The notes beneath the pieces are model-generated. The model was not told the origin of the DNA and made no database searches. It was given only the letters and a program-made list of their open reading frames with translations. Position numbers and translations under genes: made by a program. From NCBI GenBank assembly GCA_019636175.1, contig JAHBYC010000008.1, forward strand, positions 1 to 64,000: a stretch of DNA of 64,000 nt, given 5' to 3'. Shown here piece by piece: positions 1 through 64,000 of the stretch. This DNA is from Caulobacter sp. GTDB lineage: Bacteria > Pseudomonadota > Alphaproteobacteria > Caulobacterales > Caulobacteraceae. How positions within the stretch are numbered: the stretch's first letter is position 1; each line of letters begins with the position of its first letter.

Positions 1-629
1 CGCAGGGTGAAGGCCGGATTGACGTAGAGCGCCTTGCGGCCGGTCTCGGGATGGACCTTGACCACCGGATGGACGAACTCCCCGACCATGCCCTCGGCCT
101 CGGCCACCTGCATCGAGGCGCGCTTCTGGGCCGAGGGTCCGGCGGCGGAATATTCCCGGCCCGCCGAATGCACCGCCCGCAGGCCCTCCAGCGTCGCCTT
201 CATCCCGTCCGACAGGGCGTCGAAGGCCGCCGCCTGGCTGGCGAACAGGGTGTCGCCGCCAAAGGTCGGGGTCTCGACCGCATAGAGGATGGAGCCGATC
301 GACGGGGTCTCCAGGAAGCTCATGTCCGAATGCCAGCCGCCGCCGAAATTCAGTCGGTCCTGCGGTTCCTTGATGATCTCCATCACCTCCGGGTGGTCGG
401 CCATGCCGGAGACATAGGGGTGGATGTTCAGCGGGCCGAAGCGGCGGCCGAAGGCCAGTTGCTGCTGCGGGGTCAGGGTCTGGTCGCGGAAGAAGATCAC
501 CTGATGGGTGTTCAGGGCGGCGCGAATCTGCGCGATCGTCGCGTCGTCGAGCGGCGTCGACAGATCGACCCCCGAGATCTCGGCCCCCAGCGCCCCGGCC
601 AGGCGGCGGATGGTCAGCGACCCGGCCAT
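1..629 (-). CDS. TauD/TfdA-family 2-oxoglutarate dioxygenase (3' part cut by window edge)
   Basis: The minus-strand frame begins MAGSLTIRRLAGALGAEISG and runs off the left edge, so only about 209 N-terminal residues are visible. The N-terminus matches the TauD/TfdA fold (GAEISGVDL, then HQVIFFRDQ). The metal-binding HxD is visible in GGGWHSDMSF. The distal His and the Arg that would complete the Fe(II)/2-oxoglutarate site lie outside the window. The family hydroxylates small substrates such as taurine, alkyl sulfates and phenoxy acids; the actual substrate cannot be told here. The start ATG lies 16 bp inside the upstream oxygenase gene, so the two are probably co-transcribed and translationally coupled. 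Confidence 0.85.
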   Translation of the reverse strand, partial: MAGSLTIRRLAGALGAEISGVDLSTPLDDATIAQIRAALNTHQVIFFRDQTLTPQQQLAFGRRFGPLNIHPYVSGMADHPEVMEIIKEPQDRLNFGGGWHSDMSFLETPSIGSILYAVETPTFGGDTLFASQAAAFDALSDGMKATLEGLRAVHSAGREYSAAGPSAQKRASMQVAEAEGMVGEFVHPVVKVHPETGRKALYVNPAFTL

Positions 630-1684
630 GACGCTTCGACGGCCTGGTCGGCGGGCAGGGCGGCGGGCGCCTCGGTCTCGCCGTCGACGAACTTCAGGTT
701 CTCCTCCCGCAACCGGGCGCTGGCCTCGTCATAGAGGAAGGGCAGGAAGGCGAAGCGCTCGCCGCGGGTGACGGGCCTGGCCTCATGCAGCAGCGAGCAG
801 GAGAAGACCACCGCCCCGCCCGTCGGCGGTCGGTAGAGCCGGTCGCCGAACTCGGGGAACCTCAGTTCGCCGCCGTCGTAGTCGTCGGCGTTGAGGTTGA
901 TGGTCACGGCGAACTTGCGGTGGGCCGTGCCCTTGGTGGTGTTGTCACGGTGCGGCCGGAACCAGCCGGCCCCGGCGTCGTAGCAGGCCACCAGGTAGCG
1001 TTCGATGCGGGTCGCCTGGAACTGGAAGGCCTTGCGGATTTCCGGGGCGATGCGGCGGCTGATCTTGTCGCGCAGATCGTTCTGCAGGGCCGGATCCTCG
1101 ATCAGGAAGTCCTTGCGCTGCTTGTGGCGCGGGTCGTTGACCAGTCGGGTGCGGCCGTCCACCTCCCGCATGAAGCCGGAGGGCGAACCGCCGTGGTGGC
1201 GGTAAAGCGCGATCAGGTCGCGGCAGTAGTCCGGCTCGAACACCCGGGGCAGGATCAGGACCGGGGCCGAGAGCTCGACCGTCGCATGGGCCGAGGGCGG
1301 CGGCATTTCCGCCAGCCGCCGCGCCAGGGCGCCGACATCCTCCAGCTGGCCCCGGTCGAACACCCGCAGCTGCGGATCGAGGATCAGCCAGCCCGAGCCC
1401 GACACGCCATAGATCCTGGCCAGGCCGCCGCTGGCGTCGAAGAACCAGCGCGGGCCAAGCTCCACATGGCCGGGCGGGGCCCGGACCACCCCGAACAGGC
1501 AGGCGCGGCTCTCGTCCAGCGCCTTCTGCATGCCGATCACCCGCGCCAGTCCCTGCGCGGTGGCGGCGTCGGGGGCGAACACCAGCCCGACCCAGCGACC
1601 AGCCAGGGTGGCGAAGTTGAACCGTGGGTTCTCTTCGGTCGGGGCCAGGAACCAGGGGGCGGGATCACCGATGGTCAGGGACAT
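614..1684 (-). CDS. Peroxiredoxin-like domain fused to a prolyl-4-hydroxylase-type 2OG-Fe(II) oxygenase
   Basis: 356 residues. Residues about 1-140 look like a thioredoxin/peroxiredoxin fold (start IGDPAPWFLAPTEENPRFNF, later GWLILDPQLRVFDRG), but the position where a peroxidatic Cys is expected (LVFAPDAATAQG) has none, so peroxidase activity is unlikely. Residues about 145-330 form a P4H-type double-stranded beta-helix oxygenase: the HxD motif is in GWFRPHRDNT, the distal His in SLLHEARPVTRGERFAF, with the following Arg as probable 2-oxoglutarate ligand. The substrate is unknown. The gene overlaps the TauD-like gene by 16 bp. The fusion architecture is inferred by eye; the oxygenase half is the more certain part. 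Confidence 0.85.
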   Translation of the reverse strand: MSLTIGDPAPWFLAPTEENPRFNFATLAGRWVGLVFAPDAATAQGLARVIGMQKALDESRACLFGVVRAPPGHVELGPRWFFDASGGLARIYGVSGSGWLILDPQLRVFDRGQLEDVGALARRLAEMPPPSAHATVELSAPVLILPRVFEPDYCRDLIALYRHHGGSPSGFMREVDGRTRLVNDPRHKQRKDFLIEDPALQNDLRDKISRRIAPEIRKAFQFQATRIERYLVACYDAGAGWFRPHRDNTTKGTAHRKFAVTINLNADDYDGGELRFPEFGDRLYRPPTGGAVVFSCSLLHEARPVTRGERFAFLPFLYDEASARLREENLKFVDGETEAPAALPADQAVEASWPGR

Positions 1685-1780
1685 GGAGGAGGGTCGTGCT
1701 CGCGGTGGCGGGCGCTCAATCTCTCCGAGCGCGGCGCGCGGCGCAACGGCCCTGTTGCGGCGACAGGCGTTCGGGCCAGG

Positions 1781-2548
1781 CTATTTGATCTCCGCCCCTG
1801 GCGTCAGGCCGCAGGCCAGCAGGGCCGCCCACACCCCTTCGGCGTCCTCGGCGAAGCGGAAGAGGTCAAGGTCGTCCGGACTGATCAGCCCCTCGGCGAC
1901 CAGCCGTTCAAAGCCGATCACCTCGCGCCAGAAGGCCTCGTTGAACAGCACCACCGGGATCGGCGGCGACTTGCGGGTCTGCCGCAGGGTGAGAATCTCG
2001 AACAGTTCGTCGAAGGTGCCAAAGCCGCCGGGGAACACCACCAGCGCGTTGGCCCGCATGGCCAGATGCATCTTGCGCATGGCGAAGTAGTGGAAGCGGA
2101 AGGTCAGGTCCGGCGTGGTCCAGGGGTTGGGCTCCTGTTCCCGGGGCAGGGTGATGTTGAAGCCGATGCTGGGGGCGCCGGCGTCGTGGGCGCCGCGATT
2201 GGCCGCCTCCATGGCGCCCGGCCCGCCGCCGGTGGCGATGACGTTGTCCCGCACCCCGCCGTCGTTCTTCAGCGCCCCGCCGCGCTGCGACGCGATCCGG
2301 CCGAAGGCGCGGGCCTCCTCGTACCAGCGCCGCTGGTGCGCCGGCCCGGTCTCGCCGATCCGCGCGCTGCCGAACACCACGATGGTCGAGCGCACGCCCC
2401 AGGCCCTCAGCGCCTCCTCGGCCTTGGCGTATTCCAGCTGGAACCGCACCCCGCGCATGGCGTCGCCGAGCAGGAAGTCCTGGTCCAGGGCGGCCAGCCG
2501 GTAGGAGGGTGACGCCACTTGCGGGCTGTTGTCGGGGCGGTCGCTCAT
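1781..2548 (-). CDS. LOG-family nucleoside 5'-monophosphate phosphoribohydrolase-like protein
   Basis: 255 residues from MSDRPDNSPQVASPSYRLAA. It carries the two LOG (formerly 'lysine decarboxylase') signatures: GGGPGAMEAANRGAHDAG and the phosphoribosyl-binding PGGFGTFDELFE. Family members release free bases from nucleoside monophosphates (cytokinin-activating enzymes and bacterial YgdH/PpnN relatives) in the cytoplasm. It is longer than minimal LOG proteins (about 190 residues) because of an N-terminal extension. The start is set by an ATGA overlap with the stop of the upstream lipoprotein gene; an upstream in-frame Met would sit inside that gene. An operon with the esterase is likely, but a functional link is not obvious. 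Confidence 0.88.
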   Translation of the reverse strand: MSDRPDNSPQVASPSYRLAALDQDFLLGDAMRGVRFQLEYAKAEEALRAWGVRSTIVVFGSARIGETGPAHQRRWYEEARAFGRIASQRGGALKNDGGVRDNVIATGGGPGAMEAANRGAHDAGAPSIGFNITLPREQEPNPWTTPDLTFRFHYFAMRKMHLAMRANALVVFPGGFGTFDELFEILTLRQTRKSPPIPVVLFNEAFWREVIGFERLVAEGLISPDDLDLFRFAEDAEGVWAALLACGLTPGAEIK

Positions 2549-3789
2549 CGGGCGGGCATGGCCTTGTCGAGGAACTGCAGGAAGGCGTCCCAGTCCTCGG
2601 TGGTCACCCCGTGGCCGCCGCCGCGGCTCCACCAGACGATGCCGTCGCCGGGCCTGAAGTCGTGCATGTCTGTCGCGTTGAAGCCGGGCGAGCCGAGGAG
2701 CCGGTAGGCCGCATCGGCCCCCTGCGCCGCGCGGAAGGCGCCGGCCGGGTCGGACCAGGCATCGCCCATGCCGCTGCCCAGCAGCACGGGCCGGGGGGCG
2801 ATCAGGGCGATCAGCTGGTGCTGGTCGAGATCGGGACTGGGGCTGGTCGCCTGCCTGGCGTAGGCGGCGCCGAACCAGAAGCCGTAGGCGTCGGTGATCT
2901 GCTTGACCGTCTCGCCGGCCGTGCTGTGGGTCAGGCTGGCGCCGCCGCGTCCCGACTGGTGGGCGATGACGGCGGCGAAGCGCGGGTCGAAGGCGGCCGC
3001 CAGCAGCGCGGCCTTGCCATGCCGCGAATGCCCCCAGATCGCCACCCGCTTCGCATCGATCCGGGCGTCGGCGGCCAGCACGTCATAGGCGTCGCTGAAC
3101 ATCACCGACCAGACCGCCAGGGCCCCGCCGCGACGGTCGGCGGGCGTGTCCGGCTGTAGCGCCGCCAGGGCCGCCGGGGCCAGCTCCGGATCGTCCGGAA
3201 CGATTTCGCCCGGATAGAACATCGCCACCGCATAGCCCCGCGCGGTCACGGTGGCGATGTCGGGGCCGCTGATCCGTTTGCCCAGGATCATCTTGGCGAC
3301 CGGGTCCAGGGTGGTGCTGCGGCAGGGCGCGGGCAGGATGTCGCGGTTCTCGACCACGCTCTCGGGATGCCCCGGCACGGCGGCGCGGTTGCCGCAGAAC
3401 AGCTCCAGGATAATCAGGGGCGCCGGCCTGTCCGTCGCCCTGGGCAGCGCCAGGATGACGTGAAAGCGCCGCGCCGGCTCAGCCTGGCCCAGCCGCACCG
3501 TCCATTGCTCGACGGTCGCGCCGCCGACATCCTCGACCGCCAGCGTCTCCCGTGTCTCGACCACCGCCGCGCCGAGGTCGGGCCGCTCGCCATAGACCTC
3601 GCTCAGAAAGGCCTGCCGCAACAGGGGAACGCGGCGTTCGGACCATTGCGCCGGGGTCGTCACCGGCGCATCGCCGCGAAAGGCGCCCAGCACCGGCGGG
3701 CTGGCGACGGGCGCCTTGGCCAGGTCCGGCGGCGAGGCGCAGGCGGCCAGGCCGAGCAATAGAATCACCACTGAAAGGGATCGCATCAT
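2545..3789 (-). CDS. Lipoprotein alpha/beta hydrolase, CE15 glucuronoyl-esterase-like
   Basis: About 414 residues. The chosen start (MMRSLSVVILLLGLAACAS) gives a lipoprotein signal with lipobox LAAC; upstream in-frame Mets lie in the divergent promoter region. The nucleophile region WGHSRHGKAALLAAAFDPRF matches the G-x-SR-x-GKAA signature of carbohydrate esterase family 15 (glucuronoyl methyl esterases), with later IALIAPRPVLL and a C-terminal His in RGGGHGVTTEDWDAF. CE15 enzymes cleave lignin-glucuronoxylan ester bonds; membrane-anchored export fits extracellular or periplasmic polymer processing. Exact family membership is from motif memory; a general serine esterase is the fallback. It is divergent from putA across 148 bp that must hold both promoters. 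Confidence 0.8.
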   Translation of the reverse strand: MMRSLSVVILLLGLAACASPPDLAKAPVASPPVLGAFRGDAPVTTPAQWSERRVPLLRQAFLSEVYGERPDLGAAVVETRETLAVEDVGGATVEQWTVRLGQAEPARRFHVILALPRATDRPAPLIILELFCGNRAAVPGHPESVVENRDILPAPCRSTTLDPVAKMILGKRISGPDIATVTARGYAVAMFYPGEIVPDDPELAPAALAALQPDTPADRRGGALAVWSVMFSDAYDVLAADARIDAKRVAIWGHSRHGKAALLAAAFDPRFAAVIAHQSGRGGASLTHSTAGETVKQITDAYGFWFGAAYARQATSPSPDLDQHQLIALIAPRPVLLGSGMGDAWSDPAGAFRAAQGADAAYRLLGSPGFNATDMHDFRPGDGIVWWSRGGGHGVTTEDWDAFLQFLDKAMPAR

Positions 3790-3937
3790 CAACAGTTTCC
3801 ACCTGGCGTCCGGCGTTCCGCCGGCCAGACTATCGGCTTCCCGGCGCTTCACCAGCCGCCGGATCGCCGAACGCTTCCCCTGCGTCGCGTCTGGGCATAT
3901 TAGGCGCCGCAACGCCGCAGCCAACACGAGCCATCCG

Positions 3938-6900
3938 ATGATCGACTGGGACAGCCTCGACGCCTTCAAGTTCCAGGACGAGACCGAGACGGTTCGCGCC
4001 CTGCTGGCCGCCGAACCGCTGTCCCTGGAGGATCGCGCCGCCGTCCGTGCCGAGGCCGAGGCCCTGGTGCGCGGGGCCCGCCGCTCCGCGCGTCGTCAGG
4101 GCGTGGTGGAAAACTTCCTGCAGGAGTTCTCGCTGTCCACCCGCGAGGGGCTGGCGTTGATGTGCCTGGCCGAGGCCCTGCTGCGCATTCCCGACGAGGA
4201 AACCAAGGATCGCCTGATTGCCGAGAAGATCGGCAGCGCCGACTGGGCCAGCCACATGGGCAAGTCGGGAAGCCTGTTCGTCAACGCCTCGACCTGGGGC
4301 CTGATGCTGACCGGCAAGCTGGTCGAGGTCGACGACGAGGCGCGGAGCGACCTGCCGGGCTTCATCAAGCGCCTCGCGGGCCGGGTCGGAGAGCCGGTGA
4401 TCCGCGCCGCCGTGGGACAGGCCATCCGCATCATGGGCGAACAGTTCGTGCTGGGCCGCACCATCGAGGCGGCCATCGCCCGCGCCAAGGGCGAGGGCGA
4501 CATCTGCAGTTTCGACATGCTGGGCGAAGGCGCCCGCACCGCCGCCGACGCAGCCCGCTACGAGAAGGCCTACGCCGACGCAATCGCCACCGTTGGCCGG
4601 CTGTCGGGCGGCCAGGGTCCGGAGGCCGGGCATGGCGTGTCGGTCAAGCTGTCGGCCCTGTCGCCGCGCTATGAGGCCACGCAGGAAGACCGCGTCTGGT
4701 CCGAGCTGTATCCGCGCGTCAAACGGCTGGCGCTGATCGCCGCCGAACACGACCTCAACTTCACCCTCGACGCCGAGGAAGCGGACCGTCTGGTCATCTC
4801 TCTGAAGCTGCTCGAGCGGCTGGCCGCCGACCCCGACATCAAGGCCGACTGGACCGGCCTTGGCCTGGCCGTGCAGGCCTATCAGAAGCGCTGCCCGCGG
4901 GTGATCGCCCGTCTGGCCGAGCTGGCGAGGACCACCGGCCGCCGGTTCATGGTGCGGCTGGTCAAGGGCGCCTACTGGGACAGCGAGATCAAGCGGGCCC
5001 AGGTCAACGGTCGGCCAGGATATCCGGTCTACACCACCAAGAGCGCCACCGACCTGTCCTATCTGGTCTGCGCCCGGGCCCTGATCGACGCCGCGCCGCA
5101 CCTTTACGCCCAGTTCGCCACCCACAACGCCCACAGCCTGGCCGCCGTGCGGCGCATGGCCCGCACCGCCGGGGTGAAGATCGAGTTCCAGCGGCTGCAT
5201 GGCATGGGCGAGGCCCTCTACAAGGTCGCCGACGATCTCTACGACGGCATCGTCGTCCGCGCCTATGCCCCGGTCGGCGGCCATGAGGACCTGCTGCCCT
5301 ATCTGGTTCGCCGGCTGCTGGAGAACGGCGCCAACACCAGCTTTGTCCATGCCCTGCTGGACGAGCGGGTGCCGCCCGAAACGGTGGTGGTCGATCCGGT
5401 GGCCGAGGTCGAGGCGGTCGGGCCGGGCCCCCATCGCAAAATCCCCCTACCGGCCCAGATCTACGGTGATCGCCTCAATTCCGCGGGGATCGACCTGTCG
5501 GTGACCGCCGAACGGGACCGCCTGACCTCGGCGATTTCCGCCCTGCCGACGATCTCGGCGGGCCAGGGCGAGGCGGTGATCAACCCCGCCGACCATGGCA
5601 TGACGGTCGGAACCGTGGCCGAGGCGAGCGCCGACCAGATCGACGCCGCCTTCGCCGCCGCCCGCATCGCCCAGCGCGACTGGGACGCCATCGGCGGTCT
5701 GGAGCGGGCCCAGGTCCTGCGAGCCATGGCCGACGCCCTGGAGCAGAACCGGGACCGGCTGATCGCCATCTGCACCCGCGAGGCCGGCAAGACCCTGAAC
5801 GACGGCATCGCCGAGGTGCGGGAAGCGGCTGATTTCTGCCGCTACTACGCCCGTCTGGCGGAGATGAAGTTCGCCCTGCCCGAGACCCTCAAGGGGCCGG
5901 TCGGCGAGACCAACACCCTGGAACTGCGCGGCCGGGGCGTGTTTGTCTGCATCAGCCCGTGGAACTTCCCGCTGGCCATCTTCACCGGCCAGATCGCCGC
6001 CGCCCTGGCCGCCGGTAACGCGGTCATCGCCAAGCCCGCCGAACAGACCCCGCTGATCGCCACCGAGGCGGTGCGCCTGTTCCATGCCGCCGGCCTCGAT
6101 CCCCGCCTGCTGGCCCTGACGCCGGGCCGCGGCGAGACGGTCGGCGCGGCCTTGACCGCCCACGCCGGCTGCGACGGCGTGGCCTTCACCGGCGGCACCG
6201 AGACCGCCTGGCGGATCAACCAGACGCTGGCCGCCCGCCGGGGACCCATCGTCCCCTTCATCGCCGAGACCGGCGGTCTCAACGGCATGTTCGTCGACAC
6301 CACGGCCCAGCGCGAACAGGTGATCGACGACGTCATCCAGTCCGCCTTCGGCTCGGCGGGCCAGCGCTGTTCGGCCCTGCGGCTGCTGTTTCTGCCCCGC
6401 GACACCGCCGATCACCTGATCGAGGGACTGACCGGGGCGATGGACGCCCTGGTGGTCGGCGACCCGGCCGATCCGCGCACCGACATCGGGCCGGTCATCG
6501 ACGCCGAGGCCCACAGGACGCTCAGCGATCACCTGGCGCGGCTGACCCGCGAGGCCCGGGTGCTCAAGGTGCTGGACGCGCCGGCGGGCGGAACCTTCTT
6601 CGGGCCGGTGCTGGCGGAAATCCCCGGCGCGGACTTTCTTGAGCGCGAGGTCTTCGGGCCGATCCTGCACATCGTCCGCTACGACCCCGAAAAGCTGCCG
6701 CAGGTCGCGGCCGGACTGGCGGCCCGGGGCTACGGCCTGACCCTGGGGGTGCACAGCCGCATCGAGTCCTTCGCCGAACAGGTCAAGGCGCTGGTCCCGG
6801 CGGGCAATGTTTACGTCAACCGCTCGATGATCGGGGCCGTGGTCGGGGTGCAGCCGTTCGGCGGTCAGGGCCTGTCCGGCACCGGCCCCAAGGCCGGCGG

Positions 6901-6991
6901 TCCCGATGCGCTCAGCCGCTACAGCGTCGAGCGAGCGGTCAGCGTCAACATCACCGCCCAGGGCGGGGACCCGGCGCTGCTGAATCTTTGA
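3938..6991 (+). CDS. putA: Bifunctional proline dehydrogenase / L-glutamate gamma-semialdehyde dehydrogenase
   Basis: 1017 residues from MIDWDSLDAFKF, the first Met after which the PutA alignment begins; the longer frame upstream overlaps the divergent gene's promoter and signal. The N-terminal half is the FAD-dependent proline dehydrogenase barrel (RLVKGAYWDSEIKRAQ, TKSATDLSYLVCARAL). The C-terminal half is the NAD-dependent P5C dehydrogenase (ISPWNFPLAIFTGQ, FTGGTETAW, catalytic Cys811 in SAGQRCSALRL, EREVFGPILHIVRY). It oxidises proline to glutamate with channelled P5C. It lacks the N-terminal ribbon-helix-helix DNA-binding domain of E. coli-type PutA, so it is a short, non-regulatory PutA as common in alphaproteobacteria. 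Confidence 0.97.
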   Translation: MIDWDSLDAFKFQDETETVRALLAAEPLSLEDRAAVRAEAEALVRGARRSARRQGVVENFLQEFSLSTREGLALMCLAEALLRIPDEETKDRLIAEKIGSADWASHMGKSGSLFVNASTWGLMLTGKLVEVDDEARSDLPGFIKRLAGRVGEPVIRAAVGQAIRIMGEQFVLGRTIEAAIARAKGEGDICSFDMLGEGARTAADAARYEKAYADAIATVGRLSGGQGPEAGHGVSVKLSALSPRYEATQEDRVWSELYPRVKRLALIAAEHDLNFTLDAEEADRLVISLKLLERLAADPDIKADWTGLGLAVQAYQKRCPRVIARLAELARTTGRRFMVRLVKGAYWDSEIKRAQVNGRPGYPVYTTKSATDLSYLVCARALIDAAPHLYAQFATHNAHSLAAVRRMARTAGVKIEFQRLHGMGEALYKVADDLYDGIVVRAYAPVGGHEDLLPYLVRRLLENGANTSFVHALLDERVPPETVVVDPVAEVEAVGPGPHRKIPLPAQIYGDRLNSAGIDLSVTAERDRLTSAISALPTISAGQGEAVINPADHGMTVGTVAEASADQIDAAFAAARIAQRDWDAIGGLERAQVLRAMADALEQNRDRLIAICTREAGKTLNDGIAEVREAADFCRYYARLAEMKFALPETLKGPVGETNTLELRGRGVFVCISPWNFPLAIFTGQIAAALAAGNAVIAKPAEQTPLIATEAVRLFHAAGLDPRLLALTPGRGETVGAALTAHAGCDGVAFTGGTETAWRINQTLAARRGPIVPFIAETGGLNGMFVDTTAQREQVIDDVIQSAFGSAGQRCSALRLLFLPRDTADHLIEGLTGAMDALVVGDPADPRTDIGPVIDAEAHRTLSDHLARLTREARVLKVLDAPAGGTFFGPVLAEIPGADFLEREVFGPILHIVRYDPEKLPQVAAGLAARGYGLTLGVHSRIESFAEQVKALVPAGNVYVNRSMIGAVVGVQPFGGQGLSGTGPKAGGPDALSRYSVERAVSVNITAQGGDPALLNL

Positions 6992-7066
6992 CGCAGGGGT
7001 CAGAAAGGCGCGGTTAACCCAACCCCACCCATACTGTCGCCAGACGATTGGGGAAGGTGACAGTCA

Positions 7067-9505
<2,439 letters not shown>

Positions 9506-9613
9506 AGCGGTGGCGTCAAGCTCGCAGTGTCACGCCCGACGCCCCCTTTTTGCAGCATGATCGCCTCGCCGGGGTCGGTTTGAATCGACGGCAGTTCCGA
9601 ACGGAGCAGACCC

Positions 9614-10123
9614 ATGCGTCCTGCGATCCTGGCCCTCATTCCCATCTGTCTCGCCACGCCCGCCCTCGCCGCGTCGCCGCCCGGCCCGGACCTGGTGATT
9701 GAAGCCCTGGACCAGGCCTGCGCCGGGTTTCTGTCCGGCGATGGCGGCTACGATCTGGGCGGGAGGGCCGAGGCGCTGGCGATGATGGACTTCGGCCCCT
9801 TCTACGGCGCCCGCGCCCCCGGAGCCGACGTCCTGCTGTCCGGCCAGGCGCCGGAGGGCGGCCAGCCGGGTTTGTGCCGCGTCGCCCTGGATTCCGATCC
9901 CTCGATCGCCGCCCCCCTGCCGGCGCGCATCAAGGTCTGGGCGAAAAATCACGGCTTCAAGCCCGTCGGAAAGCCGACGCCCGGCGCCGATGACAAGGGC
10001 CGGGCCCTTGTCGCAACCCGTTGGAGCGGGGCGGCGGGTCAGCTGGAAATGCGGGAACTGGCCACGGCGCCGAGCAACGGCCGGATCAATGTGGTCATCG
10101 ACTGGACCGGGAATGCTCGATAG
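9614..10123 (+). CDS. Secreted protein of unknown function, tandem paralogue 1
   Basis: 169 residues with a clear Sec signal (MRPAILALIPICLATPALAA, cleavage after ALAA). The mature part shares with the next gene the pattern LDQACxxxLxxG near the N-terminus, a central Cys in a GxCRV context, WAKxHGFKxxGKP, a DxKGR segment and a C-terminal NVVIDW strand, so both derive from one ancestral gene. Two Cys per mature chain could form a disulfide in the periplasm. I do not recognise the family. The gene sits 57 bp before its paralogue on the same strand and is likely co-transcribed. Confidence 0.8.
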   Translation: MRPAILALIPICLATPALAASPPGPDLVIEALDQACAGFLSGDGGYDLGGRAEALAMMDFGPFYGARAPGADVLLSGQAPEGGQPGLCRVALDSDPSIAAPLPARIKVWAKNHGFKPVGKPTPGADDKGRALVATRWSGAAGQLEMRELATAPSNGRINVVIDWTGNAR

Positions 10124-10180
10124 CCGCCAGGCGATCCGGACCGATCGCGACAGCTCAACTTTCACAGGACGAGGTCTCCC

Positions 10181-10696
10181 ATGAAAACGCTACCCTTCCT
10201 CCTTCTGTCCGGCGCGGCCGCGGGGGCGGTGATGGCAGCGCCCGCCTTCGCCGCGCCGGTCGATGCCGAACTGGTCACCCAGTTTCTTGACCAGGCCTGC
10301 CCGGCCTATCTCGGCTCGGGGCAGTTGTCGGCCCTGTCGGAGAGGGCCTCGACCTTTGGTCTCGCCACGGCCGGGGCCAACATGTTCCGGGCCGACGGAA
10401 CCCAGCAGATCGTGGCCACGGGCCGGACCATGACCGATCCGGTCGGTCGCTACTGCCGCGTCAGTTTCACCGGCGCCCCGGACTATTCCGCCAGGCTGTC
10501 GGCCAGCATGCCGGGCTGGGCCAAGGCGCATGGGTTCAAGCTCGCCGGCAAGCCGTCGGCCCAGACCGACGAGAAGGGCCGCCGCTTTGTCCAGACCCTC
10601 TGGAAGGCCAGGGGGCAGACCCTGGAGATGGACGAGATGATTCCCGAAAAGCCGGGTCAGGTGAACATCATCCTCAAGTGGTCCGCCGAGACCTGA
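10181..10696 (+). CDS. Secreted protein of unknown function, tandem paralogue 2
   Basis: 171 residues with signal peptide MKTLPFLLLSGAAAGAVMAA and a likely cut at AFA-AP. It is homologous to the preceding gene: LDQACPAYLGSG, GRYCRVSF, GWAKAHGFKLAGKPS, TDEKGRRFVQTLW and a terminal NIILKW. The conserved pair of cysteines and the repeated positions of strands argue for the same fold. The function is not recognised. The start is supported by the signal sequence and an upstream GGACGAGG. It converges on the aldehyde dehydrogenase gene, leaving only about 30 bp between stops. Confidence 0.8.
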   Translation: MKTLPFLLLSGAAAGAVMAAPAFAAPVDAELVTQFLDQACPAYLGSGQLSALSERASTFGLATAGANMFRADGTQQIVATGRTMTDPVGRYCRVSFTGAPDYSARLSASMPGWAKAHGFKLAGKPSAQTDEKGRRFVQTLWKARGQTLEMDEMIPEKPGQVNIILKWSAET

Positions 10697-10729
10697 GTCC
10701 CGGCGGGCGGCCCCGGCTCAGGCTGCCGC

Positions 10730-12160
10730 TCAGGCGGCGGCCGCCTTCTTCTTGACGAAGACCGTCTGGGTGTTGGTGTATTCCAGCAGGCCTTCCAGCG
10801 CGCCTTCGACCCCCACCCCCGACTGCTTGTGGCCGCCGAAAGCGGCCAGCGGCGACAGATGCTGGCTTTCATTGATCCAGACGGTGCCGGTGGCCAGCCG
10901 GCCGGCGATCTCCAGCGCCTTGTCCTCGTCCGATGACCAGACCGATCCGCCCAGACCATAGTCGGAGGCGTTGGCCCGGCCGATCACCTCGTCGACATCA
11001 TCGAACTTCAGCAGCGGCAGCACCGGCCCGAACTGCTCTTCCTGGACGATGCGGGAGTCTTCGGGCGGGTTGTCGATGATGGTCACCGGCACGAAGTAAC
11101 CGGGCGCGGTGCTCTCTTCGCCGCCGATCAGGAACTTGTAGCCCTTGGCCCTGGCGTCCTCGATCAGGTCCAGCACCCGGGCGTACTGAAGCCTGTTCTG
11201 GATCGGGCCCATCTGCGTGCCCTGCTCGGCGCCGTCGCCCATCTTCACCGTCGCGGCATAGGCGACCAGCGCCTCCTTCAGCGGCTCATAGATGTCCTTG
11301 TGGACGTACATGCGCTTGGTGGCGATGCAGATCTGACCGGTATTGCGGAAGGCGGCCCAGAACAGCTGCTCGGCGACCTGGGCGACATCGACATCGGGCA
11401 TGACGATGGCGGCGTCGTTGCCGCCAAGCTCCAGGGTCACTCGCTTGAGGGTCGAGGCGGCGCTCTGCATCACCTTGCGGCCGGTCTGGGTCGAGCCGGT
11501 GAAGCTGATCTTGTCGAAGCCGGGATGGCTGGTCATCCAGGGGCCCAGCTCGTCGCCCCCGGTGACGATGTTCAGCACCCCGTCCGGCAGGACGCCGCGC
11601 AGCAGCTCGCCGATCTTCAGGGTGGTCAGGGGGGTGAAGGGCGAGGGCTTCAGCACCATGGTGTTGCCGGCCAGCAGGGCCGGGGCGACCTTGAAGAAGG
11701 CCAGGATCACCGGGAAATTCCACGGGGCGATGGCGCCGACGACGCCGATCGGCACATGGCGGGTCTCGCCGCGGCGCTCGTCGGTGTCCTCGACCACGGT
11801 CACCGGCAGGTCGAGGCTCGCGGTGGCCTGGCACCAGTAGGCGCCGCCCAGAACATCGCCCATGGCGTCGCCGTGCGGCTTGCCCTGCTCGCTGGTCAGC
11901 AGGCGCTTGAGGTCCTCGACGTTGGCGCCGATCACGCCGGCGATGGCCAGCAGGGCCTCGCGGCGCTTGGCGATCGGGGTCGCGGCCCAGGCGGGAAAGG
12001 CCTTGCGGGCGGCGGCGACCGCCTCGTCCAGCTGTTCGCGACTGCAGTCAGGGGCCTGGCCGATGACCTTCTCGTTGGCGGGATTGACCACATCGAAGGT
12101 GGACAGAACGGGGGCGGCCTTGCCGCCGATGGTCATGGTGTAGTCGGCGTCGAAGCGCAT
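10730..12160 (-). CDS. NAD(P)+-dependent aldehyde dehydrogenase
   Basis: 476 residues from MRFDADYTMTIGGKAAP, chosen because GGAGGACGC lies directly upstream; the longer frame has no ribosome site. Standard ALDH landmarks are present: APWNFPVILAFFKVAPALLA, FTGSTQTGRKVM, the general base Glu in LELGGNDAAIVM, catalytic Cys in NTGQICIATKRM, and EEQFGPVLPLLKF. It oxidises an aldehyde to a carboxylic acid in the cytoplasm. Substrate specificity cannot be read from sequence; with the P450 gene 1.8 kb away, fatty aldehydes are one possibility but there is no operon link. Confidence 0.9.
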   Translation of the reverse strand: MRFDADYTMTIGGKAAPVLSTFDVVNPANEKVIGQAPDCSREQLDEAVAAARKAFPAWAATPIAKRREALLAIAGVIGANVEDLKRLLTSEQGKPHGDAMGDVLGGAYWCQATASLDLPVTVVEDTDERRGETRHVPIGVVGAIAPWNFPVILAFFKVAPALLAGNTMVLKPSPFTPLTTLKIGELLRGVLPDGVLNIVTGGDELGPWMTSHPGFDKISFTGSTQTGRKVMQSAASTLKRVTLELGGNDAAIVMPDVDVAQVAEQLFWAAFRNTGQICIATKRMYVHKDIYEPLKEALVAYAATVKMGDGAEQGTQMGPIQNRLQYARVLDLIEDARAKGYKFLIGGEESTAPGYFVPVTIIDNPPEDSRIVQEEQFGPVLPLLKFDDVDEVIGRANASDYGLGGSVWSSDEDKALEIAGRLATGTVWINESQHLSPLAAFGGHKQSGVGVEGALEGLLEYTNTQTVFVKKKAAAA

Positions 12161-12192
12161 GGCGTCCTCCGGTCTCTTGATCTTGTTGCAGA

Positions 12193-12813
12193 CTAGGTAG
12201 ATGGGCGCCGCCGCGTCAGCCAATCCTCCCGCGACATCTCCCAATAACGTGAGCGGCGGGTGGCCCCGTCGGGCGCGATGCTGAGCCGCTCGCCCATGTC
12301 GACAAAGCCCGCCGCCTCGATCACCCGGGCCGAGCGGACGTTATCCAGCGCCGCGGTCAGCCCGACCAGACGCACGCCAAGCACCTCGAACATGAACCCG
12401 AAACTGCGGGCCGCGCCGGCGGTCCCCTGGCCTGAGTTCTGCTGGTCGGCGCGCCGCGCTCCGGCGATTTCCGCGCTGGAGCGGTCGGGCCAGACGGAAT
12501 AGCGGCTGTAGGCCGCGACCTCGCCGGCCTCGTCGAGTGACACGGTCAGCAGGACGTCGCCGGCCAGACGTCCCCGGTCCGCCTCGGCGACCCAGGCGGC
12601 GATGGTTTCAGGCGTGATCGGGCGCGGCAGGTCGTAGATCGGGCCGGAGACGGCGGGATCCGACAGCAGGGCGACCAGCCCTGTCACATGCTCCGGTCCG
12701 GCAAGCCGCGTGTGGGGCCCCAGATAGCCGAGGTCCGGCGCCCGCACCGCGGCGCGAATGGCCTCCGCCTCCTCGGGCGTCGCTGTCAGGACGGAGATCG
12801 GCGGGGCGCTCAT
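12193..12813 (-). CDS. GNAT-family N-acetyltransferase
   Basis: 206 residues from MSAPPISVLTATPEEAEAIR. The later part fits the RimJ/RimL type of GNAT fold: SLDEAGEVAAYSRYSVWPD, a region GQGTAGAARSFGFMFEVLG in the place of the acetyl-CoA loop and helix, and a terminal half with VRSARVIEAAGFVDMGE, the classic 'N-x-x-S-x-x-x-x-E-x-x-G-F' motif. It probably acetylates a protein N-terminus or small amine; no substrate can be named. It is divergent from the small secreted-protein gene, with 126 bp between the starts. Confidence 0.82.
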   Translation of the reverse strand: MSAPPISVLTATPEEAEAIRAAVRAPDLGYLGPHTRLAGPEHVTGLVALLSDPAVSGPIYDLPRPITPETIAAWVAEADRGRLAGDVLLTVSLDEAGEVAAYSRYSVWPDRSSAEIAGARRADQQNSGQGTAGAARSFGFMFEVLGVRLVGLTAALDNVRSARVIEAAGFVDMGERLSIAPDGATRRSRYWEMSREDWLTRRRPST

Positions 12814-12939
12814 GGCGACAGCTTGCGCGCGCCGGCATTCGCCATCAATGCCGAGATTCCCCATTGGCGGCGGCGTCGGACTGACGCACTGTGCCGCGCC
12901 CGGCCTGAGAGCCGCCGCCACATCATTTTGGGGGATACC

Positions 12940-13254
12940 ATGAAGTCGCTCGTTCTCGCCCTGGCCCTTGTCGCCACCGCCGCGCCGGTCGCCGCCCTGG
13001 CCGAAACCGCGCCGGCCGCCGCGCCGGCCGCCTATTCGACCAAGACCACGCCGCTGGGCGATCTGATCGCCAATCCGGCGACCCAGGCGGTGCTGGAGAA
13101 GCATATCCCCGGGATCAGCAAGAATCCGGAGATCGAGCCGGTGAAGGGTCTTCCCCTCAAGGCCATCCAGCAGTATGCGCCCGACCGGCTGCCGGACTCG
13201 CTGCTGGCCGCCATCGACGCTGATCTGGCCACGATTCCGGCGGCCGGAAAGTAG
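12940..13254 (+). CDS. Small secreted protein of unknown function
   Basis: 104 residues. The Sec signal MKSLVLALALVATAAPVAAL is followed by an Ala/Pro-rich stretch and a short folded part (TTPLGDLIANPATQAVLEKH, KGLPLKAIQQYAPDRLPDSL, then DADLATIPAAG). The start is supported by the signal peptide and a GGGGGA ribosome site. Segments resembling 'TPLGDLIANPATQAVLEKHIPG' occur in the C-terminal part of some Caulobacterales exported hydrolases and peptidases; that resemblance is from memory and weak. The gene lies 35 bp upstream of queC on the same strand but shares no obvious function with it. Confidence 0.75.
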   Translation: MKSLVLALALVATAAPVAALAETAPAAAPAAYSTKTTPLGDLIANPATQAVLEKHIPGISKNPEIEPVKGLPLKAIQQYAPDRLPDSLLAAIDADLATIPAAGK

Positions 13255-13289
13255 CTTTCCGCCGGACGGCCCGGCGGCAGGAGTGACCC

Positions 13290-13997
13290 ATGTCCGCCTC
13301 CGCCCCGACCTCCGCTCTGGTCCTCTTCTCCGGCGGCCAGGACAGCGCCGTCTGTCTGGCCTGGGCCCTGCAGCGCTACGAGCGGGTCGAAACCCTCGGC
13401 TTCGACTATGGCCAGCGTCACCGGGTCGAGTTGGAGGTGCGACAGGCCTTCCTGCGCCGGCTGCCCGAGGTGTTCCCCCGGGCGGCCGGTCGGCTGGGCG
13501 ACGACCATGTTCTCGACCTGGCCGTGCTGGGGGCGATCAGCGACACCGCCCTGACCGCCGACGCCGAAATCGCCATGAACGCCAGCGGCCTGCCCAACAC
13601 CTTCGTGCCGGGCCGCAACCTGCTGTTCCTGACCTTCGCCGCCGCCATCGCCTACCGCCGGGGGATCAAGCACGTCGTCACCGGCGTCTGCGAGACCGAC
13701 TACTCGGGCTATCCCGACTGTCGCGACGACACGGTCAAGGCGCTGCAGGTCGCCATCAACCTGGGCATGGAATCGCGGCTGGTGCTGGAAACCCCGCTGA
13801 TGTGGATCGACAAGGCCGCCACCTGGGAGCTGGCCGGCCACCTGGGCGGCGCGTCCCTCGTGGACCTGATCGTCGAGGACACCCACACCTGCTATCTCGG
13901 CGATCGCAGCGAACGCCACGCCTGGGGCTATGGCTGCGGAACCTGTCCCGCCTGCGAACTGCGGGCGGCGGGATACCGGCGCTGGATCGAGGGCTGA
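13290..13997 (+). CDS. queC: 7-cyano-7-deazaguanine (preQ0) synthase
   Basis: 235 residues. The PP-loop ATP pyrophosphatase motif is [18 protein letters not shown] near the N-terminus. QueC-specific segments follow ([34 protein letters not shown]) and the C-terminal Zn-binding cysteines are in [17 protein letters not shown]. The enzyme converts 7-carboxy-7-deazaguanine plus ammonia and ATP to preQ0 in queuosine biosynthesis. The other queuosine genes are not adjacent. I see no preQ1 riboswitch upstream; only 35 bp separate it from the preceding small gene. Confidence 0.97.
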
Positions 13998-14010
13998 GCA
14001 GCCGGGATCG

Positions 14011-15267
14011 TCAGACCCGCTCGGGAATGATCACCCGCATCGACTCGTAACCCTTCACGAAGGTCGAATAGACGCGCTTGGGTTCGGCCACGACCTGGAT
14101 GGTCGGGAAGCGCTTGAGGATCTCTTCCCAGATGATGGTCAGCTGCAGCTCGGCCAGGCGGTTGCCGACGCAGCGGTGGATGCCGAAGCCGAAGGAAAGG
14201 TGCTGGCGCGGCCGCTCGCGGTCGATGATGTAGGCGTCGGGATTCTCGATCACCTCATCGTCGCGGTTGCCCGAGACGTACCACATGACGACCTTGTCGC
14301 CCTTCCTGATGGTCTTGCCGCCCAGTTCGACATCGCGGGTGGCGATGCGGCGCATGTGGGCCAGCGGCGTCTGCCAGCGGATGGTCTCCGAGACCATCGA
14401 GGGGATCAGGGCCGGATTGTCGCGCAGCTTCTGATACTGGTCGGGGTTCTGGTTCAGGGCCAGGACCGAGCCGGTGATGGTGTTGCGGGTGGTGTCGTTG
14501 CCGCCAACGGTCAGCAGCACGATGTTGCCGAAATACTCGCGCGGCGACATGTCCCGGGTGTCGGGACCATGGGCCAGCATCGAGATCAGGTCATTGCCCG
14601 GAGGCGCGTTGACCCGCTGGTTCCACAGCTCGGTGAAGTAGGCGTGGTACTGGACGAAGATCTCCATCTTCTGTTCCAGGGTGTCGATCAGCCCCTGGCC
14701 CGGCACGGCGGTGACCACGTCGGACCAGTAGGTCAATTTGCGGCGGTCTTCCTGCGGCAGGTCGAACAGGGTGGCCAGGGTCATGGCCGTCAGTTCCATC
14801 GACACCTTGTCGACCCAGTCGAACTCCTCGCCGATCGGCAGGCTGTCGAGGATCTTGCAGGCCCGTTCGCGGATCAGCGGCTCCAGGGTACGCAGGTTGA
14901 TCGGCGAGACGGCGGGGCTGACGGTCTTGCGCTGCACGTCATGCTTGGGCGGGTCCATGGCGATGAACATCGGCAGGGGCCCCTCGTCATTGTCCTGGGT
15001 GACGATGGTGATGCCGCCCTCGGAGGAGAAGTCCTGGTGGTTGGTGTCGACCGCCATGATGTCGTTGAACTTGGTGATCGACCAATAGGGGCCGTAGTCG
15101 CTCTCGGGCGTGAAGTGGACCGGGTCCTCTTTCCGCAGGCGCTCGAAGTAGGGCCAGAAGGCGTTGGCCTGGAACAGGGCCGGCTGGGCCGGGTTGAGGG
15201 TTTCCAGCGGCTGGTCCCAGGCGGACTCGGCCGCGGGTTTGGTCAGGTCAACAGCGCCGTCGCTCAT
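14011..15267 (-). CDS. Cytochrome P450, CYP153-type terminal alkane/fatty-acid hydroxylase
   Basis: 418 residues. Typical bacterial soluble P450: I-helix GGNDTTRNT, K-helix ExxR in SETIRWQTPLAHMRR, and heme-ligand Cys366 in FGFGIHRCVGNRLAE. Several stretches are characteristic of CYP153: EDPVHFTPESDYGPYWSIT, FSSEGGITIV, LPMFIAMDPPKHDVQRKTVS, LPIGEEFDWVDKVSMELTAM. CYP153 enzymes omega-hydroxylate n-alkanes and fatty acids using a ferredoxin and a ferredoxin reductase; neither partner gene is in this window. Upstream lie three palindromes (separate entry), one overlapping the leader just before the start codon. It converges on queC with only 13 bp between the genes. Confidence 0.92.
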   Translation of the reverse strand: MSDGAVDLTKPAAESAWDQPLETLNPAQPALFQANAFWPYFERLRKEDPVHFTPESDYGPYWSITKFNDIMAVDTNHQDFSSEGGITIVTQDNDEGPLPMFIAMDPPKHDVQRKTVSPAVSPINLRTLEPLIRERACKILDSLPIGEEFDWVDKVSMELTAMTLATLFDLPQEDRRKLTYWSDVVTAVPGQGLIDTLEQKMEIFVQYHAYFTELWNQRVNAPPGNDLISMLAHGPDTRDMSPREYFGNIVLLTVGGNDTTRNTITGSVLALNQNPDQYQKLRDNPALIPSMVSETIRWQTPLAHMRRIATRDVELGGKTIRKGDKVVMWYVSGNRDDEVIENPDAYIIDRERPRQHLSFGFGIHRCVGNRLAELQLTIIWEEILKRFPTIQVVAEPKRVYSTFVKGYESMRVIIPERV

Positions 15268-15274
15268 GGTCGTG

Positions 15275-15363
15275 TTCCGTCGGAAGATCGCCGCCGGTCT
15301 GCGGCGGACTGCAGTCTGGCAGTATTCCGACGGAAATTCACGGTCAAATGTAAACAGTGTTTA
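15275..15363 (-). promoter_or_regulatory. Candidate promoter and operators of the CYP153 gene
   Basis: The 99-bp gap upstream of the P450 gene holds two copies of an 11-bp palindrome, TTCCG-W-CGGAA (15275-15285 and 15325-15335), plus a third palindrome TAAACA-G-TGTTTA at 15351-15363. On the minus strand a possible -35 TTGACC (around 15340-15345) is followed 17 bp later by a weak -10 TACTGC, which would place one TTCCG palindrome in the promoter spacer and the TAAACA palindrome upstream of -35. The arrangement suggests repression at the TTCCG sites and a separate regulator upstream. The sequences are seen; promoter and regulator roles are inferred. Confidence 0.5.
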
Positions 15364-15366
15364 TTT

Positions 15367-15840
15367 TCAGAATTGACCGGACTCTGACAGGCCGCCCGTC
15401 TGGCGCAGGCCCTCGAACAGGGCGATCCCGGCGCTGACCGACAGGTTCAGCGACCGGGCCTGGGGCCGCAGCGAAATGACCACCCGGGCGTCGGCGACGG
15501 CATGGACCGCCTCGGGAACGCCGGAGGTCTCGCTGCCCATCAGGATGATGTCGTCGGGCGCGAAGGCGAAGCGGTCCAGCGGCGTCGCCCCGCGGGTGGT
15601 CATCAGCACCAGGCGCCCCGTCGGGCGCTGGTCCTGAAAGGCGGCCCAGTCGGCGTGGCGGGTCATGTGGCCGAGCGGCCCGTAGTCGAGCGCCGCCCGC
15701 TTCATCGCCCGGTCGTCAAAGGCGAAGCCGACCGGCTCGATCACATGCAGCGGAACCCCGAAACAGGCCGACAGGCGGATGCAGGCCCCGACATTCTGCG
15801 GAATGGCGGGCTGGTACAGGGCGAGACGCAGACTGGACAT
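15367..15840 (-). CDS. trmL: tRNA (cytidine/uridine(34)-2'-O)-methyltransferase
   Basis: 157 residues, the usual length of a minimal SPOUT enzyme of the TrmL/YibK type. Visible signatures: LYQPAIPQNVGACIRLSACF at the N-terminus (motif 1), DDIILMGSETSGVPEAVH (motif 2) and LRPQARSLNLSVSAGIALFE (motif 3, forming the trefoil knot that binds SAM). It methylates the wobble ribose of tRNA-Leu isoacceptors. It lies upstream of the P450 gene on the same strand, but the 99-bp gap with its own palindromes argues that the P450 has an independent promoter. Confidence 0.93.
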   Translation of the reverse strand: MSSLRLALYQPAIPQNVGACIRLSACFGVPLHVIEPVGFAFDDRAMKRAALDYGPLGHMTRHADWAAFQDQRPTGRLVLMTTRGATPLDRFAFAPDDIILMGSETSGVPEAVHAVADARVVISLRPQARSLNLSVSAGIALFEGLRQTGGLSESGQF

Positions 15841-15859
15841 GGTCGAGGCGGCGGCCCGC

Positions 15860-17263
15860 TCAGATCTCGCCCTTGCTCGCCGTCGCCGAGGCCCGGGTCA
15901 GACGGAACACCACACCCGACAGCAGCAGCAGGGCGATCAGGTTGGGAACGGCCATCAGGGCGTTGAGGATGTCGGTCACCGTCCACACCAGGCTCAGCTG
16001 CAGGACCGAGCCGCCGAACACGAAGGCGACCCAAAGCAGGCGGTAGGGCAGGATGACCTTGACCCCGAACAGATACTCCGCCGATCGCTCGCCGTAATAG
16101 CTCCAGCCCAGGATGGTGGTGAAGGCGAAGACGATCAGGCCGAAGGTGACGATCCAGTGGCCGCCGGCGGGCAGGCCGGCGCTGAAGGCCAGGGCCGAGA
16201 GCTCGGCGCCGGTCTTGCCCGAGGCCCACGAGGCCAGCATCTGGGTCGAACCGTCCGCCATCTCCACCGGCACATGGACGGTGACGATCACCAGGGCGGT
16301 GATGGTGCAGACCACGATGGTGTCGATGAAGGTGCCCAGCATGGCCACCATGCCCTGCTGCACGGCGTCATGCGACTTGGCCGCCGCATGGGCGATGGCC
16401 GCCGAGCCCAGGCCGGCTTCGTTGGAAAACACCCCGCGCGCCACGCCAAAGCGGATGCCGGCCCAGACCGCCGCCCCGGCGAAGCCGCCGGTCGCCGCCG
16501 TCTCTGTGAAGGCGCTGCGGACGATGAACACCAGCCCGCCCGGAATGTCCTGATAGTTCAGGGCCAGGATCGTCACCCCGCCGACGATGAAGACCACGGC
16601 CATGGCCGGCACCAGCCATTCGGCCACCGCCCCGATCCGCTTCACCCCGCCGATGATGACCAGGAAGGTCAAGGCCGACAGCACCAGCCCGACCGACCAG
16701 TCGGGAACGCCGAAGGTGGCCGTGACGATGGCGGTCACCGAATTGGACTGCACCATGTTGCCGATGCCGAAGCCGGCGATGGCGGCGAACAGGGCGAACA
16801 GGACCGCCAGCCAGCCCCAGCCTTTCCCCAGTCCGTTGCGGATGTAGTACATCGGCCCGCCGACATACTGGCCGTCGGCGTCGGTCTCGCGGAAATGAAT
16901 GGCCAGCACCGCCTCGGCGTATTTGGTGGCCATGCCGACCAGCGCGGTCATCCACATCCAGAACACCGCGCCCGGTCCGCCCAGGGCGATGGCCGTGGCC
17001 ACCCCGGCGATGTTGCCGGTGCCGATGGTCGCGGCGAGCGCGGTCATCAGCGTCTGGAAGGGGGTGATCTCGCCCGGCTCGCTGGCCTCGGCCTTGCGTC
17101 CCCTGAACAGCAGCCGGAAGGCCGTGCCGATCCGCCTGACCGGCATGAACCGCAGGGCGATGGTCAGAAACAGTCCGGTGCCCAGAAGCAGGACCAGCAA
17201 CGCCGGCCCCCAGACGAATGAGGCGACGGCGTTCAGCTGCGCTTCAACCTGGTTCAAGTTCAT
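15860..17263 (-). CDS. Alanine/glycine:cation symporter (AGCS family)
   Basis: 467 residues from MNLNQVEAQLNAVASFVWGP. The AGCS signature is clear: FQTLMTALAATIGTGNIAGV, GGPGAVFWMWMTALVGMATK, QYVGGPMYYIRNGLGKGWGW, and FSNEAGLGSAAIAHAAAK. About 10-11 hydrophobic membrane helices can be counted. It takes up alanine or glycine with Na+ or H+ across the inner membrane. The gene ends 19 bp upstream of trmL on the same strand, so readthrough is possible, but no common pathway is evident. Confidence 0.95.
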   Translation of the reverse strand: MNLNQVEAQLNAVASFVWGPALLVLLLGTGLFLTIALRFMPVRRIGTAFRLLFRGRKAEASEPGEITPFQTLMTALAATIGTGNIAGVATAIALGGPGAVFWMWMTALVGMATKYAEAVLAIHFRETDADGQYVGGPMYYIRNGLGKGWGWLAVLFALFAAIAGFGIGNMVQSNSVTAIVTATFGVPDWSVGLVLSALTFLVIIGGVKRIGAVAEWLVPAMAVVFIVGGVTILALNYQDIPGGLVFIVRSAFTETAATGGFAGAAVWAGIRFGVARGVFSNEAGLGSAAIAHAAAKSHDAVQQGMVAMLGTFIDTIVVCTITALVIVTVHVPVEMADGSTQMLASWASGKTGAELSALAFSAGLPAGGHWIVTFGLIVFAFTTILGWSYYGERSAEYLFGVKVILPYRLLWVAFVFGGSVLQLSLVWTVTDILNALMAVPNLIALLLLSGVVFRLTRASATASKGEI

Positions 17264-17439
17264 GATCGACCCCCAAACAGCCCTGATGCGGCGCCAGCTT
17301 ACGCGATCCGGCGCGCGATGCATCCCCCGGGTTTTTCAGGCGTCAGGCAGGCGCTTGCGCGGCTGTCGCCATGCGGTAGGCTTGCCCTCGAACCCCCGCC
17401 GGACCGGCCGGCGGGGTGACTGACAAGTGGGGGTATTGG

Positions 17440-17952
17440 ATGCGTGTTTTTCTGGGCGCCCTGTTCGCTCTGGCCGTGATGAGCTCGCCGGCCCTGGCGC
17501 AGAATCTGAAGGCCGATGTGTCGCTGGCCAAGGACAGCCGCCTGGTCAAGTCGATCAATGTCGAGGATCTCAAGGCCATCGTCGTGGCCAGCGGCTACGA
17601 GGTGACCGAGGTCGGCGGGATGGGCGACGTCTCGGTCCAGGCCAAGACAGACGAGGGCCTGATCTTCCTGCTGATCGGGACCGCCTGCGAGGTCGAGGGC
17701 TACAAGCCCAACTGCCTCGGCATCAACATGCAGATCCGCTACGACGGCGACGAGGATGTGACGGTGGCCAAGGTCAACCAGGCCACCCTGACCTATGCGG
17801 CGGTCTCGACCTGGTGGGACGAGGACAGCAACACTCTCGGCATCACCCGCTACACCATCCTCGATGACGGCGTGACCATGGCCAACATCAAGGCCAACCT
17901 GACCACCCTGCTGGCCATCGCCCCCCGCATCACCGGCATCATCTGGCCCTAG
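17440..17952 (+). CDS. Secreted YbjN-domain protein
   Basis: 170 residues beginning MRVFLGALFALAVMSSPALA, a Sec signal with cleavage after ALA. The mature part matches the YbjN sensory-fold pattern: NVEDLKAIVVASGYEVTEVG, EGLIFLLIGTACE, then SRYT-like and a C-terminal helix (ANIKANLTTLLAIAPRI). YbjN proteins form a two-layer fold related to type III secretion chaperones; the cellular role is poorly known. Its stop overlaps the convergent aldehyde dehydrogenase stop by 4 bp. This is also the left boundary of the sugar-acid cluster. Confidence 0.8.
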   Translation: MRVFLGALFALAVMSSPALAQNLKADVSLAKDSRLVKSINVEDLKAIVVASGYEVTEVGGMGDVSVQAKTDEGLIFLLIGTACEVEGYKPNCLGINMQIRYDGDEDVTVAKVNQATLTYAAVSTWWDEDSNTLGITRYTILDDGVTMANIKANLTTLLAIAPRITGIIWP

Positions 17953-19394
17953 ATCGCAGCCTGATAGGCGGTGCGGGTTACCGTGAAGAAGTCCCTGGCG
18001 GCCCGGCCCTGCTCGCGCGGCCCGAGACTTGACGCCTTCGTTCCGCCGAAAGGGGCATGATAATCGACGCCGGCGGTCGGCAGGTTGACCATGGCCATTC
18101 CGACCCTGGCGTTCAGCTTGAAATGCTCAGCCTGCTTCAGCGAGCTCGTGTAGATACCGCCGCAGAGGCCGAAACGGACGGCGTTCAAGGTATCCAGCGC
18201 GTCGTCGTAGTTCCTGGCCACCATCAGCCCGGCAACCGGCCCGAAGACTTCCTCGCGGGCCAGAAGGTCGTCGACGGCCAGATCATCAAAGAGAACGGGA
18301 TCGACAAAGCAGGCCGGCGCATCGTCCCGTCGGCCTGTCTGCAGCGGGGAGCCCCCGGTCTTCACCATGGCCGTCACGGCGGCCTGAACCGACGACTTCT
18401 GGCGCATGGAAACCAGAGGTCCGATCTGGGTGGCCGGGTCGAGCGGATCTCCCACGCGCAATGCGGCCATCCGTTCGACCAGCTTTGCCGCGAAGGCCTT
18501 TGCCACCTCCCGCTCGACGATGATCCTGGACGTCGCCGTGCACCGTTGTCCGGCGGCGAAGAAGGCTCCGTTCAGGGCGCCGTCGACCGCTGCGTCCAGA
18601 TTGGCGTCCGCCAGGACGATCAGGCCGTTGACCCCGCCCATCTCTGCCTGCACGCGGATTCGCCGCCGCGCGCAGGCAAGGGCTACAGCCTGGCCGGTCG
18701 CCTCCGAGCCTGTGAAGGACAGTCCGTCAAGGTCGCCCTCCGCAGTCAGCGCCTCGCCGGCGGCGCGGCCGCCGAGAACCATGTTGACCGTTCCGGCCGG
18801 GAGGTCGGAGCCGGCAATGATGTCCATCAGGCGGCTGGCGACAGCGGACGCATGTTCCGAAGGCTTCCAGACCACCGCGTTGCCGTAGGCGATGGCCGGC
18901 GCGATCTTCCAGGCCGGGATGGCGACAGGGAAGTTCCAGGGGGTGATCGCCCCGATCACGCCGAGCGGCAAATAGCTCACCTCCACGGTGACGCCCGGCC
19001 GGACCGAGGCGAACCGTTCGCCCACCACGCGCAGCGCCTCCCCGCCGAAAAAGCGAAAGATGCGCGCCGCACGCAGCACCTCTCCTTCGGCGTCTGACAC
19101 CGTCTTGCCGGTCTCCCGCGCGATCAGTCGCGCCAGGTCTGTCCGATCGGCCGCGATCGCCGCGCCGATCTGGTCGAGGGCCTCCGCGCGCCTCTCGATC
19201 CCGGCGCCGAGCGGCGCCAGCGCGGCTCGCGCGGCGGCCGACGCATCGGCGATCTCGGGGTTTCCGGCGTCCGGCAGCACCGCGACGACCTCATCAAGCG
19301 ACGACGGATTTCGCTGTTCAAGGGCGCTGGGAAGGGAGCGGGAAGCACCGCCGATGTGGCAGCTGAGAGTCAGGGTCATATCGGGCCTCGTCAA
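17949..19394 (-). CDS. Aldehyde dehydrogenase, 2-oxoglutarate-semialdehyde or lactaldehyde type
   Basis: 481 residues. ALDH landmarks: ITPWNFPVAIPAWKIAPAIA, FTGSEATGQAVALACARR, base Glu in VQAEMGGVNGLIVL, catalytic Cys in FAAGQRCTATSRIIVER, and LAREEVFGPVAGLMV. The region around the Glu and Cys resembles alpha-ketoglutaric semialdehyde dehydrogenases of non-phosphorylative pentose pathways. Its start overlaps the UxaA stop by 4 bp (ATGA), so it is the second gene of that operon. In context it would finish pentonate breakdown (2-oxoglutarate semialdehyde to 2-oxoglutarate) or, for fucose, oxidise lactaldehyde to lactate. Which applies is not decidable here. Confidence 0.85.
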   Translation of the reverse strand: MTRPDMTLTLSCHIGGASRSLPSALEQRNPSSLDEVVAVLPDAGNPEIADASAAARAALAPLGAGIERRAEALDQIGAAIAADRTDLARLIARETGKTVSDAEGEVLRAARIFRFFGGEALRVVGERFASVRPGVTVEVSYLPLGVIGAITPWNFPVAIPAWKIAPAIAYGNAVVWKPSEHASAVASRLMDIIAGSDLPAGTVNMVLGGRAAGEALTAEGDLDGLSFTGSEATGQAVALACARRRIRVQAEMGGVNGLIVLADANLDAAVDGALNGAFFAAGQRCTATSRIIVEREVAKAFAAKLVERMAALRVGDPLDPATQIGPLVSMRQKSSVQAAVTAMVKTGGSPLQTGRRDDAPACFVDPVLFDDLAVDDLLAREEVFGPVAGLMVARNYDDALDTLNAVRFGLCGGIYTSSLKQAEHFKLNARVGMAMVNLPTAGVDYHAPFGGTKASSLGPREQGRAARDFFTVTRTAYQAAI

Positions 19395-20947
19395 AGTGTT
19401 GCGCCAAGCTGCCAGGGAACGAACTCGGCGCCGCCATATCCCAGCTGCTCGCTCTTGGTTCGCTCGCCCGATGCAATCTCCAGAAGGAGCTCGAAAATTT
19501 CGGCTCCCTTGTCCTGAACCGAGGCGGCGCCCGAGGCGATGGTCCCGCAGTCGAGGTCGATGTCCTCGCTCATCCGCTCATAGATCTGTGTGTTGGACGA
19601 CAGCTTCAGCGACGGGGAGGGTTTGCAGCCGAAGGCGGATCCCCGGCCGGTGGTAAAGGCGATCATGGTCGCGCCGGAAGCCACCTGCCCGGTTGCCGAA
19701 CAGGGATCGAAGCCCGGACTGTCCATGAATACCAGGCCTTGACGGGTCAGCGGCTGGGCGTAGTGGACCACCTCCCGCAGAAGCGATGATCCGCTCTTGG
19801 CGACGGCGCCGAGGGATTTTTCAAGGATGGTGGTCAGGCCGCCCGCCAGGTTGCCTGGCGAGGGGTTGTTGTCGAGCTCCGCCCCGTGGCGGCTGGCGTA
19901 GGAGTCCCACCAGGCCAGGCGGTCTTTCAACCGGTCGACCACATCAGGGCTCTCGGCGCGGGCGATCAGCAGGTGCTCGGCTCCGTATATTTCGGGCGTT
20001 TCAGACAGGATGACCGTGCCGCCCTGCGCCACGAGGCGGTCGGCGGCGTCGCCGAGCGCCGGGTTCGACGTGACGCCCGACCAGGCGTCGGAGCCTCCGC
20101 ACTGAAGGCCGAGGACAAGCGTGCTGGCGGGGCAGTCCGTGCGGGGCGTCGCCGCGGCAATGGGCAGCAGGGTTTTCAGCCGCGCCAGTCCCTCCTCAAT
20201 CGCGCGACGGGTGCCGCCGGCGTCCTGGATCGTGAAGGCCTCGAAGGCCGGGTTTGATCCCAGGCCGTAATCCTTGACGAAGCGACCCAGCTGAATGACC
20301 TCGCAGCCCAGGCCGACAAGCAGAACGGCTCCGAAATTGGGGTTGGCGGCCGTGCCCCAAAGCGTTCTGCGAAGGATGTCGAACCCCTCGCCAGAGCCGG
20401 CCATGCCGCAGCCGCTGTTGTGGGTAATCGGTACGACGCCGTCGATCTGGGGCCAGTCATCGAGCATGCCGGATCGCTCGGCGGCCTCGGCGATCATTCG
20501 CGCGACGGTGGCGGAACAGTTCACCGACGTCATCACGCCGATGTAGTTTCGAACGCCGACCTTGCCGTTGGCGCGGCGATATCCGCGAAAGGTCCGGGGC
20601 GGAGCATCCGATTGGGGAGGTGGTCTCGCGTCGGCGGAGATGGCGGCCCGCAGACCTGTCATGGCGAGATTGTGCTGGTGAACATGGTCGCCAACCCCGA
20701 TGGGCGCGGTGGCCACGCCTATCACCTGGCCGTACTTCAGAACGGGACTTCCGACGGCGATCGGGCGACTGGCGATCTTGTGGCCGCCAGGGATGGTCTG
20801 GGCGACGCGAATCCCTTCGGACTCGATGACCGCTCCGGCGGCGACACGGCCGGTCGCGACCACAACGTTGTCACCGGGGTGCAGCCGCACAGCGCCTGCA
20901 GGTCGATGCAGAACTTCGTCCACTGAAATGTTTCTCCCGGGGACCAT
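19391..20947 (-). CDS. UxaA/GarD-family sugar-acid dehydratase
   Basis: 518 residues, the size of full-length altronate dehydratase. The N-terminal SAF-like domain (about 10-100; LHPGDNVVVATGRVAAG, later GVGDHVHQHNLAM) is followed by the catalytic part with VPITHNSGCGMAGSGEG and GLQCGGSDAWSGVTSNPALG, where the conserved His/Cys residues bind iron. Family members dehydrate D-altronate, galactarate or related acids to 2-keto-3-deoxy acids. L-fuconate and D-arabinonate share the C2-C4 configuration of D-altronate. With a fucose-type dehydrogenase, mutarotase and lactonase next door, it may be the fuconate/arabinonate dehydratase replacing the usual enolase-type enzyme. Substrate assignment is inference. 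Confidence 0.85.
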   Translation of the reverse strand: MVPGRNISVDEVLHRPAGAVRLHPGDNVVVATGRVAAGAVIESEGIRVAQTIPGGHKIASRPIAVGSPVLKYGQVIGVATAPIGVGDHVHQHNLAMTGLRAAISADARPPPQSDAPPRTFRGYRRANGKVGVRNYIGVMTSVNCSATVARMIAEAAERSGMLDDWPQIDGVVPITHNSGCGMAGSGEGFDILRRTLWGTAANPNFGAVLLVGLGCEVIQLGRFVKDYGLGSNPAFEAFTIQDAGGTRRAIEEGLARLKTLLPIAAATPRTDCPASTLVLGLQCGGSDAWSGVTSNPALGDAADRLVAQGGTVILSETPEIYGAEHLLIARAESPDVVDRLKDRLAWWDSYASRHGAELDNNPSPGNLAGGLTTILEKSLGAVAKSGSSLLREVVHYAQPLTRQGLVFMDSPGFDPCSATGQVASGATMIAFTTGRGSAFGCKPSPSLKLSSNTQIYERMSEDIDLDCGTIASGAASVQDKGAEIFELLLEIASGERTKSEQLGYGGAEFVPWQLGATL

Positions 20948-20975
20948 CTTGCGAATCCGCGTGAATTTGTCCGCA

Positions 20976-21009
20976 TTGACGATTTCGGGCCAATAGCTAA
21001 CATGTCAGC
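20976..21009 (+). promoter_or_regulatory. Candidate gntR promoter with overlapping palindromic operator
   Basis: In the 79-bp gap between the divergent uxaA-like and gntR genes, TTGACG (20976-20981) is followed after 16 bp by TAACAT (20998-21003), a plausible sigma-70 pair reading toward gntR. The imperfect palindrome GCTAACATGTCAGC (20996-21009; six of seven arm positions pair) covers the -10. This placement fits autoregulation by the adjacent FCD-type GntR protein and would also control the divergent operon. The sequence is seen; regulator assignment is inferred. Confidence 0.5.
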
Positions 21010-21026
21010 GAGCCGAGGGACAAGAC

Positions 21027-21713
21027 GTGAACGAGCCGCTCCGCGTGCAGACGAGGGAACAGCTGAAGGCCGAGCGCATCTACGATGTGCTGCGGCGGAG
21101 AATTCGCGACCTTGAGCTCAAGCCCGGCGCGCCGCTTCGCAAGGAAGAGCTGGCGCTGGCGTTCGGCGTGTCACGGGCGCCGGTGAGCGAGGCGCTCGCG
21201 CGGCTCGCCGAGGAAGGTCTCGTCGATATCTTTCCCCAGCATGGCAGCTTTGTCGGCAAGATCCGGCCGGAAGATGTTCGCGAAGGTCTGTTCATTCGCC
21301 TTGGGCTCGAGACCCAGGCGATGCGCGACGTGGCGCTGGCGCGCGACCCGGCGCTTCTGGCGCGGCTTGACGCCAATATTGCCGCCCAGGCCGAAACTCT
21401 GCGCCGGGACGAACTCAGCCAGTTCTATGAGCTCGACGAAGCGCTCCACGCCCTGATCTTCGGCGCGGTCGGCCATCCTCGCGCCTTCCGCTTTCTGGAG
21501 TCGGCGCGGGCGCAGCTTGATCGGGTGCGACGCCTCGCGCTGCCCGGGGGTGGTCGTCCGGAAGCGACATTTGACGAGCACCGTCGCCTCGTGGAGGCGA
21601 TCAGAATGGGCGATGGAGAGTTCGCGGCGGCGGCCATGCGCGCGCATTTGCTGGCCGTGGCGGCGTCCGTGGAGCGGCAGTTGTCGCATCTGGCGGCGCC
21701 CGGGCGCGACTGA
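21027..21713 (+). CDS. GntR-family transcriptional regulator, FCD (FadR) subfamily
   Basis: 228 residues from a GTG start with GAGGGA upstream. The N-terminal winged helix is RIYDVLRRRIRDLELKPGAP followed by GVSRAPVSEALARLAEEGLV; the C-terminal FCD all-helical domain (about 95-215) shows FIRLGLETQAMRDVA, ELDEALHALIF and EHRRLVEAIRMGD, with the metal-binding Asp/His pattern of FCD regulators. Such proteins sense sugar acids or their breakdown products. It is the first gene of the operon running to 25132 and is divergent from the dehydratase operon, so it most likely controls both. Confidence 0.93.
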   Translation: MNEPLRVQTREQLKAERIYDVLRRRIRDLELKPGAPLRKEELALAFGVSRAPVSEALARLAEEGLVDIFPQHGSFVGKIRPEDVREGLFIRLGLETQAMRDVALARDPALLARLDANIAAQAETLRRDELSQFYELDEALHALIFGAVGHPRAFRFLESARAQLDRVRRLALPGGGRPEATFDEHRRLVEAIRMGDGEFAAAAMRAHLLAVAASVERQLSHLAAPGRD

Positions 21714-22735
21714 TGGACCGCAGCCAGCTTCAACTGCGTCGGGGCGGCGATCTTGCCTTCACCGCCCTTGGCCTGGGAACCGCTCCGCTCGGCAACATGC
21801 ATGCACCGCTCTCCGAGTTCGATGCGCACATGACGGTCGATACAGCCTGGAACATGGGGATCCGCCATTTCGACACCGCGCCACTCTATGGCCACGGCCT
21901 TGCGGAGGCCCGGCTGGGCGCCGCGCTCAGGGGCCGCCCTAGGTCGGAGTTCGTGGTCTCGACCAAGGTGGGGCGGCGTCTGGAACCCTGCGCGCCGGGC
22001 GAGGAAGGGTCGGGCATCTATGTGAACACCCCGCCAGCAAGGGTCCTGTTCGACTACTCCTATGACGGCGTGATGGTCGCCTTCGAGGAAAGCCTGCGCC
22101 GTCTTGGCCTCGACCGGGTGGACATCCTTTACGTCCATGACATCGAGGTCGCGACCCATGGGGAGGAGTTGGACCTGCGCGCCCGCGAACTCCTCGATCT
22201 CGGCGGCTGGCGCGCCTTGTCGGAGCTCCGCGCCTCCGGCGCCGTCTCGGCCATCGGCGCCGGGGTCAATTCATGCGCGCCCTGTGAATGGCTGCTGGAT
22301 CATGCGGATCCCGACATCTTCCTGCTGGCCGGCCGCTACACCCTGCTGGATACGACGGCCGCGGAGCGATTGCTGCCGAGGTGTGTGGAGCGTCGGGTCG
22401 GCGTCGTACTGGGCGGCCCCTTCAACAGCGGCGTTCTGGCCACGGGGCCTCGACCGGGGGCCTTCTACGACTATGCGCCGGCTGCCAGTGACATCCTGGA
22501 GCGGACAGCGGCCCTGGCCGGGGTCTGCGAGCGCCACGGGGTATCTCTGGCCAAGGCCGCCTTGCAATTTCCCCTTCGTCATCCTGCCGTGGTCAGCGTC
22601 CTGGCCGGCGCGCGCACGGCGGCCGAGGCGCGGCGCAATATCGAAGCGATGGCGACGCCCTGCGCACCGGCGCTGTGGGCGGAATTGCAGGCTCTGGGCC
22701 TGATCCCGTCAAACCCGGAAGGCGTCGTATGCTGA
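21713..22735 (+). CDS. Aldo/keto reductase, L-fucose / D-threo-aldose 1-dehydrogenase type
   Basis: 340 residues. AKR fold with the catalytic tetrad recognisable as Asp and Tyr in HFDTAPLYGHG, Lys in VVSTKVGRR and His in ILYVHDIEV. The overall pattern (ALGLGTAPLGNM, LRRLGLDRVDILYVHDIE, SAIGAGVNS) is that of D-threo-aldose 1-dehydrogenases, which oxidise L-fucose and D-arabinose to their lactones with NAD(P)+. The start overlaps the gntR stop as TGATG, giving tight translational coupling. Followed by a FucU mutarotase and a lactonase, it is the first committed step of an oxidative pathway. Confidence 0.88.
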   Translation: MDRSQLQLRRGGDLAFTALGLGTAPLGNMHAPLSEFDAHMTVDTAWNMGIRHFDTAPLYGHGLAEARLGAALRGRPRSEFVVSTKVGRRLEPCAPGEEGSGIYVNTPPARVLFDYSYDGVMVAFEESLRRLGLDRVDILYVHDIEVATHGEELDLRARELLDLGGWRALSELRASGAVSAIGAGVNSCAPCEWLLDHADPDIFLLAGRYTLLDTTAAERLLPRCVERRVGVVLGGPFNSGVLATGPRPGAFYDYAPAASDILERTAALAGVCERHGVSLAKAALQFPLRHPAVVSVLAGARTAAEARRNIEAMATPCAPALWAELQALGLIPSNPEGVVC

Positions 22736-23166
22736 AGGGAATAGACCCCCTGCTCGGACCCGACCTGCTGTCGATCCTCCGCGCCATGGGCCATGGCGAC
22801 GAGATCGCGATCGTCGACGCCAACTTCCCCGCGGCGACGCTGGCCAGCCGCCTTTGCCGGTGCGACGGGATTGGAGCGGAACGACTGCTGGGCGCCATTC
22901 TGACGGTGCTGCCGCTGGATGATTTTGTTCCGTCGGCCGCGTTCCGCATGGCCGTCATTGGCTCTCCGGACGACGTTCCGCCCGTGGCCAGGGCATTCGC
23001 TGGCCTGCTGCGCGACGCTGGTTACGATGGGCCGGTCGAAGCGCTGGAACGGGGTCAGTTCTATGAACGCGCCTCGCGCGCCTTTGCCGTCGTCGCGACA
23101 GGGGAGAGGCAGCTCTATGGCAACCTGATCCTGACGAAAGGCGTCGTCCGGACGCCCGATCCATGA
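22729..23166 (+). CDS. RbsD/FucU-family sugar mutarotase
   Basis: 145 residues from MLKGIDPLLGPDLLSILRAM, overlapping the aldose dehydrogenase by 7 bp. The family signature is GHGDEIAIVDANFPAA, in which the His and Asp contact the sugar; a Tyr is present near the C-terminus (RQLYGNLILTKGV). FucU interconverts alpha and beta anomers of L-fucose, feeding the dehydrogenase encoded just upstream. The length is normal for FucU. The presence of FucU rather than a generic mutarotase is one of the main arguments that this operon handles L-fucose or a stereochemically similar sugar. Confidence 0.9.
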   Translation: MLKGIDPLLGPDLLSILRAMGHGDEIAIVDANFPAATLASRLCRCDGIGAERLLGAILTVLPLDDFVPSAAFRMAVIGSPDDVPPVARAFAGLLRDAGYDGPVEALERGQFYERASRAFAVVATGERQLYGNLILTKGVVRTPDP

Positions 23167-23993
23167 AAATCGACTCTCATCAGCATTTCTGGCGGCTGTC
23201 CCGAGGCGACTATGGATGGCTGGACCCGTCATCCGGCCCCATTTATCGCGACTTCCTGCCCGACGACCTTCGGCCGTTGATAGCCGATGCGGGGATTTCA
23301 CGCACCGTGCTGGTACAGGCCGCTCCGAGCGCCGCCGAGACCGCCTTCCTGCTCGAACTGGCGGCGAATGAGCCTTTCGTCGCGGGAGTGGTGGGCTGGA
23401 CCGACCTGGAAGCCCCGGGGGCCGTGGACGAGATCCGGCGGCTGGCCGGACGGCCGGACCTTCTGGGTCTGCGGCCAATGATCCAGGATATTCCCGAGGA
23501 CGACTGGATGCTGCGCCCGTCGCTGGCCCCGGCGCTCGGCGCCATGATTGATGCCGGACTGGCCTTTGACGCCTTGGTGACTCCCCGCCACCTGGCCATT
23601 CTGCGGCGCTTTCTGGACAGCTATCCGGATCTCCGCGTCGTGGTGGATCATGGCGCAAAGCCCGACATCGCCGGCGGCGCCTTCCGGCCATGGGCCGAGG
23701 CCATGGGCCGGATCGCGCGGGAAAGCGCCGCCGTGTGCAAGCTGTCAGGGCTCGTCACGGAGGCGGCGCCAGACTGGACCATGGAGCATCTCCGTCCCTA
23801 CGTCGAACTGCTGCTCGAGACTTTCGGCCCGTCCCGCCTGATGTGGGGCAGCGACTGGCCGGTGCTTAACCTCAACGGTGACTACGCGGGCTGGCGCGCC
23901 GTGGCCGAGGACCTGGTTTCCGGCCTTCCCGAAGCAGATTGCGATCTGATCTTTGGGGGCGTGGCGCGGGCTTTCTATCAACTGGAGCGCTGA
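23163..23993 (+). CDS. Amidohydrolase-family lactonase (L-fuconolactonase-like, COG3618)
   Basis: 276 residues, ATGA overlap with the mutarotase gene. The N-terminal metal-site motif is IDSHQHFWRL; later landmarks are VVVDHGAKP and RLMWGSDWPVLNL, the conserved Asp on the last strand. This subgroup of the amidohydrolase superfamily includes L-fuconolactone, L-rhamnonolactone and 4-sulfomuconolactone hydrolases. In this operon it would open the lactone produced by the aldose dehydrogenase to give the aldonate, the dehydratase substrate. Confidence 0.9.
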   Translation: MKIDSHQHFWRLSRGDYGWLDPSSGPIYRDFLPDDLRPLIADAGISRTVLVQAAPSAAETAFLLELAANEPFVAGVVGWTDLEAPGAVDEIRRLAGRPDLLGLRPMIQDIPEDDWMLRPSLAPALGAMIDAGLAFDALVTPRHLAILRRFLDSYPDLRVVVDHGAKPDIAGGAFRPWAEAMGRIARESAAVCKLSGLVTEAAPDWTMEHLRPYVELLLETFGPSRLMWGSDWPVLNLNGDYAGWRAVAEDLVSGLPEADCDLIFGGVARAFYQLER

Positions 23994-25132
23994 TGGCGAA
24001 CATCGACGACATACTTCCCGACGATGGCTTCGCGGGCGTTCTGGTCGGCCGGATCTGGATCGACGGGGCCACGCCGGGCCCACGTCCGGTGGCGGTGCGG
24101 CGAGAGGGGCTTTTTGATCTGTCGGCCCTGGCGCCGACCCTCAGCGATCTCTTCGACCTTGCAAATCCCGCAGGCCAGGTGGCTCGCCACGAAGGTCCAT
24201 GCCTGGCTACGCTGCAGGAGGCGGCCGACCAGGGCCTGCTCCTTGCGCCCTGCGATCTTCAGGCGATCAAGGCCGCCGGCGTCACTTTCGCGGACAGTCT
24301 GATCGAGAGAGTCATAGAGGAAAGGGCGCGGGGTGATGCGGCGGAGGCCGACGCCATCCGGCTTGACCTGGCCAAGGCTGTCGGATCGGAGCTGACCGGC
24401 GTGCGCCCCGGGTCCCCTGAGGCGGAAGCACTCAAGAGGGCGCTTATCGCTGCCGGGCTATGGTCGCAGTATCTGGAAGTCGGGATCGGTCCCGATGCAG
24501 AGGTTTTCACCAAGGCCCAGCCGATGTCGGCGGTAGGCTGGGGCGCGCGCATCGGTGTGCATCCAAAGTCGATGTGGAACAATCCTGAGCCGGAGATCGT
24601 CCTGGCCTGCGCATCCGATGGGACGGTGGTCGGCGCCACCCTGGGAAATGATGTGAACCTCCGGGATTTCGAGGGCCGCAGTGCGCTGCTGCTGTCGAAG
24701 GCCAAGGACAACAATGCTTCCTGCGCCATTGGTCCTTTTGTCCGCCTTTTTGATGAAACCTTCAGCCTGGAGGACGTCCGGGCGGCCGAGCTCGGCCTGA
24801 CCGTCAACGGCCGTGACGGCTTTTTGCTCTCTGGCGCGAGCTCGATGCACAGGATCAGCCGCGATCCGCTCGATCTCGTCGCCCAGACCCTGAATGCCGA
24901 ACATCAGTATCCTGACGGATTCATGCTGTTCCTCGGCACATTATTTGCCCCGACCCAGGACCGCGGCGCGCCGGGCGCCGGTTTCACGCACGCTGTCGGC
25001 GACATGGTGTGCATCCGCTCGTCCCGGCTGGGTTCGCTGGTCAATGAAGTGACGACGTCCGACCTTGCGCCGCCCTGGCGCTTCGGGGCGCGGGCGCTGA
25101 TGCGCAGTCTGGGGGCGCGAGGCCTCCTCTAG
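23993..25132 (+). CDS. Fumarylacetoacetate-hydrolase-fold enzyme, 2-keto-3-deoxy-aldonate dehydratase/hydrolase type
   Basis: 379 residues; TGATG coupling to the lactonase. Its C-terminal half carries the FAH-fold metal site (EPEIVLACASDGTVVGATLG, LGNDVNLRDFEGRSALLLSKAKDN split in two short matches here). The long N-terminal domain and overall length resemble XylX, the 2-keto-3-deoxy-D-xylonate dehydratase of Caulobacter, and related 2-keto-3-deoxypentonate dehydratases. With the semialdehyde dehydrogenase in the divergent operon this would give 2-oxoglutarate from pentonates; a keto-deoxyfuconate cleaving role is the alternative. No KDF 4-dehydrogenase (SDR) is present in the cluster, which favours the pentonate reading. 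Confidence 0.85.
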   Translation: MANIDDILPDDGFAGVLVGRIWIDGATPGPRPVAVRREGLFDLSALAPTLSDLFDLANPAGQVARHEGPCLATLQEAADQGLLLAPCDLQAIKAAGVTFADSLIERVIEERARGDAAEADAIRLDLAKAVGSELTGVRPGSPEAEALKRALIAAGLWSQYLEVGIGPDAEVFTKAQPMSAVGWGARIGVHPKSMWNNPEPEIVLACASDGTVVGATLGNDVNLRDFEGRSALLLSKAKDNNASCAIGPFVRLFDETFSLEDVRAAELGLTVNGRDGFLLSGASSMHRISRDPLDLVAQTLNAEHQYPDGFMLFLGTLFAPTQDRGAPGAGFTHAVGDMVCIRSSRLGSLVNEVTTSDLAPPWRFGARALMRSLGARGLL

Positions 25133-25159
25133 GTGCGGGCTCTCAAGAGATGGTCCGTT

Positions 25160-25176
25160 CACCCCTGACCGGGGTG
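25160..25176. terminator. Weak hairpin between convergent genes
   Basis: CACCCC at 25160-25165 pairs with GGGGTG at 25171-25176 around a 5-base loop, 27 bp after the stop of the FAH-fold gene and in front of the convergent TIM-barrel stop. There is no T-run, so it is only a candidate terminator. Confidence 0.3.
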
Positions 25177-25221
25177 GCTGTGGTTGGGCGTCTGGACCCG
25201 ATTGCCGGATCCCGCTCATCT

Positions 25222-26115
25222 CTAGCCGCCGGCGTCGGCGAAGGCCTCCTGTGCGATGCGCCAGAGCGCCTCCGCGTCGGTCCAGCGATCGGACTCTTCC
25301 CGGAGCGCTCCGTCTTCACCTCGAACCTGCCGGGCGTAGTTGATCGTGACCATCCGACCGCCAAACGTGGCATGGTGCGGCAATAGCTCGGCGGCGAAGG
25401 ACAGGACTTCGCCGGGCCCGGCTTCGCTCAGGAAGCCCTGGAAGCAGCGGCGCCACATTTCCCTGAAGTGACCGATCGCCTCACGGTCCGGATCGACCGA
25501 CATGCCGACCTGAATGCAACCGGAGTCGCCGATTCGGCCATGGACGGACCGGACGCGCTGGAACACCGGGGCCAGACGATCCAGCTTGCCGTTGAAATCC
25601 CCGAAGGTCATCTCGAGACCCGTGTACCAGTGCGACAGGTCGGCCGTGAAGCACAGGTCCGGGAACCGCGCCGCCAGATCGATTGTGCGGCGCATATCCT
25701 GGGTCAGCGTGCCGCGATGGGTTTCAAGGTGTAGTGGATGGCCTCGACGTGCGCTGGCCTCAAGCATGTCCTCAACCAGGCGTTCGCCCTCGGGATGCGT
25801 CTCGAAACCATCCCCCAGGTGAACCGTGGTGAACTCGAGACCGAGGTCCGCGCCGCGCCGCGCGACGGCGTCAGCCTCGCCGAGCGACATGATCCGGGCC
25901 AGCCCCGTGGCGCGAAAGCCGGCCTTCAGGAACCGTTCGGGCGCCCAGGACTGGACCGCCTCCACGCCCGCCGCGCGCAAGGCGTCGATGATTTCGGCGA
26001 AATCGGGACCCGGGCCGGCGGACCAGGGGGGCAGGCCCAGGAAGATCGTCTCGTTGATGTCCTTGCGCAGGCGCGGAGCCTTGCAGGCGAGCCCCTGCGG
26101 GCGCCCGGTCGTCAA
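25222..26115 (-). CDS. Xylose-isomerase-like TIM-barrel (AP2Ec) sugar isomerase/epimerase
   Basis: 297 residues. The pattern (FAEIIDALRAAGVEAVQSWA, HPLHLETHRGTL, FCFTADLSHW-type strand, VHGRIGDSGCIQVGM) matches the AP2Ec sugar phosphate isomerase/epimerase superfamily, with Glu and His/Asp on barrel strands for a divalent metal. Such proteins isomerise or epimerise sugars, cleave 3-keto-glycosides or act as C-glycoside deglycosidase subunits. The start overlaps the upstream PhyH stop (ATGA), so the pair forms one operon driven by the operator-containing promoter at 26923-26951. The exact reaction is unknown. Confidence 0.8.
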   Translation of the reverse strand: MTTGRPQGLACKAPRLRKDINETIFLGLPPWSAGPGPDFAEIIDALRAAGVEAVQSWAPERFLKAGFRATGLARIMSLGEADAVARRGADLGLEFTTVHLGDGFETHPEGERLVEDMLEASARRGHPLHLETHRGTLTQDMRRTIDLAARFPDLCFTADLSHWYTGLEMTFGDFNGKLDRLAPVFQRVRSVHGRIGDSGCIQVGMSVDPDREAIGHFREMWRRCFQGFLSEAGPGEVLSFAAELLPHHATFGGRMVTINYARQVRGEDGALREESDRWTDAEALWRIAQEAFADAGG

Positions 26116-26885
26116 AGGCTCTCGGCCGCCGGCGCACGCCCTTTCAGGTCCAGTCCCTGGTTGACGTGCACCTTCCAGGGATAGTGGTCGCCTTCGCCTT
26201 CAACCCCGACCGCGTGAAGGTGGTTTGTCACCGCCTTGCGCCAGCCCCGAGAGGTATTCGCCGTTGTCATGTGCGGGGTCTTGGAATGGTGGAAGGTCAC
26301 CGAACCACGGGCGATCGGGCAGACCACCATGCGGCTCTCGTCCACATCGCAGGTCAGAAGGTCGCTGGCCATGCCCTCGACCCGCCGGTGTTGCAGAATG
26401 CCGTCGAGATGGCCGCGGTCGATGAAATGCATGCAGCCATTGTTGGCGTCGACGTCCTGCAGTGGAATCCAGCAGGTGATGCCCTTGTTATCGAGATTGC
26501 GGCCCCAATAGCCCTCGTCCTGATGCCATTCGGTTGGCACGCTCTTGCCCGGCGGCTTGGCCAGGAACTGGTCGTACCAGAAGGTCATGGGGGTCTGCAT
26601 AAGCGCCGCGCCGAACTCGACGAGCCATTTGCGATAGGCCTGATCGGCGATGTCCTTCCAGACCAGCGACGGCCAGGACTGAACAATGCGGAAGGAGCGG
26701 TTTTCCCGATCCTCGCTCTCGTCCCAGGCCCAGTCAAAGGCCAGCCGCTCCTTGTCGGTGAGGAGGCTCTCGAGCTTGTTCTCGATGAGATCAAGGTCCG
26801 CCTTTGCAATGGCGTTTTCGACCACCAGCCATCCCCGCTCCGCGAAGGCGTCAATCTGTTCCTTTGTGGGTTTTGGGAAGGACAT
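26112..26885 (-). CDS. Phytanoyl-CoA dioxygenase (PhyH)-family 2OG-Fe(II) oxygenase
   Basis: 257 residues. The PhyH-type facial triad is visible: HxD in TEWHQDEGYWG and the distal His in FHHSKTPHMTTANTS, with a following Arg (RGWRKAVTNH) as 2-oxoglutarate ligand. CWIPLQDVDANNGCMHFIDR is a typical PhyH stretch. Family members hydroxylate acyl-CoAs, amino acids or glycosyl and methyl groups in secondary metabolites. Being first in an operon with a sugar TIM barrel and sharing the cluster's operator, it may oxidise a sugar or remove a methyl or alkyl decoration; that is inference. Confidence 0.9.
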   Translation of the reverse strand: MSFPKPTKEQIDAFAERGWLVVENAIAKADLDLIENKLESLLTDKERLAFDWAWDESEDRENRSFRIVQSWPSLVWKDIADQAYRKWLVEFGAALMQTPMTFWYDQFLAKPPGKSVPTEWHQDEGYWGRNLDNKGITCWIPLQDVDANNGCMHFIDRGHLDGILQHRRVEGMASDLLTCDVDESRMVVCPIARGSVTFHHSKTPHMTTANTSRGWRKAVTNHLHAVGVEGEGDHYPWKVHVNQGLDLKGRAPAAESL

Positions 26886-26922
26886 CGGGACCTCGGCGCT
26901 GGCTTATCTCGGCGATGAAAGA

Positions 26923-26951
26923 AAGTTAGTGGTCACAAGGTATTTGGTCAA
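26923..26951 (-). promoter_or_regulatory. Operator A and promoter of the PhyH-TIM barrel operon
   Basis: On the minus strand -35 TTGACC (26946-26951) and -10 TAACTT (26923-26928) are exactly 17 bp apart, 38 bp upstream of the PhyH start. The spacer holds the inverted repeat TTAGTG-GT-CACAAG (26926-26939; two mismatches in the right arm against the cluster consensus), overlapping the -10. A repressor bound here would block the polymerase. The same sequence block recurs at 29564, 32855, 38279 and 38316. Confidence 0.75.
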
Positions 26952-27029
26952 GCCGGTCCGGGTCGTCGATCCGGGAGGGGCTCATGGAGCAAGAGGGTCG
27001 AAGCCGCTCGGGCCCAATGGCGACAAAGG

Positions 27030-27053
27030 GGCGCACGCCTCCGGCCGTGCGCC
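27030..27053 (-). terminator. Hairpin downstream of the transporter operon
   Basis: GGCGCACG (27030-27037) pairs perfectly with CGTGCGCC (27046-27053), loop of 8 bases, 36 bp past the stop of the minus-strand transporter gene; the minus strand then reads CCTTTGTC. It probably ends the PIG-L/transporter transcript before it enters the next operon's promoter. Confidence 0.5.
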
Positions 27054-27088
27054 AACGCGGCGGATGAAACGACGACCAAGGGTCTCGA

Positions 27089-28600
27089 TCACTCCTGCGA
27101 CAGGGCGGCGCCGCGGCGCAGTTCCTCGAGGTTCGCTTCGTGCGTGGCCTGATCAATGCCAAACCGGGAGACGATGAACATCGCGATGATGTTGCCGCCC
27201 ACGATCAGGGGGACGGCGGTAAAGATCAGCCGGTTCATGATCGCCATATCGACCGTTCCGGGAATCGCCTTGGCGGGAAACGCCACCCAGGTCAGAAGCA
27301 GCCCCGCGATGACGGCGCCCAGCGCCGCCCCCCATTTGTCCAGCAGGCCAAAGGCCGCGTAGAGCACCCCTTCAGATCGCAGCCCTGACTTGACCGCGAT
27401 GTCGTCCGCGGCGTCGGCAAGAAGGGAATTGAACATGATGAGGAAGCCGATGGAGAAGGCCACCGCCAGGAAGCCCGACGCGACCAGCAAGGCCAGGAGT
27501 TCATTCGAGCCAACCGGGGGCGTCAGCCCCAGGGCGCGACCGACGAACGGAAGAACGAAGCTGATCGCCCAGCCGAGATAGCAGGCCATGAGAAACGGCT
27601 TCTTGCCGATCCGGGCGGAGATCCGGGGCGCGGCCCACAGCATGATGATCGCCGCAAACGGCGACACGAACAGCACATAGGCCACCTCCTGAGGCTTCAG
27701 AAGCCAGTAGTGCAGGAAGAAATAGGCCTGAAGCCCGAACTGAACACCACCGCCGAAACCGTTCAGAAGCGTCGTGCCCATCAGGAACTGAAGGGGCCGG
27801 TGCGAGAGAATGAAGATCATCTCTTTCGCGGTCTGGCGAAGCGAGGTCTTCCGGGCGGCCGGTATGTGGAGGTGGCGAATTCGACCGTGCGTGGACAGCG
27901 AGGCTGTGATGATCACCACGAAAATGACCACGGCGGCGAAGAGGCCGAACTCTGCGTATCGTTCGCGGTTGAGAGCGCCCAAGGGGTTTGCGGCGTCCTC
28001 GCGCAGGAAGACCTGGAACAGAATGGCGTTCATCGCCGCGGCGCCGCCGTAGATAAAGAAATAGCGCCAGGCGATGAGGGCTGTTCGATCGTGGTAATCG
28101 GGCGCCAGTTCCGGAGCGAGCGCAAGCGACGGTATCTCGTAGAACGAGACGGCGACACGGACAAAGAGCAGCATCCCGACCATGAAGACCAGAAGCCCGG
28201 CCGTCCCAAGGGTCTGAGGCGCATGCCACATCAACACGATGCCGATCGCCGAAGGCAGGGCCGAGGCGTACATCAGAAGGTGCCGGCGGCCCCAACGGCT
28301 GCGCAGATTGTCCGAGAACCGGCCGATCACCGGATCGATGACGCTGTCGACGATGATCGTCAGCGCGAGCGCCATGCCGACCCAGGCCGCGTTCAGCCCG
28401 ATGACCTGATTGAAGTAGAGTTGCAGCACCGAGCCTGAAAGCACGGTCGCCGAGACCCCGTAGGCGAGAGAGCCGAAACCGTAGCCAAGGCGGACGCCGA
28501 AACCGAGCGGCGGGGCCGCCCCGGGCTGTTCCTTGACGGGTTCGCCAAGAGATGCGGTCGGTTGCGGTTCGGATGGGGTGACTTCGAGACCGGCGGTCAA
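27089..28600 (-). CDS. Sugar:cation symporter of the GPH (MelB-like) type, MFS superfamily
   Basis: 503 residues with about 12 hydrophobic helices. GPH signatures: FGSLAYGVSATVLSGSVLQL, TIIVDSVIDPVIGRFSDNLR followed by SRWGRRHLLMY between helices 2 and 3, and DRTALIAWRYFFIYGG in the cytoplasmic region. GPH carriers bring glycosides, glucuronides and pentosides across the inner membrane with Na+ or H+. The first 40 residues are an unusual hydrophilic, Pro/Glu-rich extension. ATGA overlap with the PIG-L gene puts them in one operon, so the imported compound is probably an N-acetylated glycoside. Confidence 0.92.
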   Translation of the reverse strand: MTAGLEVTPSEPQPTASLGEPVKEQPGAAPPLGFGVRLGYGFGSLAYGVSATVLSGSVLQLYFNQVIGLNAAWVGMALALTIIVDSVIDPVIGRFSDNLRSRWGRRHLLMYASALPSAIGIVLMWHAPQTLGTAGLLVFMVGMLLFVRVAVSFYEIPSLALAPELAPDYHDRTALIAWRYFFIYGGAAAMNAILFQVFLREDAANPLGALNRERYAEFGLFAAVVIFVVIITASLSTHGRIRHLHIPAARKTSLRQTAKEMIFILSHRPLQFLMGTTLLNGFGGGVQFGLQAYFFLHYWLLKPQEVAYVLFVSPFAAIIMLWAAPRISARIGKKPFLMACYLGWAISFVLPFVGRALGLTPPVGSNELLALLVASGFLAVAFSIGFLIMFNSLLADAADDIAVKSGLRSEGVLYAAFGLLDKWGAALGAVIAGLLLTWVAFPAKAIPGTVDMAIMNRLIFTAVPLIVGGNIIAMFIVSRFGIDQATHEANLEELRRGAALSQE

Positions 28601-29370
28601 AGGGCGCTCCCGTGGGCTTTGGGCTTGAGCAGCGCCGAACCCAGCAGGCTCTGCAGAAGCGGCGTCACCGGATAGGGGGTGTGGCGGTACTGCCGGAAGC
28701 CCTCGGCGTGTTCGGCTCCGAAAACGTCGCCCTGCTGCCGCGCCCAGGCCTCAAGAGAGGCCTCGAAGTCATCGACGCCGTGCTGCTTGGCGACCCAGGC
28801 CTTCTGGCTGTGATGGCAGGCCAGCATCGCCTTCCTGATGTCCATGACCTCCGAAACCTCGGTCCCGAACTCCGGCTCCACCCTGACGCCGACCCGGTCG
28901 CGTCCTCCCGCCGGGTCGCAGAAGTAGAGATGTGGAATGGCGTCCAGGGCCGGAGCATCGCCGGTGCGGTAATTGGGCACGGGCGCCGCGAAACAGGCGT
29001 CGCGGGCCAGCAGGCTGATCGTCTCGTGATCCGGGTGGTAGTCCACGGGGGACGCGGTGATGACAATATCGGCCCTGACCTCCCGGAGCAGTTCGGTGAC
29101 CCTCCGCCGGGTCGGGTCGTCGTTGAACACGCCAAGGTCCGGCAGTCCGACGCATCGATAGTCGGCGCCGATGATCGCCGCGGCTGCGGCGGCCTCGGAC
29201 TGGCGGATTCCGGCGGTTACGTCCGGTTCGTGTTCCGCGGAGCCGCAGTCACCGGCAGTCGCCGTGGCGATCGTCACCTGATGTCCAAGCCGGGAGAGCA
29301 GCGCCAGACTGCCGGAAGCCAGCATCTCGATATCGTCGGGGTGCGCGTGCAGCGCCAGAATTCTCACCAT
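28597..29370 (-). CDS. PIG-L/LmbE-family zinc-dependent N-deacetylase
   Basis: 257 residues. The Zn-binding AHPDD motif lies near the N-terminus (ILALHAHPDDIEMLASGS) and the third ligand His in SPVDYHPDHETISLLARDA. PIG-L enzymes remove acetyl groups from GlcNAc moieties in glycoconjugates (GlcNAc-PI, mycothiol precursors, diacetylchitobiose). No signal peptide, so it acts in the cytoplasm on material brought in by the co-transcribed GPH-type carrier. It is first in its operon, 185 bp downstream of operator B on the minus strand. Confidence 0.93.
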   Translation of the reverse strand: MVRILALHAHPDDIEMLASGSLALLSRLGHQVTIATATAGDCGSAEHEPDVTAGIRQSEAAAAAAIIGADYRCVGLPDLGVFNDDPTRRRVTELLREVRADIVITASPVDYHPDHETISLLARDACFAAPVPNYRTGDAPALDAIPHLYFCDPAGGRDRVGVRVEPEFGTEVSEVMDIRKAMLACHHSQKAWVAKQHGVDDFEASLEAWARQQGDVFGAEHAEGFRQYRHTPYPVTPLLQSLLGSALLKPKAHGSAL

Positions 29371-29540
29371 GGTCTCAGGGCGCCTCGATCGGGGTCGCGG
29401 GGTCTGCGGCAGGCCGCCGGCTCAATCTGGAAGAGTTGAAAACGCCGAAGGCCATGGGCCCCGATCGGCGGATGCGGCAGCGGGTCAAGACAGGCCCCTC
29501 GGCGAAACTAGGGTCTTGGGCATGGTTCGAGGCTCGGCGC

Positions 29541-29589
29541 TTGACCAGGGGTGTTCAAGAAAGTTAGTGGTCACTAGGTAATCGGTCAA
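29541..29589. promoter_or_regulatory. Operator B in overlapping divergent promoters (PIG-L and GH116 operons)
   Basis: Minus strand: -35 TTGACC (29584-29589), 17 bp, -10 TAACTT (29561-29566), reading toward the PIG-L operon. Plus strand: TTGACC (29541-29546), 17 bp, TTAGTG (29564-29569) as a weak -10, reading toward GH116. The operator TTAGTG-GT-CACTAG (29564-29577) sits over both -10 regions, so one bound repressor could silence both directions. The minus-strand core is nearly identical to operator A over 25 bp. Confidence 0.75.
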
Positions 29590-29600
29590 GGAGGTGTGAT

Positions 29601-32033
29601 GTGACCTCGGAAGGACGCTGTTTGAGCTATTCCGGCGCGACCGCCGAGCGCGTGGCGTTTCCGATGGGCGGTCTTGGCGCCGGCATGGTGTGCCTGTCCG
29701 GAACCGGTGCGCTCACAGCTGTTTCGGTGCGCAACGCGCCTGCCTTGCTCAATGAGCCGTTCATGTTCGGCGCGGTGCGTTGGTCCTCTTCCAGCGGCGA
29801 CGGCGCCCGCGTGCTGGAAGGGCCGGTTCCAGCATGGAAGCTCACCTTTCCTTGGCCGGACTCTACCGGCACCGGTCGAGGTCAGCAGGGAAAGACATTT
29901 GGGCTGCCCCGCTTTCCCGGCAGCAGATTCGAACCCCGCTTCCCGTTCGCCCGCCTTGAGCTCGACCCTTGCGAGGGTCCGCTACGCTGTCGTCTCACGG
30001 GCTGGAGTCCGTTCGCGCCCGGGGATGCGGAGGCGTCGAGCCTTCCCGTCGCCGCCATCGAGTACGAATTCGAGAACCACGCCCGGGAACGGGTCGAGGT
30101 CATCTTTTCGTTTCATGCGCGCAACTTCATGCGGATCGCCGGCGCCGAAGGCGCGGCGGGCGTCGACGCGTCCGGAGGCATGGTCCGCCTCTGGCAAGCG
30201 GGAAGTGGCGAGAGGCCCGAACAGGACGGCGCCTTCACCATTGCCTGCGACGCCGCCGAGACCATTGCCAGCGCCCGCTGGTTCCGCGGAGGCTGGTGGG
30301 ATCCGGTCACCGATCTTTGGCGCGGCGTCGCAGAGGGGCGGACGCCACCGGCGGGGTCGCATGAGGCCGGCGAGCCCAGCGACGGCGGCAGTCTCTACGT
30401 CCCCTTCAGCCTGGAGGCCGGCGAGACCCGGCGTGTTCGGCTACAGCTGTCCTGGTTCGTCCCCCGAACGTCGCTGCGTCGGGGCGCCGGTCCGTTCGAT
30501 CCGAAGGGCCGTACGGACGGAACAGAGACCCATGTGCCCTGGTATGCCGCGAAGTTCACAGATGCGGAGGCGTTGGCCAGGTTCTGGGCCGATCAAATTG
30601 ACAGGTTGCGGGAACGGTCCGAAACCTTCGCGGCCTGCCTCGCCGAACAGGCATTGCCCCCGGAAATCAAGGACGCCGTCTCCGCGAACCTGACCATTCT
30701 GAAGTCCCCGACGGTGGAGCGTCAGGCTGACGGTCGGCTGTTCATGTGGGAGGGTTGCGCGGACAACGAGGGAAGTTTCGAGGGCTCCTGCACCCACGTC
30801 TTCAATTACGCCCAGTCGATCGCCCACCTGTTCCCGGCTCTCGAGCGATCGCTCCGGGAGACAGAATTCTTTGATAACCAGGATGACACTGGTCACCAGA
30901 ACTTCCGAGCCCAGCTTCCCATCCGACCCAATCCCCGGCGGGCGAGAGCCGCCGCCGACGGCCAGCTGGGTGGTATCGTCAAGGCCTACCGCGACTGGCG
31001 CATAGGCGGCGATGAGGCCTGGCTCCGCCGGCTGTGGCCACGCATCGTCGCCAGTCTGGACTATGCCATTCGGACCTGGGACCCCGAAGAGGCCGGCTGG
31101 CTGACCGAGCCCCATCACAATACCTACGACATTGAGTTCTGGGGTCCCGACGGCATGGCCGGGACAATCTATCTCGCCGCGCTTCGGGCCGCCGCGGAGA
31201 TGGCGCGGGCGCTCGGAGAGCCAGGCGACCGCTACGGCGCCCTCGCGGACAAGGCGGTGGCCCGCCTGGAGGGCGAGCTCTTCAACGGCGAATACTTCCA
31301 CCAGAAGGTGCTCTGGGACGACCGCGCCCTTGAGGGCGAGATGTCGGCGGAGTCCAGGGAGAGCGTCCGGCGCGAGGGTCCCAAGTACCAATACGCCGGC
31401 GGCTGTCTTTCCGACGGCGTCGTGGGTGAATGGCTGGCACAGGCGTCTAGCCTCGAAACCGGCCTGGATTCCGGCAAGGTCGCCTCGCACCTGCGAGCCG
31501 TCCATCGCTACAACTTTCGGGCCTCACTGCGCGATCACGCCAATCCCCAGCGCCCCGCCTATGCGCTCGGCGATGAGGCCGCATTGCTTCTCTGCAGCTG
31601 GCCCCGGGGCGATGCGCCCCATTTCCCCTTTGTCTACAGCGACGAGGCCTGGACAGGCATCGAGTATCAGGTCGCCGCTCACCTCATCCGCCATAAAGAG
31701 GTCGCCGCCGGACTGGAAATCGTGCGCGCCGCAAGGGCTCGATACGATGGTCGCGTCCGCAATCCCTTCAGCGAATTCGAATGGGGCCATTGGTACGGAC
31801 GGGCGATGTCGTCCTGGTCGCTGTTGCAGGCCATGACCGGCCAGGACTACGACGCGCGCACCCGCTGCCTCACGCTCGCACCCGCCGTTCCGGGAGACGT
31901 TTCGGCCCTGCTGGCCACCGAGCGCGGCTATGGCCTGGTCGGCGTTCGCGATGGTGAGCCTTTCGTCGATGTCCGCGAGGGAACCATAGGCATCGACCGG
32001 CTGGAATTCCGTCCCTACCGGGACGCGCCGTGA
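29601..32033 (+). CDS. GH116-family glycoside hydrolase (GBA2-like beta-glycosidase)
   Basis: 810 residues from GTG with AAGGAGG 6 bp upstream. No signal peptide. The N-terminal beta domain starts with FPMGGLGAGMVCLSGTG; the C-terminal (alpha/alpha)6 domain contains the family landmarks FNYAQSIAHLFPALERSLRE, GIVKAYRDWRIGGDEAWLRR, HNTYDIEFWGPDG, a CLSDGVVGEW motif that resembles the acid/base Asp region (here Asp605), and YSDEAWTGIEYQVAAHLI. GH116 retaining enzymes cleave beta-glucosides, beta-xylosides or beta-GlcNAc. I cannot pin the nucleophile without an alignment. First gene of a four-gene operon with NagB-like, Gfo/Idh and kinase genes. Confidence 0.88.
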   Translation: MTSEGRCLSYSGATAERVAFPMGGLGAGMVCLSGTGALTAVSVRNAPALLNEPFMFGAVRWSSSSGDGARVLEGPVPAWKLTFPWPDSTGTGRGQQGKTFGLPRFPGSRFEPRFPFARLELDPCEGPLRCRLTGWSPFAPGDAEASSLPVAAIEYEFENHARERVEVIFSFHARNFMRIAGAEGAAGVDASGGMVRLWQAGSGERPEQDGAFTIACDAAETIASARWFRGGWWDPVTDLWRGVAEGRTPPAGSHEAGEPSDGGSLYVPFSLEAGETRRVRLQLSWFVPRTSLRRGAGPFDPKGRTDGTETHVPWYAAKFTDAEALARFWADQIDRLRERSETFAACLAEQALPPEIKDAVSANLTILKSPTVERQADGRLFMWEGCADNEGSFEGSCTHVFNYAQSIAHLFPALERSLRETEFFDNQDDTGHQNFRAQLPIRPNPRRARAAADGQLGGIVKAYRDWRIGGDEAWLRRLWPRIVASLDYAIRTWDPEEAGWLTEPHHNTYDIEFWGPDGMAGTIYLAALRAAAEMARALGEPGDRYGALADKAVARLEGELFNGEYFHQKVLWDDRALEGEMSAESRESVRREGPKYQYAGGCLSDGVVGEWLAQASSLETGLDSGKVASHLRAVHRYNFRASLRDHANPQRPAYALGDEAALLLCSWPRGDAPHFPFVYSDEAWTGIEYQVAAHLIRHKEVAAGLEIVRAARARYDGRVRNPFSEFEWGHWYGRAMSSWSLLQAMTGQDYDARTRCLTLAPAVPGDVSALLATERGYGLVGVRDGEPFVDVREGTIGIDRLEFRPYRDAP

Positions 32034-32860
32034 TCCCGGTCGAGACCCTTGCGACGCCAGCGGCGATTGGCGAGCGGCTGGCCCGGGACATCCTGGCCGG
32101 CCTGGACCGCGCCGGGAAGGCGGGCGGTCGCTTTGTCCTGGGATGCCCGGCGGGCCGTACGCCCTTGCCTGTCTACCGGGCTTTGGCGGAAGCCGCGCGA
32201 ACACGTGATCTGGCGCGGCTCCACCTGATCCTGATGGACGAGTTTGTGGAGGATGACGGGGGGACTTGGCGGCGCGTTCCCGCGAGCGCGCACCACAGCT
32301 GCGCCGGTTTCGCCGTCCGTCATCTCCTTGACCCCCTTCCGGGGATTCCGCGCGCCAACCTTCATGTTCCCGATCCGCGGGCGCCAGGGGACTACGAGGC
32401 GTTGATCGGAGACCTCGGCGGCATCGACCTCTTCCTTCTGGCGAGCGGGGCCACCGACGGTCACGTCGCGTTCAATCCTCCCGCCACATCGCTTCAAAGC
32501 AATACGCGCATCGTCGCCCTGGCCAAAGAGACCCGCGAGGACAACCTCTCCACCTTCCCGAGCTTCGCATCGCTGGGGGACGTGCCGACCCACGGGGTGA
32601 GCATCGGGCTGGGGACCATCGTTCGTCATTCCCGCGCTGCCGTAATGATGCTGCACGGGTCGCACAAGGGATCGGCCCTGGCCCGCCTGCGTCAGGCGGA
32701 AGGCTTTTGCGAGGCCTGGCCAGCAAGCGTCATCTTCGCCTGTCGAAACCCCCGGATCATCGTGGATCAGGCCGCGGCGCTGGCCGCGGAGGTTGTCGCG
32801 GTCGTCGAGAGACCGGCCGGACGTTCCGGAATTCCACAAGCGCATTGTCAAGACACTTAG
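32030..32860 (+). CDS. NagB/glucosamine-6-phosphate-deaminase-like sugar isomerase with altered active site
   Basis: 276 residues from a GTG overlapping the GH116 stop (GTGA). NagB-like landmarks: LGCPAGRTPLPVYRAL (phosphate/sugar loop), HLILMDEFVED (Asp of the MDEY motif) and GATDGHVAFNPPATS for the GNDGHIAFNEPxS loop. The Asp and His of the Asp141-His143-Glu148 ring-opening triad of E. coli NagB are kept, but the Glu148 position is Pro. The protein may therefore be a weakened deaminase, or act on another aldose or amino sugar. It sits with a BadF-type sugar kinase two genes on and a deacetylase across the divergent promoter, a logic of deacetylation, phosphorylation and deamination. Confidence 0.82.
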   Translation: MIPVETLATPAAIGERLARDILAGLDRAGKAGGRFVLGCPAGRTPLPVYRALAEAARTRDLARLHLILMDEFVEDDGGTWRRVPASAHHSCAGFAVRHLLDPLPGIPRANLHVPDPRAPGDYEALIGDLGGIDLFLLASGATDGHVAFNPPATSLQSNTRIVALAKETREDNLSTFPSFASLGDVPTHGVSIGLGTIVRHSRAAVMMLHGSHKGSALARLRQAEGFCEAWPASVIFACRNPRIIVDQAAALAAEVVAVVERPAGRSGIPQAHCQDT

Positions 32861-32873
32861 TGACCACTAAGTG
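32845..32873 (+). promoter_or_regulatory. Operator C and internal promoter before the Gfo/Idh gene
   Basis: Plus strand: TTGTCA (32845-32850), 17 bp, TAAGTG (32868-32873), 22 bp upstream of the next start. The spacer and -10 carry the longest copy of the cluster operator, ACTTAGTG-AC-CACTAAGT (32855-32872), with perfect 8-bp arms. It overlaps the stop codon of the NagB-like gene. Same -35/operator/-10 geometry as copies A and B, so the Gfo/Idh and kinase genes can be transcribed separately. Confidence 0.75.
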
Positions 32874-32894
32874 ATCTATCAGCAGGAGACCTCC

Positions 32895-34067
32895 GTGCAT
32901 CAGCGCAAAAAACACCGGATTGGCGTCATCGGCCTCGGAATGCGGCTCGGCATGCTGCTACGCGCCGCCAGGGCCGAGGGCTGGGATTTCGACCTTGCCG
33001 GCTATTCGGACCCCGATCCCGTCGGCCTCCCCCTCCTCGCCGAACAGGGGATCGACGCCGGCCGCCCCTATCCGGACATTCAGGCGCTGCTGGCCGACGG
33101 CGCCTACGATCTGGTGATGATAGGATCGCCCAATCACCTGCATCTTCAGCATCTCAAGGAGACCCTGGAGGGCCATTCCGGTCTCGTCTTCATCGAAAAG
33201 CCGATCGTCCGGACGGAAGAGGAATCCTTCGAGGCGGCCCGTCTGATACGGCAGCACGGAAAGGACCGGGTTCTGGTCGGCCTCGTGGCGCGCTCCGCCC
33301 CCATCGTGCGGACCGCGATGGAACGCCTCGACGCCAACGTAATCGGCGACATCATTTCCATCGACGCCACCGAACACCTGCCGCCGGCGCACGGCGCCTA
33401 CCTGGCCAGGAACTGGCGGCGGCGCGCCGAATGGGGCGGGTCCTACATGCTCGACAAGGTCTGCCATGACTTCGACATCCTGGGCCGAATGGTGGGCGCC
33501 CGGCCGGTTCGCGTGGCCAGCTTCGGCGGCCGTCGAATCTTCAATGCGGAGGCGGTGGGGCAATCTCGCGATGAGGGGCCGGCGATCCTCCGTCGCCTGT
33601 CCGGCTGGAACGCGGCGCCCGACATCAGCGGTGCGGACATGGATGTGACGGACCACCAGGTCGCCATCGTCGAATATGCCAACGGGGTGCGGCTGTCCTT
33701 CCATTCCAATACCAGCGCGGCCGCGCCGGAGCGTCGCTGGAACCTGGTCGGCCGGGCCGGCACGCTGACCATCGACCTTGTGCAGAACACCCTGGTGATC
33801 ACCCCGCTGGAGGCTCGTGGAACGGTCGAACAGCTGCGCTGGCGCGGACCGCCCGGCGATTCCCACGGCGGCGCCGATCAGGCGATGGCGCGTGACCTGG
33901 TGGCCGCGCTGGACGGCGAGCGGGCGTTTCCGGTGTCAGTGACGGATTCACTTGTCGCGGGTCTCACCGTGATGGCGATTGACCGGGCCCTTGACGAAGA
34001 GCGCATCGTCGATTGCGCCTCGCTCTGGACCCGGCTGGACGCCGCCGAAGCCGGGGAGGCCACGTGA
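32895..34067 (+). CDS. Gfo/Idh/MocA-family oxidoreductase
   Basis: 390 residues. I take the GTG at 32895 (AGGAGA 6 bp upstream) rather than the earlier in-frame GTG at 32871, which lies inside operator C. The N-terminal Rossmann fold starts RIGVIGLGMRLGMLLRAA; the signature EKP is in GLVFIEKPIVR, followed by the C-terminal alpha/beta domain (RNWRRRAEWGGSYMLDKVCHDFDIL) where Lys and the HDFD His/Asp fit the usual catalytic positions. Family members oxidise or reduce sugars, often C3 of a glycoside, with NAD(P). Here it may make a 3-keto intermediate or process a released monosaccharide. Confidence 0.9.
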   Translation: MHQRKKHRIGVIGLGMRLGMLLRAARAEGWDFDLAGYSDPDPVGLPLLAEQGIDAGRPYPDIQALLADGAYDLVMIGSPNHLHLQHLKETLEGHSGLVFIEKPIVRTEEESFEAARLIRQHGKDRVLVGLVARSAPIVRTAMERLDANVIGDIISIDATEHLPPAHGAYLARNWRRRAEWGGSYMLDKVCHDFDILGRMVGARPVRVASFGGRRIFNAEAVGQSRDEGPAILRRLSGWNAAPDISGADMDVTDHQVAIVEYANGVRLSFHSNTSAAAPERRWNLVGRAGTLTIDLVQNTLVITPLEARGTVEQLRWRGPPGDSHGGADQAMARDLVAALDGERAFPVSVTDSLVAGLTVMAIDRALDEERIVDCASLWTRLDAAEAGEAT

Positions 34068-34999
34068 GGTCGATGTCGTCATGCGTGATCGGCATCGACG
34101 CCGGCGCCACCAAGACCGCCGCTGTCGCCGAGACTCTGGATGGCCGCCTTCTGGACCGGCTACGCACGGGTCCCAGCGCGATCGTTGGCTTGCCGGATGC
34201 CCGCGCCTTGTCGGTGCTTCGCGACATCGTGGACCGGCTTGCGCCCCGGCGTGAAGCGCTCGCCCACATTACGATCGGCCTCAGCGGTGTCGATTTCGCC
34301 GAAGAGCAACCGGAACAGCACCGCCGGGTGGCCGAAGGGATTGGTGTGCCAGGAGACCGGCTCCTGCTGGTCAATGACAGCCTGGTGGCCCTGGCGGGGG
34401 CGGCGAAGAGCGATAGGACCACGCTTGTCCAGCACGGCACCGAGGTCACGATGGCCTGGCGGCCGCGCGTCGGCGATGAAAGCGTTTTTGACAGCGTCGG
34501 CATCGCCGACTGCTTTGACCTTCGGCTCAGGACGGTGCCGTTGGTCGCCCGCATGCTGGATGGAAGGGCGCGCGTCACGTCGTTGAAGGATCGTGTGCTC
34601 GCCCATTGCGGCGTCGACGCCAGGAGTTTTCCTCGGTGGGTGATCCGGGATCCTGGCGCGCGGGAGCGGATTCTGCAGTTGGCGCCGGTCGTGTTCGAGG
34701 CCTGGCAGTTCGGCGACGCCGCCGCCGCCCAGCTCGTGGAGTCCGCGGTCGAGGACTATGTCACCGCAACGGTGGCGATGGCGGACCGGCTTGGCCCGGG
34801 CGCCTTCGACGCCTGCTTTGGCGGAGGGACGATAGGCCAAGGCGGAAAGAAGCTGCTTTCCCTGATCGCTGAGCGACTGAGCCATCGCCGCCCTGACGCA
34901 AGCCTCGCCCTGCCTGCCCGGCCTCCCGAAGAGGGCGCGCTCATTCTGGCCCGCCGCGCCGCGGACGTGGCCGCGGTCGTTCAGGGGGCATTACGATGA
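34064..34999 (+). CDS. BadF/BadG-type ASKHA sugar kinase (N-acetylglucosamine-kinase-like)
   Basis: 311 residues from a GTG that overlaps the oxidoreductase stop (GTGA) and has GGGGAGG upstream; an ATG three codons on is the alternative. ATPase motifs: phosphate-1 loop VIGIDAGATKTAAVAETLDG split at GATKT, ITIGLSGVDFAEEQ, phosphate-2-like LVNDSLVALAGA, and a late Gly-rich FGGGTIGQGGKKLL. The BadF/BadG fold covers GlcNAc and glucosamine kinases of bacteria. The linker-1 region QHGTEVTMAW replaces the more usual GTGS. Last gene of the GH116 operon, ended by a strong hairpin. Confidence 0.82.
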   Translation: MRSMSSCVIGIDAGATKTAAVAETLDGRLLDRLRTGPSAIVGLPDARALSVLRDIVDRLAPRREALAHITIGLSGVDFAEEQPEQHRRVAEGIGVPGDRLLLVNDSLVALAGAAKSDRTTLVQHGTEVTMAWRPRVGDESVFDSVGIADCFDLRLRTVPLVARMLDGRARVTSLKDRVLAHCGVDARSFPRWVIRDPGARERILQLAPVVFEAWQFGDAAAAQLVESAVEDYVTATVAMADRLGPGAFDACFGGGTIGQGGKKLLSLIAERLSHRRPDASLALPARPPEEGALILARRAADVAAVVQGALR

Positions 35000-35016
35000 C
35001 CGCGAAGCGGTCATCG
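34994..35016. terminator. Perfect 10-bp hairpin after the kinase gene
   Basis: CGATGACCGC (34994-35003) pairs fully with GCGGTCATCG (35007-35016) around a GAA loop, overlapping the kinase stop codon and lying before the convergent TetR gene. No T-run follows, so it may act as a structure-dependent terminator for the GH116 operon. Confidence 0.55.
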
Positions 35017-35094
35017 ACGCAAGGGGCGTAAGCCGTATGAGGCATGGTGCGGGCGATGCGGTTTCATCATGTCGCGCTCCGACCCGGCCGGCTC

Positions 35095-35724
35095 TCAGGC
35101 CAGAATTCGCGCCTGCATATGGCCGATGAAATAGCGCATTACCTCGGCCATCGAGATACGTCCGTCACTGAGCAGCCACTGCAGCCGCAGGCCGTCCAGC
35201 GTGGCGATCATCAAAGCCGCTTCCATGAGAGGATCGAAATCCTGACGGAAGACACCAGCTTGCCGGCCGGCCTCGAACGAACGCACAAGCCGCTTGCGGA
35301 AGGTCTCGTAGCGCCCTTTGAAATATTCGTTGAATTCGGACCCGGCCTCCAGATGCTCGGCCGACATCAGCACGTCGAGGGCGGTAAGAACCGGATCGTC
35401 TTCCAGGACTTTTCCGAATTCCGCCCATGAGGCGATGTAGTTGGCGTCCGCGGTGTCCAGGTCGCCCGCCATGCGGGTTTCCTGTTCCCGGTCAGTTTCC
35501 TCGAGCACCGCCAGCAGAAGCGCGCTCTTGTTGGGAAAGTGATAGAGCAGGCCGGCGTCGGTGATGCCGATCTCTTCGGCAAGCATGGCCAGGCTGGTGC
35601 CCCTGAAGCCGCGCTGGGCAAACAGCTTTCGCGCACCCTTCAGGATTTCCGCGCGGCGCTTGCGGCCTCGCGGCTGGCGTGTTCCGGGTGCGGAAGGATG
35701 GCCTTCGCGTGAGCCTTCAATCAT
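35095..35724 (-). CDS. TetR-family transcriptional regulator
   Basis: 209 residues. The N-terminal HTH is RRAEILKGARKLFAQRGFRG followed by TSLAMLAEEIGITDAGLLYH and FPNKSALLLAVL, a standard TetR DNA-binding head; residues about 75-205 form the ligand domain. An N-terminal basic tail (GTRQPRGRKRRAE) may add minor-groove contacts. It is the only regulator inside the 25-38 kb locus, between the glycosidase operon and the TonB receptor, and so the best candidate to bind the five TTAGTG-N2-CACTAA sites. Its own upstream region has no copy of the motif, so it would not be autoregulated. Confidence 0.93.
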   Translation of the reverse strand: MIEGSREGHPSAPGTRQPRGRKRRAEILKGARKLFAQRGFRGTSLAMLAEEIGITDAGLLYHFPNKSALLLAVLEETDREQETRMAGDLDTADANYIASWAEFGKVLEDDPVLTALDVLMSAEHLEAGSEFNEYFKGRYETFRKRLVRSFEAGRQAGVFRQDFDPLMEAALMIATLDGLRLQWLLSDGRISMAEVMRYFIGHMQARILA

Positions 35725-35795
35725 CTACAAACCTTGCGCGAACTCTCGGACGGACGCCAGAGGCGACGCAAATTATACCTTTAGCGGCGGAGAAG

Positions 35796-35824
35796 GGCGA
35801 TGAGGCCTGGCCGGCCTCATCGCC
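35796..35824 (-). terminator. Strong 12-bp hairpin downstream of the TonB receptor
   Basis: GGCGATGAGGCC (35796-35807) pairs perfectly with GGCCTCATCGCC (35813-35824), loop TGGCC, starting 31 bp after the receptor's stop on the minus strand; the strand then reads CTTCTCC. It separates the receptor transcript from the TetR gene. Confidence 0.65.
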
Positions 35825-35854
35825 AAGTTCGCCGGGGAGGTGGCCGGCGCCGCC

Positions 35855-38107
35855 CTAGAAGTCGATATCGAAGCTCACACCGATCGTGCGGACCGAGTTG
35901 TAGTTCCACGACTGCAGGATGGCCGTGGGGTCGGCGGTGATGTGGGACAGGAAGCTCGGTACGTACTCATCAGTGCAATTCTTGCAGAACAGTGAGGCCT
36001 TGTAGCGATCACCGAACCGATAGGTCAGGCTGGCGCCGAAAACGTCCACGCCGCCCAGGGCTGTGCCGGGGTCGCCGTTGGGCGAGAAATTGACGCTGGA
36101 GCGCCGGAACCAGTTGGCCTCAAGGCTCAGCAGATTGTCGCCGACCGGGATTTCATAGATGGCCTGGAGGGTGGAGGTGAACTTCGGCGCCCCGGCCGGC
36201 GCCAGGCCCTTGGCCTGGAACTGACCGGCGACACAGCCCTGGGCCACCGTCTGCCCCGGATAGCAGGTGGTGATGAAATCGGTGAACTCGCTGTCGGTGA
36301 AGCTGGCGCCGAAATTGATCGTCAACTGCTCGGTCGGCCGGGCCGCGCCGTCGATTTCGATGCCCTTGGCGCGAACCCCGCCGGCGTTGGTCAGGCGGAA
36401 AAGCGCCGCCACCGGATCGTAGGTCTGGGTCTGGAAGTCGCTGAACTCCTCATAGAAGCCTGACACATTGAAGCGAAGCCGGCCGTCAAACAGCGTCGAG
36501 CGGAGCCCGGCCTCAAGGTCCTCGACGGTCTCGGGAGCGATGTAGGGGTCGAAGGCGGTGGAGCCGAGATTTTGCGGGTAGGCCGGTCCCTTGTAACCCG
36601 TCGCGTAGGTCAGATAGGCCATGACGTCGGGCGTGAACTGGTACTGAGCGCCAATCTTGTAGCTGAAGTTGGTGTTGGACTCGCTGAACTTGAAGTTTCC
36701 TTGCGGTCCATAGAGCCCGGGCCCATTCACATAGGTCCCGAAATCCTGGGCGATATCCACCTTGACCTTGTCGTAGGTCAGGCGACCTCCGGCCAGCAGC
36801 GTCAGGTCGTCGGTGACGTGGAAGTTCACCTGACCGAAGGCGGCCGTGCTGGCCGTAGTGTTACGGGTCGAGAAGTCGCCCCCGTAGAAGTTGGGGATGC
36901 CCGAGCCGAAGTTTGCGTAGAGTTGCGTATGGCCGTTGTTCACCGATCCGAAATAGTAGAGCCCGACCTGCCCATCGACCCGATCAAAGTCGAAGGCCAG
37001 ACGCAGTTCCTCCGATAGCTGCCGGTTATTGGACCCGTTCGTATTGGTGTTGAACAGATCCAGGGTCGAGTAGTCGGTGTCCAGGTTCAGCTGAAGATCG
37101 TAGCGCCGCCAGGCGAGGATGTTCGAGATCGTCAGGTTCGGCGACAGCTTGTGAGAGACGTTCAGTGACACCCCATAGGTGTCCACGCTGCGGTAGTCGC
37201 CGGACGCCGAGTCGATCCCGTATTGCAGGTTCCGGGGGCCCGCCGTCGCGCCGATGCTGGCCAGGGAGCCCGAATAGACGCCGGCGCCGACGGTCCGCAG
37301 AGTCCTGTCCCAGATTCCACCGACGCCGCGTTCACGACTGTAGTCGGCCGTTGCATAGATGGAGGTGGCGTCCGTGGGCTCCCAAAGATATTTCACCCGG
37401 GCCGCGATGCGTTCCTGGGTCTGGTCGACCTGGGCGCCGGGCGGCGAGGTCACGGTCGCCTTCGCGATGGGGTCCTGGCTCGAGGCAAGCACGTTGACCC
37501 GCAGCGCGGAGGTCTCGGTCAACGGCATGTTCAGCGTGCCGCGCAGGACGATGCCGCGGTTCCCGCCGGCCGCCGTGTCCCTGTTGTCGTACTCGCCTCC
37601 GACCGTGCCGCTGGTTTCGCCCAGACGAGGCCGGTTGGTGACCACGTTCAGCAGCCCGGCCGACGCATTGCGGCCGAACAGAAGGCCCTGCGGACCGCGG
37701 AGGACCTCTACCCGGGCGACATCGTTGAAAACGCCGTTGCTCTGGAACAGCGGCACGCCGAGCGAGACATCGTCGACCATCACACCAACGCTCGAGTCGA
37801 CGGTTGGCAGGAAGATGTTGCTCCCGATGCCTCTCAGCGAAAAGGCGTTGTCCGTCGTGGTCTGAAAGCTTGGCGAAACCAGCTGGAGCTGGCTGAAGTC
37901 ATTGAGCTTGCGGGCTTCCAGTTCCTCGCCGCCGATCGCCGTGACGGCGACCGGAACCTTCTGCAGGTTCTGTTCGACGCGCTGGGCGGTGACGATCACC
38001 TCTTCCACGGTCGGGCCGCCCTCGGTCGCCGGCGCGGCCCAGGATGCCGAGGCTCCCGCCACACCGACGAAGGCCACCCCGATCAGCAATGCTTGCTTCG
38101 TAGTCAT
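35855..38107 (-). CDS. TonB-dependent outer-membrane receptor of the carbohydrate locus
   Basis: 750 residues. Signal peptide MTTKQALLIGVAFVGVAGAS with cleavage near SWA-AP, TonB-box-like EEVIVTAQR, then the plug domain (KVPVAVTAIGGEELEARKLN, FSLRGIGSNIFL, VEVLRGPQGLLFGRNASAGL, a canonical plug signature) and the 22-strand barrel ending in a terminal aromatic (VSFDIDF). This is the Caulobacter/sphingomonad-type receptor commonly used for oligosaccharides, aromatics and siderophores. The upstream region carries two operator copies, so it belongs to the same regulon as the glycosidase and transporter and is the likely entry port of the substrate. Confidence 0.93.
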   Translation of the reverse strand: MTTKQALLIGVAFVGVAGASASWAAPATEGGPTVEEVIVTAQRVEQNLQKVPVAVTAIGGEELEARKLNDFSQLQLVSPSFQTTTDNAFSLRGIGSNIFLPTVDSSVGVMVDDVSLGVPLFQSNGVFNDVARVEVLRGPQGLLFGRNASAGLLNVVTNRPRLGETSGTVGGEYDNRDTAAGGNRGIVLRGTLNMPLTETSALRVNVLASSQDPIAKATVTSPPGAQVDQTQERIAARVKYLWEPTDATSIYATADYSRERGVGGIWDRTLRTVGAGVYSGSLASIGATAGPRNLQYGIDSASGDYRSVDTYGVSLNVSHKLSPNLTISNILAWRRYDLQLNLDTDYSTLDLFNTNTNGSNNRQLSEELRLAFDFDRVDGQVGLYYFGSVNNGHTQLYANFGSGIPNFYGGDFSTRNTTASTAAFGQVNFHVTDDLTLLAGGRLTYDKVKVDIAQDFGTYVNGPGLYGPQGNFKFSESNTNFSYKIGAQYQFTPDVMAYLTYATGYKGPAYPQNLGSTAFDPYIAPETVEDLEAGLRSTLFDGRLRFNVSGFYEEFSDFQTQTYDPVAALFRLTNAGGVRAKGIEIDGAARPTEQLTINFGASFTDSEFTDFITTCYPGQTVAQGCVAGQFQAKGLAPAGAPKFTSTLQAIYEIPVGDNLLSLEANWFRRSSVNFSPNGDPGTALGGVDVFGASLTYRFGDRYKASLFCKNCTDEYVPSFLSHITADPTAILQSWNYNSVRTIGVSFDIDF

Positions 38108-38278
38108 GTCTCTTCCCCTTTCTGCGGATCGGTCCGTTGTCTGGCACGATCCATTCTGGCCAGGGCTGCTCCCCCCTGGTTTCGGTCGTTTCTGACGGCG
38201 GGGCTCGGGCCTTCAGGAGCTTCTTGACGGCTCCGCATCTCCCAAAAATACGCTCCCACACTACGCCGCTTCGAATTT

Positions 38279-38329
38279 CTAGAGGTCACTAGGTAAATCG
38301 ACTTGGAAAAAAAATCTAGTGACCACTAA
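38279..38329 (-). promoter_or_regulatory. Operators D1 and D2 upstream of the TonB receptor
   Basis: D1 is CTAGAG-GT-CACTAG (38279-38292) and D2 is CTAGTG-AC-CACTAA (38316-38329); centres are 37 bp apart, about 3.5 helical turns. Read on the minus strand, D1 aligns with copies A and B (TACCTAGTGACC core) followed by a -10-like TAGAAA, about 170 bp upstream of the receptor start. D2 has the opposite orientation of the core and an adjacent A-tract (38307-38314). The pair would allow cooperative or looping repression. The rest of 38108-38600 holds no gene I can support. Confidence 0.7.
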
Positions 38330-38600
38330 AAATTAAACGCGCACCACCGTCGCGGCCTCTGGCGGGGAGCAAGAGCGGGAAGAAGCAGGGCCAGCGCCGG
38401 AACAGGTCACGGCGCGGCGCCCTGCGGACCACGGCCGTTCGCCGAAGGGCCGGGTCAAGAGCTTCCGGGCGGAGTCCCTGTCTGGGGCGCGATTCCGGAC
38501 GCGTAAGGCCGTGCCCGACCCGTTGCAGAGGGCGGCAGCCGAAGTGAAACGGAAAGCGGGAAAGCAGGAGCTGAGGAATCAGCAGCTTGACGGATTTAGA

Positions 38601-38690
<90 letters not shown>

Positions 38691-38838
38691 ATATCGGTGT
38701 CGGAGCCAGCCTTGCGGGAGGCCCCTAGAGCGAAGGCGCGGAACCTAGCGATGCGGCCCGCAAATCGCAAGCGCCTTTGCGCGGCGACGGAAAGGGCGGG
38801 AAAATCCGTGGAACCGGCAGGTGTTCAACGAGGACCGC

Positions 38839-39882
38839 ATGACCCGACAACCGTTCATCCGTCTCGCCCTGCTGCTGGGACTGCTGGCCGTCGGGCCGGC
38901 GCCGGCCCTTGCCGCCAGCGGCGGCGACACCGCCGTCTGCCAGGCGGCGCAGGACTATTCGGCGGCCCGTCGGGGGGTCTCGGTCCTGGTGATGCGCAAC
39001 GGCGCCACGGTCTGCGAGGGCTATGCCGGCCAGGGCGGTCCCGACAGGGGCTGGGAGCTGTGGTCGGGCACCAAGAGCTTCACCGGGCTGATCGCCGCGG
39101 CCGCCGTCCAGGATCACCTGCTGACCCTGGACGAGAAGGTGGCCGACACCCTGCCGGAATGGCGCTCCGATCCCCTCAAGAGCCAGATCACCCTGCGCCA
39201 GCTGCTGTCGCTGTCCAGCGGGCTGGAGGGGACCGTCGGCCGCGCCCCGGACTATGACAGGGCCATCGTCGCCCCGGTGACCGCCCCGCCGGGAACCCTG
39301 TTCCAGTACGGCGCCGAGCCCTTCCAGGTGTTCGGCGCGGTGATGAACCGGAAGCTGGCCGCGGCCCGCACGGGCGACGCCGATGTGCTGGCCTATCTCA
39401 AGCGGCGGATCCTCGACCCCATCGGCGTGCGCTGGAGCGGCTGGCGACGCACGGTCGGCGGCGATGTGATGATGCCGCAGGGCGCCAGCTTCACGGCAAG
39501 GGAATGGGCGAAATTCGGCGAGTTCGTGCGTGCCGGCGGGATTGTCGAGGGCCGGCCGATCGTCGATCCGGCGACCTTCAGGGCCCTGTTCGTCGGCACG
39601 GCGGCCAATCCCGCCTATGGCGTCAGCTGGTGGCTGCCCCGCGCAGGCGGCCGGGGGCCGCGCACCGCCAGCATCGACTTCGCCGACCACGCCGCAGAAC
39701 TGCCCGCCGACATGGTCATCGCCGCCGGGGCGGGCGATCAGCGGCTGTATGTCGTACCCTCCTGCGGCCTGACGGTCGTGCGCCAGGCGGCGTTTGGCCT
39801 CGGCATTGGCAGGGGGCGCCGCGGTCCGGGCTGGAGCGACTATGAGTTCCTCCAGCCGATCCTGGAGACCTGGTGCCGATAG
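38839..39882 (+). CDS. Secreted serine hydrolase, class C beta-lactamase/esterase family
   Basis: 347 residues from MTRQPFIRLALLLGLLAVGP, a Sec signal ending near ALAA; the upstream GTG at 38821 is less likely because GAGGA lies between the two. The nucleophile SxxK is in LWSGTKSFTGLIAAA. The expected YxN is replaced by FQYGAEPFQVF, keeping the Tyr but not the Asn, which argues for an esterase or amidase rather than a penicillin-hydrolysing enzyme. A C-terminal HTG/KTG-type motif is not clear (possible FADHAAEL region). Exported to the periplasm. Confidence 0.85.
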   Translation: MTRQPFIRLALLLGLLAVGPAPALAASGGDTAVCQAAQDYSAARRGVSVLVMRNGATVCEGYAGQGGPDRGWELWSGTKSFTGLIAAAAVQDHLLTLDEKVADTLPEWRSDPLKSQITLRQLLSLSSGLEGTVGRAPDYDRAIVAPVTAPPGTLFQYGAEPFQVFGAVMNRKLAAARTGDADVLAYLKRRILDPIGVRWSGWRRTVGGDVMMPQGASFTAREWAKFGEFVRAGGIVEGRPIVDPATFRALFVGTAANPAYGVSWWLPRAGGRGPRTASIDFADHAAELPADMVIAAGAGDQRLYVVPSCGLTVVRQAAFGLGIGRGRRGPGWSDYEFLQPILETWCR

Positions 39883-39886
39883 GGCG

Positions 39887-39906
39887 GGTTCCGATGAGCC
39901 GGAACC
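39887..39906. terminator. Hairpin between convergent genes
   Basis: GGTTCCG (39887-39893) pairs with CGGAACC (39900-39906), loop ATGAGC, right after the serine hydrolase stop and before the convergent thioesterase stop. Likely bidirectional terminator, without a long T-run. Confidence 0.5.
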
Positions 39907-39949
39907 GGTCATCGTAACAACAGGCGCGACCAGAAGGGCTCCCCGCCAG

Positions 39950-40387
39950 TCAGGCCTTGGGCCACAGCACCATCTGGGTGCAGCGGAACAGGGCGATGGT
40001 CTTGCCGGTCTCAGCATGGCGCACCACCGCGTCCCAGACCTGGGTGGTTCGACCGCCATGCACCAGGATGGCCTCGGTGACGACGGTCCCGTCGCGGGCG
40101 GTGCCGAGGAAGTTGGACTTCAGCTCGATGGTGGTGAATCCGCTCGCCCCCTCCGGCAGGCTCATCACACAGCCGTAGCCGGCGGCGCTGTCGGCCAGGG
40201 CGACCACGCTGGCGGCGTGCAGAAAGCCGTTGGGCGCCATGTGGTAGGTCTCGACCTCGAAGCGGCCCTTGACGAAGCCTGATCGCACCTCGTCCCAGAC
40301 GATGCCGAGATGGCCCGGCAGCCGGCCCTTCTGGCGTTCGGTGAAAAAGGCGACGCCGTCTTCGGCGGCGGGTCCGATAGCGCTCAT
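39950..40387 (-). CDS. Hotdog-fold thioesterase (PaaI/YiiD-like)
   Basis: 145 residues from MSAIGPAAEDGVAFFTERQK. The hotdog pattern HMAPNGFLHAASVVALADSA (helix with the catalytic Asp), followed by FTTIELKSNFLGTARDGTV and VWDAVVRHAETGKTIALFRC strands, matches the PaaI-type acyl-CoA thioesterases. It hydrolyses an acyl-CoA in the cytoplasm. It lies 11 bp downstream of another hotdog protein and an enoyl-CoA hydratase on the same strand, an apparent small acyl-CoA operon. Confidence 0.88.
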   Translation of the reverse strand: MSAIGPAAEDGVAFFTERQKGRLPGHLGIVWDEVRSGFVKGRFEVETYHMAPNGFLHAASVVALADSAAGYGCVMSLPEGASGFTTIELKSNFLGTARDGTVVTEAILVHGGRTTQVWDAVVRHAETGKTIALFRCTQMVLWPKA

Positions 40388-40398
40388 GTCCTGTCTCC

Positions 40399-40854
40399 TC
40401 AGGCCTGTCCGCCGACCCGCTCGGCCGCGATTACGGCAATGGTCGCCAGGCCCACGGCGACCAGCTTTTCGCCGCCGTCCTCCTGGCGGTTGAACACCTT
40501 CGCCTCGACCGGAATCAGCATGCGGCCGGGCTTCACCACGCTGGCGCGGCAGACCAGGGTTCCGCCGCGGGCGGCGCTGAGGATGTTCAGCTTGTATTCG
40601 GCGGTCAGCACCGCCTCGCCGGGGCGCAGAACCGTGCCTGCGGCGGCGGTGGTGGTGTTGTCGACCAGAAAGCCGATGGCCCCGCCGTGGAAGAAGCCGT
40701 GCTGCTGGGCGACCTCGGGGCGAAAGGGCAGGGCCATGGTCAGGCCGCCGGCGACGATCTCCTCTATCCGCGCGCCCATGTGCTGGAACAGGCCCTGGCT
40801 GTGCAGGGCGGCGGTGATGCGGTCGGCGACCGCCGGGTCGAGGACAGCGGTCAT
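40399..40854 (-). CDS. Hotdog-fold acyl-CoA thioesterase (PaaI family)
   Basis: 151 residues. Key stretch QQHGFFHGGAIGFLVDNTTT contains the HGG motif and the Asp of PaaI-type thioesterases; YKLNILSAARGGTLVCRASV and VEAKVFNRQEDGGEKLVAVG form the later strands. ATGA overlap with the enoyl-CoA hydratase gene. It is clearly a different subgroup from the neighbouring hotdog protein (only low similarity by eye), so the two may form hetero-oligomers or handle different acyl chains. Confidence 0.9.
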   Translation of the reverse strand: MTAVLDPAVADRITAALHSQGLFQHMGARIEEIVAGGLTMALPFRPEVAQQHGFFHGGAIGFLVDNTTTAAAGTVLRPGEAVLTAEYKLNILSAARGGTLVCRASVVKPGRMLIPVEAKVFNRQEDGGEKLVAVGLATIAVIAAERVGGQA

Positions 40855-41618
40855 GTGAAGCTCCCGCCCCGGCCCTGGCCGCTGCTGAACCGGGCGGCCC
40901 CCGCCGCGCCTTCACCCGAGCGCAGGGTCTCGATGCCGAGCCCGATTTCCAGCGCCGTGGCGCCGTCCCAGTCCAGGCTCCACTGATCGAGGGCCGAGCG
41001 CCTGTCGTTGCGCATGCAGCCCTGCGGGAAGGCGGCGATCTGCCGGGCGAGGGCGATGGCGGCTTCCCGCGCGGTCCCGTCGGCGACCACCCGGTTGGCC
41101 AGGCCCATCTCCAGGGCTTCCCCGGCCGCCACGGGCCGGCCGGTAAGGATCATGTCCAGGGCCCGCGACTGGCCGATCAGGCGGGGCAGCCGCACCGTGC
41201 CCAGATCGATCAGGGGCACCCCGAAGCGGCGACAGAAGACCCCGAACACCGCGCTCTCGGCCGCCACCCGCAGATCGCACCACAGGGCCATTTCCAGGCC
41301 CCCTGCGACGGCATAGCCCTCGATGGCGGCGATGACCGGCTTGGACAGGTTCAGCCGCGTCGGGCCCATCGGCCCCAGGTCGCCCTCGCGATGCACCGGA
41401 TTGCCCTTGCCGGCGGCAATCCCCTTCAGGTCCGCTCCGGCGCAGAACTGGCCGCCGGCGCCGGTGAACACCGCCACCCTGGCGGCGGGATCGGCGTCGA
41501 ATTGCTTGAAGGCGTCGTAGAGGGCCTGGGCGGTCGGCCCGTCGACGGCGTTTCTGGCCTGGGGGCGATCCAGGGTGACGACGGCGATGTCGCCGTCGAG
41601 CTCATAGGTTACGGACAT
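40851..41618 (-). CDS. Enoyl-CoA hydratase/isomerase (crotonase) family protein
   Basis: 255 residues from MSVTYELDGDIAVVTLDRPQ, with GGAGG upstream. The oxyanion-hole segments are GAGGQFCAGADLKGIAAG and IEGYAVAGGLEMALWCDL; VPLIDLGTVRLPRLIGQSRA holds the region of the catalytic acidic residues, where one of the two usual Glu is not obvious, so hydratase activity should not be assumed. Start of a three-gene acyl-CoA operon with two thioesterases. Confidence 0.9.
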   Translation of the reverse strand: MSVTYELDGDIAVVTLDRPQARNAVDGPTAQALYDAFKQFDADPAARVAVFTGAGGQFCAGADLKGIAAGKGNPVHREGDLGPMGPTRLNLSKPVIAAIEGYAVAGGLEMALWCDLRVAAESAVFGVFCRRFGVPLIDLGTVRLPRLIGQSRALDMILTGRPVAAGEALEMGLANRVVADGTAREAAIALARQIAAFPQGCMRNDRRSALDQWSLDWDGATALEIGLGIETLRSGEGAAGAARFSSGQGRGGSFT

Positions 41619-41639
41619 GGCGCCTGCCTCCGGTGGATT

Positions 41640-41665
41640 GGCGTCATCCTGCACGGGATGACGCC
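41640..41665 (-). terminator. Hairpin downstream of the dicarboxylate symporter gene
   Basis: GGCGTCATCC (41640-41649) pairs perfectly with GGATGACGCC (41656-41665), 6-base loop, 20 bp past the symporter stop on the minus strand. It separates the symporter from the enoyl-CoA hydratase operon that starts 22 bp further on. Confidence 0.55.
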
Positions 41666-41684
41666 CCGAAAGGCAAGCGGGTTT

Positions 41685-43007
41685 TTATTCTGGATTGACC
41701 TTTACGCCGCCGGCCACCGGTTCGTCCCCGGCGAACGGTTTCTCGATCAGCTCGTCATCGCTCGCGAGCGGCGCGTTGAGCTTCATCCCCTCCCAGCGGG
41801 TGACCACCGCCGAGGCGACCGAGTTGCCGACCACATTGGTCGCCGATCGGCCCATGTCCAGCAGATGGTCGACAGCCAGCACCAGGGCGATCCAGCCCTC
41901 GTCCATGCCGAAGTAGGTCAGGGTGGCCATGATCACCACCAGACTGGCGCGGGGCACCCCGGCCATGCCCTTGCTGGTCACCATCAACAGCAGCAGCATG
42001 CTGATCTGCTGGCCGACGGTCAGGTCGATGCCATGGGCCTTGGCGATGAACAGCACCGCGAAGGTGCAGTACATCATCGAGCCGTCGAGGTTGAAGCTGT
42101 AGCCCAGCGGCAGCACGAAGCTGACCACCCGGCGCGGCAGGCCGAAGCGTTCCAGCGCCTCCAGGGTGCGGGGATAGGCGGCTTCCGAGCTGGCGGTGGA
42201 GAAGGCCAGCAGGGCCGGGTTGCCGATGGCGCCGAACAGCCCGCCGGCGCGATTGCCCAGCATCAGGAAGGCCACGCCGAACAACAGGACCCACAGGACG
42301 CCCAGCGACAGGTAGAAGCCGCCGACGAACTGGGCGTAGGTGCCGATGATGCCCAGCCCCTGCTTGGCGATGGCCGCGGCCAGGGCGGCGAAGATGGCCA
42401 GGGGGGCCAGGGTCATCACATATCCGGTGACCTTGAGCATGATGTTCATGCCCTGCTCGACCAGGGCCATGACCGCGGGGGCCCGGTCGTCCAGGGCGCT
42501 GACGGCGGTGCCGACGAACACGGCGAAGACCACGATCTGCAGAATCTGGTTGGTGGCCATGGCCTCGAAGATCGAGGTCGGGATCAGGTGGGTCAGGAAG
42601 TCCTTCAGGGTGAAGGTCGAGGCGTCGACGGTGGCCGGAGCGCCGGCGACCTCGCTGGTCAGGTTCAGGTTGGCCCCCAGCGACCACAGATGCGCCAGCA
42701 GGTGGAACATCAGGAGCCCGACCGTCAGGGAGACGATGGAGGCGGTGATGAACCAGGCGATGGCCTTGAAGCCCACGCCGCGAATGGCCGCGGCGTCCTC
42801 CATATGGGCGATGCCGACCACCAGGGTGGTGAACACCAGCGGCGCGATGATCATCTTGATCAGCCGCAGGAACAGGGTGGTGATCAGGGTGAAGCCATCG
42901 ACGGCGAGGTTCAGCTGGTCACCGGTCAGGAACTGGTTGCAGGCCAGGCCCGCCAGCACGCCGAGAACCATGGACCCGACGACGAAATAGGTGAAACCGC
43001 GTTTCAT
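41685..43007 (-). CDS. Dicarboxylate/amino acid:cation symporter (DAACS/GltP family)
   Basis: 440 residues from MKRGFTYFVVGSMVLGVLAG. The glutamate-transporter fold is marked by the serine-rich hairpin (LAFSTASSEAAYPRTLEALE), SFNLDGSMMYCTFAVLFIA (helix 7 NMDGT-like), GMAGVPRASLVVI (second hairpin) and DMGRSATNVVGNSVASAVV (helix 8). It takes up C4-dicarboxylates, glutamate or aspartate with Na+ or H+ at the inner membrane. It has its own promoter region, divergent from the gene at 43106. Confidence 0.95.
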   Translation of the reverse strand: MKRGFTYFVVGSMVLGVLAGLACNQFLTGDQLNLAVDGFTLITTLFLRLIKMIIAPLVFTTLVVGIAHMEDAAAIRGVGFKAIAWFITASIVSLTVGLLMFHLLAHLWSLGANLNLTSEVAGAPATVDASTFTLKDFLTHLIPTSIFEAMATNQILQIVVFAVFVGTAVSALDDRAPAVMALVEQGMNIMLKVTGYVMTLAPLAIFAALAAAIAKQGLGIIGTYAQFVGGFYLSLGVLWVLLFGVAFLMLGNRAGGLFGAIGNPALLAFSTASSEAAYPRTLEALERFGLPRRVVSFVLPLGYSFNLDGSMMYCTFAVLFIAKAHGIDLTVGQQISMLLLLMVTSKGMAGVPRASLVVIMATLTYFGMDEGWIALVLAVDHLLDMGRSATNVVGNSVASAVVTRWEGMKLNAPLASDDELIEKPFAGDEPVAGGVKVNPE

Positions 43008-43105
43008 ACTGCCCCCAGAGAAAGTCTGTCGGCCCCTGTTTCGCCGGTCAGGAGGCCCGCGTCCATGCCCTTCCGTCATTCGACCGATAGGGGCATGCTG
43101 CGCCG

Positions 43106-43495
43106 ATGAACGATTTCGCCGCCCTGACCGAGGAATTGTCGGCCCTGATGCTGCGGGCCGCGCCGGGCATGATCGTGGCGCGCCAGGGGCCGGACGGCCT
43201 GTCGCTGAACGCCCCGTTCCCCCATCCGCGCAAGCCGAAGGAGGCGATGTGGTTCGGCGGGGTGCGGACCGGCAAGGCCTATGTCAGCGTCCATCTGATG
43301 CCGGTCTACAGCCACCGGGCCCTGGCGGCGGGGCTGTCCCCGGCGCTGAAGAAGCGGATGCAGGGCAAGAGCTGCTTCAACTTCAAGGCTGCCGATCCCG
43401 TGCTGTTCGCCGAGCTGGAGACCCTGATCCGCGACGGGGCGGCCCTCTATGCGAAGGGCTGGTCGATGCAGGACATGGCCGGCGGCTGCGACTAG
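43106..43495 (+). CDS. Conserved hypothetical protein (DUF1801-like)
   Basis: 129 residues. The middle, KEAMWFGGVRTGKAYVSVHL followed by LKKRMQGKSCFNFKAADP, resembles the small DUF1801/YdhG alpha-beta proteins (which carry a similar 'K.Y.S.HL' strand and 'KSCFNFK' loop). No signal peptide or membrane helix. The function is not known. It is flanked by the divergent symporter and the convergent CoA-transferase, 16 bp from its stop. Confidence 0.72.
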   Translation: MNDFAALTEELSALMLRAAPGMIVARQGPDGLSLNAPFPHPRKPKEAMWFGGVRTGKAYVSVHLMPVYSHRALAAGLSPALKKRMQGKSCFNFKAADPVLFAELETLIRDGAALYAKGWSMQDMAGGCD

Positions 43496-43511
43496 GCCGA
43501 CCAGATCAGCC

Positions 43512-44825
43512 TCAGATCAGGCCCGCCGCCTTCGCCTCCGCCGTCAGGCCGTCCCTGAACTTCGGATCCGCCAGGCTGATCATCGCCCTGGCCCGCTCGA
43601 AGCTGTTCATGCCCTTCAGATTCCGCACCCCGTGCTCGGTGACCACATAGTGCACGTCGTTGCGCGGAGTGGTCACCGGCCCGTCCAGCCGGCTGACGAT
43701 CCGTGAGAGCGCGCCGTCCTTGGCCGTGGAGTGACAGGCGATGATCGACTTGCCGCCCCGTGACGCATAGGCCCCGCGCACGAAATCCAGCTGTCCCCCG
43801 GCGGCGCTGTACTGCCGGCCCGCCAGATGTTCGCTGTTGCAGGCGCCTGACAGATCGATCTGCAGGGTGGCGTTGACCGACACCACCCTGTCATTGCGGG
43901 CGATCACCGCCGGATCGTTGACATAGTCCACCGGCCGGCTTTCGACGGCGGCGTTGTCGTCAATGAAATCGTAGAGGGGGCGGTCTCCCAGGGCGAATGT
44001 GAAGATCGAGCGCCCGGTATTGGTCGCCTTGCGGGCGTTGGTCACCGCGCCGCTCTGCATCAGCTGCATCAGGCCGTTGGAAAACAGCTCGCTGTGGACC
44101 CCAAGGTCGCGGTGGCCAGACAGGGCGCTGCACACCGCCTCGGGCAGGGCGCCGATGCCGACCTGCAGGCAGGCGCCGTCCTCGACCAGTTCGGCGATCT
44201 GCCGCCCGATCACCGCATCCAGCGGAGAGGCCGGGCGCCGGGGGTCCTCGAACAACGGGGTGTCCTGTTCGACGATGGCGTCGATCTGGCTGACGTGGAT
44301 CATCCCGCCGCGCACCCTGGGCGTATGGCGATTGACCTCGACGACCACCCGCCGGGCCGAACGGACCAGCTCCATGCCGTAATCGTTGCTGGTTCCCAGG
44401 CTGAAGAAGCCGTGGGCGTCCATCGGCGAGACACAGGTGACGAAGGTGTCGATCGGCGCCGGTTCGTTCATCAGGCGGGGAGCCTGGCTGAAGGCGCCGG
44501 GCACGAAGTGGACGGTCCGCTTTCCCTCCAGCGCCCCCTGCGCCAGCAACGCCCGCTCCCAGGGACCCAGGAAGAAGCAGTGGGGCCGGATGCGATCCAT
44601 CAGTTCGAAGCGCAGCACCGTGGAGGCCGCGTGGGGCGTGGAATGGAAGTAGTAGAGGCGAACCTCGTCGATCTCTTCGGCCTCGGCACGGGCGGCGATG
44701 GCGGCCAGCAGGGCCGGGGGCTCGGCCAGGGCCATGCCCATGGCCACGCGGTCGCCCGAGGCGATGTCGGCGACGGCCTCCGCCGGGGTGGTCAGTCTGG
44801 CGGCGTAGAGCTCGGCGGGCGTCAT
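43512..44825 (-). CDS. Acetyl-CoA hydrolase/transferase family (4-hydroxybutyrate CoA-transferase-like)
   Basis: 437 residues. The N-terminal (VAMGMALAEPPALLAAIAAR) and C-terminal Rossmann-like halves are typical of the family I/cat2 type CoA-transferases. The catalytic Glu is predicted in LGVHSELFSNGLMQLMQSG; other landmarks are LQVGIGALPEAVCSAL, DLSGACNSEHLAGRQYSAAG and YVVTEHGVRNLKGMN. It moves CoA between acetyl-CoA and a short-chain acid. An ATGA overlap with the following upstream small gene suggests one transcript. Confidence 0.92.
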   Translation of the reverse strand: MTPAELYAARLTTPAEAVADIASGDRVAMGMALAEPPALLAAIAARAEAEEIDEVRLYYFHSTPHAASTVLRFELMDRIRPHCFFLGPWERALLAQGALEGKRTVHFVPGAFSQAPRLMNEPAPIDTFVTCVSPMDAHGFFSLGTSNDYGMELVRSARRVVVEVNRHTPRVRGGMIHVSQIDAIVEQDTPLFEDPRRPASPLDAVIGRQIAELVEDGACLQVGIGALPEAVCSALSGHRDLGVHSELFSNGLMQLMQSGAVTNARKATNTGRSIFTFALGDRPLYDFIDDNAAVESRPVDYVNDPAVIARNDRVVSVNATLQIDLSGACNSEHLAGRQYSAAGGQLDFVRGAYASRGGKSIIACHSTAKDGALSRIVSRLDGPVTTPRNDVHYVVTEHGVRNLKGMNSFERARAMISLADPKFRDGLTAEAKAAGLI

Positions 44826-45142
44826 TTCACGATCCTGCAGCCATAGCCGTCGTCATAGACCGCCTCGCCGGAGAACACCGCCATGGTCGCGGTGACCCGG
44901 GCGGTGCGCGGCAGGCCCGAACGGTCGATGCGGACATCGAAGCGATCGATGAAGCGGTCGAATTCCGGGCGACAGCTGGCTTCGCTGCGTCCGGCGACGA
45001 ACAGGCAGGAACAGAGCTGCTTGGCCAGATAGGTCGCCCCGGTGCGGGGCCAGGGCGACAGGCGGGTCCAGGCGAGGGTCAGGAGGGCGATCATGGCGAG
45101 GGCGGTTATCGCCCAGAGGTATCGGTTCGCCTTGAGCTGCAT
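44822..45142 (-). CDS. Membrane-anchored protein of unknown function, resembling a serine-hydrolase N-terminal region
   Basis: 106 residues from MQLKANRYLWAITALAMIAL: one N-terminal membrane helix, then a short extracytoplasmic domain with LAKQLCSCLFVAGRSEASCR and a C-terminal AVYDDGYGCRIVK. From memory, similar 'CsglFVsGR...a.Y..GlGC.l' stretches form the N-terminal region of a group of beta-lactamase-family hydrolases in alphaproteobacteria; here the region stands alone. The several Cys may be disulfide-bonded. The start at 45142 keeps only a short N-tail before the helix; upstream begins a repeat element. Confidence 0.65.
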   Translation of the reverse strand: MQLKANRYLWAITALAMIALLTLAWTRLSPWPRTGATYLAKQLCSCLFVAGRSEASCRPEFDRFIDRFDVRIDRSGLPRTARVTATMAVFSGEAVYDDGYGCRIVK

Positions 45143-45151
45143 CAATGTTCC

Positions 45152-45267
45152 TGCGTCCTTCGACACGCCCGCCTTGCGGGCTACTCAGGATGACGAAGAT
45201 GGAGGGTTTGCACAAATGCTCGTCATGCTGAGTAGCGGGCCGAGAGGACCGCGTGTCGAAGCACGCA
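45152..45267. repeat. Palindromic intergenic repeat element
   Basis: TGCGTCCTTCGACACGC (from 45152) is mirrored by GCGTGTCGAAGCACGC (to 45267), and inside it CTACTCAGGATGACGA (45181-45196) is mirrored by TCGTCATGCTGAGTAGC (45219-45236). Nested inverted repeats of this composition are scattered through many alphaproteobacterial genomes. The element fills almost the whole gap between the small membrane protein and the SDR gene, whose stop is only a few bases away. Confidence 0.7.
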
Positions 45268-45273
45268 AGCTCC

Positions 45274-46002
45274 CTACAGCGTCAGCCCGCCATCGACGAT
45301 CAGGGTCTGGCCGGTGATGTAGGCGGCCAGGGGCGAGGCGAGGAACAGCACAGCCCCGGCCATATCCTCCGGCGTGCCCAGACGGCCCAGCGGAATGCCC
45401 CGCAGGGCGCCGGCCAGGCGCTCGGGATTTTCCGTCGTCACCTTGGTCAGCTTGGTGTCGACCAGACCGGGCGCCACGCCGTTGATCCGCACCCCCTCGC
45501 CGGCCCAGGCCTGACCCAGGGTGCGGGTCAGGGCCACCGCCCCGGCCTTTGAGGCGTTATAGGCCGGGTTGCCCCGGGTGGCGTGGAAGGCGGCGGTGGA
45601 GCTGATGGTGATGATGTTGCCGCCGCTGGCCTTGAGGGCGTCCAGGAACCGCATGGCGCAGGCCATCAGGCTGTCGAGGTTGACCCCGACCACCTTGCGA
45701 AAGCCGTCCATCTCGAATTCGCCCTTGCGGTAGAGGACAGTGCCCTGGGCCAGAACCAGCACGTCCAGCCCGTCAAACGGATCGGCCGCGGCCGCCACCG
45801 CGGCGGAATCGGAGGCGTCGACCTGGGCGTATTCCAGGCCCGTCAAATCGCTGCCGTCCTCGGGCCGATAGTCCTCCCGGGGCCGGGTGCCCCAGACCGC
45901 GACGCGGGCGCCTCGCGTCCTGAAGCCATGGGCGATGCCGTTGCCAATGCCGCTGGAGCCGCCGACGACCAGCACCCGCTTGCCCGTGAAATCCAGATCC
46001 AT
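45274..46002 (-). CDS. Short-chain dehydrogenase/reductase
   Basis: 242 residues. Classical SDR: cofactor loop VVGGSSGIGNGIAHGF, NAG-equivalent VLVLAQGTVLY (NAG replaced by AQG), catalytic Ser in ITISSTAAFHA, and YNASKAG with the YxxxK pair, followed by INGVAPGLVDTKL. C-terminal YITGQTLIVDGGLTL is the usual ending. It oxidises or reduces a hydroxyl/keto group with NAD(P)(H). It sits between two palindromic repeats, so it is probably monocistronic. Confidence 0.93.
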   Translation of the reverse strand: MDLDFTGKRVLVVGGSSGIGNGIAHGFRTRGARVAVWGTRPREDYRPEDGSDLTGLEYAQVDASDSAAVAAAADPFDGLDVLVLAQGTVLYRKGEFEMDGFRKVVGVNLDSLMACAMRFLDALKASGGNIITISSTAAFHATRGNPAYNASKAGAVALTRTLGQAWAGEGVRINGVAPGLVDTKLTKVTTENPERLAGALRGIPLGRLGTPEDMAGAVLFLASPLAAYITGQTLIVDGGLTL

Positions 46003-46031
46003 GGTCTTGCCCCTATGCGCTGGTCGTTGTG

Positions 46032-46116
46032 GCTAATTCGGTGACAGTCACTTTTTCGGCCCTGCGGGTCCCCAGGCTTCTGCGCTGTGGAAAAAAGTGA
46101 CTGTCACCGAATTAGC
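46032..46116. repeat. Long-palindrome REP/MITE-like element, copy 1
   Basis: 85 bp. The left arm begins GCTAATTCGGTGACAGTCAC and the right arm ends GTGACTGTCACCGAATTAGC; with the adjoining T5/A6 runs the arms pair over about 25 bp around a central spacer of about 33 bp. Each arm itself contains the palindrome GTGAC-W-GTCAC. Two more copies occur at 60590 and 61804. The element ends 3 bp before the stop codon of the next minus-strand gene. Confidence 0.88.
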
Positions 46117-46119
46117 ATC

Positions 46120-47295
46120 TCAAGAGGCCGTGACCCGCCTCGCGTCCACCGCCCAGCGCTCATGTGACCCGTCTTCCGCCACGACAAGCAAGGCGTCATG
46201 CAGATTGATGGTCGGGTCGCAGTGGCCGGGCTGCAGCCAGACGATGTCGCCCAGCTTCGGCGCATCGGCCGGCCATGGCGCGCTGTCGTCGGCATCCAGC
46301 GTCTCGACGGCGGTGACGAAATCGCCGCCCTTCAGCATGGGGATCGCCGAGGGGTGAAGGATCATCCCGTGCTCGTCGCCCATCGGCCGCCACAGCGAGC
46401 CCCTGCCGGCGCCGGAGGCCACCCTCGCGGGGGGACCGTCGCTGGACAGCGCCTTGAACCCGGCGTCGACGGTGACATGGCTCTTGTGGTTGGCCGAGAC
46501 CACGCTGGCGGCCAGAAACAGCGCCTGGCGAAAGCCCCAGCCGCCGCCGCCGGGGGCGTCGCAGACCTCGTATTCGGCGTCCATCACCGCATAGCTGCCG
46601 GCCTGCAGCTCGGTGAAGACGCCGCTCTTCAGGTCATAGGCGTGGGTTCCGGTGCCGCCTCCGGTGATGACCGGCGGCGCCAGGCCGGCGGCGGTCAGGG
46701 CGTCGCGCACCCCGGCGGCCCGGGCGATGACCGCGTCGTAGGCGCTCTGGCGGTCGGCATTGGGGCCGATGTGCTGGATGTGGCCGGCGTAGGCCTGGAT
46801 GCCGGCGAACCTCAGGCCCTCGGTCTCGGCCGCCTGCCGGGCCAGGGCGACGATCCTGTCCGGGTGGGCGCCGGTGCGATGGGTGCCCGGATCGACGTCG
46901 ACGACCAGGTCGATCACGCCGCCCGCCGCCCGCGCGGCCGCGCCCAGCCAGGCGATCTGGTCGGCGTGGTCGGCGGTGGCGCCGATGCGGGCCTTGCCGG
47001 TCAGGGCGGCGATCCTTGAGGCCGCCCACTGCGCCGAGGGCGCGGTGACCAGGACGTCGCTGATTCCCGCCGCGACAAAGGCCTCTGCCTCGCCCACCGT
47101 CTGGGCGCACAGGCCGGAGGCTCCGGCCGCCATCTGCAGATGGCCCAGCAGCGAGCACTTGTGGGTCTTGCCATGGGCCCGCAGGCGCATGCCGGCTGCG
47201 GTGCAGAGGCCCTGCATGGCGGCGATATTGGCGTCCAGCGCGGCCCGGTCGATGACCAGGGCCGGGGTCTGGGGCGGCGTGAATGAATCGATCAT
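46120..47295 (-). CDS. D-threonine aldolase / DSD1-family PLP enzyme
   Basis: 391 residues. Alanine-racemase-like N-terminal barrel with the PLP Lys in LRAHGKTHKCSLLG (HGKTHK), YAGHIQHIG, and TGGGTGTHAYDL for the phosphate loop. The C-terminal beta domain ends with metal-site residues in LQPGHCDPTINLHD; the His and the Asp two residues later fit the Mn-binding pair of D-threonine aldolase, while D-serine dehydratases use His/Cys. It cleaves D-3-hydroxy amino acids to glycine plus aldehyde, or deaminates D-serine. Next to a serine/threonine dehydratase gene, suggesting hydroxy-amino-acid breakdown. Confidence 0.87.
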   Translation of the reverse strand: MIDSFTPPQTPALVIDRAALDANIAAMQGLCTAAGMRLRAHGKTHKCSLLGHLQMAAGASGLCAQTVGEAEAFVAAGISDVLVTAPSAQWAASRIAALTGKARIGATADHADQIAWLGAAARAAGGVIDLVVDVDPGTHRTGAHPDRIVALARQAAETEGLRFAGIQAYAGHIQHIGPNADRQSAYDAVIARAAGVRDALTAAGLAPPVITGGGTGTHAYDLKSGVFTELQAGSYAVMDAEYEVCDAPGGGGWGFRQALFLAASVVSANHKSHVTVDAGFKALSSDGPPARVASGAGRGSLWRPMGDEHGMILHPSAIPMLKGGDFVTAVETLDADDSAPWPADAPKLGDIVWLQPGHCDPTINLHDALLVVAEDGSHERWAVDARRVTAS

Positions 47296-47340
47296 GGCGG
47301 CATCTTCTCCCGTCCTCGCGGAGGGGGGAAGCGCGCGGCC

Positions 47341-48318
47341 TCATATCTCTCCGGCTAGCACCCGCGCGAACAGGCCCGGATCGACGTTCCCGCCCGACAG
47401 CACCACCCCGGCGGTGCGGCCCTCAAGCGACAGTTTCCCCGCCAGCAGGGCCGCCAGGGACACGCAGCCGCCGGGTTCGACCACCAGCTTCAGCCAGGTG
47501 AAGGCGAACCGCATGGCCTCGGCCACCTCGGCGTCCGTCACCGTCAGCACCGCGGCGACGTCGGCCTGGATGATCGGGAAGGTCAGCTTACCCGGCGAGG
47601 GGGTTTGCAGCGCGTCGCAGATGGTGCGCGCCGCCGGATCGACCCCCAGCCGCTCCCCGGCCGCCAGGGACCGGACAATGTCGTCATAGGTCGCCGGCTC
47701 GACGCCATAGACCTGCGTCGCCGGCGACAGCTGTTTCATGGCCGTGGCGATACCCGACAGCAGGCCGCCGCCGCCGGCCGGGCTGACCACCAGGTCCAGG
47801 GTCGCGCCCGCGCCCCGCGCCTGGGCCTCCAGCTCGAGACCCACCGTCCCCTGGCCGGCGATGATGTCATAGTCGTCATAGGGCCAGACGATGGTCATGC
47901 CGCGATCGGCGGCGATGCCGTGGGTGATGGCCTCGCGGTCCTCGCTGTAGCGGTCGTAGATCACCACCTCGGCCCCGTAGTTCCGGGTGTTGGCAACCTT
48001 CATGGCCGGGGCGTCCGCCGGCATGACGATCACCGCCGGGGCGCCCAGCATCCTCGCGGCCAGGGCCACGCCCTGGGCGTGGTTGCCGCTGGAGCAGGCC
48101 ACCACCCCGCGCGCCCGTTCCTCTTCGCTCAGCCGCGACAGCTTGTTCATCGCCCCGCGAAACTTGAACGCCCCGCCCCTTTGCAGGATCTCCGGCTTGA
48201 GGATCACCCGGCCGCCCAGGCGATCGTTCAGGGCCGGGCTTTCAATGACCGGCGTGACCACGGCCAGGCCTTCCAGCCTTTGGGCGGCGGCTTCGATATC
48301 GGCGAAGGTGATGGTCAT
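47341..48318 (-). CDS. PLP-dependent threonine/serine dehydratase (or serine racemase-like)
   Basis: 325 residues. Fold-type II PLP enzyme: Lys in GGAFKFRGAMNKLS, the substrate loop VACSSGNHAQGVALAAR, the phosphate-binding VSPAGGGGLLSGIA, and a C-terminal LSGGNVDPGLF. It lacks the C-terminal ACT-like regulatory domain of biosynthetic IlvA, so it is the short catabolic type (threonine ammonia-lyase, threo-3-hydroxyaspartate ammonia-lyase or serine racemase). Same strand and 45 bp upstream of the D-threonine aldolase gene. Confidence 0.92.
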   Translation of the reverse strand: MTITFADIEAAAQRLEGLAVVTPVIESPALNDRLGGRVILKPEILQRGGAFKFRGAMNKLSRLSEEERARGVVACSSGNHAQGVALAARMLGAPAVIVMPADAPAMKVANTRNYGAEVVIYDRYSEDREAITHGIAADRGMTIVWPYDDYDIIAGQGTVGLELEAQARGAGATLDLVVSPAGGGGLLSGIATAMKQLSPATQVYGVEPATYDDIVRSLAAGERLGVDPAARTICDALQTPSPGKLTFPIIQADVAAVLTVTDAEVAEAMRFAFTWLKLVVEPGGCVSLAALLAGKLSLEGRTAGVVLSGGNVDPGLFARVLAGEI

Positions 48319-48424
48319 CGCGGCCTTCCCTGGCGCTGGGGTTCGTGGCCCTGACTAGCCCTTTGCGCGCCGCGCACAAAGCCCGTAAGACCGGACGGTT
48401 CATTCCTTTCCCGGGGGGCGTCTG

Positions 48425-48961
48425 ATGCGTCTGTGGATTCTGGGGGCGGCCGCCGCCCTGGCCTTCGGCGGCGCGGCCCAGGCCGGCGAGTTTGGCGTCG
48501 GGGTCGCCGCCCACGACGTCGATCTCTGGAAAGCCCAATGCTGCTTCGAGAGCGGGGCCGACATCGAAATTCACGGCCGCACCGATCCCATCGACGGCAT
48601 GAAGCGGTTCGGCTCGTTCCGGCTGTGGGCCAGCGGGTCGGTCAACACCGACGGCGGCACCGACTATGTCACCGCCGGCCTGATGCGCCGCTTCTGGGAC
48701 AACGACGAAACGCCTTTCTACGCCCAGCTCAGCGTCGGCTTGGGGATCCATGACGGCCCCTCCGAGGACTATCAGAAGACCCCGGACCGCATCTATTTCG
48801 GCAGCCGGGTCCTGATCGCCTCGGAAGCGGCGATCGGCTGGCGGATGAACGACGACTGGTCCAGCGAGGCCGCCTATTTCCACCTCAGCCACGGCGGCCT
48901 GGCCGGCGACCAGAACCCCGGCCTGGACGTGATCTCGGTGCGGCTGATCAAGAAGTTCTGA
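48425..48961 (+). CDS. Outer-membrane acyloxyacyl hydrolase / PagL-like lipid A 3-O-deacylase
   Basis: 178 residues with signal MRLWILGAAAALAFGGAAQA. The mature chain alternates polar and hydrophobic residues like a small beta-barrel and ends in Phe (VISVRLIKKF). The C-terminal EAAYFHLSHGGLAGDQNPGL resembles the PagL active-site region, where His-Ser and a downstream acidic residue form the catalytic triad. PagL-type enzymes remove the 3-linked acyl chain of lipid A. Sequence similarity in this family is low, so the assignment rests on size, barrel pattern and the HxSxGG stretch. Confidence 0.72.
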   Translation: MRLWILGAAAALAFGGAAQAGEFGVGVAAHDVDLWKAQCCFESGADIEIHGRTDPIDGMKRFGSFRLWASGSVNTDGGTDYVTAGLMRRFWDNDETPFYAQLSVGLGIHDGPSEDYQKTPDRIYFGSRVLIASEAAIGWRMNDDWSSEAAYFHLSHGGLAGDQNPGLDVISVRLIKKF

Positions 48962-48962
48962 A

Positions 48963-49142
48963 AGATCTCCCTTCCCCCTGGAGGGGGGAAGGGTCGGGGA
49001 TGGGGGTGGCGGCGGTCGGTGCAGGCTGGCTGTTGCTGATCGTCTCCCAACGACCCACGGGCGCTGATCCTGCAGGCTCCGCGTGGTCGCCAGGACCTCC
49101 ACCCCCAACCCAACCCTTCCCCCCTCCATGGGGAAGGGCTTT
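48963..49142. repeat. Large imperfect inverted repeat
   Basis: The left arm (about 48963-49009; starts AGATCTCCCTTCCCCCTGG) and the right arm (about 49097-49142; ends CCCTCCATGGGGAAGGGCTT) pair over about 45 bp with few mismatches, around a central spacer of about 87 bp. Each arm also has a small internal hairpin (CTTCCCC/GGGGAAG). It occupies nearly the entire gap between the PagL-like gene and the M20 peptidase gene. Looks like a non-autonomous intergenic repeat family. Confidence 0.75.
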
Positions 49143-49176
49143 AATGCGATTGATTGCATCAATCAGAGAGCCCCCC

Positions 49177-50397
49177 ATGAACGCCCTGACCATCGACGCC
49201 AAAGCCTGGACCGAAGCCGGCGACGCGGGGCTGCATGACGCGATCGAGCTTCGCCGGGCCATTCATCGTGAGCCGGAGCTTGGGCTGGACCTGCCCAAGA
49301 CGACGGCCAAGGTGCTGAAGGCGCTCGAAGGCCTGCCGCTGGAAATCCGCCAGGGTCCTTCGACCACCGGCGTGCTGGCCATCCTGCGTGGCAGCGCCAA
49401 CGGCCGCACCGTCCTGCTGCGCGGCGACATGGACGCCCTGCCGCTGACCGAGGACACCGGTCTCGACTTCTCCAGCGGCGTTCCCGGGGCGATGCACGCC
49501 TGCGGCCATGACACCCATGTGGCGATGCTGGCCGGCGCCGCCCGGGCGCTGTGCGAGCGCCGCGACAAGCTGCCCGGGACGGTGATGTTCATGTTCCAGC
49601 CGGGCGAGGAGGGGCACCACGGCGCCCGCTTCATGCTCGACGACGGCCTGATCGATCCGCTGCCCGACGCCGCCTTCGCCCTGCACATCTCGCCCAACAT
49701 GCCGACCGGAACCTTCGCCAGCCGGGCCGGCCCGCTGCTGGCCTCCTCGGACAGCATCCGCATCAAGGTGCTGGGCGCCGGCGGCCACGCCTCGATGCCG
49801 CAGGACGCCGTCGATCCCATCCCTGTCGCCTGCGAGATCGTCACCGCGCTGCAGGCCTTCATCACCCGGCGGGTGTCGGTATTCGATCCGGCGGTGCTGA
49901 CCATCGCCCACATCGACGCCGGCACCACCTACAACATCATCCCCGAATACGCCCTGATGCGCGGCACCTTCCGCACCCTGTCGGAGCGCTCGCGGGAGCT
50001 GGTGCGGGCCGGGGTGCGCCAGGTGGCCGAGAATGTCGCCGCCGCCCACGGCTGCCGCGCCGAGGTCGAGATCGAGCTGGGCTTTCCGGTCACCGTCAAC
50101 ACCGCCGCCGCCGTGCGCCTGGCCGAACGGACCGCAACGGCCCTCTATGGCGACAGCGCCTGGCACACCATGGAAAATCCGATGATGGGGGCGGAAGACT
50201 TCTCCTACGTCCTGCAGAAGGCCCCGGGCGCCATGGCCTTCCTGGGCGCGGCGCCGGTCGGGGTCGGCGGCGACTACCGCGCCTGCTGCGCCCTCCACTC
50301 CAACCGCATGACCCTCGACGAGCAGGTCATGGCCCGCGGCATCGCCATGCACTGCGGCTTCGCCGAGGCGGTGCTGACCGGCGGACTGGAGGCCTAG
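49177..50397 (+). CDS. M20-family amidohydrolase (hippurate/IAA-amino-acid hydrolase-like)
   Basis: 406 residues from MNALTIDAKAWTEAGDAGLH. Metal-site landmarks: LLRGDMDALPLTED, GAMHACGHDTHVAMLAGAA, the catalytic Glu pair in MFQPGEEGHHGARFM, and a late MGAEDFSYVLQKAPGAMAFL. Dimerisation domain with GAGGHASMPQDAVDPI. It hydrolyses N-acyl amino acids. Earlier in-frame Met codons lie in the inverted repeat upstream, so the chosen start is preferred. No signal peptide. Confidence 0.93.
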   Translation: MNALTIDAKAWTEAGDAGLHDAIELRRAIHREPELGLDLPKTTAKVLKALEGLPLEIRQGPSTTGVLAILRGSANGRTVLLRGDMDALPLTEDTGLDFSSGVPGAMHACGHDTHVAMLAGAARALCERRDKLPGTVMFMFQPGEEGHHGARFMLDDGLIDPLPDAAFALHISPNMPTGTFASRAGPLLASSDSIRIKVLGAGGHASMPQDAVDPIPVACEIVTALQAFITRRVSVFDPAVLTIAHIDAGTTYNIIPEYALMRGTFRTLSERSRELVRAGVRQVAENVAAAHGCRAEVEIELGFPVTVNTAAAVRLAERTATALYGDSAWHTMENPMMGAEDFSYVLQKAPGAMAFLGAAPVGVGGDYRACCALHSNRMTLDEQVMARGIAMHCGFAEAVLTGGLEA

Positions 50398-50478
50398 AGG
50401 GCGCGCTATGTCGGGTGGCTGCTGGCGCGCGCCGCCCGGGGTGGCTATTGGCTTGCCAATGATCCGTCCGGCGCCTGA

Positions 50479-51963
50479 ATGACCATCACCGACCGCCTCT
50501 TCAACCGCCTGGTGCTCGGCGCTGTCGTCATCGGCTTCCTGTCGCTGCTGGCGGCCGGGGGGCTGATCGCCTGGAGCATCCAGCGGAACCAGGACTACAA
50601 TCTGGCGGTGGACCACACCTATCAGGTCCGCACCGCGGTCTATCAGTACCGGGTCCTGGCCGAACGGGCCGAGGCGGCCCGGCGCGGCTATCTGCTCAAG
50701 CCGGACGATCGCTACCGCCAGGTCTTTGCGGAAACCGCCGACGCCCTGCCCAGGGCCTTTGACCAGCTGGTCGACCTGACCCGGGACAACCCCCGCCAGC
50801 AGGAGCGGCTGGACGATCTCAGGCCGCTGGCGGCGATGCAGTCGGCGCTGATGCGGCAGTCCGCGGGTCTGGTCCAGCGTGGCCGGCAGATCGCCGCTGT
50901 CGGGGTGTTCCGCAATGACAACAATCTCGAGACCATGCAGTCGATGCGGACCATCCTCTCGCAGATCAGCGCCGAGGAAGATCAGCTGTTGAAGGATCGG
51001 ACGGCGCGGCAGGAACGCGGCGTCGCCTTCCTCAAATGGTCGCTGGGGCTGACGATGCTGCTGCTGCTGGCGGTGGCCGGCGGTTCGGTCTTCGTGATCT
51101 TCCAGTATACCCGCGACCTCAACCGCTCGCGGCGCGACCTGTTCAAACTCAACGCCAGTCTCGAGAGCGCGGTCGAGGACCGCACCGTCGATCTGCGCCG
51201 CGCCAACGACGAGATCCAGCGCTTCGCCTACATCGTCTCGCACGACCTGCGCTCGCCGCTGGTCAACATCATGGGCTTCACCTCCGAACTGGAAGCGGCG
51301 ACGAAGCCGCTGGAAGAGCTGGTCACCCGGATCGAGGCCGAGACGCCCGACCTGCTGACCGACGAGGCCCGCGACGCGGTGCGCACCGACCTGCCGGAGG
51401 CCGCCGGCTTCATCCGCGCCTCGACCCAGAAGATGGACCGGCTGATCAACGCCATTCTGCGCCTGTCGCGCGACGGGCGCCGCGTGCTGGCGCCGGAACC
51501 TCTGAACATGCACGGGCTGGTCGCGGGCATCGCCGCCAGCCTCAGGCACCGCACCGACGAGATCGGCGCGACCCTCACCATCGAGCCGCTGCCCGATCTG
51601 GTCAGCGACCGGGTGGCGATGGAGCAGATCCTGTCCAACCTGATCGAGAACGCCACCAAGTATCTCAAGCCCGGGCGGCCCGGAGAGATCACGGTCCGTG
51701 GCCGCATGGACGGCATTCGCGCCCTGTACGAGGTGCAGGACAACGGCCGCGGCATCGACCCCAAGGACCACGACCGGATCTTCGACCTGTTCCGGCGCTC
51801 CGGCGTTCAGGACCAGCCGGGCGAGGGCATCGGCCTGGCCCACGTCCGCGCCCTGGCCTACCGCCTGGGCGGGGTGATCTCCTGCGAATCCGAACTTGAC
51901 CAGGGGGCCACGTTTCGGCTTTCCCTTCCTGCTGTGCTTCTTCCCGAAAGAGCTGCCGAATGA
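50479..51963 (+). CDS. Membrane sensor histidine kinase with CHASE3-type sensor
   Basis: 494 residues. Two membrane helices (about 11-31 VLGAVVIGFLSLLAAGGLIA and about 190-212) flank a roughly 155-residue helical periplasmic domain (AVDHTYQVRTAVYQYRVLAE, AARRGYLLKPDDRYRQVFAE) of CHASE3 type. A coiled coil leads to HisKA with the His in AYIVSHDLRSPLVNIMGF and HATPase with NLIENATKYL, VQDNGRGIDPKDHDRIFDLF and GEGIGLAHVRALAYRLGG. First of three overlapping genes (kinase, receiver, receiver-kinase). Confidence 0.93.
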   Translation: MTITDRLFNRLVLGAVVIGFLSLLAAGGLIAWSIQRNQDYNLAVDHTYQVRTAVYQYRVLAERAEAARRGYLLKPDDRYRQVFAETADALPRAFDQLVDLTRDNPRQQERLDDLRPLAAMQSALMRQSAGLVQRGRQIAAVGVFRNDNNLETMQSMRTILSQISAEEDQLLKDRTARQERGVAFLKWSLGLTMLLLLAVAGGSVFVIFQYTRDLNRSRRDLFKLNASLESAVEDRTVDLRRANDEIQRFAYIVSHDLRSPLVNIMGFTSELEAATKPLEELVTRIEAETPDLLTDEARDAVRTDLPEAAGFIRASTQKMDRLINAILRLSRDGRRVLAPEPLNMHGLVAGIAASLRHRTDEIGATLTIEPLPDLVSDRVAMEQILSNLIENATKYLKPGRPGEITVRGRMDGIRALYEVQDNGRGIDPKDHDRIFDLFRRSGVQDQPGEGIGLAHVRALAYRLGGVISCESELDQGATFRLSLPAVLLPERAAE

Positions 51964-52403
51964 CCCACCCCGTAACCATAGTGATGATCGAGGACGACGA
52001 GGGCCACGCCCGTCTCATCGAGAAAAACATCCGGCGGGCCGGCATCAACAACGAGATCCGCCACTTCCTCGACGGCACCAGCGCGCTGGAGTTTCTCGAG
52101 TCGGCTCATGACGGGCCGTCTCTGAACGGACCGGCGCTGATCCTGCTTGATCTCAACCTGCCCGACATGAGCGGCACCGACATCCTGTCGCGCATCAAGG
52201 GCAAGGAAGGCCCGCTGAAGCGCACGCCGGTGGTGGTGCTGACCACCACCGACGACAAGGTGGAAATCCAGCGCTGCTACGACCTCGGCTGCAACGTCTA
52301 CATCACCAAGCCGGTCAACTACGAAGCCTTCGCCCAGGCGATCCGCCAGCTGGGCCTTTTCCTGTCGGTCATCCAGGTGCCCGACATCGACGGCGCCGCG
52401 TGA
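51960..52403 (+). CDS. Single-domain response regulator (Rcp1/CheY-like)
   Basis: 147 residues, ATGA overlap with the kinase. Receiver domain only: acidic pair in VIMIEDDEGHAR-type start (IVMIEDDEGHARLIEKNI), phospho-acceptor Asp in ALILLDLNLPDMSGTDILSR, Thr in VVVLTTTDDK and Lys in NVYITKPVNYEAFAQ. It resembles the stand-alone receivers paired with bacteriophytochrome-type kinases (Rcp1 group). No output domain, so it probably relays phosphate or acts by protein contact, perhaps with the next protein. Confidence 0.94.
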   Translation: MTHPVTIVMIEDDEGHARLIEKNIRRAGINNEIRHFLDGTSALEFLESAHDGPSLNGPALILLDLNLPDMSGTDILSRIKGKEGPLKRTPVVVLTTTDDKVEIQRCYDLGCNVYITKPVNYEAFAQAIRQLGLFLSVIQVPDIDGAA

Positions 52404-53434
52404 CAGCCGAGGGACCGAGGGTCCTCTATATCGACGACGACGAGGGGCTGCGGCGCCTCGCCGGTCGGGCGCTGGAGCGGCGCGGCTACCGGGTGACCAC
52501 CGCCGCCGGGGGCGAGGAGGGCGTTGCGCTCGCCGCCGCGACCCCGTTCGACCTGATCGCCGTCGACCACTACATGCCCGTCCATGACGGCCTGGCGACC
52601 CTGGCCTTGCTGACCGCCGCCGGCAATCGCGCGCCGGTCATCTATGTCACCGGCTCGGAGGAAAGCCGGGTCGCGGTGGCCGCCCTGAAGGCGGGGGCCG
52701 ACGACTATGTGGTCAAGACCGTCGGCGACGACTTCTTCGACCTCCTGGACCGCTCGTTCCGCCACGCCCTGGAGCAGGTCGCCCTGCGCCGGGCCCGCGA
52801 CGAGGCCGAGGCGGCGGTTCAGTCCAGCAACGAGCGGCTCGCCACCTTGCTGCGGGAGGTCAACCACCGGGTCGCCAACAGCCTGCAGCTGGTCTCGGCC
52901 TTTGTTCACATGCAGGCCGCCGGCCTCAGCGACGCGGGCGCCAAGGCCGCGCTTGACGACACCCAGCGCCGCATCGCCGCCATCGCCCAGGTTCACCGGC
53001 GGCTCTACAGCGCCGACGACGTCGAGGCGGTGGACATGGCCAGCTACCTGGAGACCCTGGTCGAGGAGCTGCAGGAAACCTGGTCTACCCCGGCCGCGCC
53101 CCGCGTTCTGCGCCTGAGCGTGTCGCCGGTGCGGATGCTGACCGACCAGGCCGTGTCCCTGGGCGTGATCCTCAACGAACTGGTCTCCAACGCCTGCAAA
53201 TACGCCTACCCCAGGGACGCCTCCGGAGAAGTGCGGATCGCGCTGTTCCCCGAGGACGGCCACGTCATCCTGCAGGTCGAGGACGACGGCCAGGGCATCG
53301 ACCCCGACGCCGCCCCTTCGGGCACCGGCCTTGGCGGCCGCATCATGACCGCCATGGCCAACAGCCTGAAGACCCGGCTGGAATACGATCCGGACCATGC
53401 CGGCGTCCGGGCGGTGCTGCGGATACCGACCTAG
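52400..53434 (+). CDS. Receiver-HisKA_2 histidine kinase fusion
   Basis: 344 residues from GTG (GTGA overlap with the upstream receiver). N-terminal receiver (VLYIDDDEGLRRLAGRALER; phospho-acceptor Asp in FDLIAVDHYMPVHDG; Lys in DYVVKTVGDD) joined to a HisKA_2-type kinase: His in LLREVNHRVANSLQLVSAFV, and HATPase with LNELVSNACKYAYP and LGGRIMTAMANSL. HisKA_2/HWE kinases often feed the alphaproteobacterial general stress response (PhyR); no PhyR is here. Its stop overlaps the convergent DUF805 gene by 4 bp. Confidence 0.92.
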   Translation: MTAEGPRVLYIDDDEGLRRLAGRALERRGYRVTTAAGGEEGVALAAATPFDLIAVDHYMPVHDGLATLALLTAAGNRAPVIYVTGSEESRVAVAALKAGADDYVVKTVGDDFFDLLDRSFRHALEQVALRRARDEAEAAVQSSNERLATLLREVNHRVANSLQLVSAFVHMQAAGLSDAGAKAALDDTQRRIAAIAQVHRRLYSADDVEAVDMASYLETLVEELQETWSTPAAPRVLRLSVSPVRMLTDQAVSLGVILNELVSNACKYAYPRDASGEVRIALFPEDGHVILQVEDDGQGIDPDAAPSGTGLGGRIMTAMANSLKTRLEYDPDHAGVRAVLRIPT

Positions 53435-53901
53435 GCCGGTCTGGACGGTACGAGGGACAGCCAGCCGATGCCGCCGATGAGGAGGACGGTCGCCCAGATG
53501 AGGGCAAGGTGGCTGCCCGGAAAGGCCCAGAACATTTGCGAGCGCAGCGCCTCGTCGCCGCGGATCCAGCCGAGCAAGAGGCCGTTCACGCCGTCGGTCA
53601 TCTGAACAAACGTCACGGCCGCCGCCAGGACGGCGACGGGCGCCAGCGCCCACCAGCCGCTGGCCCCCATGTCGCGCAGGCGGTTCAACTGCAGGCAGGC
53701 AAGCGGCCACAGCAACGGGACAGCGCCAATCAGGCCGGGCCGGGGACTCCAGAGCGGTTCGCGCCCGCCGACCGGCACGACGTTCAGCCATCCCAGCGTC
53801 GGGACGAAAAGAGTCAGGCCCAACAGCAACAGAACAATGAGCATGCCGAGAGCGTAGGGGCCCCGGCCGATACGGCCCTGCGGCGAAAAGAAATTCAGCA
53901 T
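53431..53901 (-). CDS. DUF805 family membrane protein
   Basis: 156 residues. DUF805 hallmark: short N-tail FFSPQGRIGRGPYALGML leading into the first helix, then NRLRDMGASGWWALAPVAVL. Four hydrophobic helices are countable (about 18-36, 55-72, 85-105, 130-150). Inner-membrane protein of unknown function. The start fits the typical family N-terminus, and the gene is divergent from the decarboxylase-like gene by 67 bp. Confidence 0.85.
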   Translation of the reverse strand: MLNFFSPQGRIGRGPYALGMLIVLLLLGLTLFVPTLGWLNVVPVGGREPLWSPRPGLIGAVPLLWPLACLQLNRLRDMGASGWWALAPVAVLAAAVTFVQMTDGVNGLLLGWIRGDEALRSQMFWAFPGSHLALIWATVLLIGGIGWLSLVPSRPA

Positions 53902-53968
53902 CCTGGCCCCCGGCTTGGCGCCAGCCTATCGACCGGGGCATGCTTGGCGCAACAACAGAGGAACACCC

Positions 53969-54538
53969 ATGCGCCTGACCAAGCCCCGTATCGCCCCCGT
54001 TCTCGACGGCGCCCTCAATGACGCCCAGCGGCAGATCCTGGCGCCGATGGTCTCCTCCGGCCGACCCGTGCTGAACATCTTCCGCACCCTGGCGACGGCG
54101 CCGGCGGCGCTGAAGGGCTTCCTCGGCTGGGGCCAGTATGTGCTGTCCAAGGCCAACGATCTGCCCGCCCGGGAGCGCGAGATCGTCATCCTGCGCATCG
54201 GCTATCTGTGCAAGGCCGGCTACGAATGGACCCAGCATGTGCCGATCGGCCGCCGGGCCGGCCTCAGCGACGACGAGATCGCCCGCATCAAACAGGGCCG
54301 GGACGCGGGCTGGAGCGCCGCCGACGCCGCCCTGATCGCCGCCAGCGACGAGCTTCACGCCGACCAGTTCATCACCGAGGCCACCTGGTCGGCCCTGAAG
54401 GCCCATTTCAGCGACAAGCAGTGCATGGACGTGGTTTTCACCGCCGGCCAGTACACCCAGGTCTGCATGATGCTGAACAGCTTCGGGGTGCAGCTGGACG
54501 AGGGGCAGAGCCTCGACCCGGACCTCAAGGGCTACTGA
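53969..54538 (+). CDS. Carboxymuconolactone decarboxylase (CMD/AhpD-like) family protein
   Basis: 189 residues from MRLTKPRIAPVLDGALNDAQ with AGGAA upstream. The AhpD-like core is LPAREREIVILRIGYLCKAG followed by YEWTQHVPIGRRAGLSDDEI and DVVFTAGQYTQVCMMLNSFG. The CxxC of active AhpD is absent: there is a single Cys in YLCKAGYEW (usual motif xxCxYEW-x-x-H), so it belongs to the CMD group seen beside dehydrogenases rather than peroxide-reducing AhpD. Substrate unknown. Confidence 0.88.
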   Translation: MRLTKPRIAPVLDGALNDAQRQILAPMVSSGRPVLNIFRTLATAPAALKGFLGWGQYVLSKANDLPAREREIVILRIGYLCKAGYEWTQHVPIGRRAGLSDDEIARIKQGRDAGWSAADAALIAASDELHADQFITEATWSALKAHFSDKQCMDVVFTAGQYTQVCMMLNSFGVQLDEGQSLDPDLKGY

Positions 54539-54639
54539 TACCCTGACAGGCGAAATGCCCGCTGGGAGGCGAGCGGCTCTTGGCGCCATGGCCGCGCAAT
54601 GCTTCACTCCCTGTTAACCATCGGGGACCTGGGGGCATT

Positions 54640-55737
54640 ATGAAGGGTCGCAAGTATCAGTCGTTCCATCAGGCGCGCCGGGCGCCGCGCCGACGGCTGC
54701 CCGCCTTCGCCTTTCCGCCCGAGGCCGATTTCGTCTTCGACGCCGGATCCGAGGCCAGCCTCGAGGCGCGGACCAGCCTGCCGGCCATGCCCGCCGCCGA
54801 GACCGACCTGCTGGACGCCTATTCCAACGCCGTGGTCCGGGCGGTGGAGCATGTCGGCCCGGCCGTGGTGCGCGTCCAGCCCCTGACCTCCGACCGCAGC
54901 TTCGCCGGCGAGGGCTCGGGCTTCATCGTCTCCGCCGAAGGCCTGATCCTGACCAACAGCCATGTGGTCCAGGGCTTCGCCCGCTTCGCCATCATCACCG
55001 CCGAGGGACGGGCCCTGACCGCCCGCTGCGTCGGCGACGATCCCGACACCGACATCGCCCTGCTCAAGGTCGAACAGAGCGTGCGCCTGCCCCACGCCAG
55101 GCTGGGCGATTCCAAGACCCTGCGCCGGGGCCAGCTGGTCATCGCCATCGGCGCCCCGCTGGGCTTCGAGGCCACGGTGACGACCGGTGTGGTCTCCGCG
55201 CTCGGCCGCTCGCTGCGCGGCGAGCGCGGCCGGCTGATCGAGGACCTGATCCAGACCGACGCGGCCCTCAACTACGGCAACAGCGGCGGCCCGCTGGTCA
55301 ACAGCGCCGGGGAGGTGGTCGGCATCGCCACCGCCGTGATCTCCGGCGCCCAGGGCCTGTGCTTCGCCGTCGCCGCCAACACCGCCAGCTTCGTGATGAC
55401 CGAACTGCTGGCCCACGGCCACGTCCGTCGCGGCTCGATCGGCGTGGTCGCCCAGCAGACCCCGGTGCCCCCCGCCATGGCCCGGGCCGCCGGCGTCACC
55501 CAGGCCTACGCCGTCTGGGTCGCCGCCGTGGAGCCGCACGGCCCCGCCGCCAAGGCCGGTCTGGCCGAGGGCGACCTGATCATCGCCGCCGACGGCAAGC
55601 CGCTGACCGGCCTCGACGACCTGTTGCGCGTCCTCGGCCCCGGCAGCATCGACCGCCTGATCAGCTTCGAACTGATCCGCGCCGGCAAGCGGATGACCGT
55701 CAAGGTGACCCCCAAGGCCCGCAAGAAGCACGGCTAG
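54640..55737 (+). CDS. HtrA/DegP-like trypsin-fold serine protease with PDZ domain, no visible signal
   Basis: 365 residues from MKGRKYQSFHQARRAPRRRL. The catalytic triad is visible: His in LILTNSHVVQGF, Asp in DPDTDIALLKVEQ, Ser in NYGNSGGPLVNSAG. A single C-terminal PDZ domain starts about residue 265 (SIGVVAQQTPVPPAMARAAG, GPAAKAGLAEGDLIIAADGK). The first 60 residues are basic and then acidic, with no hydrophobic segment, so unlike classic DegP it appears cytoplasmic. A different upstream start within the intergenic region gives no signal either. Followed 3 bp later by a VOC gene. Confidence 0.9.
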   Translation: MKGRKYQSFHQARRAPRRRLPAFAFPPEADFVFDAGSEASLEARTSLPAMPAAETDLLDAYSNAVVRAVEHVGPAVVRVQPLTSDRSFAGEGSGFIVSAEGLILTNSHVVQGFARFAIITAEGRALTARCVGDDPDTDIALLKVEQSVRLPHARLGDSKTLRRGQLVIAIGAPLGFEATVTTGVVSALGRSLRGERGRLIEDLIQTDAALNYGNSGGPLVNSAGEVVGIATAVISGAQGLCFAVAANTASFVMTELLAHGHVRRGSIGVVAQQTPVPPAMARAAGVTQAYAVWVAAVEPHGPAAKAGLAEGDLIIAADGKPLTGLDDLLRVLGPGSIDRLISFELIRAGKRMTVKVTPKARKKHG

Positions 55738-55740
55738 CCC

Positions 55741-56268
55741 ATGAGCCGCATCTTCGGCGCCGTCTGCCAGAACGGCTATGTCGTTCGCGACATCCATGCC
55801 GCCATGGACCACTGGGTCCGGGTGCTGGGCGTCGGTCCCTGGTACTTCATCGAGGAGGTGAAGACCGACTGGTTCCGCTATCGCGGCCAGGCCTCCGACG
55901 TCAAGATGAGCATCGCCCTGGCCAACAGCGGGGACCTGCAGATCGAACTGATCCAGCAGACCAACGACGCCCCCTCGATGTACCGCGACTTCCTCGAGGC
56001 CGGCCGCGAGGGGCTGCAGCACATGAGCTACTGGACCCGCGACTACCAGGGCCTCTACGACAAGGCCCTGTCGCTGGGATACCGGGTCGGCCATGAGGGC
56101 CAGATCGGCGGGCCGCAGGGCCGGTTCGCCTATTTCGACACCGAAGCTCATCCCGGCACGGTGATCGAGATTTCCGACATCAGCGGCGGCAAGGGCGCCT
56201 TCTTCGAACACATCCGCAACAAGGCGCGGGGCTGGGACGGGTCCAACCCGGTGCGGCCGGTCAGCTAG
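55741..56268 (+). CDS. VOC-superfamily (glyoxalase/bleomycin-resistance-like) protein
   Basis: 175 residues. Two beta-alpha-beta-beta-beta units: QNGYVVRDIHAAMDHWVRVL, then LQIELIQQTNDAPSMYRDFL, GLQHMSYWTRDYQGLYDKAL and a metal-site Glu in VIEISDIS. The pattern matches VOC family dioxygenase/isomerase-like proteins of unknown substrate. It starts 3 bp after the protease stop, so the two are co-transcribed. A palindrome immediately follows, overlapping its stop codon. Confidence 0.87.
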   Translation: MSRIFGAVCQNGYVVRDIHAAMDHWVRVLGVGPWYFIEEVKTDWFRYRGQASDVKMSIALANSGDLQIELIQQTNDAPSMYRDFLEAGREGLQHMSYWTRDYQGLYDKALSLGYRVGHEGQIGGPQGRFAYFDTEAHPGTVIEISDISGGKGAFFEHIRNKARGWDGSNPVRPVS

Positions 56269-56318
56269 ACCCTTTCAGGTTTTGATGTACGCATCAAAAC
56301 CTGATCAAAAGGGTCTAG
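56265..56318. repeat. Palindromic hairpin 1 (also terminator-like)
   Basis: CTAGACCCTTTCAGGTTTTG (from 56265) is mirrored by CAAAACCTGATCAAAAGGGTCTAG in the right half (to 56318; given here in two pieces: CAAAACCTG and AAAAGGGTCTAG) around GATGTACGCATC. It overlaps the VOC stop codon and may double as the terminator. Confidence 0.75.
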
Positions 56319-56320
56319 AA

Positions 56321-57043
56321 TCAAACATTTAGAGCATGTCCGGGCGGGCGAACCGCGTACACTTCGCCCTGACATGCTCTAGGCCCGCCCGCCTCGCCCG
56401 CCTGAGAGGCTTCAAACACCGCCAGCTGGTCGGCGAAGGCCCGGCGGTAGGCCGGCCGCGCCTCGGCCCGGCTGACATAGGCCTCCAGGTTGGGACAGGT
56501 CTCCAGCAGGCCCGACCCGCCCAGCCGCTGCAGGACCGTGACCATCATCAGATCCCCGGCGCTGAAGTCGCCGTCCAGCCAGTCGGCCTCGCCCAGGCGG
56601 CGGGAGAGCTGGTCGAGGCGGATGCGGACCCGCTCGTCGAGGCCGGGCAGGCGGGCCTCGAACCAGGGCTGGTCGCGCTCAAGCATCAGGGCCATCGACC
56701 GCTCGACGATCGGCGGCTCGACCGTGCCGAGGGCGGCGAACATCCAGGCGACGGCCCGGGCCCTGGCGTCGGCGTCATCGGGCAGCAGGCCGGCATGGCG
56801 CCGGGCGATATGCAGCACGATGGCCCCGGACTCGAACAGGGCCAGGTCGCCCTCCTGCCAGGTCGGGATCTGGCCGAAGGGGTGCAGGGCCAGGTGCGCG
56901 GGCTGCTTCATGGCCTCGAAGGACAGCAGCCGCACCTCATAGGGCTGGCCCACCTCTTCCAGGGCCCAGCGGACCCGCATGTCCCGCGCCAGGCCCCGGC
57001 CGCGATCGGGAGAGCGTTCAAAGGCGGTGAGGGTGGGGGTCAT
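56321..57043 (-). CDS. Glutathione S-transferase
   Basis: 240 residues. Thioredoxin-like N-domain: [20 protein letters not shown], cis-Pro in [20 protein letters not shown] (the ES pair binds the gamma-glutamyl group); all-helical C-domain with [20 protein letters not shown]. It conjugates or otherwise uses glutathione. The last 18 codons ([18 protein letters not shown]) are encoded by the palindromic repeat at 56330-56381, so the C-terminal tail is repeat-derived; the natural end was probably near [10 protein letters not shown]. Confidence 0.9.
56330..56381. repeat. Palindromic hairpin 2 inside the GST 3' end
   Basis: TAGAGCATGTC (56330-56340) is mirrored by GACATGCTCTA (56371-56381), with an inner partial pairing (CGGGCG with CGCCCT) around a GTAC-containing centre. 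It lies 11 bp from hairpin 1 and supplies the last codons of the glutathione S-transferase. Confidence 0.75.
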
Positions 57044-57201
57044 CGGCGGGTCTCCGGATGGGGCGGGGCGGCGGGCGTCGGCGGGGGTCGTGTCTCAAAG
57101 ACGAAGGACAGGGCTGCGTTCCGACAGGGCGATGGGGCGACAGGGCGAAGGGGAAAACAGGACTGGACCACCGCCGCCATCCCGACGCAGGATCGCGGAC
57201 C

Positions 57202-57549
57202 ATGACCCAGCACCGCATCTACGCCACCAGCGTGGCCAGTGTTTACGTCCACTATGTCAACAAGGCCGAACGCAAGGGCCGCACCAAGGCCGAGGTTGAC
57301 GAGATCATCCGCTGGCTGACCGGCTTCAGCCAGGAGGCGCTCGAGGCCCATCTGGCGGAGAAGACCGACTTCGAACATTTCTTCGCCGCGGCGCCGATGA
57401 ACCCGGCGAGGTCCCTGATCACCGGCAAGGTCTGTGGTGTTCGGGTGGAAGAGGTGGCCGAGCCGCTGATGCGCGAGATCCGCTATCTCGACAAGCTGAT
57501 CGACGAACTGGCGCGGGGCAAGGCGATGGAGAAGATCCTGCGGGCGTGA
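57202..57549 (+). CDS. DUF2200 family protein
   Basis: 115 residues from [20 protein letters not shown]. The family pattern is [40 protein letters not shown] and [21 protein letters not shown] small cytoplasmic alpha/beta protein; the only known function hints come from being widespread in proteobacteria and firmicutes. Chosen start follows GACGCAGGA; a longer frame upstream would overlap the GST promoter. Confidence 0.9.
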
Positions 57550-57567
57550 AGGGGCCGCCAGCGCCTG

Positions 57568-57822
57568 TCGAAGCGCCCCGCCATTATACCCCGGCCCACA
57601 AAATAGCCGGTGATCGCTTTTGTAGCGCGACCGGACGGCGCAAAGCCCCACGGGCGTGGGCCAGGCCGTGGGCCGGGGCGACGGGCGCGTGGGCATCGGC
57701 GTGGGTCGGCGGGTGGCCGGGGCGCGGGGTTTGTAGGGCGGCGGCCCCGGACATCCGGACGCAGCGGGAAAAGTGGAGGCGCTGGCGGGGTCGCGACATG
57801 GGATAATGGCCGGCCGCTTCGA
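57568..57822. repeat. Gene-free stretch bounded by an imperfect inverted repeat
   Basis: TCGAAGCG(N5)CCATTAT (57568-57587) is mirrored by ATAATGG(N5)CGCTTCGA (57803-57822), arms of about 20-24 bp with mismatches in the middle. Between them I see no credible gene in the roughly 313 bp before the next ribosome site. A GC-rich hairpin (GCGGGGCG/CGCCCCGC, 57826-57848) just precedes the following gene. Low confidence that this is a mobile repeat. Confidence 0.35.
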
Positions 57823-57862
57823 TAGCGCGGGGCGCCTCCTCGCCCCGCCAGGAGGACCGCCC

Positions 57863-58420
57863 TTGACCGCCCCATCCCCGGACTCCCCCCGCCCCCTGAC
57901 CGCGATGCAGCAGCGGTTCGTGCAGGAATACCGCCTCGACGGCCGGGCCAGCGCTGCCGCCCGCCGCGCCGGCTACGCCCCCGCCTCGGCCCGCTGGAGC
58001 GGCTACAGGCTGTTGCGCGATCCCAGGGTCCGGGCCCTGCTGGCCGCCGACCCGGTGCGGCGGGGAAGCGGCTACAGCGAATACGCCGCCGTCGAGGAGC
58101 TGGGGCGGCTGGCCTTCGCCAACGTCCTCGACTTCGCCGTCGTCCGCCCGGACGGGGCGCTGGAGGTGGATCTGGCGCGGCTGGAACGGGAGCGGGCCAG
58201 CGCCATCCGCGAGGTCACCGTCGTCGAACGCACCGCCCCCTCCGGCGCCACGACCCGCATCACCCGCCTGAAATTGGCCGACAAGTCCCTGGCCCTGACC
58301 CGGTTCCTGCGAGTCTGCGGCCTCGAGCATCAGGCCCGGGAGAAGGGCTGGGAAGAGGGCGTGCGGGACCTGCTGGCCCAGCCGGAGGCGGAGGTGTTGC
58401 GGCGGATGCGGGAGGGGTGA
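57863..58420 (+). CDS. Phage terminase small-subunit-like protein
   Basis: 185 residues from a TTG start with AGGAGG 7 bp upstream; ATG starts further upstream (57773, 57806) lack a ribosome site. LTAMQQRFVQEYRLDGRASA, ARRAGYAPASARWSGYRLLR, DPRVRALLAA is the typical DNA-binding helix-turn-helix of Terminase_2-type small subunits. The later part LKLADKSLALTRFLRVCGLE fits the oligomerisation region. No large subunit, portal or capsid gene is adjacent, so it is a stray or domesticated phage/GTA gene. Its last 248 bp are duplicated at 60322. Confidence 0.8.
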   Translation: MTAPSPDSPRPLTAMQQRFVQEYRLDGRASAAARRAGYAPASARWSGYRLLRDPRVRALLAADPVRRGSGYSEYAAVEELGRLAFANVLDFAVVRPDGALEVDLARLERERASAIREVTVVERTAPSGATTRITRLKLADKSLALTRFLRVCGLEHQAREKGWEEGVRDLLAQPEAEVLRRMREG

Positions 58421-58427
58421 GGGGGGC
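58174..58427 (+). repeat. Direct repeat, left copy (3' end of terminase-like gene)
   Basis: From GGCGCGGCTGGAAC at 58174 to just past the stop codon, this segment matches 60322-60569 at about 95% identity with no indels (offset 2148 bp). Differences are mostly at third codon positions. The two copies bracket the 1.9-kb islet. Confidence 0.9.
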
Positions 58428-58486
58428 GCCGTCCGCAAACCGGCTTTCGAACCAAATCCGCACGAACCCGCCCGCCCGACGGCTCA

Positions 58487-59704
58487 TCAACGCGTTTTTG
58501 GCGGGGAAACGGATGAATTCGCGTCGCCCAGACCCGTCGCGGCTTCGGGCTCTGAACGGTCAACCAGGTCCTTCAAGCTCTGATGGACCATGTCTCGAAC
58601 TGATGCGCCCGTCCTCTGCATCCGTTCAACCAAGCGCTCGACCAAAGCATCGAACTCGTCAAGTTCGGACTCATCATGAGCGACATCGATACCCCTACGG
58701 TTTAGATATCCGTGCAGTGTTGTTGACGTCGTATTGGCAATGAAATTCCAGACATTATAATCTCCAGCATCCAAATCGCTGGATTGGATGGCGTCTAACG
58801 TCTGATCGCCGATTATTTCTTCCAGATCATTGTAATCGTATTTGCTTAGAAACATTTTATCAAGTTCGACTATGGCATTCGCAGACTCCCAATCCCTTCT
58901 TGAAAGGTTTGTTGAAAATCTCGAGTCTCTCATCAAGTCTCCGTACTCTCCTGGGGGAGGGTCGAGATCGTGACTGCCCACGGGAATGGCGACAAACCGC
59001 GCGGCGATAGGGCCAAGCTTGTCTCTGGAAATGACGACGCCCTGCAATATTTTTGTGCCACGCCAAATCTCCAGACAGAGCATGCGGTAGCCGCGGTGAA
59101 TTGAAGGGTTCTTTTGATCCGTAGCCATGCCGATCAGGTAGAGCGACGGCCCTTGAGCCAACCCGCCGCCCGAGCAGATCCAGCGAACCCCATCCCGATC
59201 ATAAATGTTGCGAAACGTCAGCTCGTTGGTCCCCGACAGACTGATGCTTAGTGAAAAGCGGACGATCTCCCCCTTTCTTGAGCTGACTCGATAACCAAGG
59301 TAGTCGCCGAGAAAAGGGCGGGCATCTTCAGGCTGCAAGACACGTGTGCCGAGAAAGTGCAAAGGTGACTGCTCACGTTGCTTGGCGTCATATTCGGCAA
59401 GTGTTTCGTCGATCAGACTGGCGTGATTTGTGCTGGTTTCGTCGTTACGACTTCTAAGGCGCGCTCGATACTCAGTCGATATGAAATCAAAGACGGCGAC
59501 CCGGTCACGGAGGTCAAGGCCCCCACCATCTTTCCAGAGGCGGGTCCATTTGTATGAACTTATTGGCCTGAGGTTCTTGGCCCGGATAAACTGCGCGACT
59601 TCAGCGACAAATTGCCTTCTCGAGCCGTCCTTGTCGCTAAGGTCCTTTCCAATGTCGTTAATGAGAGACAGCTGTTTTTCGCTCGGCAACAGGTCGCTCA
59701 GCAT
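58487..59704 (-). CDS. Uncharacterised 405-residue protein in low-GC islet
   Basis: 405 residues, starting MLSDLLPSEKQLSLINDIGK. GC is visibly lower than around it and codons such as ATA, TTT and AAT are common, suggesting transfer. The N-terminal 100 residues are helical and charged (EVAQFIRAKNLRPISSYKWT). The middle is beta-rich (VSSRKGEIVRFSLSISLSGT, GVRWICSGGGLAQGPSLYLI, YRMLCLEIWRGTKILQGVVI). The C-terminal third is acidic and helical, with FDALVERLVERMQRTGASVR. I recognise no family. Cargo-gene position suggests a defence, toxin or regulatory role, but nothing in the sequence shows it. Confidence 0.82.
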   Translation of the reverse strand: MLSDLLPSEKQLSLINDIGKDLSDKDGSRRQFVAEVAQFIRAKNLRPISSYKWTRLWKDGGGLDLRDRVAVFDFISTEYRARLRSRNDETSTNHASLIDETLAEYDAKQREQSPLHFLGTRVLQPEDARPFLGDYLGYRVSSRKGEIVRFSLSISLSGTNELTFRNIYDRDGVRWICSGGGLAQGPSLYLIGMATDQKNPSIHRGYRMLCLEIWRGTKILQGVVISRDKLGPIAARFVAIPVGSHDLDPPPGEYGDLMRDSRFSTNLSRRDWESANAIVELDKMFLSKYDYNDLEEIIGDQTLDAIQSSDLDAGDYNVWNFIANTTSTTLHGYLNRRGIDVAHDESELDEFDALVERLVERMQRTGASVRDMVHQSLKDLVDRSEPEAATGLGDANSSVSPPKTR

Positions 59705-59850
59705 CTATTGTTACTTTCCCCTACGGAAGCAATTGTTGCCTTCCTCGACGTATGATTGCAAATTGCAAACTTGGTGACAACGGTGCCATAGCTTGCCGCG
59801 CCCATCGTAGGCACGATCCCTGCCAATACTGTTGAGCAGGAGAGTCATCG

Positions 59851-60213
59851 GTGAACGACGTCCCACCCCCCTTTCGGTCGCGGTTCAACAACGACGATTA
59901 CGTGAACTCCTTCGTTTCCGAAGGGTCAGCGGCGCAGGACCGGCGCCCAGGTCAGCCTGGCGCAATGCCTGCCAGGGGCGGAGCGGCGACAGTGCTGGCT
60001 GCGGTTCATCTTCCAACATCGCTGTGGGTTGTTGGCGAAACCCTGAACCCTGCGGCCGGCCTTTCCCATAGCGCGGTATCGCACATCGAAGTGGCCGGGT
60101 TGGCAATTCTGGCAGTATCCGCGGCCGTTGCCGCCGCGGAACTCTGTCGACAGGGCCTGATTACCTATGTCCAACTGGTCGACGCTGTCGGCAAGGTTGC
60201 GCGCAGAAAATGA
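59851..60213 (+). CDS. Small membrane-associated protein of unknown function (islet)
   Basis: 120 residues from GTG with GCAGGAGA upstream. The N-terminal 45 residues are polar (MNDVPPPFRSRFNNDDYVNS, AQDRRPGQPGAMPARGG); residues about 75-100 are hydrophobic (VAGLAILAVSAAVAAAELCR), a probable membrane helix; the tail is basic (VGKVARRK). Divergent from the 405-residue gene, 146 bp of AT-richer DNA between starts. Not recognised. Followed by a coupled mini-ORF. Confidence 0.6.
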   Translation: MNDVPPPFRSRFNNDDYVNSFVSEGSAAQDRRPGQPGAMPARGGAATVLAAVHLPTSLWVVGETLNPAAGLSHSAVSHIEVAGLAILAVSAAVAAAELCRQGLITYVQLVDAVGKVARRK

Positions 60214-60320
60214 ACCACATGGGCGACGCCGAACTGGGTGACGAGGACCTTGCAGTCAGACTTTGGGAATGGTCGCGGCTTGACCTTTCCCATCCTGCCT
60301 TGGGGCAAACCAACTCATAG
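60210..60320 (+). CDS. 36-codon ORF translationally coupled to the preceding gene, ends at the islet junction
   Basis: ATG at 60210 overlaps the previous stop (ATGA). It encodes MNHMGDAELGDEDLAVRLWE WSRLDLSHPALGQTNS in two pieces, an acidic amphipathic helix-like sequence with Trp pair, and stops at 60318-60320, one base before the duplicated segment begins at 60322. It looks like the 5' end of a longer gene cut off by the rearrangement, or a genuine small partner protein. Confidence 0.45.
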   Translation: MNHMGDAELGDEDLAVRLWEWSRLDLSHPALGQTNS

Positions 60321-60321
60321 G

Positions 60322-60568
60322 GGCCCGGCTGGAACGGGAGCGGGCCAGCGCCATCCGCGAGGTCACCGTCGTCGAACGCACCGCCCCCTCCGGCGCCGCC
60401 ACCCGCATCACCCGCCTGAAACTGGCCGACAAGTCCCTGGCCCTGACCCGGTTCCTGAGGGTCTGCGGCCTGGAGCACCAGGCCCGGGAGAAGGGCTGGG
60501 AAGAGGGCGTGCGGGACCTGCTGGCCCAGCCGGAGGCGGAGGTGTTGCGGCGAATGCGGGAGGCGTGA
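60322..60568 (+). pseudogene. Duplicated 3' fragment of the terminase small-subunit-like gene
   Basis: In frame from CGG CTG GAA at 60326 it reads RLERERASAIREVTVVERTA, then LKLADKSLALTRFLRVCGLE, and ends MREA before TGA at 60566-60568, matching residues from about 105 to the end of the gene at 57863-58420. It has no start codon or ribosome site of its own. The copies are colinear without indels and differ mainly at synonymous positions, so the second copy stems from a related allele or has been evolving under constraint. Confidence 0.88.
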
Positions 60569-60589
60569 GGGGGCGGCCCGGTCGCGGGG

Positions 60590-60675
60590 GCCAATTCGGT
60601 GACAGTCACTTTTTTCCACGGCGCGGCGGCGGCGACATCGGTGGAGTTGAAAAAAGTGACTGTCACCGAAATGGC
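60590..60675. repeat. Long-palindrome REP/MITE-like element, copy 2
   Basis: 86 bp: left arm GCCAATTCGGTGACAGTCAC, right arm ending GTGACTGTCACCGAAATGGC (one mismatch between the ends), each followed or preceded by a run of six T or A. The spacer starts CACGGCGCGGCGGCGGCGA, nearly the same as in copy 3 but unlike copy 1. Confidence 0.88.
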
Positions 60676-60801
60676 AGGCTGGCGGGGTCACGGGTGGGTT
60701 GGGGTGGCCGGGGGGCAGTCCGAATTCGCGTGGACGTGACCGCAGCGCTGTTCGCGGACGCCCTATAGTTCCCGCGGCCCTCGCCCTCTGGAGATCGAAC
60801 C

Positions 60802-61791
60802 GTGTCGCCGTTCAAGCTCGCCCTGCCCCTGCTGCTGCTCGTCCTTGGGGTCGCCGGGGCGGCGGATGGGCAGGCGGGGCGGGTCGAGGTTCCGAAGGTG
60901 GAGCGGGAAGGGGTCTGGCAGGCGCCGGGGGAGGGGGTGCAGACGCCGCTCTGGCCGGCGGAGGTGGTCCTGGCCAGGCCGGACAGCGGGGATCATCCGG
61001 AGGCCACGGGGAACGGCTCGCCGCTGGTCGGGGGGCGCAAGTGGCATTGGGCCAGCTACGTCACCCGGCCGACCATGACCGTCTATCGACCCAAGGGGCG
61101 CAACAGCGGCGCGGCCCTGCTGGTGCTGCCGGGCGGCGGCTTCCATGCCGTGGCGATGGATCTTGAGGGGACCGAGATCTGCGACTGGGCGGTGCGGCAG
61201 GGGATGACCTGCGCGGTGCTGAAATACCGCACGCCGCAGGTCTGGCCCAAGGTGGACGGGCACAGCCGGCGACCGGAGGTGCTGCTGGGGCTGGAAGACG
61301 CCCAGCGGGCGATGAGCCTGCTGCGGTCGCGGGCCGGAGACTACGAGATCGATCCGCACCGGATCGGGGTGATCGGATTTTCCGCCGGGGCCTATCTGGT
61401 CGCCGACCTGAGCAATGCCGAGGCGCGGACCTATCCTGCGGGCGACGCGATCGACCAGGTCTCGCCGCGGCCGGACTTCGCGATCCTGGCCTATACGGCG
61501 CGGATGCTGGCGCCGGGCAAGGGGCGCAACACGCTGGAGCTGGCGCCGTGGGTGAAGATCAGCAAGACGGCCCCGCCGACCCTGATCATCCACGCCATGG
61601 ACGATCCGGTCGATGATGTGCGCCACCCGATGGCCTACGCCCTGGCCCTGAGCGAGGCGGGCGTGCCGGTGGACCTGCGGCTCCATGCCCGGGGCGGCCA
61701 CGCCTTCGGCATGCGGCCGACCGCCGAGCCGGTGACCACGCAATGGCCGGGGGAGGTGATGCAGTGGCTGCGCGGGTTGGGGATGTTGTGA
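60802..61791 (+). CDS. Secreted alpha/beta hydrolase (BD-FAE/acetyl-xylan-esterase-like)
   Basis: 329 residues from GTG, signal MSPFKLALPLLLLVLGVAGA. Features of the hormone-sensitive-lipase/BD-FAE type: oxyanion-hole LLVLPGGGFHAVAMDLEGTE, nucleophile in IGVIGFSAGAYLVADLSN, Asp in LIIHAMDDPVDDVRHP and His in LHARGGHAFGMR. The exported location and the family suggest removal of acetyl or feruloyl groups from plant polysaccharides. The gene is bounded on each side by REP-like copies 2 and 3. Confidence 0.9.
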   Translation: MSPFKLALPLLLLVLGVAGAADGQAGRVEVPKVEREGVWQAPGEGVQTPLWPAEVVLARPDSGDHPEATGNGSPLVGGRKWHWASYVTRPTMTVYRPKGRNSGAALLVLPGGGFHAVAMDLEGTEICDWAVRQGMTCAVLKYRTPQVWPKVDGHSRRPEVLLGLEDAQRAMSLLRSRAGDYEIDPHRIGVIGFSAGAYLVADLSNAEARTYPAGDAIDQVSPRPDFAILAYTARMLAPGKGRNTLELAPWVKISKTAPPTLIIHAMDDPVDDVRHPMAYALALSEAGVPVDLRLHARGGHAFGMRPTAEPVTTQWPGEVMQWLRGLGML

Positions 61792-61803
61792 GGGGGTTTG
61801 CCG

Positions 61804-61888
61804 GCCAATTCGGTGACAGTCACTTTTTTCCACGGCGAGGCGGCGGCGAGACCCGGGGGCTGAAAAAAGTGACTGTCACCGAAATGGC
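61804..61888. repeat. Long-palindrome REP/MITE-like element, copy 3
   Basis: 85 bp: GCCAATTCGGTGACAGTCAC at the left and GTGACTGTCACCGAAATGGC at the right, T6/A6 inner runs, spacer CACGGCGAGGCGGCGGCGAG. It lies 12 bp after the esterase stop and 16 bp before the TonB-receptor stop, and could act as a bidirectional terminator for these convergent genes. Confidence 0.88.
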
Positions 61889-61904
61889 GTGACGGGGAGA
61901 GGCC

Positions 61905-64000
61905 TCAGCCGCCCGTCGGCGGGCCCGAGAAGTCGAACTGGGGTTCGCGTTCGCGCTTGGGCTTGGCGCCGAAGGTCCAGGTCAGGCCGATGAACACCGC
62001 GCGGCCGACAAAGGTGCGCTCGTTGCGGTCGGTGAAGGTGGCGGTGCGGGTGGTGGTGGTGTCGCCGAAGTTGTCGAGCAGGTCGCGGGCGGTGACCTGC
62101 AGGGCCAGCTTGTCGGTCAGCTTGCGACGGTAGCCGAGGTTCAGCATGCCGCCGGCCTCGCGCTTGCCCTGGGCGGTCAGGGAATCGCCCTGGTAGAAGC
62201 CGGACAGCTGAACGAAGTCCTCCGGGGTCGGCTGCCAGTTGAGGCTGGCGCGGCCGCTGAACACCGTGCCCGAGCGGTCGGCCCCGCCGGTCAGGGCGAC
62301 GGCGTCGATCTCCTGGCGGTAGAGGTTGACGCTGGCGTTGTACTTGAGGGTCTTGGTCAGCGGGCCGCTGGCGACCAGCTCCAGACCGAGGTCGCGGCGC
62401 GAGCCGAGGTTCTCGGGCCGGGTCAGCAGGACCCCGCCGCCGATGTCGGTCGCCACCTCGGTGAAGGCCTTGTCGGTGTCGCGGAAATAGACGGTGGCCT
62501 GGTAGAAGGTCTGGCCCGAGCGCAGCTGCCACATCAGCTCATAGGCGTCGGTCTCCTGGGGCTTCAGGTCCGGGTTGCCCGAACGCAGGTTCAGGGGGTC
62601 CTGGTAGCTGACGAAGGGATTGAGCAGGAAGGGCTGCGGCCGCTGGATTCGGCGGCTGTAGCTGGCCTTGATCTGCTGCTTGTCGGTGATGTCGTAGGCG
62701 AAATGCAGCGTCGGGTAGAGGCGCAGATAGTCCTGCTCGCGCGTGATGCCGGAGGTGACCTGGTTGAGCTTGAACTCGGCGTATTCCACCCGCAGGCCGG
62801 CCTGGGCCGACAGTTTGCCGAAGGGCCGCTCATAGGTGGTGTAGAGGGCGTGGACGGTCTGGTTGAAGTCCAGGCGGTTGGTGACGAAGGGGTCGGGGAC
62901 CAGGGCGCCGGGGGCGGGGCCCCGGCTGGTGCCGGCGCTGAAGCCGACGTCGCGGTAATCCAGCTCATAGCCGGCGCGCAGCTTGGCGTCGTTCTCCATC
63001 GGCCGCACATAGCTGCTGGTGAAACCGAGGCCATTGAACAGGAAGCGGTTGTTGGTCTGTTCGTAGAGGTCCGGCGCGGGGGGCAGGTCGTATTCGGCCC
63101 GCGAGACCAGCGAGACGTGACCCTTGTTGCGGTCATACCGCAGCTCGTTGGTCCAATCGTGGCCGGCGCCGTCGAAGGACCGGACAGTGCGCAGGGTGGC
63201 GCCGAGGTTGTCGCCGGAGAAGTTGAAGGCGCCGTCGCGGGTGTAGCGGCTGGTGGTCACGCCGCCGGCGTCGGTGGTCTCGTAGGTCTGCAGGCCCGAG
63301 CCGCCGGCGTCGATGAGGTTGCCGCGCAGCTCGCCGGTCAGGGTCAGCTTGTCGTTCAGCCGGTAGTCGGCGGAGAAGCGGCCGATCAGGACATCGGCCG
63401 GGCCCGTCGCCTGCTGGGTCTGGCGGGTGGTGGACAGCACGTCGCCGGTCAGCGGATCGAGGCTCTGGCGGACGCGGTCGATCGACTGCAGGCCCTGGTC
63501 ATGGCGGGTGCTGAGGTCGCCGGAGAGGGACAGCTTGTCCTTCTGGTAGCCGGCGCTGACGCCGAGGTTCCAGCGGCCGTCATCGCCGACGTTGGCGCGC
63601 ACCGAGCCGGTGACGGTCTCGCCGGGCTTGGCGGCGGTCGGCTTGGTGATCAGGTTGATGACCCCGCCCGAACCCTCGGGGCTGTAGGCGGCGCTGGGGT
63701 TGGTCATCACCTCGATGCGGCTGTACTGGCCGGCCGGCAGCGACAGGATGGCCTGGCCGCGGCCATCACCCTGCAGCATGCCGGACGGGCGACCGTCGAC
63801 CAGGATGGTGACGTTGGAGTCGCCGCGCAGGGAGACATTGCCGTCGGGATCGACATCGACCGACGGAATGCCGCGCAGGGCGTCGGCCAGGGTGCCGGTG
63901 CTGGCCTGCAGGTCGTTGGTCAGGCTGTAGCTGGTGGAGTCGATCGAGGTGCGGACCTCGGCCGGGGCGACCTTGACCTCGACCGCGTCGACGGTGGTGT
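61905..64000 (-). CDS. TonB-dependent outer-membrane receptor (5' end beyond window)
   Basis: The minus-strand frame is open to the window end, so the signal peptide and part of the plug are missing; about 698 residues are visible. The plug signature is seen in TGTLADALRGIPSVDVDPDG and NVSLRGDSNVTILVDGRPSG, followed by AYSPEGSGGVINLITKP. The barrel has the outer-membrane beta-barrel (CarboxypepD_reg/TonB, 'OMP_b-brl_3'-type) pattern, ending GAKPKREREPQFDFSGPPTG with a non-aromatic tail after the last strand. Possible glycan or peptide uptake receptor; beside a secreted esterase. Confidence 0.92.
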   Translation of the reverse strand, partial: TTVDAVEVKVAPAEVRTSIDSTSYSLTNDLQASTGTLADALRGIPSVDVDPDGNVSLRGDSNVTILVDGRPSGMLQGDGRGQAILSLPAGQYSRIEVMTNPSAAYSPEGSGGVINLITKPTAAKPGETVTGSVRANVGDDGRWNLGVSAGYQKDKLSLSGDLSTRHDQGLQSIDRVRQSLDPLTGDVLSTTRQTQQATGPADVLIGRFSADYRLNDKLTLTGELRGNLIDAGGSGLQTYETTDAGGVTTSRYTRDGAFNFSGDNLGATLRTVRSFDGAGHDWTNELRYDRNKGHVSLVSRAEYDLPPAPDLYEQTNNRFLFNGLGFTSSYVRPMENDAKLRAGYELDYRDVGFSAGTSRGPAPGALVPDPFVTNRLDFNQTVHALYTTYERPFGKLSAQAGLRVEYAEFKLNQVTSGITREQDYLRLYPTLHFAYDITDKQQIKASYSRRIQRPQPFLLNPFVSYQDPLNLRSGNPDLKPQETDAYELMWQLRSGQTFYQATVYFRDTDKAFTEVATDIGGGVLLTRPENLGSRRDLGLELVASGPLTKTLKYNASVNLYRQEIDAVALTGGADRSGTVFSGRASLNWQPTPEDFVQLSGFYQGDSLTAQGKREAGGMLNLGYRRKLTDKLALQVTARDLLDNFGDTTTTRTATFTDRNERTFVGRAVFIGLTWTFGAKPKREREPQFDFSGPPTGG

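Follow-up and report, generated by a model that had tools for sequence, protein, structure and literature searches.

Five palindromes in a sugar locus of Caulobacter sp. most probably serve as operators of the TetR-family repressor encoded in that same locus, a reading to which we give a probability of about 0.9. They lie in a stretch of 64,000 nucleotides (contig JAHBYC010000008.1, positions 1 to 64,000; hereafter the window), and each of them has at most one mismatch to the palindrome form YTAGTG-N2-CACTAR. A preliminary description of this DNA had listed five inverted repeats; all are present, but the third starts at 32857 and not at 32855. As judged from the sequence, the reading of these sites and genes as an ordinary, textbook-type local TetR regulon within an unusual sugar locus is well supported.

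Table 1. Operators, proposed promoter elements and genes of the locus (bits: score with the held-out matrix).
Feature	Position	Strand	Sequence or match	Remarks
Operator A	26926..26939	none	TTAGTGGTCACAAG; 19.3 bits	within PhyH-TIM promoter
Operator B	29564..29577	none	TTAGTGGTCACTAG; 24.5 bits	bidirectional promoter: PIG-L-MFS (-) / GH116-NagB-like (+)
Operator C	32857..32870	none	TTAGTGACCACTAA; 26.9 bits	precedes Gfo/Idh-BadF kinase
Operator D	38279..38292	none	CTAGAGGTCACTAG; 21.1 bits	upstream of TonB-dependent receptor, 37 bp from E
Operator E	38316..38329	none	CTAGTGACCACTAA; 24.9 bits	upstream of TonB-dependent receptor
Palindrome, proposed GntR operator	20996..21009	none	GCTAACATGTCAGC	between dehydratase and GntR genes; outside TetR regulon
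-35, PhyH promoter	26946..26951	-	TTGACC	17 bases from TAACTT (26923-26928)
-35, PIG-L promoter	29584..29589	-	TTGACC	proposed -10 at 29561-29566
-35, GH116 promoter	29541..29546	+	TTGACC	operator B left half at proposed -10
-35, Gfo/Idh promoter	32845..32850	+	TTGTCA	proposed -10 at 32868-32873; read by eye
'TIM' protein (name from earlier reading)	25222..26115	-	no Pfam or NCBIfam match; PDB matches only E 0.44 and 1	kept in four other loci
PhyH-family dioxygenase	26112..26885	-	PF05721 2.4e-25
GPH-type sugar transporter (MFS_2)	27089..28600	-	PF13347 5e-72	TIGR00792 match under its cut-off
PIG-L family N-deacetylase	28597..29370	-	PF02585 1.2e-25
GH116, like exo-beta-D-arabinofuranosidase ExoMA2	29601..32033	+	PDB 8ic6 6.3e-105
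NagB/6-phosphogluconolactonase-like protein	32030..32860	+	PF01182 4.7e-15
Gfo/Idh/MocA oxidoreductase	32871..34067	+	PF22725, PF01408
BadF-type sugar kinase	34013..34999	+	PF01869 2e-09	nearest solved structure: MurNAc/GlcNAc kinase, 8zo3 1.6e-10
TetR-family repressor, proposed binder of A-E	35095..35724	-	PF00440 1.4e-15, PF13977 1e-08
TonB-dependent receptor	35855..38107	-	PF00593, PF07715	upstream of TetR, same strand

Matches to TTAGTGNNCACTAA with up to three mismatches number five in the window, which is not significant alone (mean 3.3; 24 of 100 shuffles reach five). Therefore a consensus, YTAGTGNNCACTAR, and a held-out matrix were used instead. With at most one mismatch, the consensus, composed after the sites had been seen, occurs five times, against a mean of 0.02 and a maximum of 1 in 100 first-order shuffles of the window. 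The matrix leaves out the window and draws on sites in four other genomes, one stretch of genome G938 being counted twice. It scored the five operators at 19.3 to 26.9 bits and the next-best places of the window at 9.7 bits (overlapping operator C) and 6.0 bits, a test that is not fully independent since the training sites were chosen by likeness to the consensus. As one of 30 window shuffles reached 20.6 bits, a single site near 20 bits is no proof.

The motif had been described as confined to the 25-38 kb locus, and many unrelated hits across the genome had been named as a finding that would speak against a regulon. In the available sequence of the organism's own genome (3,172,269 bases, 86.9% complete), six places lie within two mismatches of TTAGTGNNCACTAA: operators A, B, C and E, and C20:10186 and C43:6141, both within long open frames. 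Operator D, with three mismatches, falls outside this count. Within two mismatches, intergenic copies thus occur only at the locus, and there is no crowd of unrelated matches.

The TetR protein possesses the N-terminal helix-turn-helix domain of its family (PF00440, 57.2 bits against a cut-off of 24). Its segment TDAGLLYHFP, which would be the recognition region in this family, is identical in 14 of 14 aligned orthologs. Exact copies of YTAGTGNNCACTAR were found in 7 of 390 family genomes, and the genomes with at least two copies are precisely the four that have a close TetR ortholog (at least 79%), all these copies lying at the locus: three in the own genome, four in G890, two in G937 and four in G938, where two matches are one stretch at the ends of two contigs, leaving three distinct sites. 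The other three family genomes hold one stray exact copy each, one within a 701-aa frame and two within short CTAGTGG/CCACTAG runs; near these copies (8.9-16 kb each), none of 19 window proteins, including TetR, gave a match. G170 comes from a different family (TetR 78%). Its locus is rearranged, and four sites there precede the TonB receptor, the transporter, the Gfo/Idh-kinase genes and GH116|PhyH. A scan of that genome gave three one-mismatch places, all at the locus, and three two-mismatch places elsewhere.

The motif is thereby present at all four other clusters found to combine this TetR with GH116, Gfo/Idh, kinase and receptor genes, so that the check on orthologous clusters proposed earlier supports the reading of the locus as one regulon. 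Counterparts of operator B on the GH116 side and of operator C each occur in four other genomes, and the tandem arrangement of D and E recurs with a spacing of 37 bp in G890 and 36 bp in G938. Since there are only five close-clade loci, some of them near relatives, these co-occurrence counts are not independent. The two-mismatch pattern was run on seven chosen genomes and used mainly for G170; its background was large in some (46 places in G050, 59 in G302, 25 in G059 and 18 in G295), and the one-mismatch place of G295, C7:245266, lies away from its TetR locus. Further searches with TetR yielded a single additional match among 385 class genomes (G512, 31%), one true ortholog in a contig collection (Caulobacter sp. 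SLTY, counted once together with G890:C4) along with two distant matches that lack sites within two mismatches, and 15 plasmid records, all below 60% identity.

Sites of a different form accompany some more distant TetR proteins. Around nine orthologs at 53-59%, a variant motif gave 18 matches against 2.65 expected, and each of the nine regions had one or more, the pattern having been chosen once those regions had been seen. Variant sites such as CTAGYGATCRCTAG were found with these orthologs and with a 36% homolog. In three genomes of this second clade (G940, G881, G942), sites are found in the gap that separates TetR from a divergently oriented TonB receptor gene; in the window, palindromes lie upstream of the receptor-TetR pair. 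In G002, a GH1 gene comes after the gene of the 36% homolog in the same orientation, and a near-perfect 28-bp palindrome, ACCTTACCTAGCGATCACTAGGTAAGGT, lies 21 bases ahead of the homolog's start. Among 29 loci around more distant TetR proteins, a high-scoring site was found only at that of G002, and the 28-32% homologs in G302, G512 and Demequina had no site within two mismatches. A GH116 gene alone did not come with the motif in G950 (GH116 46-54%, not among the TetR matches), where 32 kb contained no high-scoring site. Co-occurrence over 390 genomes, variant sites near distant orthologs and the G002 palindrome all argue for TetR as the best candidate binder, as had been suggested at the outset.

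Operators A, B and C had been placed between -35 and -10 hexamers 17 bases apart. The hexamers (TTGACC/TTGTCA and TAACTT/TAAGTG) and their spacing are as described, but the '-10' elements resemble TATAAT poorly, the proposed hexamers fitting at 3 of 6 and 2 of 6 positions. A strict sigma-70 scan of 25000-38700 found no promoter. The -35 elements are conserved: TTGACC stands at the PhyH-promoter offset in 7 of 7 operators directed at PhyH or PIG-L (five genomes) and at the same GH116-promoter offset in 5 of 5 genomes, and the Gfo/Idh element reads TTGTCA in four of five genomes and TTGCCA in the remaining one. Operator A lies between the -35 and TAACTT of the PhyH promoter, overlapping the latter. 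The NagB-like frame runs four bases into operator C; because position 32871 directly abuts this operator, the Gfo/Idh start is perhaps the in-frame GTG at 32895.

From this arrangement we infer how the repressor would act. A TetR dimer would bind YTAGTG-N2-CACTAR, a site of approximately 14 bp. In operators A, B and C, this site would lie between the -35 and the transcription start, where bound repressor would keep RNA polymerase off and shut the promoters of PhyH-TIM, PIG-L-transporter, GH116-NagB-like and Gfo/Idh-kinase; operator B alone could shut two back-to-back promoters. These are the units named in the preliminary description, with the corrections that operator B is bidirectional and that the NagB-like gene follows GH116 on the same strand. 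The tandem of D and E would control the TonB receptor; given transcriptional read-through, the repressor gene would come under the same control. Repression at D and E is less certain, as neither has a clear -35. An inducer derived from the imported glycoside would then release the repressor.

The GntR/FCD protein at 21027-21713, named earlier as an alternative binder, is a DNA-binding regulator in the same neighbourhood, and its module adjoins the regulon in G890, G938 and G170 as well. However, this module has a different palindrome of its own, GCTRACATGTYAGC or near it: in the window, G890 and G170 it precedes GntR, and in G938, which has GntR at another place of the module, it separates the reductase gene from the dehydratase gene. 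A sequence like this palindrome occurs in 4 of 4 loci possessing the module; in the window, GCTRACATGTYAGC is found within three mismatches once, at 20996, and the held-out matrix detected no TetR site in the module. Moreover, the nine second-clade regions gave no GntR match in the stretches searched, yet each contains a TTAGTG-like site, and in G937, which has the sites, a stretch of 32 kb gave no match to GntR. Binding by GntR is therefore highly improbable. The motif by itself does not name the protein, and LacI proteins often govern sugar regulons, so that a factor encoded elsewhere, of LacI or another type, might be considered. Such a factor would have to track exactly those family genomes with a close TetR and vary in step with the second-clade TetR, and the palindrome just upstream of the G002 homolog's start points to TetR instead; we see only a slight chance for it.

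The sites might also lack any regulatory function and be palindromes that arose by chance or through the copying of a small repeat. Indeed, A and B share a longer stretch, with 35 identical bases in SLTY, and one of the two probably arose by duplication. The alignment of about 29 bp described earlier has the geometry claimed for it, but the likeness of A and B is probably in part that of a duplicated promoter. Operator A is weaker than its SLTY counterpart, which matches TTAGTGNNCACTAA without mismatch. Against an absence of function, the longer stretch is missing from C, D and E, the sites remain before transcription units when gene order differs, and a gap of about 10 bits separates them from the next place in the held-out scores. 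This explanation is extremely improbable, and operators of the local TetR protein remain the preferred reading.

The GH116 protein resembles, and is predicted to be, an exo-beta-D-arabinofuranosidase-like enzyme (subfamily 4, ExoMA2 type). By hand count, its E384 and D510 align with the catalytic Glu431 and Asp557 of ExoMA2 (inferred numbering offset 4), and its H399 and R436 with His446 and Arg483, which the accessible part of the ExoMA2 paper gives as a difference from beta-glucosidase (PMC10509167). Because of this resemblance, the locus probably uses D-arabinofuranosides. The substrate would be a glycoside with beta-D-arabinofuranose, freed by the GH116-like enzyme and perhaps linked to an amino sugar on which the deacetylase and the kinase would act. 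Two findings count against this substrate: PIG-L has no match in the G170 and G937 regions, and the NagB-like protein is short of one deaminase residue. The catalytic residues of E. coli NagB are Asp72, Asp141, His143 and Glu148; three of the four are kept here and Glu148 is replaced by Pro, so that identity as glucosamine-6-phosphate deaminase was rejected.

Three genomes have a tRNA whose 3' end points towards the locus. Repeats of this end found in the available sequence did not exceed 11 bases, and the five integrase-family matches in the own genome are all on contigs other than that of the window. It is conceivable, though doubtful, that this TetR represents an undescribed Caulobacterales group reading CTAGYG-N2-CRCTAG and sensing a kinase-dependent amino-sugar glycoside, which in the window's clade would be in charge of TonB-fed stripping and use of D-arabinofuranose glycans and would move between species as a block beside tRNA genes. 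The analysis supplies a candidate regulator, operator and gene set for a Gram-negative sugar locus with an exo-beta-D-arabinofuranosidase-like enzyme, and the TetR orthologs with their matching operator variants form a natural series for repressor/site co-change.

In the open-access literature, a TetR sugar or D-arabinan regulator of this system was not found by title or abstract start; four 12-base forms of the operator core matched only mouse-cell work, and both half-sites together gave nothing bearing on this system among the matches listed. According to the accessible part of one source, GusR (UidR) is a TetR-family repressor of the E. coli glucuronide operon with two upstream operators and induction by glycosides, and the likeness lies in a TetR-type repressor of glycoside-utilisation genes including a glycosidase and a transporter (PMC9881133). 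The present system spreads five sites across about 11 kb and includes a TonB receptor and different enzymes; the comparison covers organisation and not operator letters. Among solved structures, TetR matches 6ayi, a UidR chain, but so weakly (4.3e-06) that membership of a GusR type was rejected; the protein would nevertheless work like GusR.

The GntR module of the window, with a UxaA/GarD-type dehydratase, an FAH protein and dehydrogenases, is reminiscent of the non-phosphorylative D-arabinose pathway of Herbaspirillum huttiense. Work on a D-arabinose dehydratase of FAH type has also been reported. On family names alone, L-fucose is an equally possible substrate of the module. The D-arabinonate dehydratase of H. 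huttiense is assigned to the UxaA/GarD superfamily in the portion of the source available (PMC6336799). The D-arabinan cluster of Microbacterium arabinogalactanolyticum resembles the locus in its GH116, which is closest to ExoMA2 with catalytic and recognition residues kept, as far as the accessible text describes them (PMC10509167). A GH172-family gene (DUF2961) beside the GntR module in G938 and four GH172 in G937, one of them about 5 kb beyond PhyH, recall the same cluster; no GH172 was found in the available sequence of the own genome (86.9% complete), and GH183 (DUF4185; endo-D-arabinanase) was found in 0 of 6 genomes in a search without positive control. Import would differ between the two systems, relying here on the TonB receptor and a GPH-type symporter, whereas an ABC transporter is proposed for M. 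arabinogalactanolyticum in the accessible part of that paper (PMC10509167).

Four of the palindromes (A, B, D and E) lie where the preliminary description had placed them, and C was relocated by two bases, from 32855 to 32857. A loose pattern with up to three mismatches gave 5 matches in the window for 3.3 expected, which is unconvincing alone. With at most one mismatch from YTAGTGNNCACTAR, 5 places were found in the window, versus a mean of 0.02 and a maximum of 1 in 100 shuffles. A scoring matrix was also trained on sites from four other genomes, the window sites being excluded, and the five sites scored 26.9, 24.9, 24.5, 21.1 and 19.3 bits. Because the training sites were chosen by consensus likeness, this test is not fully independent; what gives it weight is the roughly 10-bit distance between the sites and the best other place in the window (9.7 bits). 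The mean best score in 30 window shuffles was 10.6; one shuffle reached 20.6 bits, and thus about 20 bits at a lone site would not suffice as proof. The proposed whole-genome scan of the source genome (86.9% complete) returned six places with at most two mismatches from TTAGTGNNCACTAA: A, B, C, E and two outside the locus, both within long open frames. D, with three mismatches, falls outside this count.

Positions of operator sites, regulators and neighbouring features.
Feature	Sequence	Position	Remarks
Sites A, B, C, D, E	window	26926, 29564, 32857, 38279, 38316	
TetR protein	window	35095-35724	proposed binder of A-E
GntR module	window	17949-25132	aldehyde dehydrogenase, UxaA/GarD-type dehydratase, GntR, aldo/keto reductase, amidohydrolase, FAH protein
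GntR-module palindrome	window	20996-21009	upstream of GntR
Conserved protein	window	25222-26115	65-83% identity in four loci
tRNA Ser (CGA)	window	38601-38690	
tRNA Lys (CTT)	L066	7096-7171	
tRNA Thr (CGT)	L057	9388-9463	
G002 palindrome	L008	2047-2074	

TetR orthologs at an E-value of 1e-20 or better were found in 13 of 390 genomes of the family, the source genome included, when the best few candidates per genome were scored. The close orthologs belong to the source genome, G890 (treated here as Caulobacter sp. SLTY, 94%), G938 (85%) and G937 (79%), and a second clade comprises nine genomes (53-59% identity). G170, from another family of the same order, carries an ortholog (78%; 1 of 60 genomes of its family). 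Wider draws gave matches in 4 of 299 genomes of the order at 1e-14 and in 2 of 385 of the class at 1e-17, each including the source genome. Exact YTAGTGNNCACTAR occurs in 7 of the 390 family genomes, and four of these are exactly those with a close TetR, where every match lies at the locus (source genome 3, G890 4, G938 4, G937 2). Two of the G938 matches have identical flanks and are terminal on contigs C112 and C119, which both carry locus genes; the two are surely one site, leaving 3 distinct sites there. The remaining three genomes hold one match each, one in a 701-aa frame and two in short CTAGTGG/CCACTAG runs, and the fetched surroundings match none of 19 window query proteins. At least two exact sites were thus present in 4/4 close-TetR genomes versus 0/386 others (nine of them with a second-clade TetR), a co-occurrence which, among related genomes, does not represent 390 independent trials. 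G950, which has a GH116 relative and no TetR, showed no high-scoring site.

Comparison of orthologous loci, also suggested in the preliminary description, revealed that the sites follow the promoters despite changed gene order. All five positions are kept in SLTY, three matching TTAGTGNNCACTAA exactly. In G170, G937 and G938 the order differs, GH116 being divergent from PhyH rather than PIG-L; moreover, the gene after TetR in G170 and G937 is for a different MFS transporter (30-31%) and is preceded by a site of its own. The likeness over 29 bp noted earlier between promoters is probably due in part to common descent, since A and B resemble, in both the window and SLTY, duplicates of one divergent promoter of the GH116/PhyH type; in SLTY they have 35 uninterrupted identical bases in common.

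Promoter anatomy was read partly by eye across five genomes. TTGACC precedes the site by 12 bases in 7/7 PhyH- or PIG-L-directed operators and by 23 bases in 5/5 GH116-directed ones; Gfo/Idh-directed operators show TTGTCA (4/5) or TTGCCA (1/5). The proposed -10 boxes agree with TATAAT at 3/6 (TAACTT) and 2/6 positions (TAAGTG), and a strict scan of 25000-38700 returned no sigma-70 promoter. No clear -35 was seen at the TonB receptor sites D and E, a tandem pair spaced by 37 bp in the window and SLTY and by 36 in G938.

The nine second-clade regions contain 18 matches to YTAGYGNNCRCTAR (at most one mismatch) versus 2.65 expected and a maximum of 5 in 20 shuffles, the pattern having been composed once the regions had been inspected. 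Each region (9/9) has at least one match, and at least one match, at 27836 in G881, appears unrelated. A BadF-kinase match was obtained in eight regions (all but G919), and in each of them the aligned 5' end of the kinase is no more than about 65 bp from a site; these alignments mostly start near query residue 25, so the gene may in truth begin closer to the site or overlap it, as seems to be the case in G976. Sites are paired in tandem, 21-22 bp apart, in G919, G940 and G881; G923 and G935 show such pairs too, the second site being weak. Additional weaker sites lie between TetR and the divergent TonB receptor gene in G940, G881 and G942. The G942 locus, the sole annotated one, encodes a BadF kinase, GH4, a YdjC-like protein, an MFS_2 transporter, a sulfatase, TonB receptor and TetR.

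Among 29 loci of more distant TetR proteins, a high-scoring site (20.7 bits) was detected solely in G002 (TetR 36%). It lies within the palindrome ACCTTACCTAGCGATCACTAGGTAAGGT (13/14 pairs fitting), 21 bases upstream of the TetR start codon, with a GH1 gene beyond TetR on the same strand, possibly a one-site relative of the window's regulon. The stretches available for homologs at 28-32% (G302, G512, Demequina) held no site with up to two mismatches. TDAGLLYHFP, which from family knowledge we take to be the TetR recognition region, is identical in 14/14 orthologs and reads TDAGLLHHFG in the G002 protein.

The earlier observation and its interpretation stand, and we put the probability that TetR binds A-E at about 0.9, judging from these sequence comparisons. 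The GntR protein had been named as an alternative binder, but its module carries a different palindrome, found upstream of GntR as GCTAACATGTCAGC in the window, CTAACATGTCAG in G890 and GCTAACATGTTAGC in G170, and between the reductase and dehydratase genes as GCTGACATGTTAGC in G938. This palindrome occurs once in the window; it is probably the operator through which GntR acts on the neighbouring sugar-acid module.

The GH116 protein matched ExoMA2 (8ic6), an exo-beta-D-arabinofuranosidase, at 6.3e-105, and the best glucosylceramidase at only 6.3e-08. In the available part of the source, Glu431 and Asp557 of ExoMA2 are catalytic, and His446 and Arg483 mark the difference from beta-glucosidase. 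They align with window E384, D510, H399 and R436, as counted by hand; the offset of 4 was deduced from the fit of all four residues. By its enzyme families, and within the accessible portion of the literature, the GntR module likely encodes an oxidative, non-phosphorylative D-arabinose or L-fucose pathway. One GH172-family gene adjoins this module in G938. G937 has four, of which one is some 5 kb past PhyH, and the source genome (86.9% complete) yielded none.

The window kinase is nearest to MurNAc/GlcNAc kinase (1.6e-10), and PIG-L belongs to an N-deacetylase family. An amino-sugar route is uncertain, because the regions of G170 and G937 gave no PIG-L match and Glu148, a residue with a role in the deaminase, is missing from the NagB-like protein. 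Since the kinase is found in 8/9 second-clade regions and G942 has a YdjC-like gene, presumably a deacetylase, our guess is that the inducer derives from an amino-sugar part. The conserved 25222-26115 protein gave no Pfam or NCBIfam match.

In three genomes a tRNA gene lies at the receptor end of the locus with its 3' end turned towards it; the tRNA differs from genome to genome, a pattern suggestive of ancient insertion at tRNA genes. The available sequence showed no flanking repeat, the window's contig no integrase-family match, and the stretches of G938 and G937 that were searched no tRNA.

A TetR protein governing a TonB-fed, D-arabinofuranoside-type locus would be less usual. The kind of system is already known, namely glycoside use under a local TetR regulon, for which GusR offers a parallel in E. 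coli, according to the part of the source available (PMC9881133).
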